Assembly: GCA_937141935.1 (NCBI GenBank)
Contig: CAKZQS010000031.1
Coordinates: forward strand, 1 to 52,247
Length of the DNA stretch: 52,247 bases
Direction: 5' to 3'
Source of the DNA: an uncultured Ectothiorhodospiraceae bacterium
GTDB lineage: Bacteria > Pseudomonadota > Gammaproteobacteria > Nevskiales > Oceanococcaceae
The notes under the pieces are model-generated. The model had not been told where the DNA came from and did not search any database. It was given only the letters and a program-made list of their open reading frames with translations. Below are positions 1 through 52,247 of the stretch, in pieces. Within the stretch, counting starts at the first letter, position 1; every line of letters begins with the position of its first letter. The position numbers and the translations under genes were made by a program.

Positions 1-397
1 CTCTCCGTCGAACATGTCGCCTTCGAGCCCCTCGAGCTCGACGCCGATCGAATCGTCGTTGCGGTTGTCGCGCCCGCACCAGTGGGACGCGCCAGCATGC
101 CAGGCGCGCTCATCGGGATCGACAAACTGCACCACTGAGCCGTCGCGGCGAATGAAAAAATGAGCCGATACCTCGGCGCCCCGGATCTGTTCAAAGTAGG
201 GGTGTGCCTGCCAGTCGAGTTGGTTGGTGAACAACTGCTCCACTTCGGGGCCGCCGTACTGGCCTGGCGGCAGGCTGATCGAATGCACCACGATCAGATC
301 GATCAGCGCATTGGCGGGACGGGGACCGAAGTTGGGCGAAGGGCAGTGGCGGACGCCGTCCAGCCAACCGCCTTGCCAGCGCAAGCCGGTCGGCGTT

Positions 398-408
<11 letters not shown>
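1..408 (-). CDS. ampD: AmpD, 1,6-anhydro-N-acetylmuramyl-L-alanine amidase (partial, C-terminus off the edge)
   Basis: Cytoplasmic zinc amidase of cell-wall recycling that removes the peptide from anhydro-MurNAc. The 136 visible residues contain the family's N-terminal signatures: VVHSISLPPGQYGG, whose His42 matches the first zinc ligand, then SAHFFIRRDG, RAWHAG and NDDSIGVELEG. E. coli AmpD has about 183 residues, so roughly the last quarter, with the remaining zinc ligands, is missing because the window ends. The ATG at 408 lies inside the last codons of ntrC (11-base overlap), so translation is probably coupled. No good ribosome binding site is visible. Identity is firm; the exact start is less so. 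Confidence 0.93.
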
Positions 409-1809
<1,401 letters not shown>

Positions 1810-1813
<4 letters not shown>

Positions 1814-2883
1814 TCCGGTTCCCTGCTCAGGGGCAGATACAGCGCGAAAACCGTGTCTCCCGGCCGGCTCTCGCATTCGATCAGCCCGCCGTGATTGCGG
1901 ATCAGCGTTTGAGCAATAGCAAGACCCAGGCCAGAACCATCGGCCCGGGTGCTGACCATCGGAAAGAAGATGCGCTCGAGCATCTCCGCGGGCACGCCGG
2001 GGCCGCTGTCACAGACTTCGATGCGCAGTACCAGGCGGTGCCGACGGCCGCCGATGGTGAACTGGCGCACCGCGCGGGTGCGCAGCGTGACGCGCCCGCC
2101 GTCGGCTTCGGCCAGCGCCTCCAGCGCGTTGACGCCCACGTTCAGCACGGCCTGGATCAACTGCTCGGGGTCGGCCGGCACCTCGGGCAGGCTGGGGTCG
2201 TAATCGCGCAGGATCTCGACGCCCTCGGGCGCCTGCGCCTCCAGCAGCGCGCGAACGTGTTCAAGCACGCCATGAATATTGGTCGGCCGCATCGGCGCCG
2301 GGCGGCTGGGCCCCAGCAGGCGGTCGACCAGGTCCTGCAGGCGATCGGCCTCGCGGATGATGACCTGGGTGAACTCGCGCAGGTCCTCGGCCGGTAGTTC
2401 GCGCTCCAGCAGCTGCGCGGCGCCGCGCAGGCCGCCCAGCGGGTTTTTGATCTCGTGGGCCAGGCCGCGAATCATTTCGTGGTTGACCTCCTGCTGCTGC
2501 CATTGCGCATCCTCGCGGGAGATGCGGTGCGGCCGGTCGCGGGTGGAGAACTCCAGCACCAATGCCCCGGCGCGCAGCGGGGTCAGCGAGACATCGGCCA
2601 CGAAGGTGTTGCGGCCGCCGTTGTTGCGCGCCAGCCGCACGTCGCGGGCCATGAAGGCCTCGCGGCCGCGCAGCGCGGCCTGAATCGGGCCCTCCAGCAC
2701 GCCCAGCGCGGGCAGTGCCTGCAGCAGCGGCGCGCCGCAGGCGAAACCGGCGCTGACGGCAAACATCATTTCCGCCGCCGCGTTCATACGGTCCACGCGC
2801 AGGTCGGCGTCGACCGCGATCAGGGCGGTCGCGACACCATCGACGAGGTCGTCACAGCGGATGCGGGCGGTATGGCGATTCAT
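1810..2883 (-). CDS. ntrB: NtrB, nitrogen-regulation sensor histidine kinase
   Basis: Cytosolic histidine kinase/phosphatase that sets NtrC phosphorylation in response to PII protein. 357 residues, full length. An N-terminal PAS-like sensor region (about 1-125) is followed by the H-box GLAHEIKNPLGGLRG with the phospho-accepting His, the N-box around QAVLNVGVNALEAL, and ATP-lid motifs VCDSGPGVP and FFPMVSTRADGSGLGLAIA. No membrane segment is seen, as expected. It lies 60 bases after glnA and only 14 bases beyond a terminator hairpin, so it probably depends on read-through from the glnA promoter. No clear Shine-Dalgarno sequence precedes the ATG at 2883. Confidence 0.96.
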
Positions 2884-2884
2884 G

Positions 2885-2922
2885 GTCTAGAAACAAGAAC
2901 GCCCCCGGGTTGCGGGGGCGTT
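2885..2922 (-). terminator. Terminator/attenuator hairpin between glnA and ntrB
   Basis: A perfect 10-bp stem (AACGCCCCCG with CGGGGGCGTT, 2898-2907 and 2913-2922) with a 5-base loop, followed on the minus strand by CTTGTTTCT. The T-tract is imperfect, so it is probably a partial terminator that lowers ntrBC expression relative to glnA. Confidence 0.75.
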
Positions 2923-2943
2923 GCCTTGTCCTGCGGCCCCGTA

Positions 2944-4353
2944 TTAGAGGCTGTAGTACATGTCGAACTCGACGGGGTGCGTCGTCATCTTCAGACGCGT
3001 GGTCTCTTCACGCTTCAGCGCGATGTAGCCGTCGATCATGTCGTCAGTGAACACGCCACCGGCCTTCAGGAACTCGCGGTCGGCGTCCAGCGCGTCCAGC
3101 GCCTGGTCCAGCGAGAAGCAGACCTGCGGGATGTTGGCCTCTTCTTCCGGCGGCAGGTCGTACAGATCCTTGTCCATCGGGTCGCCCGGGTGGATCTTGT
3201 TCTGGATGCCGTCCAGGCCGGCCATCATCATCGCGGCGAAGGCGAAGTAGGGGTTGGCCGTCGAATCCGGGAAGCGCACCTCGATGCGGCGGGCCTTCGG
3301 GTTCTTGATGAAGGGGATGCGGATCGAGGCGGAGCGGTTGCGGGCCGAGTAGGCCAGCATCGTCGGCGCTTCGAAGCCCTTGACCAGGCGCTTGTAGCTG
3401 TTGGTCGAGGCATTGGTGAAGGCGTTCAGGGCGCGGGCATGCTTGATGATGCCGCCGATGTAGTACAGCGCCGTTTCCGACAGGCCGCCCACACCGTCAC
3501 CGGTGAACAGGTTCTGGCCGTCCTTGGACAGCGACTGGTGCACGTGCATGCCGTTGCCGTTGTCGCCGACCAGCGGCTTGGGCATGAAGGTCGCGGTCTT
3601 GCCGTAGCCGGCGGCGACGTTCTGCACCGCGTACTTCAGCGTCAGCACCTCGTCGGCCTTCTTGACCAGCGTGTTGAACTTGACGCCGATCTCGCACTGG
3701 CCGGCCGTGGCCACCTCGTGGTGGTGCACCTCGGTCTCGATGCCCATCTCTTCGATGGCCAGGCACATCGCGCTGCGCAGGTCATGCAGCGAATCGACCG
3801 GCGGCACCGGGAAGTAGCCGCCCTTGACGCCCGGGCGGTGGCCCATGTTGCCGTCTTCGTAGACCTTCTCCGAGTTCCAGCCGGCCTCTTCGGAATCGAT
3901 CTTGTAGAAGGCGCCGGACATTTCCGCGCCCCACTTGATGTCGTCGAACACGAAGAACTCGTTCTCCGGGCCGAAGAAGGCGGTGTCGGCGATGCCGGTG
4001 GACTTCAGGTAGGCCTCGGCGCGCTTGGCCAGCGAACGCGGGTCACGCTCGTAGCCCTGCATGCTGGAGGGCTCGATGACATCGCAGCGCAGGATCAGCG
4101 TGGTCTCTTCCGAGAAGGGATCGATGACGGCGGTTGCGGTGTCCGGCATCAGGATCATGTCGGACTCGTTGATGCCCTTCCAGCCGGCAATCGACGAGCC
4201 GTCGAACATCTTGCCGTCCTCGAACAGGTCCTCGTCGACGGTATGCGCCGGCACCGTTACGTGCTGCTCCTTGCCGCGGGTGTCCGCGAAGCGGAAATCC
4301 ACAAACTGGACTTCCTTATCTTTCAACATCTTGAGTACGTCGCTGGCCGACAT
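2944..4353 (-). CDS. glnA: Glutamine synthetase type I
   Basis: ATP-dependent condensation of glutamate and ammonia to glutamine, the main ammonium assimilation step. 469 residues, the same as E. coli GlnA. Family signatures include [12 protein letters not shown], the glutamate-binding [18 protein letters not shown] and the C-terminal DKDLYDLP, whose Tyr is the usual adenylylation site, so post-translational control by GlnE is likely. The start at 4353 has AGGGAG at good spacing. An upstream in-frame extension exists but lacks homology and overlaps the promoter. Regulation: sigma-54 promoter and NtrC sites upstream (annotated separately). Confidence 0.98.
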
Positions 4354-4437
4354 GCTGATCTCCCTGTTCGGAAAATGAATAAAGCCGAGGTCGGCGGGCG
4401 CAGGCGCGCTCGCCGACGGTTCTGCGGCAGCAGGGGT

Positions 4438-4453
4438 AGCAGAAAGCGTGCCA
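4438..4453 (-). promoter_or_regulatory. Sigma-54 (-24/-12) promoter of glnA
   Basis: The minus strand reads TGGCACGCTTTCTGCT. The GG and GC pairs are exactly 10 bases apart, and TGGCACG matches the -24 consensus fully; the -12 half is CTGC instead of TTGC. The predicted start near 4427 leaves a leader of about 74 bases before the glnA ATG. The presence of ntrBC next door supports the call. Confidence 0.85.
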
Positions 4454-4502
4454 GTCGCCCGGGGCCGCCATGCAGGCGACCCCAGACTGGCCCCCGCCGT
4501 AC

Positions 4503-4562
4503 TGCACCACCATAGCGCACCGCCAAGGTGCGCCGCCACCGCGCCCGCACCATAAATGTGCA
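4503..4562 (-). promoter_or_regulatory. Three NtrC-type enhancer dyads upstream of glnA
   Basis: Three 17-base dyads resembling the NtrC consensus TGCACCAWWWTGGTGCA, written on the minus strand: TGCACATTTATGGTGCG (4546-4562), CGCACCTTGGCGGTGCG (4516-4532, perfect dyad arms GCACC/GGTGC) and TGCGCTATGGTGGTGCA (4503-4519). Their centres lie about 84, 97 and 127 bases upstream of the predicted glnA start, like the enhancer sites of E. coli glnA. The two outermost centres are 30 bp apart, about three helical turns from each other on one face. They also lie between glnA and the divergent glyQ. Confidence 0.8.
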
Positions 4563-4634
4563 GCCCCACCCCCACGGGGGCGAGCCTGGCGCGGCAGCCT
4601 TAGAATGGGCGCCCTTTTGCCCGATCGGACGAGC

Positions 4635-5537
4635 ATGGCCGCGCCCGCGACATTCGCCGAACTCATCGCCACGCTGCAGGCCTTCTGGGCCGAGCGGGGC
4701 TGCGTCATCCTGCAACCGCTGGACAAGGAAGTCGGCGCCGGCACCTTCCACCCCGCCACCTTCCTGCGGGCGCTGGGCCCCGAGCCCTGGAAGAGCGCCT
4801 ATGTGCAGCCCTCGCGGCGCCCCACCGATGGGCGCTACGGCGACAACCCCAACCGGCTGCAGCATTACTACCAGTTTCAGGTGCTGCTCAAGCCCTCGCC
4901 GCCGGACATCCAGGAGCAATACCTGGATTCGCTGCGCGCCCTGGGCTTTGACCCGCAGGTGCACGACATCCGCTTTGTCGAGGACAACTGGGAATCGCCG
5001 ACGCTGGGCGCCTGGGGCCTGGGCTGGGAGGTCTGGCTCAACGGCATGGAGGTGACCCAGTTCACCTACTTCCAGCAGGTCGGCGGCCTGGAGTGCCGGC
5101 CGGTCTCCGGCGAGATCACCTACGGCCTGGAGCGCCTGGCGATGTACATCCAGGGCGTGGAATCGGTCTACGACCTGGTCTGGGCCCGCGACGGCGCGCG
5201 CGTGGTGCGCTATGGCGACGTCTTCCACCAGAACGAGGTGGAGCAATCGGCCTACAACTTCGAGCACGCCGACACGGCCCAGCTCTTCGCCCAGTTCGAC
5301 GCGGCCGAGGCGGCCTGCGGCCGGCTGGTCGAGGCGGACCTGCCGCTGCCGGCCTATGAGCGGGTGCTGGATGCCTCGCACGCCTTCAACATGCTCGACG
5401 CGCGCCAGGCCATCAGCGTGTCCGAGCGCCAGGCCTACATCCTGCGCGTGCGCAACATGGCCCGCGCCTGCGCCGAGTCCTATCACGCCCGCCGCGAAGC
5501 GCTGGGCTTTCCGCTGTGCGAGGAGGCCGCGCCATGA
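4635..5537 (+). CDS. glyQ: Glycyl-tRNA synthetase alpha subunit
   Basis: Catalytic subunit of the tetrameric bacterial GlyRS, charging tRNA-Gly. 300 residues, usual length. Typical sequence: [57 protein letters not shown] and [10 protein letters not shown]. The ATG at 4635 is chosen because homology begins immediately after it ([12 protein letters not shown]). It is divergent from glnA and overlaps glyS by 4 bases (ATGA). No T-box or other riboswitch-like leader is visible in the ~70 bases upstream. Confidence 0.97.
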
Positions 5538-7588
5538 GCGTCGACACCCTGCTGATCGAGATCGGCTGCGAGGATCTGCCGGCACGCTACCAGCGCCCGC
5601 TGGCCGAGACGCTACGCGATACGCTGGCCCAAGGCCTTGACGACGAAGGCGTTTCACGTGGATCGGCGCGGGCCTATGCCACGCCGCGGCGCATCGCCGT
5701 GTGCATCGAGGCCGTGGCGCACGCGCAGCAGGATCGCGCCATCGAGCGCACCGGGCCGGCGCTGTCGGTGGCACTGCGCGACGGCCAGCCCAGCCCCGCC
5801 GGCCTGGGTTTCGCCAAGTCCTGCGGCGTCGAATTCGACGCGCTGGAGCGCACCCAGACCGACAAGGGCGAGTATCTGCTCTACCGCGCCACGCAGCCCG
5901 GCCAGTCCACGCTGGAGCTGCTGCCCGAACTCTTCGCCCGCGCGCTGAAGCAGATGGACCGCCAGGTGCCCAAGCGCATGCGCTGGGGCGCCGGCGACGC
6001 GACCTTCGTGCGCCCGGTGCAGTGGCTGTGCGCGATGCACGGCGAGGACATCGTGCCGCTTACGGCCTTTGGCCTGGCGGCCGGCGCCGACACCTACGGC
6101 CACCGCTTCCATGCCCCGGTCGAGCTGCGCCTGGACCGCGCCGACCACTATGTCGAGCGGCTGCGCGAGGCCAAAGTCTGGGCGGACATCGACAGCCGCC
6201 AGGCCGAAATCGCCCAGCAGGTGCGCGCCGCCGGCGAGGCCCTGGACGGCGCGGCCCGCATCGACGCCGACTTGCTGGCCGAGGTCACCGACCTGGTCGA
6301 GTGGCCGCAGGCCGTGGCCGGGCGCTTCGAGTCGCGCTTTCTGCAGGTGCCGGCCGAGGCCATCGTGCTGACGATCCAGGACAACCAGCGCTATTTCCCG
6401 GTATTCGATGCCCAGGGCCAGCTGCTGCCGGCCTTCGTCACCGTGGCCAACATCGTGTCGCGCGACGAGGCGCAGGTGGTGGCCGGCAACGAGCGTGTGG
6501 TGCGCCCGCGGCTGGAGGATGCGCTGTTTTTCTGGCAGCAGGACGGCAAGCGGCCGCTGGCCGAGCGGCTGGACGAGCTGCAGCGCGTGACCTGGGCCAA
6601 GGGCCTGGGCAGCCTGCGTGACAAGGCGCTGCGGCTGGAGGCCCTGAGCGGCACGCTGGCGCCGCACTTCGGCGCCGATGCCGCCGTGGCCGCGCAGGCC
6701 GGGCGCCTGGCGAAGTGCGACCTGGTGACGCTGATGGTCTTCGAGATGCCCGAGCTGCAGGGCATCATGGGCGGCCACTACCTGCGCGCCGAGGGCGCCG
6801 ACGAGGCCGTGGCCGCGGCCGTCAGCAGCCATTACCGCCCCGCCGGCCCCGAGGATGCGCTGCCGGAGAGCTCCGCGGGGCGCGCCGTCGCCGCCGCCGA
6901 CAAGCTGGACACGCTGGCCGGCTATTACTCCATCGACGCGATTCCGACCGCCAGCAAGGACCCCTACGGCCTGCGCCGGGCGGCGCTGGGCCTGCTGCGC
7001 CTGCTGCTGGCCAGCGAATCGTCGGCCAGCTGGCAGGCGCTGCTGGGCGCGCCGGACTTCGCACTGAGCGCGGAGCAGACGCAGGCCCTGAAGGGCTTTC
7101 TGCAGGAGCGACTGCGCGGCCTGCTGACCGAGGCCGGCCTGCCCGCGCAGTGCGTGGCCGCGGTGCGCGACAGCGCCGCCGGCCCGCTGGACACGCAGCG
7201 CCGCGCCGCGGCCGTGGCCGGCTTCATGCGCACGCCGGCCGGCGATGCGCTGGCCGCCAGCTCCAAGCGGGTGCGCAACATCCTGCGCGGCGCCCAGGGC
7301 GAGGCGGCCGCCGACATCGACCCCGGGCGCTTCGAAGCCCCGGCCGAGGAAGCACTGCATCAGGCCCTGCGGCAGGGCGAGTGGGAGGCGGCGCTGGACG
7401 AGGCCGACTACGCCGCCGCGCTGGCCCAGCTCGCCGCGCTGCAGGCGCCCATCGACGCCTTTTTCGCCGATGTCATGGTCAACGCCGAGGATGCCGCCGT
7501 GCGGGCCAACCGGCTGGCACTGCTTGCGGCCTTCGATGCCGCCTGCAGCCAGGTCGCCGACTTCGAGGTGCTGGCCAGCGGCGGTTAA
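5534..7588 (+). CDS. glyS: Glycyl-tRNA synthetase beta subunit
   Basis: Partner of GlyQ that carries tRNA recognition. 684 residues (E. coli 689). It begins with the typical [14 protein letters not shown], has the HD-like core ([30 protein letters not shown]) and the C-terminal DALR anticodon-binding region ([18 protein letters not shown]). The start at 5534 has AGGAGG upstream inside glyQ and overlaps its stop. The 80 bases after the stop, before the converging peptidase gene, show no clear terminator. Confidence 0.97.
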
Positions 7589-7668
7589 GTGAGGGCGAGG
7601 GTGAGCCGGACGGCGCGGAGGTCGCGCTGCCGGGGTCGGTGTCAATCCGCGTTAGCGCTGTTGAAGGG

Positions 7669-8433
7669 CTACGTCGCGGCCAGGGCCAGGCCGAAGTGGC
7701 GCTCGAGCTCGGCATACAGCGCCGGGTGCGCTTGCTGGAGGGCCGCGGGCTCCTGCACATAGCTCTCACAGAGCACGGCAAAGAATTCGGCCGGCGACTC
7801 GCAACCATATTCGTCGATGACCGGGCTGCCGTGGCGCTGTAACGCCTCGTAGGCGGGCGCCATCACGGCGGCCCAGCGCTGCGGGTCGGCGCCCTCCGGC
7901 CGGCCCTGCCCCAGCGGGTCGAGCTGGTGCGCGCACTCGTGCACCACCACATTGACCGGGCTGCCCGCCAGCGCCTGCTGCGCATCCGGCCAGGAGACGA
8001 CGATGCGCTGCGCATCCCAGGATTCGCCAATGCGCTCCTCGGGCTCGTCGGACACGATGCCCAGCTCATCCGGCTCGGGGTCGTGGACCACGAAGGCGCC
8101 GGGATAAACCAGCACCGAGCGCAGCTGCGGGTAGGGCGCACCGGCTTCGCGCAGGCTCAGCAGGCAGGCCTGCGCGGCCAGCAGCACGGCCATCTCGCGG
8201 TCCACCTGCAGGCCGTTGCAGCCGTAGTAATCCTTGTCGCGCACGAAGGCGGCCACCTGCTCCGCCAGCCGCTCGCGCTGGCCCGCGCTGAGCTGCGCGT
8301 ACTGCGGCAGCCGCTGCAGCAGGGCCTGCTCGGCGGGCGGCAAGGGCGGCGGCGGCGCGGGCCGGCGCGGGCGCAGCGCCCAGAGCAGCACGCCCACGGC
8401 GGCCGCCGCCAGCAGCAGCAGGCCGCCCGTCAC
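7669..8433 (-). CDS. MtfA-like zinc metallopeptidase (M90 family), membrane-anchored
   Basis: About 254 residues resembling MtfA (DgsA/Mlc-binding aminopeptidase). The zincin motif HECAH lies in VVVHECAHQLDPLG, and the downstream SPAEFFAVLCESY supplies the third ligand Glu, as in the family. Immediately after the chosen GTG start (8433) comes a hydrophobic stretch (GGLLLLAAAAVGVLLWAL) and a basic, proline-rich segment, so it should be tethered to the inner membrane; E. coli MtfA is soluble. The frame continues upstream to 8604 without an ATG near the homologous region, so the start is uncertain. It follows the lipoprotein hydrolase by ~100 bases, probably in one operon. Confidence 0.82.
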   Translation of the reverse strand: MTGGLLLLAAAAVGVLLWALRPRRPAPPPPLPPAEQALLQRLPQYAQLSAGQRERLAEQVAAFVRDKDYYGCNGLQVDREMAVLLAAQACLLSLREAGAPYPQLRSVLVYPGAFVVHDPEPDELGIVSDEPEERIGESWDAQRIVVSWPDAQQALAGSPVNVVVHECAHQLDPLGQGRPEGADPQRWAAVMAPAYEALQRHGSPVIDEYGCESPAEFFAVLCESYVQEPAALQQAHPALYAELERHFGLALAAT

Positions 8434-8533
8434 CGCAAAGGCCGCGTGGTCAGGTCCATGCCGCCATTGTCGCCGGCCGCAGCCCAGCGCGCCGCAGCCC
8501 AGCCCGCCGCAGCACGGCGCGTCGCGGCCAGAT

Positions 8534-11176
8534 CTAGAAGGCCGGCAAGGGTGGGCAGGGCACCGTCTCGCCGTTGTCCGGGTCGGCGAAATCGTGCAGC
8601 TCAATCACGTCGATCAGCCGGCCTTGCGGGTGCAAGAAGTGCGACTTCTGGCAACGGCCATAGCCATCGCGCTTGAAGGCCGGGTCGTCGTGCGGGTCGC
8701 GTGCGCCGTCGGCCGCCGAGGGCGCCTTGTTCACCGTGGGCGGCTGCTGGGTGCGGATGTCGTCGTACATGATGATGGCGCTGCCGGCCGCCTGTACCGG
8801 GTCGGCATAGTCCAGCGGCGGGATCGCATACATCGGCTCGGCGTCCAGGTGGCGCACGTAATCCGGCTCCTGCTGGCCCAGCTCGATCAGCGTCTGCTCG
8901 ACCCGCTGCACCTGGCGCGGGTCGCCGGCGAGCTGCGGGCTCAGCGAGCGCGCCATGACCTCAGCCGACCAGTGGGTGACCTGAAAATCGCCATAGGAGG
9001 GGTGCAGCAGCAACTGCGCATGCGAGCCGGCCAGCTCCGGGCCCTCGACCAGGTGATTGGCATAGCCGTTGTTTTCGCTGCGGTCCCAGATCATCTGGAT
9101 CAGCGAGAAGCAGATGTTGCGGTCCAGGTCGTCCTGGTAGGCGAAATACAGCGGCACCGAGTACAGCGTGAAGCCGGTCGAGCGGCGCAGCAGCAGCGAG
9201 TAGTTCATGCCCAGTGCGCCCAGCACGCCGCGCTCGATGTCGTGCGACAGGCCGGCCACCACGCCCCCCAGGATGCCGCCCTGGCTGTTGCCGTCGTAGA
9301 AGATGTCCTCGTTGCGGAACAACGGCTGGCCGTTCTCGTCCTGGAAGGCCGGGTGGCTGCCAAAGCCGTCCGGGTGGCGCAGGGCGCGGGCCAGGAACAG
9401 AAAGTTGAGCATGCCCTGCTGGCTGGCATCCGGCACCACCGGGAACTGCGACAGGTCGACCAGCGTCGAGGCGACATTGGCCAGGTCGCCCGAGGCAAAG
9501 CCGAACCAGTCGATGGTGCAGAACATGAAGTCGTGCTCGCGCGACATCTCCGGCACCCGGTCGTAGCCCACCGCGGCACGGGAATCGAGCAGGCCGTGGC
9601 CGTAAACGCCGGCCCGGGTCGTGGCGCCGTTGGCGGTGTCCGGAATCTGGCAGATGAAGGGCACGTTCTGCACCTGCTGCACGAGGTCGGGCAGGCCATC
9701 GCCATACAGCGCCAGCAGCGGGTCGGCCGCGGCCACGGCCGGGTCGCCGTCGCTGGGGTCGTAGAACAGCCGGTTCGGCGGCGTGGACAGGCCGCTGGCC
9801 AGCGTGGTGCCCTCGAACAGCGCCGAAAACTCCTCGGGGAATGCCGCCTCCATGGCCTCCAGCACCGCCTGCACCGCGGGGTTGCGGCCCAGCGGATCGG
9901 CCGGAATCAGGAAGCTCGGCACCTCCAGCGTGCCCTCAACGCGGCGGAACATGCCGGCCTCGCGCTCGTCCTGCGGGGCCTGACTGCTGACGCTGAAGCT
10001 CGGCGCATCGCCAAGCTCGGCCACGGTGTTGTCGGGGTTGCGGGTCTCGCCCAGCTGCGCGAAGGCCACATCGCGCATATGCCGCAGCCGGCCCACGTTG
10101 CTCCAGCCGCTGGCCACGGTGAAGTCCCAGGCCAGGTGCAGCTCCTGCCGGGCCACGTCCGGCGGCAGGTTGGCGAAGACGTTTTGCTCCAGCTCGGCGC
10201 AGCGCGCGGCCAGGGCCGGGTAGGTGGACAGGTCCGCGCCATCGCGGCAGGCCACGAAGCCGGGCGGCGCCGGGATCTGCTGGCCCTCGCTGTCGAGCAA
10301 CTCGCGCAGCAGCACCAGGTAGCGGCGGCCATCGCGGAAGTTGCGCGCCGGGCGGATCAGCAGCGCCGGCTGCGCGGGCCGCGGGTTGGCGACCATGTCC
10401 GGCAGCGGGCAGTTCTCCTCGGCATCAGGAATCCTATCGACACCGGGCGCCCCGCAGGCGGCCGAGGCCGGCATCAGCTCGCCGGCATTGGTATCGAGCT
10501 CGGTCCAGATCAGTTGCCGCTCGCCGGTTTGCGCGTCGACCACCATGATCGGCGCCTCCGCATCGAAGCTGCGCGCGATGTCGGTCAGCGGCACGGCGCC
10601 GCTGCGCTCGAGATCGAGCCCCGGCACATAGGTCAGCAGCAGCGCACCAGGCGAAAAGCCGTCGTTGCGGTTCCACTCGGTGGGGTCGATGGGCTTGCCG
10701 GCGATGTTGCGCGGCATGCCGGCCAGCGGCAGGTCCACGCGCAGCCCGGTGCCCTGCTCCGCCTGCGGCGAGCCCCCCGGCGCGGCACTGGTGAAGTGGT
10801 TGTTCGGGAAGGGGTGCAGGCAGTGCGTGCCATCCACCGGGTCGCAGCCGCGCAACTGGCTCTCCAGCTCCAGCGGCAGCAGGTCGGCCGGGCCGGGCTC
10901 GGGGTCGAAGCGCTCGCCGACGCGGCGGCCGATGGCCGGCGTCGGGCTCGGCGTAACGCCCGGGCTGGCGCCCGGCGTAGGGCTGACGCCCGGCGCGCCG
11001 CTGGGGCCGGGGCTGGGGCTGACCGCCGGCGTGGGTGTCACGGCGCCGCTGGGGCCCGGCGTGGGCGACACGGCGCTGCCCAGGGCCTGGCCCTGACGGC
11101 CGCCGGAACCGCCGCAGGCGGCCAGCAACAGGGCGGCGCCGAGCAGTGTGGCGTGTGCGGGGATGATTCGGTTCAT
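8534..11176 (-). CDS. Lipoprotein with alpha/beta-hydrolase-type serine motif
   Basis: 880 residues. A lipoprotein signal ends at LLLAAC (Cys21), followed by GGSGG and a Pro/Ser/Thr/Gly linker of near repeats (about 30-85) typical of envelope proteins that reach away from the membrane. The large C-terminal domain contains FYDGNSQGG with Ser631 in a GxSxG nucleophile elbow, several Cys residues, and is otherwise unrecognised. It is probably an outer-membrane esterase/lipase-like hydrolase; the substrate is unknown. The start has GGAGGAG. Only 35 bases separate it from the stop of the giant ceramidase-like gene upstream, so the two are probably co-transcribed. Confidence 0.75.
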   Translation of the reverse strand: MNRIIPAHATLLGAALLLAACGGSGGRQGQALGSAVSPTPGPSGAVTPTPAVSPSPGPSGAPGVSPTPGASPGVTPSPTPAIGRRVGERFDPEPGPADLLPLELESQLRGCDPVDGTHCLHPFPNNHFTSAAPGGSPQAEQGTGLRVDLPLAGMPRNIAGKPIDPTEWNRNDGFSPGALLLTYVPGLDLERSGAVPLTDIARSFDAEAPIMVVDAQTGERQLIWTELDTNAGELMPASAACGAPGVDRIPDAEENCPLPDMVANPRPAQPALLIRPARNFRDGRRYLVLLRELLDSEGQQIPAPPGFVACRDGADLSTYPALAARCAELEQNVFANLPPDVARQELHLAWDFTVASGWSNVGRLRHMRDVAFAQLGETRNPDNTVAELGDAPSFSVSSQAPQDEREAGMFRRVEGTLEVPSFLIPADPLGRNPAVQAVLEAMEAAFPEEFSALFEGTTLASGLSTPPNRLFYDPSDGDPAVAAADPLLALYGDGLPDLVQQVQNVPFICQIPDTANGATTRAGVYGHGLLDSRAAVGYDRVPEMSREHDFMFCTIDWFGFASGDLANVASTLVDLSQFPVVPDASQQGMLNFLFLARALRHPDGFGSHPAFQDENGQPLFRNEDIFYDGNSQGGILGGVVAGLSHDIERGVLGALGMNYSLLLRRSTGFTLYSVPLYFAYQDDLDRNICFSLIQMIWDRSENNGYANHLVEGPELAGSHAQLLLHPSYGDFQVTHWSAEVMARSLSPQLAGDPRQVQRVEQTLIELGQQEPDYVRHLDAEPMYAIPPLDYADPVQAAGSAIIMYDDIRTQQPPTVNKAPSAADGARDPHDDPAFKRDGYGRCQKSHFLHPQGRLIDVIELHDFADPDNGETVPCPPLPAF

Positions 11177-11211
11177 ATCTCCTCCATCAGGGCAGCGCGT
11201 TCGCCCGGCGC

Positions 11212-14200
11212 CTAGCGCCGGGGCTCCGGCGGCGGGGCGGGATCGGCGGGGCAGTCGGGGTAAGCCGTGCCCGCGCGGTACCAGATCGGCGCCGACATGG
11301 CGACGACCGCGTTGTTGCGCAGGTCACGCACACGCATGAAGCTCCAGCCTTCCTGGTCGGCCAGCGCCTCCGGTGGCCGGTAGTCGAGCTGCAGGTCGGC
11401 ATTGCCGCGCACACCGTCGCGCTGGCTCAGGCTGCCATCGGCGTGAACGAGTTCCACGGCGTAATCCGCGAGCCGGCCGGCCGGGTCGTCTACGCGCAGC
11501 GAAAACTGCAGCGTCGTGCCGGCAGGCGTGGCGACCCGCGAGCCCATCGGCCAGCTGGCTCCGCCGGGGTTGCGCAGCTCGAAGCCCAGGCGCAGGTCGT
11601 TGAAGCCCTGGGCTAGCGCATAGAAGCGGCGCGCGGCCATCGCCGATTTCAGCGCCGCACGGCTGTGATCGGCGGCGAGCAGCACGGTCTTGGCCCGCTC
11701 CGGCTGGGCCCATTGGCGGCCGTGCTCATCCTCGGAGCCAATCGGCCCCAGATGCCAGCCGCGGCTCAGCGCATAGGCATACCAGCCACCCTCGGGCGCA
11801 TTGTTGTCGGCGTCATAGGCATCGCTGCTCTTGCCGAAGACCTCGATGCCGACCATGCGCGCGTCGGCCTCGGGCCGGTAGGCGAGCATGTTCCAGGCAT
11901 AGGCCGCATCGCCGATGGGCGAGTTGGCGTGGATGTCGTCCTCGCGGCCAGGGTGGTTGAAGACCGCCAGGCCGTCATCGCCACCGCCCACGGCCGCCGG
12001 CAGCCCGAACCAGAGCCAGAAGTCTTCCATCGACAGCGCGTAACCCGTTCCGGTCTTGGCGTTCAGGTCGTGCTGCGAGAAATAGACGTTGATGTGGCCA
12101 AAGCGGTCCGAGGTCCATTCGAAGCCGCGGAAGGGCATGTAGCCCGGCTGCGCGGCGGCATCGGCCATTTCCAGCGTGCGCTCCCATTTGCGCAGGCCAT
12201 CGGGCGTGAGCTGCAGGCAGTCGAGGAAAGCCGGCCCCAGGCAGTCGGTGTTGGCCGTGAGCGGCAGGCGGGCGTTGTCCGAATGCTCGCTGCTGCCCAT
12301 GAAGTCCAGGCCCAGCGCCGCGCCGGCGGCGAAGTAATCGGCCGGCGTGCTGCCGATGTCGCCGTCGGAGTAGCCGCTGTGTTCGTGCAGCGAGCCCAGC
12401 AACGCCTGCAGGCCGGCCGGCGCCGGCACGTTGCAGGACTGCGCGCTGGCCGTCAGTGGCAGCAGCGGCGGCGGCGTCAGCGGGATGGCCGTGGTCTGCA
12501 GGGGCGCCCGGATGTTGTTGGCATAGGGCTCGGCCAGGTTGCGCGGCTGCGCGCTCGGCACGATGTATTGCCACTGCCGGGCGTCGATCTCCGTGGTGGC
12601 CAGCGGCGTGAAGGCGTTGTCGCTGTCGTGGGTCACGAAGTAGTGCACGCCATGGCTGCCATGCGCCCCCTGCCGCTGCAGGCAGTCGGCGAAGGGCGGG
12701 TTGCTGTAGTCCAGCGGCCGCCCGGCCTGGGCGTCGTAGTCGGCGCGCACGCGCCCGCCGCCCCAGTCATAGCTCTCGCCCGGCCAGGGCCGCGCCACCG
12801 GGTCGTCGCCGGTGCCGTCGTCCAGGCAGGCGTCGTCGCGGTAATAGGGCACCACCAGCGGGTTGGCCAGCGAGGTCAGGCCGACCAGCTCGAAGCTGTA
12901 CACCAGCGAACCAGCATCGCCCTTGCCCGAGACCTGCTCCCAGTTGTCGAAGGCCAAGGGCAGGTTGAAGCTGGGATCGGCGGCGTCGAAGAAGGCCGGG
13001 CAGCGGCCATTGCTGGCCGGCGCCTGAGGGCCGCCGTCGCCGATGCATTCGGCCAGCGGCAGCGGCGCATAGCCGTCGACATTGCCCAGGTCGTCATTGA
13101 TGCCGTCGATGGGCACACCCTGCGGCCGCAGCATCGTGTAGTAGCGGCCGGGCTCGACGCCCGCGTCCCGCTCGGCCGCCGTGGGCACCATCGCGCTGCG
13201 GTTGTAATCCCAGCTGGTGTACAGGCCATCGGGCGGAATCGGGTGCACGCGCACGCGGTAGTGGTAGCTGATGGCGTCGCGGTAGAAGCTCTCGGTCTTG
13301 GTCACATTGGTGCCCGAGTCGGCGCCCCAGACCTCGCGGATGCAACGCACCGGGCCGCAGCGCTCGCCGATCAGCGAGCTGTTCGCCTCCCAGTTGACCT
13401 GCTCATCCTCGAAACCGACCAGCGAGATCACCGAATCCGGCGACTGCTGGAAGGCGCGGCCCTTCCAGCGGTCCAGCAGATCCGGCCGGCTCTGCCACTG
13501 CGCCGGGTCGGTCACCGCCGCTTCCGGCGGGCGCACCCGCAGGTCGCGCAGCATCCAGCGGCCGCTGGCCTCGAAGCGATAGGTTGGCGTGTGCACGGTG
13601 ATGCCATCGCGCGGGAAGCGGTCGCTCGAGGGGCAGATATAGACCCCCTGCGCCGCATCGAACTCGCACTGGCCGTCGTCGCCGTGGTAGTCGGCGAGGT
13701 CGGCCACGCAGACGGTGCCCTCCAGGTTGGCGCCGTAGCCGGTGTTGCTGCTGCCTAGCTTTTCCGGGTCATCGTCGCGGAACAGGCGGCGGTCGATCCA
13801 CTGGTCGGCGTCGGCCGCGCGCTGATAGTCCACATAGCCGCTGTCGGCATTGAAGCTGCTGCCCCCGGGCTTGAGCACCACGTAGACAAAGCGCTCGGCG
13901 TCCGGCCGCAGCGGGTCATGCACCCGCAGCATCTGCACGGCCTGCCAATCGGCCGGGAAGTCCAGGCCGGTGTACAGCGTGCCGGCGTCGCTGGCCATGA
14001 ACACGACCTCGTCGTCGGCATCCAGCCCGCGCACCGGGTCGGGCACCGGCCCCACGCCCGGCGGGTAACGCCGCTCGCAGGGGCCGTCGACCATCATCCA
14101 GCTCTCCTGGCCCCAGCCGTGGGCGTCGTCGCCGTTGTCCCAGACATAGCTCAGCTCGGGGTCGGTGCCCGAATAGGTCGAGAAGTCCGAGTTGGCATTG

Positions 14201-17200
14201 GCCAGGAAGTAGGGCATGCGCTCGTCGACCTGCACCGGGATCTCGACGAAACCCGCCGCGGCGTCGTAGCGGTAGGCGGCGATGCCCTCCACCGGCACGG
14301 CGCTGCGCGAACCGGGGCTGCCGGGCACGGGGTAGAGGATCTCGCCGTTGTGCGCGTCGCGCACCTGGCCGGGACCGAAGGCGTCGAGCACGGCGCCGCT
14401 GGTGGCCGCGCCACTGGGGTAGGGGTAGCCCACGCCATGCGCGGCGGGCACCGACCAGCCTGGCAGCTGCGCCCCGGTCAGCACCACGGGCGCGGCCTCG
14501 CGGGCCGTGCCCAGGGCCTGGGCGGCCACGGCATCGAGTTCGCCATCGGTGCCCAGGCCGGTCTCGCCCGGGCGCGTGGGGTCAAAGCCCTGCGCGCCCT
14601 CGGCCAGCGCGGTGCCGAAGTCCTCCAGCGCCTGCTGCGCATGCGCGGCGGCCGCGGCGGGGTCGGAGTCGAGCAGCGCCGTCAGCGCCGGGTTGGTCTG
14701 CGCGCCCAGATCCGCCAGGGCGCCGATCAGGCCGGCGCCACGGCCGGCTTCGGCGCTGCCCGGCAGGCCGGCGGCTACCCACTGGCCGCTGTTGCCCCAG
14801 GCATCGAAGACCTCCAGTGCCAGCGGCGCCGCGGCCAACTGCAGGCGGGCCTGCGGCGGCGACTGGCTCTCGTCGACGAATACGCCGGGGTTGTCGATGT
14901 CGCGCACGCCGCTGGCGTCGGTGACCCGCGCGCGCTGCAGGCTGCGCACCGGTGCGGCCAGCGCGCCGTCGACCTCGGCATCCACCACGCGGTAATTGCG
15001 CGGCACCGGGCGATAAGCCAGCGCGAACTGCCCGGCGTCCAGCTCGGTCAGGCGCAGGTCAGCGGCCGGTGTGACGGCGAAGCCGGCGCTTTGCACGCTG
15101 TAGTCCTCCTCGCCCAGGAAGCCGGCGGCCTGGCCGTCCAGCGCGAAGCGGTAGCGGCCCTCCGGCCAGTCGCGCGGGGCCTCGAACTCCACGGTCCACA
15201 GGTGGCGGCCGCTGACGAAGCGATAGGACAGGTGCGCCTCGGCGGCGCCCTGCATCGGCTCGCCGTTGGGGCGCGTGGCCACCGCCCAGGCGCCCGGGCC
15301 GGTTTGCACTTCGATGCGTAGCCGCGGCGTGGACACCACCGGGTCGCCGCCCTCGAAGACGAAGCGCGTCGCCGCGAAGCGGGCGATGTCGGCCGGCTGC
15401 TCCACGACCTGGCCCAGCAGCAGGCTGGGGATGCGCGGCGCCGGCGGCAGCGCCTCGTACAGGCTGCGGTAGAGCGAATAGTCCAGCGGGAAGTCGTCAC
15501 GCGGCGCGGCCGTGTTGTCGCGCAGCGCCGTCAGCAAGTCGGCGCTGACGTCGAGGAAGCGCGCCCCCTGCAGCCAGCCCCAGAAGGTGGTGGTCGACTC
15601 GGCGCCGCCCAGCGTGGCCCAGTCCTGCTGCTCGGGCGGCAGGATGTAGCCGATGTGGTCGCCGGAATAGCCCCAGACAAAGGTGTCCGGCGCGGCAAAA
15701 CCCAGGCCCTCGGCGCGCTCCAGCAGGCGGCGGCCGTATTCGACCAGCGGCTCGCCGGGCTGCAGCAGCAGCGTGATGTCGCCGATGCGGGCGGCCGTCA
15801 GGATCGTGTCCTGCGGGTAAAAGGCGCCGTTTTCGGCCACGCCGTTGTCGATCAGATCGATGGCATCGGGCGGCGGCGAGAACAGGCAGTAGGGGATCTG
15901 CTCCGGCGCGCCGGAGCCGCCATAACCGGGGATGTCGCGCACGCCGCCGCCGACGAAGGGCACGCCGATCTCGTTACCGCACTGGCCCGCGCCCCAGGGG
16001 TAGGGGTATTCCTCGGCCGCATAGCCCAGGCTCTCGCGGTCCAGCCGTACCCGCTGGCTGACGGCGCGCAGATCGGGCTGCCGCTGCCATTGCTGGATGC
16101 CATTCGCCAGCGCGGCCACCTGCGGCGCCAGGCGCTTGCCGTAGCTCTCGATGCGCTGCAGCTTGTTGTCGTTGGAAATGCCGCGCGGGCTGACGTCGCC
16201 GCCGACGCTCTGCACCAGCATCGCCAGCGGCACGCCCATCAGCGCCTCGGTTTCGCGCTCGACGGCGCCCAGCACATCGCCGGAGAAGAACAGATTCTCC
16301 ACATCGAAGGCGATGCCATGCGCGGCCCAGTTGACCACGATGGCCAGCGGGCGGTTGTCGGCCACATCGTCGATGCGCAGCACGCCCAGGCGGCGGCGCA
16401 GCGCGGACAGCGCCGCCTCGTCGTAGCTCTCCAGCCGGCCGCGGCGGAAGCCGTTGAGGCCGCGCTGCTCGGGCGCGCTGGCATGGCCGATGCGCGCCTC
16501 GCGCATCTGCGCCGGGTCCAGCGCCGCCACGACCACGTCGCTGAGCTGGCCAATCAGCTTGCGATAGACCTCGTGCTGGTACACATCCATCGCCAGCCAG
16601 AAATAGCGCGTGGAATGGTTGGCCAGCGCGCCGGGGCCGCCGTGGCTGTGGCTGGCCGACATCAGCAGCCCATCGCCGAGGTCGATGCCGGTGCGCTCGC
16701 GCACCGCGGCCTTCACGTCCTGCACCACCTCGTCGAGCATGCCGATGAAGTCGGTCTTGACCAGCACCAGGTAGTCCTGGCCGTCGTGCAGCGCAACGGC
16801 CTTGGCCACCAGCGCGTCGTAGACGCCGCGGCTGGGCGGCGAATAGGTGGCATAGGGCGAATGCGCGGCGCGCAGCTCGTCCGGCAGCGGCGCCAGCGGC
16901 GGGCAGCTGGCCGGGTCCTGCGGGTCGCAGGCATCGGCCATGCGCGGGATGAAATCGACCAGCTCGTCGAAGAACACGCTGGGGTCGCCGCTGGCAAAGG
17001 CCTCGGCGCCGGGGATGTATTCACCGGCCACCGGCGGGCGCAGGTAGCCGCCCAGCGGCGTGCCGATGGGCACATCGAGCACCGCCTTGGCGATGCCGGC
17101 CCGCAGCGGCTGCGGGCTGTGCGCGACCGGCGCCGGCTTGGCGCCCGGCGGGTCGAGCTGGCGCCCGCTGGCCGCGCCGAGGGCCTGCATGTACGCCGCG

Positions 17201-20200
17201 AGATTGTCGGCGGCGTTCTGGCCCAGGCCGGCCAGCACGGCATCGCTGGCCCCCTCGGGGTCGCCGGCGGCCAGCAGCTCCAGCGCGCGCAGGAAGGCCT
17301 GCGGGTCGGCGCCCGGACCGGCGCCGGGGCCCTCGCCCTGGGCATCACCCAGGGCCGCGCAGGTCTGCGTATCCACACCCAGCGCATCGCACAGCGGGCG
17401 CAGCGGGGTGTCGGGGTTGAGCAGCGCGCAGAACTCGGGCTGGTTGAAGTCGTCCAGGCAGCGCTGAGCCAACTCGCGCTGCGTGTAATCCAGCCGCCGG
17501 CCCATGTCGTTAACGATGCAGTCCGGATCCAGGGGGTCGGCACAGGCGCGCAGGTAGGCCGGCAGTGTCTCCGCCCCGGGCGCCACATCAAACAAGGGGT
17601 TGTAGCCCTGCAGCTTGAGCAGCGGCGCCGTCAGCGGCCCCAGCGACACGAACTCCTCGTAGCCGGTGAACGGCAGCGTGAAGCCGTCGTTCCCACTGGT
17701 GTCGATATAGCTGAATTCCTCCTCGGGCAGGATGTAGCCAAAGCTGTTCTGGGTCAGGCCAAAGAGCATGACCTCGGCCTGCGGCGCGGCCAGGCCGCGG
17801 ATGTAGCGGCCAAAGGTGTCGGAGGCCTCGCCGGGGATCGTCACGATTTCCAGCCCCTGCTCGGCGCCGCCGATGGTGATGCGGGTCACCGGCGTCACCG
17901 CGTAGGGCGCGGCCTGCGGCAGCTGGTACAGGCCCTGCTGCAGCTCGCCGCCAACGCCGGGGATCAGGCCCACGGGCGCCTCGACAAAGTCGTAATAGCG
18001 GTTGAAGGCGCCGATCAGGCCGGCGCCGACGAACAGCGGGTTGGTCACCGGCAGGTAGACGGTGGCATTGCGCAGCGCCAGCTCCGGCGCCAGCGTCTTG
18101 ACCGCCGGCTCGTCCAGGCCGGCCGCGGCCATGCCCTCGCCACGGCAGTGCACGCGGCCGTAGTCGCGCAGCGCATCGCCATAGGGGTCGGTGGGGTCGC
18201 AGCCGGGGCGGCTGCCGCTGGGGCTGGCATCGGCGATGGGGCCGTTGAAATACAGGCCCACGCCGCCCTCCTCCTCGAGCGCATCGACCACGCCGAGGAT
18301 GTAATCGGCGTGGGGCACCCGCGGGCTTTCGTTGATCGAGGTCGGGTGCGCGCTGTATTGCAGCAGGCTGGCCAGCAGGCGGCCATCCGGCGTGCGCGCC
18401 TGCAGCAGCCGCAGCTGCTCATCGGCCGTGTCCCGCGCGTCCAGGCGCGGCCGGCGGTAGTTGTTGTAGTCGCCGGTTTCCAGGCTGCGCAGGCTCAGCG
18501 TGGCCACCTCGGCCTGGGTCAGCGCCTCGGCGGCCGCGGCGGCGGCCCGCGGGTACAGCGTGTTCTCGATCCAGTCCTGCGGCACCCCGCCCCACAGGCC
18601 CTGCAGGTCCGGGCCGGCATGGCTGTGCGACTGACCGAAGACAATGCGCTCCACCGGCACGCCGGTAGCGGCCGCGACGGCGGCCTTGAGCGCGTTCTGG
18701 ATGATGTTGCCAGCACCCACGGCATCCAGCGTCAGCAACAGCACCGGGGGCTGCCGCGTGCCGGCCGCGTCGACCTGTTCCAGCGCCAGGGCCCGCAGCC
18801 AGATGCGCTCTTCGCGCAGCAGGCTGCCGTCGCCGCCCTCCACGCGCAGCGTGGGCTGCTCGGCCGGGGCGGTGAGCTGGTCGCCGAAGGCGCCGATGGG
18901 GTCGGGGAAGTTTTGCAGCGGGTCGATGCCAAAGCCGCCCAGGTTGAAGCGCTGGCGGTGGGCGCCGACAAAGAGGCGGTCCTCGTCCACGCCCTCGATG
19001 TGCGCCAGGCTGGGGGCGACGTCACGCTTGGCGGCGCCCACGCGCAGCACCGCGCGCGGCACGACACGCAGCGTGACGCCGGCTTCGGCCGTGCCGCCGT
19101 CGGGATCCTCGACCCGCAGCGTCAGCGCGTAATCGGTCTGCGCCTGTACCTCGGGGGCCGTAAGCGTCGCGTTGAGCTGCGTCGGGTCGGCAAAGACCAC
19201 GGCGCCGGGCCCCTCCCAGCGCGCCTGCAGCGATTCGACAGGGCTCTCGACATCGCTGGCGCTGGCCGTCAGGGCCAGCTCCTGGCCAGCCACGGCGATC
19301 TGCAGGGCCGGGGCATCGATGCGCGGCGGGTCGTTGACCGGGCGCACTTCGATGGGCTGGGTGTAGGCCACGGTATTGGCAGCGTCGGCGACCTCGAGCT
19401 CGAAATCCACGCTGCCAGCGAAGTCGGGCGCCGGCGCGTAGGCCAGCGTGCCGTCCTCCTCCAGCGTCAGGCTGCCGCTGGCGACGTCGCGGCGCAGCGT
19501 GTAGCGCAGCGTTTCGCCATCGACATCGGTCTGCGGCAGTTCCGCGGCGAGCGGCGTGTCCTCATCCGTGGCCAGCGCCAGCGGCGTGGCCGGTGGCAGG
19601 TCGTCCACCGGGTTCACGCGGAAGCGCTGCCGCGCACGGCTGATGTTGCTGCCGTCGCTGACGCTGAGCCAGGCGCTGTCCTCACCGGCGAAATTGGGCG
19701 CCGGCGTGTAGCGGAATTCCGTGGGGCCAAGCTGCTGCAATGCGCCGTTGCCCGCCGGCTCGGCGGCAAAACTCAGCGGCTCGCCTTCGGCATCGGTGGC
19801 GCTGACGCTGAAGTCGACGCTGCCGTCCTCGTCCAGCGTCTGCAGGCTCAGCGGGTCGAAGGCCGGCGCCGCGTTGACGGCCGTTACCGTGATGCTCAGC
19901 GTCGCGCTGGCGCCCTGGCCGGCGCTGTCGCGCACGCGCAGGCGCAGCGTGTCCTGGCCGACGAAGCCCTCGTTCGGCGTATAGCGCAGCCGGTTGCCCG
20001 CCAGCGTGGCACGGCCGTTCTGCGGCCCCTCGATCAGCGCGTAACGCAGCGTGTCGCCGGGGTCGCTGGCCTGAATCTCATAGTCCAGCGTCGCGCCGCT
20101 GACCACGCTGGCGAACTGGTCCTCGATCTGCGGCGGCGGATTGGTGCCCAGCACCTGCACGACGTGCTCGGCACGGCCCAGGCCCTGGGCGTTGCGGCTC

Positions 20201-22188
20201 TCGGCGGCAAAACGCAGCGTCAGCGCAGCCTGCGTGCGCGGGGCCACGAAGCGCAGGCTGTCGCCCTGCGGCTGCAGCAGCAGCGAGGGCCCGGCGAGCT
20301 GCTGCCAGCGGATCGGGCCGGTGTCGGCCGTCAGGCGCTCGGCCCTCAGCATGACCGGCGTGCCGCCGGCCACCGCGTCGGGGCCGTCGATGCGCAACCG
20401 CGGCGGCTGCGCCACGGCGGCCACGAAAATCTGCACCGTGTCGGTGGAACTCAGGCTGCCGTCGCTGGTTTCGAGCTCGAAGCGCAGGCTTTGGGCTTCG
20501 CCCTGGCGCGGCGCCGTGAAGCGGGCCACGGCCTGATCGGCCCCCTGCAGGGCGACGGCCGGGCCGTCCACCTGGCGCCAGCGGTATGTCAGCGGCGCGG
20601 CCTCGGGGTCGCGGCTGGCGCCGCCATCGAGCAGAACCGCCTGACCGGCGGCCACCCATTGATCCGGCCCGGCGACCGCCAGCGGCGCTTCGCCCGGCGC
20701 GCCGGCGCTGCTGGCCGGCAGGCCCAGCACCCGCACTTCGGCGCGCTCCGACTGCGCGCCGTCGCTGACGATGACCTCATACAGCGCTTCGCCGCGTGTG
20801 GCCAGGGCGGCCGGCAGCGTCAGCGTGGCGGTGTCATCGCCGGCCTCCAGCAGCCAGTCCTCGGGCCCATGCACGCGGGCCCAGCGAAAACTCAACGCGG
20901 CGTCGCCGCCGCTGGCGGCCACGCGCAGGCTCAGCTGTTCGCCGCCATAGGCGCGCTGCTCGGCCGGCAGATACACGCGCAGCGGGTCCGTCTGCGGCGT
21001 CACGCGGATCGTGACCGTGGCGCGCCGCTCGAGCAGGCCGTCGCTGACGGCCACGTCGACACGATCATCGCCATGAAAGTCCGCATCCGGGCGATAGCGC
21101 AGCAGGCCATCGGGCGACAGCGTGGCCCGGCCCGCGCTGGGCGGCCGGACGATGCGCAGCGCCAGGTCCGCCGGCGCCGATTCGTTGTCCTCCGGGCGCA
21201 GCTGCAGTTCGCCCTGGCCGTCCTCGACCACGGTCAGCAGGCTACCGGCGACGCGCGGCGGGCTGTTGTCGCCGCTGGGGCGCAGCGCGATCGGCAACCG
21301 CTGCTGCGCGGTCGCCCCCGCGGAATCGCTGACGCGCAGCTGCAGGCGCACCACGCCGGGCGCGGCGTCCGCCGGTGCGCGCAGCGTCGGGTTGGGGGTA
21401 TCGGCGTCCTCCAGCGTCACGGCGGGGCCAGAGAGCTGCTGCCAGCGCCATTGCAGCGCCTCGGTCGATTGCTCAGCATCGCGCACGGCGGCGCTGAGCG
21501 TCAGGCTTCCGCCGGGCAGCAGCCCCGCGGCCGGCGCCTGCAGCTGCAGAATCTCGGGGCGCGCATTGGGGCGCCCGCCGGCCGCATCCAGCGCGGCCTG
21601 GGTGGCGTTCAGGTGCGCCAGCGCCGCCTCGGCCTCGGGCAGCGTCGCCGCCGGGTCGCCGTGCACACGGCGCAGCAATGCGGCGATTTGCTCATTGCCG
21701 CCCAGGTCGGCGCGGCTTTGCGCCAGCGCGGCGTCGAGGCCGGCGACCAGGCCGGCATCCAGCCAGCGCGCCAGGCGGGCATCGAGGTCGATGCCGGTGC
21801 TCGGGTCGCGATCCGCATCCAGCCCCTGCAGCAAGCGGGCCAGGTTCTCGACCCGCTGCGCGCTGGGCAGCTGCCCCTGCGGCAAGCGCAGCGCGGACAG
21901 CGTGACGGCCGGCGCGCCCGGCGCCTGGCCCAGCAGCCAGTCGCCCAGGCGGAATTGCAGGCTTTCGCCGCTGGCGAAGTCGAAGCGGCCCTGGGCATCC
22001 GTCCGCCCCGCGCTGCCACGGTCGCCGGCATAGTCCACACCGGACACCGCGGCGTCCAGCAGCACCCCCTGGCCGTCCTGCAGGCCGGGGCCACGCGCGT
22101 CGTCGTTATCGCTGCCACTACAAGCCGCCAGCAGCAGCGCACATACAGCCAGGCCCCCGCTACGCAGGCCCCAAGGTATCGTTGTCAT
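11212..22188 (-). CDS. Giant multidomain lipoprotein: Ig-like repeats, two neutral-ceramidase-like domains, PHP metallohydrolase domain
   Basis: 3,658 residues. Lipobox LLLAAC (Cys23) followed by SGSDNDD, so probably outer-membrane. Residues ~207-1046 form about nine Ig/cadherin/PKD-like units of ~90 residues. Domain ~1047-1545 and domain ~1693-2260 both resemble neutral/alkaline ceramidase (N-acylsphingosine amidohydrolase). Likely zinc ligands: His1188, His1281, Glu1454, Tyr1485 in the first; His1847, His1957, Glu2146, Tyr2181 in the second. Nucleophile candidates are Ser1322 (ADASP) and Ser2000 (GGDVSPR). Residues ~2600-3240 are unrecognised. A PHP/CehA-McbA-type metallohydrolase domain (~3262-3500) shows LHEHSGYSDG (His3268, His3270), SSEHSD (His3302), NHPGR (His3412) and SEDEHG (His3489), then a beta-rich tail. 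The ATG at 22188 has GGGGGAGA upstream. The frame is open for 11 kb. Confidence 0.85.
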   Translation of the reverse strand: MTTIPWGLRSGGLAVCALLLAACSGSDNDDARGPGLQDGQGVLLDAAVSGVDYAGDRGSAGRTDAQGRFDFASGESLQFRLGDWLLGQAPGAPAVTLSALRLPQGQLPSAQRVENLARLLQGLDADRDPSTGIDLDARLARWLDAGLVAGLDAALAQSRADLGGNEQIAALLRRVHGDPAATLPEAEAALAHLNATQAALDAAGGRPNARPEILQLQAPAAGLLPGGSLTLSAAVRDAEQSTEALQWRWQQLSGPAVTLEDADTPNPTLRAPADAAPGVVRLQLRVSDSAGATAQQRLPIALRPSGDNSPPRVAGSLLTVVEDGQGELQLRPEDNESAPADLALRIVRPPSAGRATLSPDGLLRYRPDADFHGDDRVDVAVSDGLLERRATVTIRVTPQTDPLRVYLPAEQRAYGGEQLSLRVAASGGDAALSFRWARVHGPEDWLLEAGDDTATLTLPAALATRGEALYEVIVSDGAQSERAEVRVLGLPASSAGAPGEAPLAVAGPDQWVAAGQAVLLDGGASRDPEAAPLTYRWRQVDGPAVALQGADQAVARFTAPRQGEAQSLRFELETSDGSLSSTDTVQIFVAAVAQPPRLRIDGPDAVAGGTPVMLRAERLTADTGPIRWQQLAGPSLLLQPQGDSLRFVAPRTQAALTLRFAAESRNAQGLGRAEHVVQVLGTNPPPQIEDQFASVVSGATLDYEIQASDPGDTLRYALIEGPQNGRATLAGNRLRYTPNEGFVGQDTLRLRVRDSAGQGASATLSITVTAVNAAPAFDPLSLQTLDEDGSVDFSVSATDAEGEPLSFAAEPAGNGALQQLGPTEFRYTPAPNFAGEDSAWLSVSDGSNISRARQRFRVNPVDDLPPATPLALATDEDTPLAAELPQTDVDGETLRYTLRRDVASGSLTLEEDGTLAYAPAPDFAGSVDFELEVADAANTVAYTQPIEVRPVNDPPRIDAPALQIAVAGQELALTASASDVESPVESLQARWEGPGAVVFADPTQLNATLTAPEVQAQTDYALTLRVEDPDGGTAEAGVTLRVVPRAVLRVGAAKRDVAPSLAHIEGVDEDRLFVGAHRQRFNLGGFGIDPLQNFPDPIGAFGDQLTAPAEQPTLRVEGGDGSLLREERIWLRALALEQVDAAGTRQPPVLLLTLDAVGAGNIIQNALKAAVAAATGVPVERIVFGQSHSHAGPDLQGLWGGVPQDWIENTLYPRAAAAAAEALTQAEVATLSLRSLETGDYNNYRRPRLDARDTADEQLRLLQARTPDGRLLASLLQYSAHPTSINESPRVPHADYILGVVDALEEEGGVGLYFNGPIADASPSGSRPGCDPTDPYGDALRDYGRVHCRGEGMAAAGLDEPAVKTLAPELALRNATVYLPVTNPLFVGAGLIGAFNRYYDFVEAPVGLIPGVGGELQQGLYQLPQAAPYAVTPVTRITIGGAEQGLEIVTIPGEASDTFGRYIRGLAAPQAEVMLFGLTQNSFGYILPEEEFSYIDTSGNDGFTLPFTGYEEFVSLGPLTAPLLKLQGYNPLFDVAPGAETLPAYLRACADPLDPDCIVNDMGRRLDYTQRELAQRCLDDFNQPEFCALLNPDTPLRPLCDALGVDTQTCAALGDAQGEGPGAGPGADPQAFLRALELLAAGDPEGASDAVLAGLGQNAADNLAAYMQALGAASGRQLDPPGAKPAPVAHSPQPLRAGIAKAVLDVPIGTPLGGYLRPPVAGEYIPGAEAFASGDPSVFFDELVDFIPRMADACDPQDPASCPPLAPLPDELRAAHSPYATYSPPSRGVYDALVAKAVALHDGQDYLVLVKTDFIGMLDEVVQDVKAAVRERTGIDLGDGLLMSASHSHGGPGALANHSTRYFWLAMDVYQHEVYRKLIGQLSDVVVAALDPAQMREARIGHASAPEQRGLNGFRRGRLESYDEAALSALRRRLGVLRIDDVADNRPLAIVVNWAAHGIAFDVENLFFSGDVLGAVERETEALMGVPLAMLVQSVGGDVSPRGISNDNKLQRIESYGKRLAPQVAALANGIQQWQRQPDLRAVSQRVRLDRESLGYAAEEYPYPWGAGQCGNEIGVPFVGGGVRDIPGYGGSGAPEQIPYCLFSPPPDAIDLIDNGVAENGAFYPQDTILTAARIGDITLLLQPGEPLVEYGRRLLERAEGLGFAAPDTFVWGYSGDHIGYILPPEQQDWATLGGAESTTTFWGWLQGARFLDVSADLLTALRDNTAAPRDDFPLDYSLYRSLYEALPPAPRIPSLLLGQVVEQPADIARFAATRFVFEGGDPVVSTPRLRIEVQTGPGAWAVATRPNGEPMQGAAEAHLSYRFVSGRHLWTVEFEAPRDWPEGRYRFALDGQAAGFLGEEDYSVQSAGFAVTPAADLRLTELDAGQFALAYRPVPRNYRVVDAEVDGALAAPVRSLQRARVTDASGVRDIDNPGVFVDESQSPPQARLQLAAAPLALEVFDAWGNSGQWVAAGLPGSAEAGRGAGLIGALADLGAQTNPALTALLDSDPAAAAAHAQQALEDFGTALAEGAQGFDPTRPGETGLGTDGELDAVAAQALGTAREAAPVVLTGAQLPGWSVPAAHGVGYPYPSGAATSGAVLDAFGPGQVRDAHNGEILYPVPGSPGSRSAVPVEGIAAYRYDAAAGFVEIPVQVDERMPYFLANANSDFSTYSGTDPELSYVWDNGDDAHGWGQESWMMVDGPCERRYPPGVGPVPDPVRGLDADDEVVFMASDAGTLYTGLDFPADWQAVQMLRVHDPLRPDAERFVYVVLKPGGSSFNADSGYVDYQRAADADQWIDRRLFRDDDPEKLGSSNTGYGANLEGTVCVADLADYHGDDGQCEFDAAQGVYICPSSDRFPRDGITVHTPTYRFEASGRWMLRDLRVRPPEAAVTDPAQWQSRPDLLDRWKGRAFQQSPDSVISLVGFEDEQVNWEANSSLIGERCGPVRCIREVWGADSGTNVTKTESFYRDAISYHYRVRVHPIPPDGLYTSWDYNRSAMVPTAAERDAGVEPGRYYTMLRPQGVPIDGINDDLGNVDGYAPLPLAECIGDGGPQAPASNGRCPAFFDAADPSFNLPLAFDNWEQVSGKGDAGSLVYSFELVGLTSLANPLVVPYYRDDACLDDGTGDDPVARPWPGESYDWGGGRVRADYDAQAGRPLDYSNPPFADCLQRQGAHGSHGVHYFVTHDSDNAFTPLATTEIDARQWQYIVPSAQPRNLAEPYANNIRAPLQTTAIPLTPPPLLPLTASAQSCNVPAPAGLQALLGSLHEHSGYSDGDIGSTPADYFAAGAALGLDFMGSSEHSDNARLPLTANTDCLGPAFLDCLQLTPDGLRKWERTLEMADAAAQPGYMPFRGFEWTSDRFGHINVYFSQHDLNAKTGTGYALSMEDFWLWFGLPAAVGGGDDGLAVFNHPGREDDIHANSPIGDAAYAWNMLAYRPEADARMVGIEVFGKSSDAYDADNNAPEGGWYAYALSRGWHLGPIGSEDEHGRQWAQPERAKTVLLAADHSRAALKSAMAARRFYALAQGFNDLRLGFELRNPGGASWPMGSRVATPAGTTLQFSLRVDDPAGRLADYAVELVHADGSLSQRDGVRGNADLQLDYRPPEALADQEGWSFMRVRDLRNNAVVAMSAPIWYRAGTAYPDCPADPAPPPEPRR

Positions 22189-22257
22189 GTCGTCTCCCCC
22201 GCGCGGGGTGGTGCAGTCTTTCAGCCTTCTCCAGCAACAGTTTAGCGGCGAAACTTC

Positions 22258-23250
22258 GTGTACCGGTTCGTAAATTCTTTGTGCCTGGGCCACAGCCTGC
22301 CGGCGAGCGGGCTGGCCGGAGCCCTGCCGCGGGCCGCCCTGGCGCTTGCCGTTTTAGCAGCCGGCTCGGCCGCCGCAACGGAGCCGCCTGGCGCCCGCGA
22401 GGAGACTTGCGCCGAGCCGCCGCAGGGGCGCTGGCGAATCGTGGGCCAGCGGCGGCTGCCGGCTGAGATCTACCTGCAAGGCTTTGAGATCGACGCCGCG
22501 GGCCACTGGTGGCTGAGCGGCGGCCGCTATGGCGAATCGGCGCTGTGGACGCTGTCGCCGCAGGGCTCGCCGCGGCGGCCGCGGCGCCAGGCGCTGCCCG
22601 AGCACATCTTTGCCGAGGGCCTGAGCCGGCGCGACGGCGCCAGCTGGATACTGAGCTGGCGCGCCGGCGAGTTGCGCCGCTGGGCGGATGGCGCGCCGGC
22701 CGCCGAGGTGGTGGCGCGCTATGCGGGCCAGGGCTGGGGGCTGGCCTGGGTGCCCGAGCGCGAGGCCTTCGTGATGAGCAATGGCGGCAGCCAGCTGCAA
22801 TGGCGGGCCGCCGCGGACTTCGCGCTCCAGGCGCAGACCCCGGTCCGCCGCGGCCGCGTGCCGGTGCCCTGGCTGAACGAGCTGGAATGGCAGGCCGGCG
22901 CGCTGTGGGCCAATGTCTGGCGCAGCGATGAGCTGCTGCGCATCGACCCCGACAGCGGCTGCGTGACGCTGGTGCTGGACCTGGCGGGGCTCTGGCCGCC
23001 GGGCGAGCGCCCGCGCCGGGCCGAGGTGCTCAATGGCGTGGCCGTCGACCCCCGGGACGACCAGCTCTGGGTCAGCGGCAAGCTGTGGGGGCGGGCCTTC
23101 GCGCTGGACTGGCAGGCGCCGGGGCAGGAGTGGCAGCCCCCGATGCGGGACGAACAGCCGCCGGACCAGGAAGAACCGCCAACAGCGGAGGGCCAGCCTG
23201 CGGCACAGGATCAGCCTGCGGCGTTGGGCCAAGAATCGCCCAGGCAATGA
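22258..23250 (+). CDS. Glutaminyl-peptide cyclotransferase (bacterial beta-propeller type), exported
   Basis: Converts N-terminal glutamine of exported proteins to pyroglutamate. 330 residues including a signal-like hydrophobic stretch (ALALAVLAAGSAAA, about 27-40). Family signatures: YLQGFEID near the start of the propeller, GQGWGLAWVPEREAFVMSNG, LNELEWQAGALWANVW and VLNGVAVDPRDDQLWVSGKLW. The last ~40 residues are a Gln/Pro/Glu-rich tail of near 5-residue repeats, not part of the enzyme fold. Divergent from the giant lipoprotein with a 69-base spacer. The GTG start at 22258 is the longest reading; no convincing ribosome binding site decides it. Confidence 0.85.
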   Translation: MYRFVNSLCLGHSLPASGLAGALPRAALALAVLAAGSAAATEPPGAREETCAEPPQGRWRIVGQRRLPAEIYLQGFEIDAAGHWWLSGGRYGESALWTLSPQGSPRRPRRQALPEHIFAEGLSRRDGASWILSWRAGELRRWADGAPAAEVVARYAGQGWGLAWVPEREAFVMSNGGSQLQWRAAADFALQAQTPVRRGRVPVPWLNELEWQAGALWANVWRSDELLRIDPDSGCVTLVLDLAGLWPPGERPRRAEVLNGVAVDPRDDQLWVSGKLWGRAFALDWQAPGQEWQPPMRDEQPPDQEEPPTAEGQPAAQDQPAALGQESPRQ

Positions 23251-23305
23251 TTCCGCGCCCTCCGTCGTCATAGGCTCCAGGGGCTCGACCGGGCCTTGCA
23301 GCATG

Positions 23306-23326
23306 GCCGGCGCCGCAGGCGCCGGC
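23306..23326. other. GC-only hairpin between the cyclotransferase and Na/Pi genes
   Basis: Perfect 9-bp stem GCCGGCGCC/GGCGCCGGC with a GCA loop, 16 bases before the transporter start. No T-tract follows, so it is more likely an mRNA processing or stability element than an intrinsic terminator. Confidence 0.5.
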
Positions 23327-23342
23327 GGCGACTGGAGACGAC

Positions 23343-24533
23343 ATGACGCAAAGCGCCCTGAGCCTGCCCCTGGCGGGCCGCCGGCAGCGCAGCCTGGCCT
23401 GGCTGCAGATCGCGCTGATGATCTACCTGCTGCTGCTGGCGGTGGCGCTGATCGGCAGCGGCTTCAAGACCGCCAGCCGCGAAGAGGCGCAGACGCTGTT
23501 CGCCTTCGCCACCAATCCCTTCGCCGGGCTGCTGACCGGCATTCTGGCCACCGCGCTGCTGCAGTCCTCGTCGACGGTGACGGCGATCGTCGTCGGCCTG
23601 GTCGCGGGCGGGATGCCGGTGTCGCTGGCGGTGCCGATGGTGATGGGCGCGAACGTGGGCACCACGATCACCAACACGCTGGTCAGCCTGGCGCACTGGC
23701 ACGACGGGGCGCAGTTTCGCCGCGCCTTCGCCGCCGCGACGGTGCACGACCTGTTTAACCTGCTCGGCGTGCTGGTGTTCCTGCCGTTGGAGCTTCTGAC
23801 CGGCCTGCTGCGGCACAGCGCGGCGGCGCTGGTGGAGGTCTTCAGCAGCAGTGCCAACTGGTCACTGACCGGGCTGAGCCCGGTCAAGGCGCTGACCCAG
23901 CCGGTGGTTCAGGGGCTGGCGGGGCAGTTCGCGGCCCTGGGCGAAGGCCCACTGGCGGGCGGCGACAGGCTGGCGGGCGTGGCCTTGCTGCTGCTGGGCG
24001 TGGGGCTGCTGCTGCTCGCCATCCTGCGCCTGGGCACGCTGCTGCGCAGCGTGTTGGTGGGCCGCGCGCGGCTGCGCCTGCATGCGGCCCTGGGCGGCGG
24101 TGCGCTGCGCGGCATTGGCACCGGCACGCTGGTGACCACGGTGGTGCAGTCCTCCTCGACCACAACCAGCCTGCTGGTGCCCCTGGCCGGCGCCGGCGTG
24201 TTCAGCACCCGCGACATTTACCCCTTTACGCTGGGGGCCAACATCGGCACCACGGTCACGGCCCTGCTGGCCGCCACGGCCGCCAGCGGCGCGCTGGCCG
24301 GCGCCGCGCTGCAGATCGCGCTGGTGCACCTGCTGTTCAATGTCGGCGCGGTGGCGCTGCTGTTCCTGCTGCCGCTGGCGTTGCGCCAGCCGGGGCTGGC
24401 GCACCTGCCGGTGCGCGGCGCCGAGGCACTGGCCGATCTGGCCACACGCCGCAAGGCGCTGGCCCTGGTCTATGTGCTGGGGCTGTATTTCGCGCTGCCG
24501 GCCGCCTTGGTCTTCAGCGTGGGGTCGAGATAG
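23343..24533 (+). CDS. Na+/phosphate cotransporter family protein (PNaS/NptA type)
   Basis: Inner-membrane transporter, 396 residues, likely sodium-coupled phosphate uptake or efflux. Two inverted halves each carry the family's QSSS motif: LLQSSSTVTAIVVGL with GANVGTTITNTL, and VVQSSSTTTSLLVPL with GANIGTTVTALL. Multiple hydrophobic segments run throughout. The regulatory PhoU-like C-terminal extension of longer homologues is absent. Start at 23343 with GGAGA at good spacing. Direct substrate evidence is lacking, so the specificity is by family only. Confidence 0.9.
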   Translation: MTQSALSLPLAGRRQRSLAWLQIALMIYLLLLAVALIGSGFKTASREEAQTLFAFATNPFAGLLTGILATALLQSSSTVTAIVVGLVAGGMPVSLAVPMVMGANVGTTITNTLVSLAHWHDGAQFRRAFAAATVHDLFNLLGVLVFLPLELLTGLLRHSAAALVEVFSSSANWSLTGLSPVKALTQPVVQGLAGQFAALGEGPLAGGDRLAGVALLLLGVGLLLLAILRLGTLLRSVLVGRARLRLHAALGGGALRGIGTGTLVTTVVQSSSTTTSLLVPLAGAGVFSTRDIYPFTLGANIGTTVTALLAATAASGALAGAALQIALVHLLFNVGAVALLFLLPLALRQPGLAHLPVRGAEALADLATRRKALALVYVLGLYFALPAALVFSVGSR

Positions 24534-24721
24534 CAACCAGCGGCCGGGTGCGTCCCGGTTGGGACGATGCCCCGCCTCGCTGCAGCCGGGCGCGCTTAGC
24601 GGGCCGCAGGCCCCTGAGTCTTGGGGTGGTCGACGGGGCGGATGCGCGCGGGTTCAGAGACCCCCGCCAAAACGCTCCCGACAGGGCTTCCCGAATCCGC
24701 CCGCGCTGCGCAGGCCCGGGC

Positions 24722-24743
24722 GCGACCCCGCCGCAGCGGGGCC
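24722..24743. terminator. Repeated hairpin in the convergent gap before the aldehyde dehydrogenase
   Basis: Stem CCCCGC/GCGGGG with loop CGCA, within the 231-base gap between two converging genes (24534-24764). On the minus strand the core, GGCCCCGC-N4-GCGGGGTCGC, matches hairpins at 27427 and 27572. No T-tract. The rest of the gap shows no gene. Confidence 0.45.
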
Positions 24744-24764
24744 TGACCGGACGCGCGGCGGCGC

Positions 24765-26213
24765 TTACTTCAGCGTCAGCTTGATGATGCGGATCAAGCG
24801 GCGCACGAAGTCGGTATAGGGCGGCGCCATCAGCAGCGTGGCGGCGAACTTGTTCTCGACAATGGTGCGCTCGTGCGAGAAGGCCTTGAAGCCCCACTTG
24901 CCGTGCGAATTGCCAATGCCCGAGTTGTTCACGCCGCCAAAGGGCGCGTTCATGTGCAGGTACTGGCTGGTGCAGGTGTTGATGCAGCTGCCGCCGGCCG
25001 AGGTTTCCTCGATCAGGCGCTTGATGTTGCCGCGGTTGCCGCTGTAAACGTACAGCGCCAGCGGCTTGGGCTTGGCGTTGATGAAGTCGATGACCTCGTC
25101 CAGGCTGCGATAGGGCAGCACCGGCAGCAGCGGGCCAAAGATTTCCTCGCTCATCACCCGCGCGTCCTCAGGCACGGCATCGAGCAGGGTCGGCGTGATG
25201 ACGCGCTTGTCCTCGTGCGTGTGGCCGCCGCTGGCGACGCGGGCGCCTTTTTGCGTGGCCTCGGCCAGCATCGCGCTGATGCGCTCGTAATGGCGCTCGT
25301 TGACGATCTTGGCGTAGTCGGCGCTGTCGCCGGCGTCCTCGCCATAGGTGTCGCGCAAATGCTGCGCGGCGGCGGCGATGAATTTGTCCTTGACCGTCTC
25401 GTGCACGTAGACATAGTCCGGCGCGATGCAGGTTTGGCCGGCGTTGAGGAACTTGCCGAAGTTGATGCCCTTGGCGGCCCGCTCGATGTCGGCCGTTTCG
25501 TCGACGATGGTCGGGCTCTTGCCGCCCAGCTCCAGCGTCACCGAGGTCAGGTTCTTGGCCGCGGCGGCCATGATGATCTTGCCGACGCCGGGGCTGCCGG
25601 TGAAGAAGATATGGTCGAAGGGCAGCTCGAGCAGCGCCGTGGTTTCCTCCACCGCGCCCTCGACCACGGCCACCTCGGCCTCGTCGAAGGTGGCGGCGAT
25701 CAGCTCGCGGGTCACGCGCGAGGATTCGGGCGTCATCTCCGAGGGCTTCAGGATCGCCGGGCAACCGGCGGCCAGCGCCGACACCAGCGGCATCAGCGAC
25801 AGGTTCACCGGGTAGTTCCAGGGCGCAATGATCAGCGCCACGCCCTTGGGCTCGTAGCGCACGCGGGTCTTGGTGCCGAACATCAGCGAGGTGGGCCAGA
25901 CCCGCTCGCCGCGCATCCACTTTTTCAGGTGCTTCTTGGTGGCCTTGATCTCGGCCAGGATCGGGATCAGCTCGCCGATGTCGACCTCGGGCTCGGGCTT
26001 GCCGAAGTCGGCGGCGCAGGCGGCCTTGATGGCCTCCTCGCGCTCCAGCAGCGCGTCGCGCAGCTTGTCCAGGCGGGCGATGCGGGCGCTGGCGACGCTG
26101 GTCCGCCACTGCAGCGCGGTGGCTTGCTGCTTGCTGAAGATGCGCTTCATGTCGGCAATGGCCGCATTCTCGAAACGCGGGTCGGCGGCGGCCGGCTGCG
26201 TGGCTACGCTCAT
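24765..26213 (-). CDS. Aldehyde dehydrogenase, class 3-like
   Basis: NAD(P)+-dependent oxidation of aldehydes to acids. 482 residues. Seen: APWNYPVNLSLMPLVSALA (cofactor fold), FFTGSPGVGK, catalytic Glu region LELGGKSP, and catalytic Cys in FLNAGQTCIAPDYV; near the end APFGGVNNSGIGNSHG. The short C-terminus with a basic/hydrophobic end (LIRIIKLTLK) resembles class 3, fatty- or coniferyl-aldehyde enzymes, which may associate with membranes. The ATG at 26213 has GAGGAA upstream; a 32-residue upstream extension lacks homology. Substrate unknown. It follows the reductase gene, separated by 147 bases. Confidence 0.92.
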   Translation of the reverse strand: MSVATQPAAADPRFENAAIADMKRIFSKQQATALQWRTSVASARIARLDKLRDALLEREEAIKAACAADFGKPEPEVDIGELIPILAEIKATKKHLKKWMRGERVWPTSLMFGTKTRVRYEPKGVALIIAPWNYPVNLSLMPLVSALAAGCPAILKPSEMTPESSRVTRELIAATFDEAEVAVVEGAVEETTALLELPFDHIFFTGSPGVGKIIMAAAAKNLTSVTLELGGKSPTIVDETADIERAAKGINFGKFLNAGQTCIAPDYVYVHETVKDKFIAAAAQHLRDTYGEDAGDSADYAKIVNERHYERISAMLAEATQKGARVASGGHTHEDKRVITPTLLDAVPEDARVMSEEIFGPLLPVLPYRSLDEVIDFINAKPKPLALYVYSGNRGNIKRLIEETSAGGSCINTCTSQYLHMNAPFGGVNNSGIGNSHGKWGFKAFSHERTIVENKFAATLLMAPPYTDFVRRLIRIIKLTLK

Positions 26214-26360
26214 GGGGATTCCTCGTGGCGCCCCGGCCGCAGTCTCCGCAGGCGGCACGCGGGCAGAATATTGGCCACGCAGGTTAACCCAGCCGCAGCC
26301 GGCGGGCATAGCCCGCTCGGTGCGGAATAGTTTAGTCAGGCGCCAGCGCGGCGCGCGGCC

Positions 26361-27344
26361 CTAGCGCGTGCAATCGACCACATAACGGCCGGTGATGCCG
26401 CCGGCCATCAGCGTCGCGCAGGCCTCGCCGACCTGCTCCAGGCCGATGACCTCGCGCTGCCACAGGCTGGAATCCACCTGCCAGTCGCCAAAGAGCGCAT
26501 CCCAGACCGACTGCCGCCGTGGCATCGGCGTTTCCACCGAATGGATGCCGAGCAGGTTCACCCCGCGCAGGATGAAGGGCATCACCGTCGTTTCGAGCTT
26601 GTGCGAGGCCGCCAGGCCGATGCTGGCCACATTGCCCCAGGGCCGGGTCTCGGCGATCAGCGTGGCCAGCAGCGTGCCGCCGACGTTATCGACGACGCCA
26701 CCCCAGCGGGCCTTGAGCAGCGGCGCCTCGGCCGCCGGGTAGTCGCGGGCGTTGACGATGTCGCTGGCGCCCAGTGCCCGCAGGTAGTCGGCCTGGTCGG
26801 ACTTGCTGCTGACGGCCACCGGGCTGTAACCCAGCTTGGACAGCAGCGCGATGGCCACCGAACCCACGCCGCCGCTGGCGCCGGTCACCGCAATCGGCCC
26901 CTGATCGGGCTCCTGGCCGTTATCGCGCATGCGCTGCACCGCCAGACCCGCCGTAAACCCGGCGGTGCCGTAGCGCATGGCCTGCAGCGCATCCACGCCC
27001 TCCGGCCGGCGCACCAGCGAGCCGGCATCGACCACCGCCTGCTCGGCCAGGCCGCCGTCGAACTGCTCGCCGATGTTGCAGCCGGTCAGCAAGACCGGCG
27101 TGCCGGCCGGCCAGTTCGGGTCCTGGGATTCCTCGACGGTGCCGGCGAGGTCGATGCCGGCGATGCAGGGGAAGTTACGCATGATGCGGCCCTTGCCGGT
27201 GACGGCCAGCGCATCCTTGAAGTTCAGGCTGGAGGCCTCGACGCGAACCCGCGCCTGCCCGGCGCCCACCGCGGGCACCTCGACCTCGCGCAGCTGCGCG
27301 CCCTCGCCCTTGGCAGCCACCTGCCATGCTCGCATCGTGCTCAT
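26361..27344 (-). CDS. YhdH/AcuI-type medium-chain reductase (acrylyl-CoA reductase family)
   Basis: NADPH-dependent zinc-free medium-chain dehydrogenase/reductase that in AcuI reduces acrylyl-CoA to propionyl-CoA. About 327 residues. Visible: ASSLNFKDALAVTGKG, PCIAGIDLAGTV, the family-typical GCNIGEQFDGGLAEQ, YGTAGFTAGLAVQRM, nucleotide-binding VTGASGGVGSVAIALL and VVDNVGGTLLATL. Zinc-ligand cysteines of alcohol dehydrogenases are absent. Start options are 27353, 27344 and 27335; 27344 (MSTMRAW) is chosen by family length. True substrate cannot be read from sequence. Confidence 0.9.
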   Translation of the reverse strand: MSTMRAWQVAAKGEGAQLREVEVPAVGAGQARVRVEASSLNFKDALAVTGKGRIMRNFPCIAGIDLAGTVEESQDPNWPAGTPVLLTGCNIGEQFDGGLAEQAVVDAGSLVRRPEGVDALQAMRYGTAGFTAGLAVQRMRDNGQEPDQGPIAVTGASGGVGSVAIALLSKLGYSPVAVSSKSDQADYLRALGASDIVNARDYPAAEAPLLKARWGGVVDNVGGTLLATLIAETRPWGNVASIGLAASHKLETTVMPFILRGVNLLGIHSVETPMPRRQSVWDALFGDWQVDSSLWQREVIGLEQVGEACATLMAGGITGRYVVDCTR

Positions 27345-27420
27345 CGCGTCCATCCCATCAAGTGTGGCCGGCAGTGTAGCCGCCAAGCCGGCCGGCCTCA
27401 GCCCGCAAAATTGGGGGGTG

Positions 27421-27693
27421 GGCGGGGGCCCCGCACAGCGGGGTCGCCCGGACTAGCGGGCCTGCGCCTGGGATTGCTCCGCGCCGATGCCCAGTCGTGC
27501 GAACAAGTCCACCGTCGGCTCGACCTTGTTCAGGGTGTAGACGTGCAAGCGGCGCAGCCCGCCCGGGCGGGGGCCCCGCATCGCGGGGTCGCCCGGATCA
27601 GCGGGCCTGCGCCTGGGGCTCCCCAGCGTCAATGCCAAGCCGGGCGAAGAGGTCCACGGTTGGCTCGACTTTGTTCAAGGTGTAGACATGGAG
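27421..27693. repeat. Tandem direct repeat carrying the metF 3' end and hairpin (period 145 bp)
   Basis: Copy A (27421-27548) and copy B (27566-27693) align at a fixed 145-base offset. Each begins with the hairpin GGCCCCGC-N3-GCGGGGTC (27427 and 27572) and runs into the last ~30 codons of metF. Copy B is the true metF end. Differences between the copies are largely at third codon positions in the conserved part. Confidence 0.88.
27453..27548 (-). pseudogene. metF 3'-end remnant (duplicate of last ~31 codons)
   Basis: Encodes LHVYTLNKVEPTVDLFARLG and ends QSQAQAR-stop, matching the end of the adjacent intact metF (same core, ending EPQAQAR). No start or upstream portion of a second metF is present; upstream of it is the terminator-like hairpin following metF. 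Many synonymous changes (for example CAC/CAT His, CTG/TTG Leu, AAG/AAA Lys, CCG/CCA Pro) suggest the fragment once belonged to a complete, selected metF copy or came from a related strain by recombination. Confidence 0.8.
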
Positions 27694-28464
27694 CCCCGGC
27701 GCCCCGCCATCGAGCAGCGTCTGGCACAGCCGGCTGACGACATCCAGGCCGAAGGCCCGGATGCTGGCCAGGTCATCGCCGTATTGCTCCAGCCGGAGGG
27801 CGATCCAGCGCGGGATTTCGGCGCCGCAGACGTTGGAGAAGCGCGTGAGCTGGCGGCGGTTGGTGATGGGCATGATGCCGGGCGTGATCGGCACCTGGCA
27901 GCCGGCCGCGGCCGCGCGCTCGCAGAAGTCGAAATAGGCGTCGGCGTTGTAGAAATACTGCGTGATCGCCGCATCGGCGCCGGCGGCCACCTTGGTGCAG
28001 AAGTTGCGCAGGTCGGCCGCGGGGTCGCGTGCCTGCGGGTGCATCTCCGGATAGGCCGCCACCTCGATATGAAAGGCGTCGCCGAAGGTCTTGCGGATGT
28101 GCGCGACCAGATCCGAGGCATAGCGGAAGGGCCCGGCCGGCAGACCCGCGCCGGAGGGCAGGTCGCCGCGCAGCACGACCAGCCGGCGCACGCCCATCTC
28201 GCGGTAGCGCGCCAGCAGCGCGTCCACCGACTCGGGCGTGGTGTTGACGCAGGACAGATGCGGCGCCGTATCCAGGCCCTGCTGCTCGCGGATGCGCTGC
28301 ACCGCGTCCACGGTGCCGCTTTGCACCGAGCCCCCGGCGCCAAAGGTCACCGAGACATAGGCGGGCTTGAGCACCCTGAGCTCGGCCACGGCCTGCTCAA
28401 AGCCCGGCCAAGCCTCGGCGGCCCGCGGCGGAAAAAATTCGAGGCTGTATTGCTTGTTCATCAA
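27598..28464 (-). CDS. metF: 5,10-methylenetetrahydrofolate reductase
   Basis: FAD enzyme reducing methylene-THF to methyl-THF for methionine synthesis. 288 residues, usual bacterial length. Motifs: YSLEFFPPR at the N-terminus, YVSVTFGAGGSV, HLSCVNTT, LRGDLPSGAG, AYPEMHPQA, AITQYFYNADAYFDFC and PGIMPITNRRQL. The start at 28464 has GGGAG, embedded in the palindrome CTCCCGCGGGAG (28468-28479) that could mask the ribosome binding site. It lies downstream of ahcY on the same strand, separated by a repeat element. The 3' end is followed by a hairpin and a second copy of its own last ~30 codons. Confidence 0.97.
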   Translation of the reverse strand: MMNKQYSLEFFPPRAAEAWPGFEQAVAELRVLKPAYVSVTFGAGGSVQSGTVDAVQRIREQQGLDTAPHLSCVNTTPESVDALLARYREMGVRRLVVLRGDLPSGAGLPAGPFRYASDLVAHIRKTFGDAFHIEVAAYPEMHPQARDPAADLRNFCTKVAAGADAAITQYFYNADAYFDFCERAAAAGCQVPITPGIMPITNRRQLTRFSNVCGAEIPRWIALRLEQYGDDLASIRAFGLDVVSRLCQTLLDGGAPGLHVYTLNKVEPTVDLFARLGIDAGEPQAQAR

Positions 28465-28510
28465 TGGCTCCCGCGGGAGGCTACATGCGCCGAAAGGCCG
28501 GAAAACCGGG

Positions 28511-28659
28511 AACCACAGATTGCGCAGATTTCACGGATTTCGAGTTGCCACCGTCCACAGCGCGGCCTCAAGGACTTAGCCAACTGGCCAAACGCCCAGA
28601 CGGCGCGACATGCTGCAAGGGTCCGGGCTCGGTCCACCCCCGCTGCGCAATCTGTGGTT
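28511..28659. repeat. Inverted-repeat intergenic element between ahcY and metF
   Basis: Termini are inverted copies of AACCACAGATTGCGCAG (28511-28527, and its complement at 28643-28659); the left arm continues into TTTCACGGATTT. About 115 bases between the arms contain no plausible gene. The arms match those of a second element upstream of ahcY. It resembles a small non-autonomous palindromic element; no target-site duplication is evident. Confidence 0.7.
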
Positions 28660-28720
28660 CTTCAGCCCAGCACAAACCCTGCGGCGCCGCCGGGTAGTCC
28701 GCGGCGGCGCCGGCAGGGGC

Positions 28721-30139
<1,419 letters not shown>

Positions 30140-30167
30140 GGTGACTCCTGATAGTTGGAATTCTCTA

Positions 30168-30272
30168 AACCACAGATTGCGCAGATTTCACAGATGTTGA
30201 GAAAGCCGGTTTCCAGGCCGTGCGAGCCGGTGGATGACCGATTTATCTGCGTAATCTGTGCAATCTGTGGTT
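30168..30272. repeat. Inverted-repeat intergenic element between metK and ahcY
   Basis: Left end AACCACAGATTGCGCAGATT (30168-30187) and right end the imperfect complement of the same sequence (about 30244-30272, reading TAATCTGTGCAATCTGTGGTT at its outer part). About 55 bases between the arms. Same terminal sequence as the element at 28511-28659, so two copies bracket ahcY. Confidence 0.75.
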
Positions 30273-30293
30273 AATTCAAAAACTGGGGCGGGC

Positions 30294-31520
30294 CTACAGT
30301 CCGGCGTCGGCGCGCAGCGCTTCGGCCTTGTCGGTGCGCTCCCAGGGGAAGGCGGTGAAGGTGGTTTCTTTCTCGACGCGCTGGCCGTCCTGGGTGTCGG
30401 TCCAGCGGTAGGTCATCTGCTCGGGCTCGCGGCCGAAGTGGCCGTAGGCCGCGGTGGCCTGGTACATCGGGTGCAGCAGGTCGAGCATGCGGGTGATGGC
30501 ATAGGGCCGCAGGTCGAAGTGCTGGCGCACCAGGCGCACGATGGCCTCGTCGGGGATGCGGCCGGTGCCGAAGGTGGTCACCGAGATCGAGGTCGGCTCG
30601 GCCACGCCGATGGCGTAGGAGACCTGGATCTCGCACTTCTCGGCCAGGCCGGCGGCCACGATGTTCTTGGCCACGTAGCGGCCGGCATAGGCGGCGCTGC
30701 GGTCGACCTTGGAGGGGTCCTTGCCGGAGAAGGCGCCGCCGCCGTGGCGGGCATAACCGCCGTAGGTGTCGACGATGATCTTGCGCCCGGTCAGGCCGCA
30801 GTCGCCCACCGGGCCGCCGATGACGAACTTGCCCGTGGGGTTGATGTGGAACTGCGTCTGCGCCGACAGCAGCTCGGCGGGCAGCACCGGCTTGATGACG
30901 GTCTCCATCACCGCCTCGCGCAGCTCTTCCTGGCTGATTTCGGGATTGTGCTGCGTGGACAGCACGACGGCATCGATGCCCACCGGCTTGCCGTCCACAT
31001 AACGAAGCGTGACCTGGCTCTTGGCATCCGGCCGCAGCCAGGCCACCTCGCCCGACTTGCGCACCTGCGCCTGGCGCTGCACCAGCCGGTGCGCGTACTG
31101 CACCGGCGCCGGCATCAGCGCCTCGGTTTCGTTGCAGGCAAAGCCGAACATCAGGCCCTGGTCGCCGGCGCCCTGGTCCTCGGGCTTGGCCCGGTCCACG
31201 CCCTGGGCGATGTCGACGCTTTGCTTGCCGATCAGGTTCAGCACGCCACAGGTGGCGCCGTCGAAGCCGACATCCGAGCTGGTGTAGCCAATGTCGGCGA
31301 TGACCGCCCGCACCAGCTCCTCCAGATCCACCCAGGCGCGGGTCGTGATTTCGCCCGCCACGATGGCCACGCCCGTCTTGACCAGCGTTTCGCAGGCCAC
31401 GCGCGAGTGCACATCGCGCGCCAGTAGGGCGTCGAGCACGGCGTCGGAGATGCGGTCGGCGACCTTGTCGGGGTGGCCTTCGGAGACCGACTCGGAGGTG
31501 AAGAGGTAATCGGCAGCCAT
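30294..31520 (-). CDS. metK: S-adenosylmethionine synthetase
   Basis: Makes SAM from methionine and ATP. 408 residues (others ~385-400). Motifs: [19 protein letters not shown], the ATP-site [32 protein letters not shown] and the signature [19 protein letters not shown]. The C-terminus includes AYGHFGRE. The ATG at 31520 starts at the conserved YLFTSESV; an upstream in-frame ATG reading through the palindromic site is rejected. First gene of a probable metK-ahcY-metF run. Confidence 0.98.
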
Positions 31521-31550
31521 GGGTGTCCTGTGAACCGAAAGGGGGTATGT

Positions 31551-31576
31551 CATCCGTGTATCCGGATACGCGGATG
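31551..31576. promoter_or_regulatory. Palindromic operator-like site upstream of metK
   Basis: Near-perfect 26-base palindrome whose centre reads GTATCCGGATAC (31558-31569), flanked by CATCCG and CGGATG; only one symmetric base pair fails. It lies 31 bases before the metK start, between metK and the divergent thioredoxin-like gene. Position and symmetry fit a dimeric repressor site. SAM-cycle genes in some Proteobacteria are controlled by SahR; whether this is a SahR site is not established here. Confidence 0.6.
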
Positions 31577-31653
31577 AAGTCTAACCAGATGCACTTGACA
31601 AGTCACCCGCCCGCCCCAAGGTGGAAGGTCCGCCCGTCGCAGAGCGACCCGAC

Positions 31654-32214
31654 ATGGCCCTGACCCCCTCCACGATGCTGCCGCTGGGCACAGCGGCCCC
31701 CGACTTCGCGCTGCCCGATACCGTCGGCGGCGACACGCTGCGCTTCGCCGACGTGGCCGGCGACAAGGGCACGGTGGTGATGTTCATCTGCAACCACTGC
31801 CCCTACGTCAAACACCTGGAACACGATTTCGGCCCGCTGGCGCGCAGCTACATGGCGCGCGGCATCGGCTTCGTGGCCATCAGCGCCAACGACGCGCAGA
31901 CCTACCCGCAGGACGGCCCCGAGGCGATGCGCGACAACGCCCGCCGGCTCGACTGGCCCTTTCCCTATCTCTACGACGAGAGCCAGGACACGGCCCGCGC
32001 CTACCAGGCCGCCTGCACGCCCGACTTTTTTGTGTTCGACGCGCAGGGCGAATGTGCCTACCGCGGCCAGTACGACGCCTCGCGCCCGGGCAATGAGCAC
32101 CCGGTTACCGGCGCCGACTTGCGCGCCGCGCTCGACGCGCTGCTGCGCGGCGAGGCGCCGGGCACCGGCCAGACGCCCAGCGTGGGCTGCAACATCAAAT
32201 GGAAGGAGGCCTGA
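31654..32214 (+). CDS. Thioredoxin-like AhpC/TSA-family protein
   Basis: 186 residues with a redoxin fold. It has the redox motif CNHC (Cys46, Cys49) in MFICNHCPYVKHLE, then GFVAISAND, and CTPDFFVFDAQG around the cis-Pro loop. This resembles the cytosolic thioredoxin-family redoxins annotated in many Proteobacteria; no signal peptide is seen. It is followed after 2 bases by msrA, consistent with a role in thiol-based repair. The ATG at 31654 is preferred over a GTG at 31621 because homology begins after it. Confidence 0.85.
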   Translation: MALTPSTMLPLGTAAPDFALPDTVGGDTLRFADVAGDKGTVVMFICNHCPYVKHLEHDFGPLARSYMARGIGFVAISANDAQTYPQDGPEAMRDNARRLDWPFPYLYDESQDTARAYQAACTPDFFVFDAQGECAYRGQYDASRPGNEHPVTGADLRAALDALLRGEAPGTGQTPSVGCNIKWKEA

Positions 32215-32216
32215 GC

Positions 32217-32849
32217 ATGCAAAGCTGTGATCTGCCGCCGCTGGGCGGCGCCGCGCGGCGCGAATTCCCCGACGCCGACGAGCAGGCCATCGAGGCCGGC
32301 GAGCGCGTGGCCGTGTTTGGCGGCGGCTGCTTTTGGTGCACCGAGGCCGTGTATCGGCAGATCGACGGCGTGCTCGAGGTCGAGGCCGGCTACGCCGGTG
32401 GGCTGGAGGAAACGGCCGACTACCGCAAGGTCTGCGCCGGCGATACCGGCCATGCCGAGGTCATCCGCATCCGCTACGACGCCGAGCGCGTGGGGTTCAC
32501 GACCCTGCTGAAGGTGTTCTTCTCGGTGGCCCACGACCCCACCCAGTACCACCGCCAGGGCAATGACATCGGCCCGCAGTACCGCAGCGCGATCTTCCCG
32601 GCCGACGCCGAACAGGAGCGCGTGGCGCGCGCCTATATCGCCCAGCTGGATGCCGCCGGCATCTACGACAAGCCCATCGTCACCAGCATCGAGTCGGCGC
32701 CTTTCTACAAGGCCGAGGCCTATCACCAGGACTACGCGGCGCAAAACCCCGATCAGCCCTACATCGCCGCCGTCGCCGCGCCCAAGGTGGCCAAGCTGCG
32801 CGAGCGCCATGCCGGGCTGCTCAAGGACGGGGGTCAGGGCTCGGCCTGA
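32217..32849 (+). CDS. msrA: Peptide methionine sulfoxide reductase A
   Basis: Repairs methionine-S-sulfoxide in proteins using thioredoxin. 210 residues. Catalytic motif GCFWCTEAVY with Cys38, then GYAGG, GHAEVIRIRYD, FFSVAHDPTQYHRQGNDIGP and the late AYHQDY. The ATG at 32217 has AAGGAGG at good distance, located in the last codons of the preceding thioredoxin-like gene. The pairing with a thioredoxin-like protein suggests a shared oxidative-damage role. Confidence 0.96.
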   Translation: MQSCDLPPLGGAARREFPDADEQAIEAGERVAVFGGGCFWCTEAVYRQIDGVLEVEAGYAGGLEETADYRKVCAGDTGHAEVIRIRYDAERVGFTTLLKVFFSVAHDPTQYHRQGNDIGPQYRSAIFPADAEQERVARAYIAQLDAAGIYDKPIVTSIESAPFYKAEAYHQDYAAQNPDQPYIAAVAAPKVAKLRERHAGLLKDGGQGSA

Positions 32850-32860
32850 TGCCACCCCCG

Positions 32861-32896
32861 GAAGTCGGCCCCTGAAGTCGGCCCCTGAAGTCGGCC
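32861..32896. repeat. 13-bp tandem repeat upstream of tkt
   Basis: GAAGTCGGCCCCT occurs 2.8 times without interruption, in the msrA-tkt gap. Directly after it, TACAAT (32909-32914) could be the -10 box of the tkt promoter, so the repeat would cover the -35 region. Confidence 0.7.
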
Positions 32897-32960
32897 GGTG
32901 CCAAGGCTTACAATAGGGGGATTCGGCTGCGTCCCAGGGCAGCCTATTCCTGAGAAATCA

Positions 32961-34949
32961 ATGACTTCGCGAAGAGATAAAGCGAACGCGATTCGCGCGC
33001 TCGCCATGGATGCTGTGCAGCAGGCCAAGTCCGGCCACCCGGGCATGCCGATGGGTATGGCCGATATTGCCGAGGTGCTGTGGACGGATTTTCTGCGCCA
33101 CAACCCGGCCGACCCGAACTGGCCCGACCGCGACCGTTTTGTCGTGTCCAACGGCCACGGCTCGATGCTGCTGTATGCGCTGCTGCACCTGTCCGGCTAC
33201 GACCTGCCGCTGGAGGAACTGCGCAACTTCCGCCAGCTCGGCAGCAAGACGGCCGGCCACCCGGAAAACTTCCTGATCGAGGGCGTGGAAACGACCACCG
33301 GCCCGCTGGGTCAGGGCCTGGCCAATGCCGTGGGCATGGCGCTGGCCGAGAAGCTGCTGGCGCGTGAGTTCAACCGCGATGGCCACGCCATCGTTGACCA
33401 CCGCACCTGGGTCTTCATCGGCGACGGCTGCCTGATGGAAGGCATTTCGCACGAGGCCTGTGCGCTGGCCGGCACGCTGGAGCTGGGCAAGCTCAACGTC
33501 ATTTACGACGACAACAACATCTCGATTGATGGCGAGGTCGGCGGCTGGTTCACCGACGACACGCCCAAGCGCTTCGAGGCCTACGGCTGGCATGTCATTG
33601 CCGACGTCGATGGCCATGACCCCGAGGCCGTGCGCACGGCGCTGGCCGCCGCGGCGGCCGAGGGCGACAAGCCCACGCTGATCTGCTGCAAGACGGTGAT
33701 CGGCTATGGCTCGCCGGGCAAGGCCGGCACCGAGTCCTCGCACGGCGCACCACTGGGCGAGGACGAGATCGCCCGCACCCGCGAGGCGCTGGGCTGGGAC
33801 TACGGTCCCTTCGAGATCCCCGACACGGTGCGCAGCGCCTGGGATGCCCGCGAGGCCGGCGCGCAGGCGCAGCAGCAATGGCAGCAAGCCTTCGCCGCCT
33901 ATCGCGAAGCCCACCCGGAGCTGGCCGCCGAATTCCATCGCCGCATGCAGGGCGACCTGCCGGCGGATTTCGCCGAGCGCTGGCCGCAGATCGTGGCCCA
34001 GGCCCAGCAGGACATGGCCAAGGTGGCCAGCCGCAAGGCCTCGCAGATGGCCATCAACGCCGCGGCGCCGCTGCTGCCGGAGCTGCTGGGCGGCTCGGCC
34101 GACCTGACCGGCTCCAACCTGACCAACTGGGAAGGCGTGGCGCCGGTGCGCCCGGACGGCCACGGCCGCCACCTGCACTACGGCGTGCGCGAATTCGGCA
34201 TGGGCGCCGTGATGAACGGCCTGGCGCTGCACCGCGGCTACCTGCCCTTCGGCGGCACCTTCCTGGTGTTCTCCGACTACGCGCGCAACGCCATTCGCAT
34301 GTCGGCGCTGATGGGCCAGCGCGTGCTCTACGTGATGACCCACGACTCCATCGGCCTCGGCGAGGACGGCCCGACCCACCAGCCCATCGAGCACCTGTCC
34401 AGCCTGCGGCTGATCCCGCGGGTCGAGGTCTGGCGCCCCGGCGATGTGGTCGAAACCTATGCCGCCTGGGGCGAGGCGCTGCAGCGCCATGACGGCCCGG
34501 CCGTGCTGGCGCTGTCGCGCCAGGGCATCGCGCCGCAGCAGCGCAGCGACGAGCAGCTGGCGCAGATCGCGCGCGGTGGCTATGTGCTGCGCGACGCCGA
34601 CGACGCCCAGGGCGTGCTGATCGCCACCGGCTCGGAGCTGGAGCTGGCCGTCGCCGCCGCCGAGGCGCTGGCCGCCGAGGGCATCGGCGTGCGCGTGGTG
34701 TCGATGCCCTGCGTCGACCGCTTCCTGGCGCAGGATGCCGATTGGCGCGAGCAGGTCCTGCCCGCCGCGCTGCCCCGCCGGCTGGCCGTCGAGGCCGGCG
34801 CCACCGGGCTGTGGTACCAGCTCGTCGGCAGCCAGGGCGACGTGCTCGGCCTGGACCGCTTTGGCGAGTCGGCCCCCGGCCCCGCCCTGTACGAACACTT
34901 TGGCTTTACCGCCGCCAACGTCGCGGCCCGCTTCAAGGGCCTGCTGTAG
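32961..34949 (+). CDS. tkt: Transketolase
   Basis: TPP enzyme transferring two-carbon units in the pentose phosphate pathway. 662 residues (E. coli TktA 663). Visible: [47 protein letters not shown] motif [13 protein letters not shown] ending near NNISIDGEV, then pyrimidine-domain [19 protein letters not shown] and C-terminal [12 protein letters not shown]. The ATG at 32961 begins at the homologous [17 protein letters not shown]; the ribosome binding site is weak. First of three carbon-metabolism genes tkt-gap-pgk. Confidence 0.98.
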
Positions 34950-34980
34950 ACGCGAACCCCCTCGCTGACCGGAGAAACAC

Positions 34981-35994
34981 ATGAGCATCAAGATCGGTAT
35001 CAACGGCTACGGGCGCATCGGCCGCAACGTGCTGCGCGCGCTGTACGAATCGGGCCGCAATGGCGAGCTGCAGATCGTGGCGATCAACGACCTGGGCAAT
35101 GCCGACACCAACGCCCACCTGACCCGCTATGACACGGTGCACGGCCGCTTCGCCGGCACGGTGGCGGTCGAGGGCGACGAGATGGTGGTGAACGGCGACC
35201 GCATCAAGGTGCTGGCCGAGCGCAACCCCGCTGAGCTGCCCTGGGGCGACCTGGGCGTGGACGTGGTGCTGGAGTGCACCGGCATCTTCGCCAGCCGCGA
35301 CAAGGCCCAGGCCCACCTGCAGGCCGGCGCCAAGAAGGTCGTCGTGTCGCAGCCGGCCGGCGGCGACGTCAAGACCATCGTCTACGGCGTCAACCACGAC
35401 ACGCTGACCGCCGACGACGACATCATCAGCAACGCCTCCTGCACCACCAACTGCCTGGCCCCGCTGGTGCAGCCGCTGCAGGACGCCATCGGTGTGGAAA
35501 CCGGCCTGATGACGACGATCCACGCCTACACCAACGACCAGGTGCTGACCGACGTCTACCACTCGGACCTGCGCCGCGCGCGCAGCGCCACGCAGTCGAT
35601 GATCCCGACCAAGACCGGTGCCGCCGCCGCGGTCGGCCTGGTGCTGCCCGAGCTCAAGGGCAAGCTGGACGGCTTTGCCGTGCGGGTGCCGACGATCAAT
35701 GTGTCGATGGTCGACCTGTCCTTCATCGCCGGTCGCGAGACCAGCGTTGACGAGGTCAACGAACTGCTCAAGGCCGCGGCCGAAGGCCCGCTCAAGGGCG
35801 TGCTGGCCTACTCGGACGGCCCGCTGGTGTCGGTGGACTTCAACCACGACCCGGCCTCGTCCACCTACGACGCGACGCTGACCAAGGTCAGCGGCAAGCT
35901 GGTCAAGGTCTGCGCCTGGTACGACAACGAATGGGGCTTCTCCAATCGCATGCTCGACACCACGGCGGCCCTGATGAAGGCCCACCAGGCCTAA
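34981..35994 (+). CDS. gap: Glyceraldehyde-3-phosphate dehydrogenase, type I
   Basis: NAD-dependent oxidation and phosphorylation of glyceraldehyde-3-phosphate. 337 residues. Rossmann start [19 protein letters not shown], coenzyme-discriminating INDLGN, catalytic Cys in [13 protein letters not shown], and C-terminal [13 protein letters not shown]. Start at 34981 with GGAG (ccggagaaacac) upstream, 31 bases after tkt. Followed by a GC-rich hairpin and pgk. Confidence 0.97.
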
Positions 35995-36006
35995 GCGCCG
36001 GCCGCC

Positions 36007-36033
36007 GGCGCCCCGCCGGGAGGGCGGGGCGCC
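36007..36033. other. GC-only hairpin between gap and pgk
   Basis: Perfect 11-bp stem GGCGCCCCGCC/GGCGGGGCGCC with a 5-base loop (GGGAG). No T-run follows, so it probably sets transcript stability or partial termination inside the tkt-gap-pgk run rather than ending it. Confidence 0.6.
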
Positions 36034-36077
36034 ATGCGCGCGGCGCGAGCGGCCCCTGATCAGCAATGGGAGGTGCG

Positions 36078-37256
36078 ATGAGCATCCAGCGAATGAACGA
36101 CGTCGACCTGGCCGGCAAGCGCGTGCTGATCCGCCAGGATCTGAACGTGCCGCTGGCCGATGGCGAGGTCAGTTCCGATGCGCGCATCCGCGCCGGCCTG
36201 CCCACCATCCAGCAGGCCCTGAAGGCCGGCGCGGCGGTGATCCTGATGTCGCACCTGGGCCGGCCCAAGGAGGGCCAGTTCAGCGAGGCGCACAGCCTGG
36301 CGCCGGTGGCCCGTTACCTGGGCTCCCTGCTCGGCCGTGAGGTGCCGCTGCTGCGCAACTGGCGCGAGGGCCTGAGCGTCGAGCCGGGCGAGGTGGTCAT
36401 GCTGGAAAACGTGCGCTTCGAGGCGGGCGAGAAGAAGGATGACGAGACGCTGGCCCGCGCCTATGCGGCGCTGTGTGATGTGTACGTGATGGATGCCTTC
36501 GGCACCGCGCACCGCGCCCAGGCCTCGACCCATGGCGTGGCCCGCTTTGCCCCGGTGGCCTGCGCCGGCCCGCTGCTGTCGGCCGAGCTGGACGCCCTGG
36601 GCGCCGCGCTGAAGGACCCGGCGCGGCCGCTGGCCGTCATCGTCGGCGGCTCCAAGGTCTCGACCAAGCTGGAACTGCTGGAAAGCCTGGCCCAGGTCGC
36701 CGACCGGCTGATCCTGGGCGGCGGCATCGCCAACACCTTCCTGGCCGCGGCCGGCCACCCGGTCGGCAAGTCGCTGTACGAGCCGGACCTGGTGCCCGCC
36801 GCCCGCCACGTGATGCGGGTGATGGAGCAGCGCGGCGCCACCATCCCGCTGCCCACCGACGTGGTCGCGGCCGTGGAGCTGTCGCCCGAGGCGCACGCCG
36901 AAACCCGGCCGATTGCCGAGCTGGAAGACGACGAAATGATTCTCGACGTCGGCCCGCAGACCGCGGCCGAGCTGGCCGGCGAACTCAAGGGCGCCGGCAC
37001 CATCGTCTGGAACGGCCCGGTCGGCGTGTTCGAGTTCGAGCAGTTCGCGCGCGGCACCAAGGCGCTGGCCGAGGCCATTGCCGAATCGGATGCCTTCTCG
37101 ATCGCCGGGGGCGGCGATACGCTGGCCGCCATCGACAAGTTTGGCGTGGGCGACGACATCTCCTATATCTCGACCGGCGGTGGCGCCTTCCTCGAGTTTC
37201 TCGAAGGCAAGACGCTGCCCGCCGTGCAGGTGCTCAGCGAGCGCGGCACCGACTGA
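36078..37256 (+). CDS. pgk: Phosphoglycerate kinase
   Basis: Transfers phosphate from 1,3-bisphosphoglycerate to ADP. 392 residues. Motifs: [65 protein letters not shown] and the C-terminal [13 protein letters not shown] with [14 protein letters not shown]. The ATG at 36078 is preferred over 36066 because GGAGGTGCG sits directly before it and homology starts there. The 140 bases downstream hold small hairpins but no T-rich terminator. Confidence 0.97.
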
Positions 37257-37365
37257 GCGCGGCCGCGTGGGCCGGTGCGGCACAGCCCGCCCCGGCGCGC
37301 AGGTACGCCCGACAACCCGTGGGCCGCAGCGGCCCCTGCGCGCCGCCACAGCGCGCAAACCACCC

Positions 37366-37382
37366 GAGCCGCCCGGCGGCTC
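37366..37382. other. Small hairpin before etfQO
   Basis: GAGCCGC-CCG-GCGGCTC, a 7-bp stem 15 bases before the etfQO start, in the 141-base gap after pgk. No T-tract; could affect translation initiation. Confidence 0.35.
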
Positions 37383-37397
37383 GCAGCGGAGTGAACG

Positions 37398-38996
37398 ATG
37401 AGTGAAGAACGCGACGTGATGGAATTCGACCTGCTGGTCGTGGGCGCCGGGCCGGCCGGCCTGTCCTGCGCGATCCACGCCAAGCAGCTCAACCCCGAAC
37501 TCAATGTCTGCGTGCTCGAAAAGGGCGCGACCGTCGGCTCGCACATCCTCGCCGGCGCGGTCATTGAACCAGGCCCGCTGGAAGAGCTGCTGCCGAACTG
37601 GAAGGACAACGCCCCCGAGGTCTGCGTGCCGGTCAGCCGCGACGAGATCCGCATGATGTCGGCGCAGGGCAGCTTCAAGTTCCCGATCGTGCCGCCGCAG
37701 ATGAACAACCACGGCAACTACATCGTCTCGCTCTCGAGCCTGACGCAGAAGATGGCCGAGGCCGCCGAGGAGCTGGGCGTCGAGATCTACCCCGGTTTCC
37801 CCGCCCGCATGCCGCTGTACAACGAGGCCGGTGAGGTCATCGGCGTGCGCACCGGCGACATGGGCGTGGACAAGGACGGCAACCCCAAGGACGGCTACAC
37901 GCCGGGCATGGACCTGCACGCCAAGCTGACGGTCTTCGCCGAAGGCGCGCGCGGCTCCTGCTCCAAGCAGCTGGTGGCCAAGTACGGCCTGGACGCGCAG
38001 GCCGACCCGCAGACCTATGGCATCGGCATCAAGGAGCTGTGGCAGCTGCCGCCGGGCCGCACCGAGCCCGGCCTGGTCATGCACACCATGGGCTGGCCGC
38101 TGGACAACAAGACCTACGGCGGCAGCTTTGTCTACCACCTGGAAGACGACAAGCTGGCCATCGGCTTCGTGGTGGGCCTGGACTATGAGGACCCGCACCT
38201 GGAGCCCTTCGAGAAGTTTCAGGAGTTCAAGAACCACCCGCACATCAAGCCCTTGCTGGAAGGCGGCGAGATCGTCTCCTACGGCGCCCGCGCCATCGTC
38301 GAGGGCGGCTGGCAGTCGCTGCCGAAGATGGAGATGCCCGGCGCGGCCCTGATCGGCTGCGGCGCCGGCACGCTGAACGTGCCCAAGATCAAGGGCGTGC
38401 ACCAGGCCATCCGCAGCGGCATGGAGATCGCCAAGCAGTTCCACGAGAAGGCCAGCGCCGAGGGCTTTGACGCCCGCGTGCGTGAGGGCGCGATCGGTGC
38501 CGAACTCAAGCGCGTGCGCAACATCCGCCCCTCCTTCCACTGGGGCCTGTGGGTGGGCCTGATGATCTCGGGGCTGGAGACGCTGTTCGCCGGCCTGCTG
38601 CCCTACACGCTGCGCAATCGCGCCGACCACAGCGCGCTGAAGAAGGTCAGCACGCACAAGCCCTTGACCCCCGGCAACCGCGACCTGCCACCACGCGACC
38701 GGCTCTCGGCCGTGTATTTCGCGGCCACCGAGCACGACGAGGACCAGCCGGTGCACCTGCGCGTCGAGGACACCAACATCTGCGTGACGCGCTGCGCCGA
38801 GGAATACGACAACCCCTGCACGCGCTTCTGCCCGGCCAAGGTCTACGAGATGGTCGAGGTCGACGGCGCCAAGCAGCTGCAGATCAATGCCGCCAACTGC
38901 GTGCACTGCAAGACCTGCGACATCAAGGACCCCTATCAAATCATCAACTGGGTCACGCCGGAAGGCGGCGCCGGCCCGAACTACCAGCTGATGTAA
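37398..38996 (+). CDS. Electron transfer flavoprotein-ubiquinone oxidoreductase
   Basis: Passes electrons from reduced ETF to the quinone pool, linking acyl-CoA and other dehydrogenases to respiration. 532 residues. FAD-binding FDLLVVGAGPAGLSCAIHA at the start; quinone/membrane region around GGSFVYHLEDDKLAIGFVVG; C-terminal 4Fe-4S ligands in CTRFCPAKVYE and INAANCVHCKTCDIKDP; end GAGPNYQLM as in the family. Start at 37398 with GGAG upstream. Followed by etfB and etfA, its electron donor, on the same strand. Confidence 0.97.
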   Translation: MSEERDVMEFDLLVVGAGPAGLSCAIHAKQLNPELNVCVLEKGATVGSHILAGAVIEPGPLEELLPNWKDNAPEVCVPVSRDEIRMMSAQGSFKFPIVPPQMNNHGNYIVSLSSLTQKMAEAAEELGVEIYPGFPARMPLYNEAGEVIGVRTGDMGVDKDGNPKDGYTPGMDLHAKLTVFAEGARGSCSKQLVAKYGLDAQADPQTYGIGIKELWQLPPGRTEPGLVMHTMGWPLDNKTYGGSFVYHLEDDKLAIGFVVGLDYEDPHLEPFEKFQEFKNHPHIKPLLEGGEIVSYGARAIVEGGWQSLPKMEMPGAALIGCGAGTLNVPKIKGVHQAIRSGMEIAKQFHEKASAEGFDARVREGAIGAELKRVRNIRPSFHWGLWVGLMISGLETLFAGLLPYTLRNRADHSALKKVSTHKPLTPGNRDLPPRDRLSAVYFAATEHDEDQPVHLRVEDTNICVTRCAEEYDNPCTRFCPAKVYEMVEVDGAKQLQINAANCVHCKTCDIKDPYQIINWVTPEGGAGPNYQLM

Positions 38997-39086
38997 GGCG
39001 GCGGCCGGCGCCCCGCCCCGGCCGCGCCGGGGGTGTGGTTCAATAGCCGGCCGCAAAATCCACTCCCGCAAGAGAGTCCCCAAGCA

Positions 39087-39830
39087 ATGAAAGTACTCGT
39101 GCCCATCAAGCGCGCCGTGGACTACAACGTCCGCGTCCGCGTCAAGAATGATGGCTCCGGCGTCGAGCTGAACGGCGTCAAGATGAGCGTCAACCCCTTC
39201 GACGAGATCGCCAATGAAGAGGCGCTGCGCTTGAAGGAAAAAGGCGTGGTCACCGAGGTCGTCGTCGCCACCATCGGCGTGGCCAAGGCCGAGGACCAGC
39301 TGCGCTCCGAACTGGCGCGTGGCGCCGACCGGGCGATTCACGTGGTGGCCGACCAGGACATCCAGCCCCTGCAGGCGGCGCGCATCCTGAAAAAGCTCGT
39401 GGAGGACGAGGGCATCGACCTCGTGCTGATGGGCAAGCAGGCCATCGACGACGACGCCAACCAGACCGGCCAGATGCTGGCCACGCTGCTGGGCTGGCCG
39501 CAGGCCACCTTCGCCTCCAAGGTCGAGATCGAGGGCCAGACCGCCCGCGTCGACCGCGAGATCGACGCCGGCATCGAGACGCTGGAAGTCGACCTGCCGG
39601 CCGTCATCACCGCCGACCTGCGCCTGAACGAGCCGCGCTTCATCAAGCTGCCGGACATCATGAAGGCCAAGCGCAAGCCGCTGGACAAGCGCGAGCTGGG
39701 CGATTTCGACATCGACGTGCCGACCCTGGAAGTTACCGAGACCCGTCCGCCGAGCGGCCGTGAGCCGGGCCGCATGGTCAAGGACGTGGACGAACTGATC
39801 GCCACACTGAAGGACAAGGGGCTGGTCTGA
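39087..39830 (+). CDS. etfB: Electron transfer flavoprotein beta subunit
   Basis: AMP-binding subunit of the ETF heterodimer. 247 residues, usual length. Starts [20 protein letters not shown]; contains [35 protein letters not shown] and [15 protein letters not shown], with the C-terminal [11 protein letters not shown] arm. The ATG at 39087 is chosen over an upstream in-frame start on homology. Its stop overlaps the etfA start by one base (TGATG), so the two subunits are translationally coupled. Confidence 0.98.
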
Positions 39831-40771
39831 TGAGCAAGATTCTGATTGTGGCCGAGACGCTGTCCGGCGAACTGCACCCGACCACCGCCAAGGCCGTGGC
39901 CTGCGCCCAGGCCATCGGCGGGGACATCCACGTGGCCGTGTTCGGCTCCGGCGACCAGGGCCCGGCCCAGGCGGCGGCCGAGATCGAGGGCGTGACCGAG
40001 GTGCTGTACGTGCAGCACGACGAGAACAACGCCGCGCGCGCCGCCACCCTGGCGCCGCAGGTCGTGGCGCTGGCCGCCGAGGGCTACAGCCACCTGCTGG
40101 CCGCCAACACGACCACGGGCAAGGACCTGATGCCGCGCGTGGCCGCGCTGCTGGGCGTGCCGCAGGTGACCGACATCATGGCCGTGCACGGCCCGCGGGA
40201 CTTCGACCGCCCGATCTACGCCGGCAACGCGATCACCCGCGTTCAGGCCCCGGGTGACTTCGTGCTGGTCGGCACCGTGCGTACGGCCTCCTTCGGCGCC
40301 GCCGGCGGTGGCAACAGCGCCGCCGTCAGCGACAAGGCCGTGGATGCCGAGCTGCCTTCGCACACGCGCCTGGTCGAGCAGAAGACCGGCGGCGGTGACC
40401 GCCCGGACCTGCAGACGGCCTCCCGCGTCGTCTCCGGCGGCCGCGCCCTGGGCTCCTCGGAGAACTTCGACATCATCTTCAAGCTGGCCGATGCCCTCGG
40501 CGCCGGCGCCGGGGCCTCGCGCGCCGCCGTCGACGCGGGCTATGTGCCCAACGACATGCAGGTGGGTCAGACCGGCAAGATCATCGCCCCGGATCTGTAC
40601 ATCGCCTGCGGGATCTCCGGTGCCATCCAGCACCTGGCCGGCATCAAGGATGCGGGCACCATCGTCGCCATCAACAACGACGAGAACGCCCCGATCTTTG
40701 AAATTGCCGACCTGGGCCTGGTGGGCGACCTCTTCGAGGTGGTCCCGCAGCTGACCGAGAAACTCGGTTAA
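39830..40771 (+). CDS. etfA: Electron transfer flavoprotein alpha subunit
   Basis: FAD-carrying subunit of ETF. 313 residues. N-terminal [20 protein letters not shown], then the FAD domain: [49 protein letters not shown] and [20 protein letters not shown]. All fit the family. Translationally coupled to etfB; a strong intrinsic terminator follows the stop, closing the etf run. Confidence 0.98.
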
Positions 40772-40797
40772 GCCGCGGCTCGCGATGCAAGCCTGCG

Positions 40798-40829
40798 AAC
40801 GCCGCCATATCCTGGCGGCGTTTTTCTTT
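40798..40829 (+). terminator. Intrinsic terminator after etfA
   Basis: Perfect 10-bp stem AACGCCGCCA/TGGCGGCGTT (40798-40807, 40813-40822), loop TATCC, followed by TTTTTCTTT. The best-formed terminator in the window; it separates the etf genes from djlA. Confidence 0.9.
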
Positions 40830-40843
40830 CGGCCGGAGGCGGC

Positions 40844-41635
40844 ATGATCGGCAAGGTCTTGGGCACGCTGCTCGGGCTGATGAGCGGCGGCTGGCTGGGC
40901 GCGCTGCTGGGCCTGATGCTGGGCCACTGGCTCGACCGCAGCCTGGCGCGCGTGGGCCAGGGCGGGCTGCGCGGCGGCCATGCCAACCAGGAGCAGATCC
41001 TCGAGCATTGCTTCGAGCTGCTCGGCTGCGTGTGCAAGGCCGACGGTCAGGTCACCCGCGTCGAGATCGACGCCGCCGAATCCTTGCTGCGCAAGCTCAA
41101 GGTCAGCGGCGCGCAGCGCACCACGCTGATCCGCGCCTTCAACCGCGGCAAGGCGGGCAGCTTCGATGTCGATGCCTGCACGCGCAAGCTGCGCGCGCTG
41201 TGCCGCGGCCGGCTGCTGTGGATGCGCCTGGCGCTGGAAATCGTGCTCACCGGCGCGCTGGCCGACGGCGCGCTGGACCCGGCCGAGCGGCGCATGCTCG
41301 GCCGCATCGCCCAGGGTCTGGGCTTTCGCGCCGCCGATTTCGAGGCGCTGCTGCGCCTGATGACCGGCGCGGCCGGCGCAGGCGGCCAGGCCGGCGGCGC
41401 GCAGGCCGGGCCGGACCCGCAAACCGCGCTGCGCGAGGCCTATGCCACGCTCGGCGTGTCGGCGGATACGCCCGATGCGGAGGTGCGCAAGGCCTACCGA
41501 CGGCTGATGAGCCAGCACCACCCGGACAAGCTCGCCGCGCGCGACCTGCCCGAGGCGCTGCGGACGCAGGCCGAAGAGCGGGTGCGCCAGATCCGCGCAG
41601 CCTGGGACCGCGTGGCCGCCGAGCGCGGTCTGTAG
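40844..41635 (+). CDS. djlA: DjlA, membrane-anchored DnaJ-like co-chaperone
   Basis: Inner-membrane co-chaperone that stimulates DnaK. 263 residues (E. coli 271). A glycine-rich hydrophobic N-terminal anchor (GTLLGLMSGGWLGALLGLML), a central TerB-like helical domain (about 50-180) and a C-terminal J domain (about 195-263) with the diagnostic HPD in MSQHHPDKLAARDLP. Start at 40844 with GGAGG upstream, 14 bases after the etfA terminator tract. Identity rests on the full domain order. Confidence 0.94.
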   Translation: MIGKVLGTLLGLMSGGWLGALLGLMLGHWLDRSLARVGQGGLRGGHANQEQILEHCFELLGCVCKADGQVTRVEIDAAESLLRKLKVSGAQRTTLIRAFNRGKAGSFDVDACTRKLRALCRGRLLWMRLALEIVLTGALADGALDPAERRMLGRIAQGLGFRAADFEALLRLMTGAAGAGGQAGGAQAGPDPQTALREAYATLGVSADTPDAEVRKAYRRLMSQHHPDKLAARDLPEALRTQAEERVRQIRAAWDRVAAERGL

Positions 41636-41726
41636 GGCGCGGCCGACAGCCGCTCGCGGGCGGCCCGGAAGCTGCATGCCCGGCGGGCTTGCTACCATTC
41701 GCGCCAAACCCTTTGTCGAGCCGCTC

Positions 41727-42833
41727 ATGACCCGCCTGCTCACCGCGATTCTTGCCCTTGTCGCCCCCGTCGCCGCGCTGGCCGGCGCCGTGGACGATGC
41801 CCAGGTTGCCCTCGAGCGCGGCGAATACGCCGCCGCCCTGAGCATCCTCGACAACCATGTGCGCGAGAACGACGAAGACGCCCAGGGCCGTTTCCTGCGC
41901 GGCCTGACGCTGGTGCTGATGGATCGCGACGACGAGGCCACCCAGGCCTTTGCCAACCTGGTGCGCGACTACCCCGACCTGCCCGAGCCCTATAACAACC
42001 TGGCCGTGCTCTATGCCCGCGCCGGCAAGTACGAGCTGGCGATGGATGCGCTGGAGACGGCGCTGATCAAGCACCCCAGCTACGCCACGGCGCACGAGAA
42101 CCTGGGCGATGTCTATGCCACGCTGGCGCAGGCCGCGTGGAAGCGCGCGCAGGTGCTGGACCGTGACAGCGGGGCGCTCGAAGGCAAGCTGTCGCTGATC
42201 AGCCAGGCGCTGGCCGGCGGCGTGATCAGCGCCGATGCCAGCCCCGCCGTGGCGCTGGATGCCCCGCCGCCGGCGCGCGAGCCGGTGGCTGCGGCGCCCC
42301 AATCCCAGACGCAACCACAGCCGCCCGTCGCCGCCACGCAGCCGCAGGGCACCGCGCAACCCGGCCCGGTCGACACCGCGCAGGAGCGACGCACGCTGAT
42401 TCCGGTGCCGCAGATGGCCCCGATCATCGACGGCGCCCCCGCCGCGCCCGCCACCCAGCCGCGCGCCGTGCGCACGCCGCCGCCGGCGGCCAGCCGCGAT
42501 GCGGCGCTGGCGGCGCTGCAGGGCTGGGCCGCCGCCTGGTCGGCGCAGGATGCGAACCGCTACCTGGCCAGCTACAGCCGCGACTTCCAGCCGGGCAACG
42601 GCGTGTCGCTGGACACCTGGCAGCAGCAGCGCCGCGCGCGCCTGGCCGCCCCCACCAGCATCTCGGTGCAGGTGCTGAACCCGCAGGTGCAGCAGCTGGA
42701 TGCGAACACGCTGCGCGTGCGCTTTGTGCAGGTTTACCAGTCCAACGCCTACGCCGACCAGGTCACCAAGGTGATTGACCTGCGACGCGAGGGCGGCGGC
42801 TGGAAGATCATTGCGGAAGATGCCGAGGGCTAG
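41727..42833 (+). CDS. Exported TPR protein with C-terminal NTF2-like (Cds6-type) domain
   Basis: 368 residues. Signal peptide MTRLLTAILALVAPVAALAG; tetratricopeptide-like repeats (about 22-150), a Pro/Ala/Gln-rich linker (about 175-250), and a final ~110-residue NTF2-like domain (AWSAQDANRYLASYSRDFQP ... GGGWKIIAEDAEG). The same kind of domain ends the next gene, an L,D-transpeptidase, with which it overlaps by 14 bases. The pair probably works together at the periplasmic cell wall. ATG at 41727 is chosen because the signal peptide begins there. Confidence 0.83.
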   Translation: MTRLLTAILALVAPVAALAGAVDDAQVALERGEYAAALSILDNHVRENDEDAQGRFLRGLTLVLMDRDDEATQAFANLVRDYPDLPEPYNNLAVLYARAGKYELAMDALETALIKHPSYATAHENLGDVYATLAQAAWKRAQVLDRDSGALEGKLSLISQALAGGVISADASPAVALDAPPPAREPVAAAPQSQTQPQPPVAATQPQGTAQPGPVDTAQERRTLIPVPQMAPIIDGAPAAPATQPRAVRTPPPAASRDAALAALQGWAAAWSAQDANRYLASYSRDFQPGNGVSLDTWQQQRRARLAAPTSISVQVLNPQVQQLDANTLRVRFVQVYQSNAYADQVTKVIDLRREGGGWKIIAEDAEG

Positions 42834-43869
42834 TCGCACATTGCAGTCGGCCCCAGCGGCCTTGCGGGTCGCCCTGGCCGCCTTGCGCGGGGCCGCTGCC
42901 GGCCTGCTGCTCACCCTGGCGGCGCCGGCGGCCGCGCAGGGCGTACCGCAACCGGTCTTTGCGCCGCACAGCCCGGCGGTTCTCGATGGCGGCCGCCGGC
43001 TGGAGCCGGTCGAGCCGATCGCCGCCACCCATGTGCCCGCCAACCTGCTGGCGCTGCCGCAAACGCTGCGCCATGTGCTGCTGGCGGACCTGGAGCGCAA
43101 CCGGCTGTTTCTCTATGCCCATCGCGGTGGCGAGCTGGAGCTGCTGCGCAGCATGTACCTGTCCATCGGCCGCGCCGGCTACGGCAAGCAGGTCGAGGGC
43201 GACCTGCTCAGCCCGGTGGGCATCTACACCATTGTCGACTGGCTGCCCGGCGAACGCCTGCCGCCGCTCTACGGCGACGGGGCCTGGCCGGTGGACTACC
43301 CCAACGCGCTGGATCACTACGAGGGCCGCACCGGCCACGGCATCTGGCTGCACGGCAACCCGCCGGCGGTCAGCGGCCGCCGCCGCGCGCCGCGCTCCAG
43401 CGAGGGCTGCCTGACGCTGGCCAATAGCGACCTGCGCGGCCTGGCCGACTTCGTCCGGCTGCGCGAAACGCCGCTGATCTTCGCCGATCGTGTCGACTGG
43501 CTGCAGCCCGGCGAGCGGGTCGCCGCCGCCGCCGCCGCGCACCGGCTGCTCGAGCAGTGGGAGGTGGCCTGGGAGTCGCTGGATGCCGAGGAGCTGGCCT
43601 CCTTTTACTGGCCGGAGGCGCGCATCGGCGGCCTGCGGCATGCCGACTTCCTCGCCCGCAAGGCGCAGGTGAATGCCGGCAAGGACTGGATCGATGTGCG
43701 GCTGGAGGATGTGGCCATCTACCGCTACCCGGGCCCGCAGCCGCGGCTGCAGGTGGACTTTACCCAGCACTACGACTCCAGCAATTACGCGGCCAGCAGC
43801 CGCAAGCGCCAGTACTGGGAAGAGGGCCGCGACGGCCGCTGGCGCATCCTGCTCGAAACCGAGCTCTAA
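42820..43869 (+). CDS. L,D-transpeptidase (YkuD) with C-terminal NTF2-like (Cds6-type) domain
   Basis: Periplasmic peptidoglycan cross-linking or protein-attachment enzyme. About 349 residues. Signal-like segment (LAALRGAAAGLLLTLAAPAAA) near the N-terminus; YkuD domain about 65-215 with GHGIWLHGNPP (His178) and SSEGCLTL (catalytic Cys197); then an NTF2-like domain to the end (SLDAEELASFYWPEARIGG ... GRWRILLETEL). Start at 42820 overlaps the preceding TPR gene and has GCGGAAG upstream. It converges on lpd with only 33 bases between stops. Confidence 0.92.
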   Translation: MPRASRTLQSAPAALRVALAALRGAAAGLLLTLAAPAAAQGVPQPVFAPHSPAVLDGGRRLEPVEPIAATHVPANLLALPQTLRHVLLADLERNRLFLYAHRGGELELLRSMYLSIGRAGYGKQVEGDLLSPVGIYTIVDWLPGERLPPLYGDGAWPVDYPNALDHYEGRTGHGIWLHGNPPAVSGRRRAPRSSEGCLTLANSDLRGLADFVRLRETPLIFADRVDWLQPGERVAAAAAAHRLLEQWEVAWESLDAEELASFYWPEARIGGLRHADFLARKAQVNAGKDWIDVRLEDVAIYRYPGPQPRLQVDFTQHYDSSNYAASSRKRQYWEEGRDGRWRILLETEL

Positions 43870-43902
43870 GCCGCGACTGGCGGCCCCGCCCGGAGCCGTC
43901 GC

Positions 43903-45756
<1,854 letters not shown>

Positions 45757-45875
45757 GTCAGGCCTGTTCGCGGATGCCCGGGCATTGTGCCGCCCGCGGC
45801 GGGCCCGGGCCAGCGCCGGTGCCGATCCGCATGCCGATCCAGGTGCCGGGCCTTGATAGGCCCGCGCCGACCCGC

Positions 45876-45900
45876 GCCCGCGCAGGGCTGCTGCGCGGGC
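45876..45900 (-). terminator. GC-only hairpin in the DUF1329-lpd gap
   Basis: Perfect 10-bp stem GCCCGCGCAG/CTGCGCGGGC with a GGCTG loop, within the 174-base gap before lpd (45757-45930). A second small stem (GGGCC/GGCCC) lies at 45848-45863. No T-tract, so termination is uncertain. Nothing else is recognisable in the gap. Confidence 0.45.
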
Positions 45901-45930
45901 GGGGCGTGGCGGATGCCGCTGCGCGAGCGC

Positions 45931-47286
45931 CTAGCGGTTGGCCCGACGCGCGACCTTGTTCGGGTCGAAGTGCTTCTCGTCGAACTCGACGGTGAAGTCG
46001 TTGGGCTTGTCCTCGTTGATCATCGCCGTCGCGAAGTAGGTGCGCGACTGCAGGTCGTAGATCAGTTCGGGCAGCGTCGAGCAGGTGCGCATCGTTTCGA
46101 CGCACAGCAGGTGGCCTTCCTGGAACTTGTAGTACTGGTCGCGATGGTCGTAGTTGTCGAGCATCGTGGCCGTCCAGGTGTCCTCATCGAAGTAGATGAC
46201 CTTCTTCTTGAAGGTGTGGCGCACATCCGGGCGGTTGTTGGCCTCGACCACCCACATGCGGTGGATCTCGTAACGCGCGAGGTCCTGGTCGATGTGGCGG
46301 CCCTGCAGGATCTGCTCGTACTCCAGTTCGTTGGAGTTGATCTTCATCGCGTTGTAGGGCGTGATCATCGGCTTGCGGCCGAGCAGCTTCCAGGTGAAGC
46401 GGTCCAGCTTGCCGTTGATCATGTCGACCTGGTCGTAGAACTGCTGCCCGTCGGTGCCCTCGTAGGGGTTGTCGTAGCCCACCGAAGGCGCGCGGCGGAT
46501 GCGCCGCAGGCCGGGGTTGTACAGCCAGGCGCTGCGGTAGTCGGCGTGCTCCCAGGCCAGCAGCAACTGGCCGGCGATGCGCGGCGGCGCGGTGGTCGTC
46601 GACAGGTACCACAGGAAGATATCGTCCGGCCCGTTCATCGTGCCGGGCTTTTCGAGGTTGGCGTATTTGAACTTCACCTCCTCGACGATCTTGGTCAGCT
46701 GGAAGCTGCCGTTGTCCTGCACGATGGCCTGGTTGTTGTAGCGAACGACGTCGTTGCCGCGCCACTTCAGGCGGTGGTTCCACCAGGGGTGGGCGCCGGT
46801 GGTCGGAACCGGGAAAGGAAAGCCCAGCGTGGCACTGCGCAGCTTGTCCGGGTCACCGCCCTCGAGGTGCGCCTTGCCGGCATTGGCAATGGTGGCCTCG
46901 TAGATTTCGTCCGGCCAGGCCGCATCGCGGTGGCTGGGGTAGACGTGCATCTTGTAGGTGTCGTAGCGCGACAGCATCTGCTTGTGCCCTTCGGACAGCA
47001 GATCGGCGTACTGGTCCATGTTTTCGCCAGTCACCGTGAACAAGGGCTTCTCGTTCGCGTAACGATCCTCGATCCAGCGCGGGTCCTTGATCAGCCGCGA
47101 ATGCGGCGTGTACGGAGTCCACTCGGGTACCTGGCCGTCCTCGGTGCCGGCGCGGATCGCGCCCAGCGGCGTGTATTCGGTGCCTTCGATCCCCAGCTTG
47201 GCGATCTCTTCGGCCGGCACTTCGGCCAGCGCCGGCGCACACGCGGCGGCCAGGGCCAGCGCAGCTGCAAACGAGCGGCTCAGCAT
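45931..47286 (-). CDS. DUF1329 family exported protein
   Basis: 451 residues. Clean signal peptide SFAAALALAAACAPALA, so periplasmic or outer-membrane associated; no lipobox. The body matches DUF1329 (LolB-like fold family) by its aromatic-rich repeats, such as GAHPWWNHRLKWRG, YNNQAIVQDNGSFQLTK and APPRIAGQLLLAWE, and the C-terminal YDLQSRTYFATAMINED. In pseudomonads such genes often lie with DUF1302 and RND-type transport genes; here it lies between aceF and lpd with an 83-base gap after aceF. Function is unknown. Start at 47286 with GAGGAG. Confidence 0.87.
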   Translation of the reverse strand: MLSRSFAAALALAAACAPALAEVPAEEIAKLGIEGTEYTPLGAIRAGTEDGQVPEWTPYTPHSRLIKDPRWIEDRYANEKPLFTVTGENMDQYADLLSEGHKQMLSRYDTYKMHVYPSHRDAAWPDEIYEATIANAGKAHLEGGDPDKLRSATLGFPFPVPTTGAHPWWNHRLKWRGNDVVRYNNQAIVQDNGSFQLTKIVEEVKFKYANLEKPGTMNGPDDIFLWYLSTTTAPPRIAGQLLLAWEHADYRSAWLYNPGLRRIRRAPSVGYDNPYEGTDGQQFYDQVDMINGKLDRFTWKLLGRKPMITPYNAMKINSNELEYEQILQGRHIDQDLARYEIHRMWVVEANNRPDVRHTFKKKVIYFDEDTWTATMLDNYDHRDQYYKFQEGHLLCVETMRTCSTLPELIYDLQSRTYFATAMINEDKPNDFTVEFDEKHFDPNKVARRANR

Positions 47287-47369
47287 GATTGTCTCCTCGA
47301 TGTCTAAACGAAGCCGATGGGCTGGGCGCAGTATGGCATGTTCCGCGCGCGCTTCGATGGCGGCCGCGG

Positions 47370-48809
47370 CTACAGCAACAGCCGGCGCAGGTCACCCAGC
47401 ACGGCGCCCAGGTCGGTCACAAAGCGCGCCGCGGCGGCGCCGTCGATGACCCGGTGGTCATAGGACAAACTCAGCGGCAGCAGCAGCCGCGGCGCGAAGT
47501 CCTCGCCGGTCCACACCGGCGCCATCTGCGCCCGCGACACGCCCAGGATGGCCACCTCGGGGCTGTTGACGATGGGGGTGAAGTAGTCGCCGCCGATGCC
47601 GCCCAGGCTGGAGACGGAGAAGCCGCCGCCCTGCATCTGCTGCGGCTTGAGCTTGCCCGCGCGGGCGGCGGCGGCCAGCTCCGCGCATTCGGCCGCCAGC
47701 GCGCCGATGCCCTTGCGGTCCACGTCGCGCACCACCGGCACCACCAGGCCCTTGTCGGTGTCGGCGGCGAAGCCGATGTGCACATAGTCGCGGCGGATCA
47801 GCGACTCGCCATCGGCCGACAGCGCGCTGTTGAAGTCGGGGTAGCGGCGCAGCAGATAGGCGCAGGCCTTCAGCAGCATCGGCAGCAGCGTCAGCTTGGT
47901 CTCGCCGCCGCGGGCGTTCTCGGCCTTGCGGAAGGCCTCCAGCTCGGTGATGTCGGCCCGCTCATGCTGGGTGACATGCGGCACGTGCAGCCAGCTGCGG
48001 TGCAGGTGCGCGGCGGAGAGCTTGCGAATGCGCGGCAGCGGCACCGTTTCGACCGGGCCGTACTTGCTGTAGTCGACCTGCGCCGGCGGCGGCAGGCCCG
48101 CGCCGCCGGCCGTGGCGGCCCCGGCACTGCCACCGCCCTGCATGGCCTGTTTGACGTGGGCCTGTACGTCCTCGCGGGTGATGCGGCCCTTGCGGCCCTG
48201 CCCCTCGACGCGGGTCAGGTCCACGCCCAGTTCGCGCGCGAAGCGGCGCACCGAGGGACTGGCATGCGGCAGCGCCGCCGGGTCGGCGCTGTCGCCGAGC
48301 TGCGGCGCGGCCTTGGCGGGCTGTGCGGACGTCCTGCCGCGACGCTCCCCCTTGGAGGCGCGCTCGTTCGGGGTCGCCTCGTCGTCCCGGGCCTCGTCGT
48401 TCGGCCCGTCTTCTGCCGCCGATGCGTCTTGCGCCTGCGCGTCCGCGGACTTCGACGACGCCTTGTCGGCCGCTTTGTCGCCAGCCGCCGAATCTTTGTC
48501 TTGCGCGTCCGGTTCGCCGTCCTCGCCCGCGCCCGAGTCCTGATCCGCGCCCTTTTCCGCGCCCGCGTCGGCCTCCTCCTCGCTCGGCTCGAGGGTGCCG
48601 ATGACATCGCCCTCGCCCACGCTGTCGCCCTCGGCCAGGCTCAATGAGCTGATGCGGCCGGCGGCCGGGCTGGGGATGTCCAGCGTCGCCTTGTCGGATT
48701 CCAGCGTGATCAGCGGGTCCTCGGCGGCCACGCTGTCACCCTCGGCGACCAGCACTTCGATGACGGTGACCTTGTCAAAATCGCCGATGTCGGGGATGCG
48801 GATGTCCAT
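47370..48809 (-). CDS. aceF: Pyruvate dehydrogenase E2, dihydrolipoamide acetyltransferase
   Basis: Core of the PDH complex, moving acetyl groups from E1 to CoA. 479 residues. One lipoyl domain (about 1-75, Lys in LESDKATLDIPSP), a long Asp/Glu/Ala/Lys linker (about 77-185), an E3/E1-binding domain (ASPSVRRFARELGVDL ... GRITREDVQAHV), and the catalytic domain ending in SLSYDHRVIDGAAAARF with the His-Asp motif. Enzymes such as that of E. coli carry three lipoyl domains; here there is one, with another on E3. Start at 48809 with GAGGAG, 20 bases after the aceE stop. An upstream in-frame extension lies inside aceE and is rejected. Confidence 0.97.
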   Translation of the reverse strand: MDIRIPDIGDFDKVTVIEVLVAEGDSVAAEDPLITLESDKATLDIPSPAAGRISSLSLAEGDSVGEGDVIGTLEPSEEEADAGAEKGADQDSGAGEDGEPDAQDKDSAAGDKAADKASSKSADAQAQDASAAEDGPNDEARDDEATPNERASKGERRGRTSAQPAKAAPQLGDSADPAALPHASPSVRRFARELGVDLTRVEGQGRKGRITREDVQAHVKQAMQGGGSAGAATAGGAGLPPPAQVDYSKYGPVETVPLPRIRKLSAAHLHRSWLHVPHVTQHERADITELEAFRKAENARGGETKLTLLPMLLKACAYLLRRYPDFNSALSADGESLIRRDYVHIGFAADTDKGLVVPVVRDVDRKGIGALAAECAELAAAARAGKLKPQQMQGGGFSVSSLGGIGGDYFTPIVNSPEVAILGVSRAQMAPVWTGEDFAPRLLLPLSLSYDHRVIDGAAAARFVTDLGAVLGDLRRLLL

Positions 48810-48829
48810 GGGGCTCCTCGCGCTGACCG

Positions 48830-50797
48830 TCAGCGGTGGCGGGGGTTGGGGTGGTCGGCGGGTATGCCGAGATTCTTGCGCGCCTTGGCCAGCAGCTCCG
48901 GCGGCTTGGCGCCGCTGTCGACCAGCGCGCGCAGGGCCGCCAGCGCGATCCAGCGGCGATCCACCTCGAAGAAGTCGCGCAGGGCCTCGCGGGTGTCGGA
49001 GCGGCCAAAGCCGTCGGTGCCCAGGGTCGTATACGGCGCCGGCACGTAGGCGCGGATCATCTCCGGCCAGGCCTTGACGTAGTCGCTGGCGGCCACCACC
49101 GGGCCCTCGCGCTCGCCCAGGCAGCGGGCCACGTAGCTGGGCGGCGGCGCCCCGTCCTCCAGCAGGGCCTGGCGCGCGCAGTCCTGGCCGTCGCGGGCCA
49201 GCTCGGTGAAGCTGGGCGCCGCCCAGACATCGACGCTGCAGTCCCATTCGGCCTCGAGCATCTCGCGCGCGGCCAGGATCTCGCGAAAGATCGCGCCGCA
49301 GCCCACCAGACGCACATGGGCCGCACCGGGCTTGTCCGCCAACGCATAGGGGTACAGGCCGCGCACGATGCCCTCCTCGACGCCCTCGGGCATCGCCGGG
49401 TGCGGGTAGTTCTCGTTTTCCAGCGTCAGGTAGTAATAGTGATCCTCGTTGTCCACGTACATGGCCTTCAGGCCGTGGTGGACGATGACCGCGATCTCGT
49501 AGGCGAAGGTCGCGTCATAGGAGCGGCAGTTGGGGAAGGTGGCCGCCATCACGTGGCTGTGGCCGTCCTCGTGCTGCAGGCCCTCGCCGTTGAGCGTGGT
49601 GCGCCCGGCGGTGCCGCCCAGCAGGAAGCCGCGCGCGCGCATGTCGCCGGCGGCCCAGGCCAGGTCGCCCACGCGCTGGAAGCCAAACATCGAATAGAAG
49701 ATGTAGAAGGGCAGCAACGGCACGCCATGGTTGGCATAGCTGGTGGCGGCGGCGATCCAGGAGCTCATCGCGCCGGCCTCGGTGATGCCCTCCTCGAGGA
49801 TCTGGCCGCGGATGTCCTCCTTGTAGAAGGCCAGCTGCTCGGAGTCCTCCGGGTTGTAGCGCTGGCCCACCGGGGAATAGATGCCCAGCTGGCGGAACAT
49901 GCCCTCCATGCCGAAGGTGCGCGCCTCGTCCGGCACGATGGGCACCACGCGCTGGCCGATGGTCTTGTCCCGCACCAGCGTTTGCAACAGGCGCACGAAG
50001 GCCATCGTGGTCGACACGGCGCGATCGCCGGTGCCTTCCAGCAAGGACTTAAAGGTCTCCAGCGGCGGGATTTCCAGCGGCTCGCAGCGGCCCTGGCGCT
50101 GCGGCAGGTAGCCGCCCAGCTCCTCGCGCCGCGCCTTGAGGTAGCGCACCTCCTCGGAATCCTCGCCCGGGTGGTAGAAGGGCGCCTCGCCGATGCGCTC
50201 GTCGGAGATGGGCAAATCGAAGCGGTCGCGGAACTCCTTGAGCGCCTTCTCGCCCATCTTCTTTTGCTGGTGGGTGATGTTCTGGCCTTCGCCGGCCTCG
50301 CCCATGCCATAACCCTTGACGGTCTTGGCCAGGATGACGGTCGGGCGGCCGTTGGCGTGGTGCACGGCGCGGTGATAGGCGGCGTAGACCTTGTGCGGGT
50401 CATGGCCGCCGCGGTTCAGCCGGGCCACGTCCTCTTCTTTTTCGGGCTGGAACGGGTCCATCATGCTCTTGGATTTGCCAGCGGTGTGCACGCGGCGCTC
50501 GATCCCTTGGCGGGACAAGAACACGTGCGCCCCAAAACCCGACGAGATAACCCCGATCGATCCCACGACAGAGCAGTTATCGACGTAAATGTCGTCTGCG
50601 CTACTGGCCAGCCAATAGCCGCCGGATGCCGCAACACTACCCATGGAAACCACAACAGGTTTACCACTGGCTTTCAGGCGTTTGACTGCTGCACGGATCA
50701 CTTCAGATGCCTGAGCGCTGCCACCGGGACTGTCCACGCGAATAACAACGGCTTTAATATTGGTATCCTTGCGCGCCTGCTCCAGCATGGCTTGCAT
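48830..50797 (-). CDS. aceE: aceE C-terminal two-thirds fused in frame to an S49 peptidase fragment (likely chimera)
   Basis: From about 50,419 to the stop, ~530 residues are pyruvate dehydrogenase E1 (AceE): LNRGGHDPHKVYAAYHRAV, GEGQNITHQQKKM (His176, matching the E. coli active-site His407), DEARTFGMEGMFRQLGIYSP, FYIFYSMFGFQRVGDLAWAA, GRTTLNGEGLQHEDGHSH. AceE normally has ~890 residues; here about the first 360, including the TPP pyrophosphate-binding part, are absent. Residues 1-127 of this frame are instead S49 peptidase sequence. The protein as read could not bind TPP and would be inactive as E1. The aceE-aceF spacing and the rest of E1 are normal. I infer a join artefact or rearrangement. 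Confidence 0.85.
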   Translation of the reverse strand: MQAMLEQARKDTNIKAVVIRVDSPGGSAQASEVIRAAVKRLKASGKPVVVSMGSVAASGGYWLASSADDIYVDNCSVVGSIGVISSGFGAHVFLSRQGIERRVHTAGKSKSMMDPFQPEKEEDVARLNRGGHDPHKVYAAYHRAVHHANGRPTVILAKTVKGYGMGEAGEGQNITHQQKKMGEKALKEFRDRFDLPISDERIGEAPFYHPGEDSEEVRYLKARREELGGYLPQRQGRCEPLEIPPLETFKSLLEGTGDRAVSTTMAFVRLLQTLVRDKTIGQRVVPIVPDEARTFGMEGMFRQLGIYSPVGQRYNPEDSEQLAFYKEDIRGQILEEGITEAGAMSSWIAAATSYANHGVPLLPFYIFYSMFGFQRVGDLAWAAGDMRARGFLLGGTAGRTTLNGEGLQHEDGHSHVMAATFPNCRSYDATFAYEIAVIVHHGLKAMYVDNEDHYYYLTLENENYPHPAMPEGVEEGIVRGLYPYALADKPGAAHVRLVGCGAIFREILAAREMLEAEWDCSVDVWAAPSFTELARDGQDCARQALLEDGAPPPSYVARCLGEREGPVVAASDYVKAWPEMIRAYVPAPYTTLGTDGFGRSDTREALRDFFEVDRRWIALAALRALVDSGAKPPELLAKARKNLGIPADHPNPRHR

Positions 50798-50845
50798 AGA
50801 TTCGCCGCCTACCGTCCCCGGTGGCTGTTTGCCATTTAGCAGCCT
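50420..50845 (-). pseudogene. S49 peptidase (SppA/SohB-like) core fragment
   Basis: Reads (minus strand) NGKQPPGTVGGES, AVVIRVDSPGGSAQASEVIR, VSMGSVAASGGYW with the catalytic Ser, VVGSIGVISSGFG, and RRVHTAGKSKSMMDPFQPEK with the usual conserved Lys region. It lacks the N-terminal part: upstream of about 50,842 homology stops and an in-frame stop lies at 50,867-50,869. Its C-terminus runs straight into AceE at 50,419. G+C is lower than in the E1 part. Truncated at both ends. Confidence 0.8.
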
Positions 50846-51017
50846 ACATCTGCCTAAAACAAATTGCTATAAGCACATAAAAGTTAGATAGAGCCTAATT
50901 AATAACCTTTAGGCGATTGCAAGGTAAAGAAACTAAAGTATTCATAGTGGATTATGAGCACATAAAAATCTGCTCTGGACAATTTTATTGTGAGCAAACC
51001 AGTATAGTGAGCAAAGC
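50846..51017. other. A+T-rich intergenic stretch with short direct repeats
   Basis: No gene seen. Two copies of AGCACATAAAA (near 50,872 and 50,957) and two of GTGAGCAAA (near 50,990 and 51,007) are present, the last close to a TATAGT (51003-51008) that could be a -10 box for the following methyltransferase. Base composition is strikingly unlike the segment before 50.4 kb. Confidence 0.5.
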
Positions 51018-51758
51018 ATGACCGAAGCGGTTCAGACGCCAACCTACTATCTTGAAACACCCGATATTGAAACGTCCTCCGATGACTACGCTACACGCTT
51101 TGCGGGTAAAGTCGGCGAATGGTTTCTGAAGGTTCAGGAAAAAGCCACACTCAAAATGCTGAAGCCCTACCCTGGTGCCAGCATCCTTGATGTTGGCGGT
51201 GGGCATGGTCAGACGACGAAAGCCCTCATTGATGCTGGCTATGATCTGACCGTTTTTGGCAGCGACCCGGTTTGTAAGGAACGCATTGCCCAGTATGTTG
51301 ACAAAGGTCAGTGCAAATTCGAGGCAGGTAACTTGCTCGACCTACCCTATCCAGATAACGCCTTTGATATTGTGCTCAGCTATCGGCTTTTGCCACATAT
51401 TGAACAGTGGCAGCGCTTAATCGAAGAATTTTCGCGCGTGGCACGTAAAGCGGTCATTTTGGATTACCCGGAAAAGCGCAGCGTTAACGTGATTGCGCCG
51501 CAGCTATTCAAAATGAAAAAACAGATGGAAGGCAACACACGCCCTTTCACGCTTTTCAGCCGGGCGGAAGTCACGGAACAGTTCAATCAGCATGGTTATC
51601 AGTTCAAAGATGCTTACGGCGAATTTTTTCTACCGATGGTCCTGCATCGTAAATTAAAAAGCCCTGGCATCAGCAGCGCAGCAGAAGACGTCTGCCGTGC
51701 ACTGGGCCTGACGGGCTTATTCGGTTCACCGGTTGTCGTTAAGTACATTCGTGGTTAA
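51018..51758 (+). CDS. Class I SAM-dependent methyltransferase
   Basis: 246 residues, complete. Rossmann-type methyltransferase with motif I ILDVGGGHGQTTKALI, motif II-like LTVFGSDP, and LDLPYPDNAFDIVLSYRLLPH (motif IV/V region), as in UbiE/Methyltransf_11-type enzymes. Substrate is not readable. The gene has lower G+C and different codon use (many A/T third positions) than the first 50 kb. It is followed after 17 bases by a glycosyltransferase, so both may act on a glycolipid or surface polysaccharide. Confidence 0.88.
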   Translation: MTEAVQTPTYYLETPDIETSSDDYATRFAGKVGEWFLKVQEKATLKMLKPYPGASILDVGGGHGQTTKALIDAGYDLTVFGSDPVCKERIAQYVDKGQCKFEAGNLLDLPYPDNAFDIVLSYRLLPHIEQWQRLIEEFSRVARKAVILDYPEKRSVNVIAPQLFKMKKQMEGNTRPFTLFSRAEVTEQFNQHGYQFKDAYGEFFLPMVLHRKLKSPGISSAAEDVCRALGLTGLFGSPVVVKYIRG

Positions 51759-51775
51759 ATAGAGAAGGTGCCCTT

Positions 51776-52247
51776 ATGAAGATACTTTATCTTGCGCCGC
51801 AACCACTTTATCAAGAACGCGGCACATCCATTGCCAACGCCCTTGTGCTTGAACACCTGTCAAAGCGCGGTGAACAGGTTGATGTTGTCACCTTCCCAGA
51901 GGGCAAGGATGTCTACTATCGCGGCATAAAGATTCACCGTACGCCTAACCTGCCCTATCTGCGTGGTATACGCCCAGGGTTCTCCTTCAAGAAGATCATC
52001 TGCGATATTTTCCTGCTGTTCCAGGCATTGTACCTGGGCCTGACGCGCCGCTATGATTTGATACACGCGGTCGAAGAGTCTGTGTTTATCGCAATGCTCC
52101 TTAAAATGCTCTACGGGACGCCCTATGTCTACGATATGGATTCGTCCCTGGCACAGCAAATGACGGAAAAATATCCATCGCTTAAGTTTGTGCTCCCCTT
52201 CTTCGAGTTCTTCGAGGGCTTAGCCATACGTTATGCTGAAGCGGCTG
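51776..52247 (+). CDS. Family-4 glycosyltransferase (partial, runs off the right edge)
   Basis: N-terminal 157 residues of a GT4 (GT-B fold) enzyme: MKILYLAPQPLYQERGTSIA, EHLSKRGEQVDVVTFPEG, YDLIHAVEESVFIAMLL, TPYVYDMDSSLAQQM. This is the acceptor-binding half; the nucleotide-sugar half is beyond the window. Start at 51776 with AGAGAAGG upstream, 17 bases after the methyltransferase stop, same strand and composition. Confidence 0.87.
   Translation, partial: MKILYLAPQPLYQERGTSIANALVLEHLSKRGEQVDVVTFPEGKDVYYRGIKIHRTPNLPYLRGIRPGFSFKKIICDIFLLFQALYLGLTRRYDLIHAVEESVFIAMLLKMLYGTPYVYDMDSSLAQQMTEKYPSLKFVLPFFEFFEGLAIRYAEAA

Follow-up and report, generated by a model that had tools for sequence, protein, structure and literature searches.

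A giant predicted lipoprotein combining neutral-ceramidase-type, PHP-type and unnamed modules in a gammaproteobacterial genome

Neutral ceramidases (PF04734), of which 2zws from P. aeruginosa and 4wgk from human are solved structures, are to our knowledge single enzymes. Bacterial Ig and tandem-95 repeat proteins (PF17963, NF012211) form a repeat stalk. Members of the CehA/McbA family (NF038032) have a PHP core with the metal residues HxH, E/DH, E, H, H, E and DxH, and CehA and McbA themselves are described as esterase-type carbamate hydrolases that depend on essential histidines and cut carbamate esters (PMC8292978). A giant lipoprotein gene in the genome of an uncultured Ectothiorhodospiraceae bacterium resembles each of these systems in part. 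Its product has the repeat stalk of the Ig and tandem-95 proteins, but adds enzyme modules on the C-terminal side. It shares the catalytic fold of neutral ceramidases in one domain (cerA) and their zinc-ligand positions in two (cerA and cerB), but unlike those enzymes it holds two divergent copies, at 17-27% identity, together with other modules. Lastly, it has the PHP core of the CehA/McbA family, but its PHP domain scores below the curated cut-off for that family and is fused to the ceramidase-type domains and to a conserved unnamed module, mid. The enzyme folds are thus known ones; for the chain, the mid family and the module system we recognised no description among the matches listed, most subscription papers and all preprints lying outside the scope of that search.

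An intact reading frame with a lipoprotein signal and a repeat stalk

The gene occupies positions 11212-22188 of the window, the 52,247-nucleotide stretch analysed here, which makes up an entire contig of a draft assembly in 52 contigs. It lies within an open frame spanning 11212-22293 of the minus strand and runs from an ATG at 22188, preceded by a ribosome-site-like GGGGGAG, to a stop at 11212. The 3,658 codons from this ATG are uninterrupted by any internal stop. Third-position GC is 0.91, matching the coding frames of the window, and a long opposite frame on the plus strand (15655-22245) shows the reversed third-position GC pattern. An initial annotation of this DNA had proposed a single 11-kb open frame, and the unbroken frame and its coding-type third-position GC bear this out. 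All of the motifs quoted in that annotation were located in the translation: LAAC of the lipobox at residue 20, LHEHS at 3267, SSEHS at 3299, HPGR at 3412 and EDEHG at 3486. The strand, on which the annotation was silent, is the minus strand.

The first 23 codons (22120-22188) encode a lipoprotein signal, in which a hydrophobic stretch leads to LLLAAC at residues 18-23. A regular-expression check identified this as a bacterial lipobox, in agreement with the annotation, and Cys23 is followed by a serine and then by an acidic stretch. Residues ~205-1043 (19060-21576, minus strand) consist of Ig-, PKD- and cadherin-like units. In Pfam, Big_9 matches this region in 5 stretches (E 2.2e-52), K319L-like PKD in 4 and Cadherin_5 in 4, these matches overlapping one another, and Cadherin_4 is also among the matches. 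The NCBIfam tandem-95 repeat matches it at 1.7e-56. We counted the units by eye as about nine, the number given previously, and the repeat matches of both databases support their Ig-like character.

Ceramidase-type, PHP and mid modules

The stalk is followed on the same strand by cerA (residues ~1048-1610; 17359-19047). Neither of the full-length scans, with Pfam and with NCBIfam, showed a match to it. The giant protein's cerA segment gave no match to PF04734 even at E 10, and 17 of 19 aligned cerA relatives match this family at E<=10 (best 3.8e-11). We predicted a structure for cerA from 19 sequences (mean pLDDT 78.5, pTM 0.82). Foldseek paired the model with 2zws at 7.8e-21 and with human 4wgk at 3.3e-19, and VIA-align superposed it on 2zws with a Z score of 30.3 (rmsd 3.1, 375 residues aligned) and on 4wgk with 28.3, the next unrelated entry reaching only 8.7. 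Identity to the neutral ceramidases in the structural alignment is 17-18%. These results place cerA in the neutral ceramidase fold; because its segment lacks the Pfam match, we assign it by fold and not as a member of PF04734. The structural match stops at residue 485 of the 646-residue 2zws chain, so cerA corresponds to the catalytic domain and, unlike 2zws, is without the C-terminal domain.

A linker of ~81 residues (17116-17358) separates cerA from cerB (residues ~1692-2430; 14899-17115, minus strand). Here a full-length Pfam scan found Ceramidase_alk, PF04734, over residues 1779-2002 only, at E 3.5e-10 and with 39.6 bits against a gathering cut-off of 32.1. When a cerB profile was compared with solved structures, its best relatives were neutral ceramidases, at 1e-14 (2zws) and 4.7e-11. 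The fold of cerB is therefore assigned by profile only, and that of cerA by predicted structure. Both of the neutral-ceramidase-like domains named in the initial annotation are upheld, albeit by different means: cerB passes the PF04734 model, whereas cerA fails it but is recovered by structure and alignment.

The zinc site is complete in both domains. The zinc ligands of 2zws are His97, His204, Glu411 and Tyr448; by our count along the aligned 2zws chain, these positions hold the residues named. In the alignments, the equivalent residues are H1188, H1281, E1454 and Y1485 in cerA, and H1847, H1957, E2146 and Y2181 in cerB. All four are conserved in 19 of 19 cerA rows. The cerB alignment has nine rows, and among those covering the site each histidine is conserved in 6/6 (three partial rows set aside) and the glutamate and tyrosine in 8/8 (one set aside). 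The position equivalent to serine 274 is a serine in 18 of 19 cerA rows and an alanine in the other. These patterns bear on whether the enzyme domains might have decayed, leaving a protein that serves mainly as an adhesin or scaffold. The large repeat stalk and the lack of the 2zws C-terminal domain in cerA would suit such a protein, but divergent relatives have retained the metal ligands, which argues that selection maintains the sites, and we regard decay as improbable.

The most C-terminal module is a PHP metallohydrolase domain (residues ~3259-3638; 11275-12414, minus strand). Searched alone, this segment matches NF038032 at 4.1e-20. Its score of 72.4 bits is under the NCBIfam cut-off of 80, for which reason we describe the domain as CehA/McbA-related and not as a member. 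The full-length NCBIfam scan did not return NF038032 and gave for this region only a weak match to PRK07945 (E 0.18, residues 3258-3306). Among 19 aligned PHP members, 15 match NF038032 at E<=10 (best 9.2e-31), 11 have weak Pfam matches to DUF3604, and four match the PHP family PF02811 weakly (best 0.0019), a family with no match in the giant protein's own segment. The metal residues HxH, E/DH, E, H, H, E and DxH are invariant in all 19 rows except at E3301, which precedes the histidine of the second motif and is an aspartate in five. A PHP profile gave weak matches to solved structures, the best being 3e38 at E 0.038. Judged by family profile and alignment, the domain is closest to the carbamate-ester hydrolases CehA and McbA. 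The PHP domain reported in the initial annotation is thus substantiated by the NF038032 segment match, sub-cut-off as it is, and by the conserved metal residues.

Between cerB and PHP lies mid (residues ~2555-3236; 12481-14526, minus strand). The annotation had described this part of the chain as ~640 unrecognised residues; it is closer to 690 residues and is not featureless, as it belongs to a strongly conserved family whose alignment comprises 41 sequences at 46-80% identity to the giant protein's copy. Pfam gives no match to the segment itself, and only a handful of weak, scattered ones to other members. A model of mid (pLDDT 74.5, pTM 0.82) returned nothing from Foldseek at E<=0.001. VIA-align placed galactose mutarotase 1snz first (Z 10.3, rmsd 3.4, 210 of 696 residues aligned), and the PL26 lyase 5xqo scored 9.9 (rmsd 4.2, 296 aligned). 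This weak likeness to galactose-mutarotase-like supersandwich proteins, at ~10% identity, faintly suggests that mid may be a beta-supersandwich of the kind seen in carbohydrate-active proteins, and other folds are possible.

Recurrence of the modules in other genomes

The modules are not confined to this locus. A further one, ABH, came to notice in relatives, where it lies between cerA and mid, and was then located, by profile mapping, in an 880-residue lipoprotein gene at 8534-11176 of the minus strand, 35 bases downstream of the giant gene. Its NSQGG motif is invariant in 11 of 11 aligned rows. At E<=1, Pfam yields weak Lipase_bact_N matches in two of these rows and Peptidase_S9 in one, with no match in the 8534-11176 protein, and the module appears alpha/beta-hydrolase-like. 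Neither this neighbouring gene nor the recurrence of the modules elsewhere had been noted in the initial annotation.

We surveyed 85 genomes of the order with profiles of the modules (matches at E<=0.001). ABH is present in 44 (33 above 200 bits) and cerA in 35 (28 above 180 bits). cerB was matched in 27, seven of them above 800 bits, the weaker matches falling largely on cerC, a related third ceramidase-like type found in relatives. Mid and/or PHP occur in 33 genomes, 17 of them with mid by our reading of the list. When 369 genomes of the class were drawn, a strong mid match was found in the genome under study only, alongside two weak partial matches of 21-22 bits, which makes mid a rare module across the class. 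Among named bacterial genomes, a scan for mid and PHP yielded 49 loci, including Oceanococcus, Algiphilus, Fontimonas, Solimonas, Sinimarinibacterium, Perlucidibaca and Spongiibacter, as well as bins of Actinomycetota, Deltaproteobacteria and Chloroflexi.

Fusions of these modules are recurrent. With local profiles, at least two kinds of module are joined at >=100 bits in 44 frames, which form 26 sequence clusters and by our grouping come from 24 genomes including the one studied here. Chains of the order cerA-ABH-mid are found in Algiphilus (2,860 residues) and Fontimonas (2,596), and an ABH-cerB-mid chain in Spongiibacter thalassae (3,697). The longest frames are cerA-ABH-ABH-cerB-mid-cerC, with 6,141 residues in the stretch analysed and 6,247 in the genome survey, and ABH-PHP-cerB-mid-PHP-cerC in Spongiibacteraceae UBA5047, with 6,304 residues and open at one end. 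In 17 frames from 16 other genomes (again by our grouping), ABH comes after cerA within a single chain, whereas here it is a separate next gene; on a simple reading, the ancestral chain may have been cerA-ABH-cerB-mid, and ABH may have left it. The closest match also differs by module, mid being nearest to Algiphilus (78%), PHP to UBA5047 (62%), cerB to a member of the order (67%) and cerA to a Salinisphaerales bin (60%), a pattern that, as judged by identities, fits module shuffling.

Elsewhere the modules are neighbours. In Sinimarinibacterium sp. CAU 1509 (locus L054), genes for cerA, mid and cerC and a frame with a strong cerC and a weak cerA-like match form a same-strand row, followed by a frame that is cut by the locus end and matches PHP weakly, at 20.6 bits. 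A lipobox is present in four of these five frames. Genes for cerA, cerC and mid also stand together in each of L062, L064 and L055. Among gammaproteobacterial frames whose start is intact, counted without merging duplicates, a lipobox is present in 25 of the 39 with a single module and 16 of the 20 with more than one, as compared with 1 of 28 mid frames outside the gammaproteobacteria. There, mid occurs without the other modules in the examined loci, except for an adjoining ABH frame in L096; mid neighbours were viewed as raw frames in eight loci, two of them gammaproteobacterial.

The nearest likeness to the giant protein is an Oceanococcus-type Ig-mid-PHP lipoprotein of 1,729 residues (L049, of which L018 is the same contig, and L017 in the same genus). 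It has the Ig-like stalk and the same mid-PHP junction, with 75% identity in mid and 54-56% in PHP, but unlike the giant protein is without ceramidase domains. The nearest relatives of the genome studied here do not have the arrangement and lack part of the linkage, which speaks against joint action. The genomes G002 and G003 have such a 1,729-residue frame without ceramidases, and their single cerA and ABH genes lie far away or on other contigs. In G001 (same genus), PHP, cerA and ABH genes are on separate contigs and mid is unmatched. A tblastx comparison of the window with the Oceanococcus-type gene gave scattered short matches among the matches listed, and searches with single segments gave nothing useful.

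These comparisons allow the continuity of the giant frame to be judged. Assembly or sequencing could have joined neighbouring genes that are in truth separate, as the modules are separate adjacent genes in L054 and L062 and the window is the whole of one contig in a 52-contig draft. Against such a join, the frame and its coding signature continue without a break, and two of the junctions are found elsewhere: cerB-mid, with a linker of 124 residues here, recurs with 137-149 residues in four other genomes, and mid-PHP, with 22 residues here, recurs with 23-26 in three. Since both recur, a join is unlikely at either place. The 81-residue cerA-cerB junction is the exception, as it was found in no other frame examined and depends on this assembly alone. 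Overall, we consider a join highly improbable. The initial annotation knew of no described protein with this arrangement. We too recognised no description among the matches listed, and the exact cerA-cerB junction was seen only here, but the same modules are fused or adjacent in many related genomes and the protein is not an isolated case.

Proposed function and likely substrates

Fusion of parts in some genomes and their adjacency in others is a classic sign that they cooperate. The modules described here are fused in some genomes and adjacent in others, which argues for joint action. We propose that the protein would be exported and held in the outer membrane by a lipid on Cys23, with the Ig-like repeats acting as a stalk. 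Beyond the stalk, it would present four modules: two zinc amidases of the neutral ceramidase fold, the carbohydrate-enzyme-like mid and the CehA/McbA-related PHP hydrolase, to which the separate downstream lipoprotein would contribute an alpha/beta hydrolase. Together these modules may dismantle, at the cell surface, a complex molecule that is a lipid or resembles one, with cerA and cerB cutting amide bonds, ABH and PHP cutting ester-type bonds, and mid recognising or acting on the polar head group. The two putative zinc amidases, the ester-type PHP domain, the neighbouring ABH and the lipid anchor make surface degradation of amide- and ester-linked lipids the most economical interpretation. 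We put the probability that the protein is a cell-surface multi-hydrolase for such lipids, probably N-acyl ones, at roughly 0.6, with the surface location, the activity of every module and the substrate all being predictions. The role offered in the initial annotation, in which a cell-bound protein would process N-acyl lipids and its PHP domain would carry out a second hydrolysis, is likewise plausible.

More specific versions of this function depend on the substrate of the ceramidase-type domains. A profile search of the same genome with PF04734 identified six stretches in five frames, and one of these frames, L010, encodes a neutral ceramidase of the ordinary kind, which has 845 residues and matches 2zws at 4.9e-88. 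cerA and cerB are 23-27% identical to it. If the pathway were one of true ceramide or glycosphingolipid degradation, cerA and cerB would be real ceramidases, mid would handle the sugar head, and ABH and PHP would remove esters. The neutral ceramidase fold of cerA, the full zinc site in both domains and the resemblance of mid to carbohydrate-active supersandwich proteins accord with this. However, both domains are distant from bona fide ceramidases (17-27% identity), in bins of Actinomycetota and Deltaproteobacteria mid is found apart from the other modules, and a normal ceramidase is already encoded in the genome, so that the extra copies may have other substrates. Because a normal ceramidase is present and cerA and cerB are distant from it, we consider true ceramide degradation rather unlikely.

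The fold may instead serve as a general zinc amidase, in which case the substrates could be other amides and esters, such as N-acyl amino acids, lipopeptides, or carbamate- or polyester-like polymers. Divergent ceramidase-type copies abound in the order, and the PHP relatives CehA and McbA are described as cutting carbamate esters (PMC8292978); we hold this to be possible but less likely than not. Our broader proposal, offered tentatively, is that the surface multi-hydrolase belongs to an undescribed class of surface-anchored proteins that jointly degrade one widespread N-acyl (glyco)lipid, with mid as a new catalytic family. In such a class, five to six modules (two to three of the ceramidase fold, ABH, mid and PHP) would be shuffled among genes and chains of up to ~6,300 residues.

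The recurrent fusion ties the mid and ABH families to ceramidase-type and CehA-type hydrolases, and means that a few purified domains would be enough for a direct test of a joint function. If true, such chains would do for lipids what multi-enzyme chains do for carbohydrates, and their existence would suggest that marine and soil bacteria have turned the neutral ceramidase fold to further substrates.

Most of the flanking frames that have a Pfam match encode housekeeping functions, and they do not point to a pathway. Among them are a sigma-54 regulator and histidine kinase, glutamine synthetase, both glycyl-tRNA synthetase subunits, an M90 peptidase, a Na/Pi transporter, dehydrogenases, SAH hydrolase, SAM synthetase, MTHFR, transketolase and GAPDH. 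The divergent gene upstream (22258-23250) encodes a glutamine cyclotransferase by its Pfam match.

Ceramidase-like genes elsewhere in the genome

The genome from which the window comes (G000) carries a second giant frame, of 3,285 residues, truncated at a contig end (locus L007, G000:C44:16000-30062, frame 4209-14063). This frame contains a weak match to cerA, the first neutral-ceramidase-type module of the 3,658-residue lipoprotein, followed by the third ceramidase-like type, cerC, by repeats that by eye resemble TSP3 and PKD units, and then, in frame, by an alpha/beta-hydrolase-like module (ABH) that is preceded by a signal-like stretch. The contig end holds a near-repeat of the part judged by eye to be TSP3/PKD, which may reflect an assembly join. 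The minus strand of another contig encodes a lone paralogue of cerA (L009, G000:C46, 1866-3626); it is 587 residues long, shares 55-60% identity with the lipoprotein's cerA and has a lipobox followed by NGGR.

Modules in other lineages

In Spongiibacter thalassae, ABH is chained to the second ceramidase-type module, cerB, and the conserved ~690-residue module mid (L067, 950-12040); upstream of these modules the chain includes what we take, by eye, to be TSP3 repeats and, presumably, a CocE/NonD-type hydrolase, likewise judged by eye. Mid occurs without the other modules in Actinomycetota, Deltaproteobacteria and Chloroflexi bins (L068-L085, L087-L091, L094, L096, L097), except that an ABH frame adjoins it in L096; several of these loci are short contigs, and some mid frames are truncated or split.

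A motif behind the lipobox

Many lipoproteins of G000 carry A-C-x-G-G-R immediately behind the lipobox (for example at L118, L120, L122, L125, L126, L128-L130, L137-L141 and L147). Relative to the reversed pattern, we counted 74/40, 26/10, 36/15 and 41/18 occurrences in the four family genomes, a 1.9- to 2.6-fold excess; the ratio was below 1.8 in the 17 other relatives, where the largest excesses were 27/18, 20/12 and 7/4. Among 30 inspected of the 74 places in G000, 14 had a long frame with a preceding hydrophobic signal. The motif is possibly a lipoprotein sorting signal specific to the family.

Other features of the window

A 2,196-codon open frame lies opposite the giant gene (15655-22245, plus strand); its codon-position GC pattern identifies it as the antisense shadow of the coding strand. 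A DUF1329 protein (4.9e-114), which also has a LolA-like match, is encoded at 45931-47286 on the minus strand. Near the contig end, GC falls to 0.54 (50001-52000) versus about 0.66-0.75 elsewhere in the window; this region, which includes a methyltransferase frame (51018-51758), is possibly foreign DNA.
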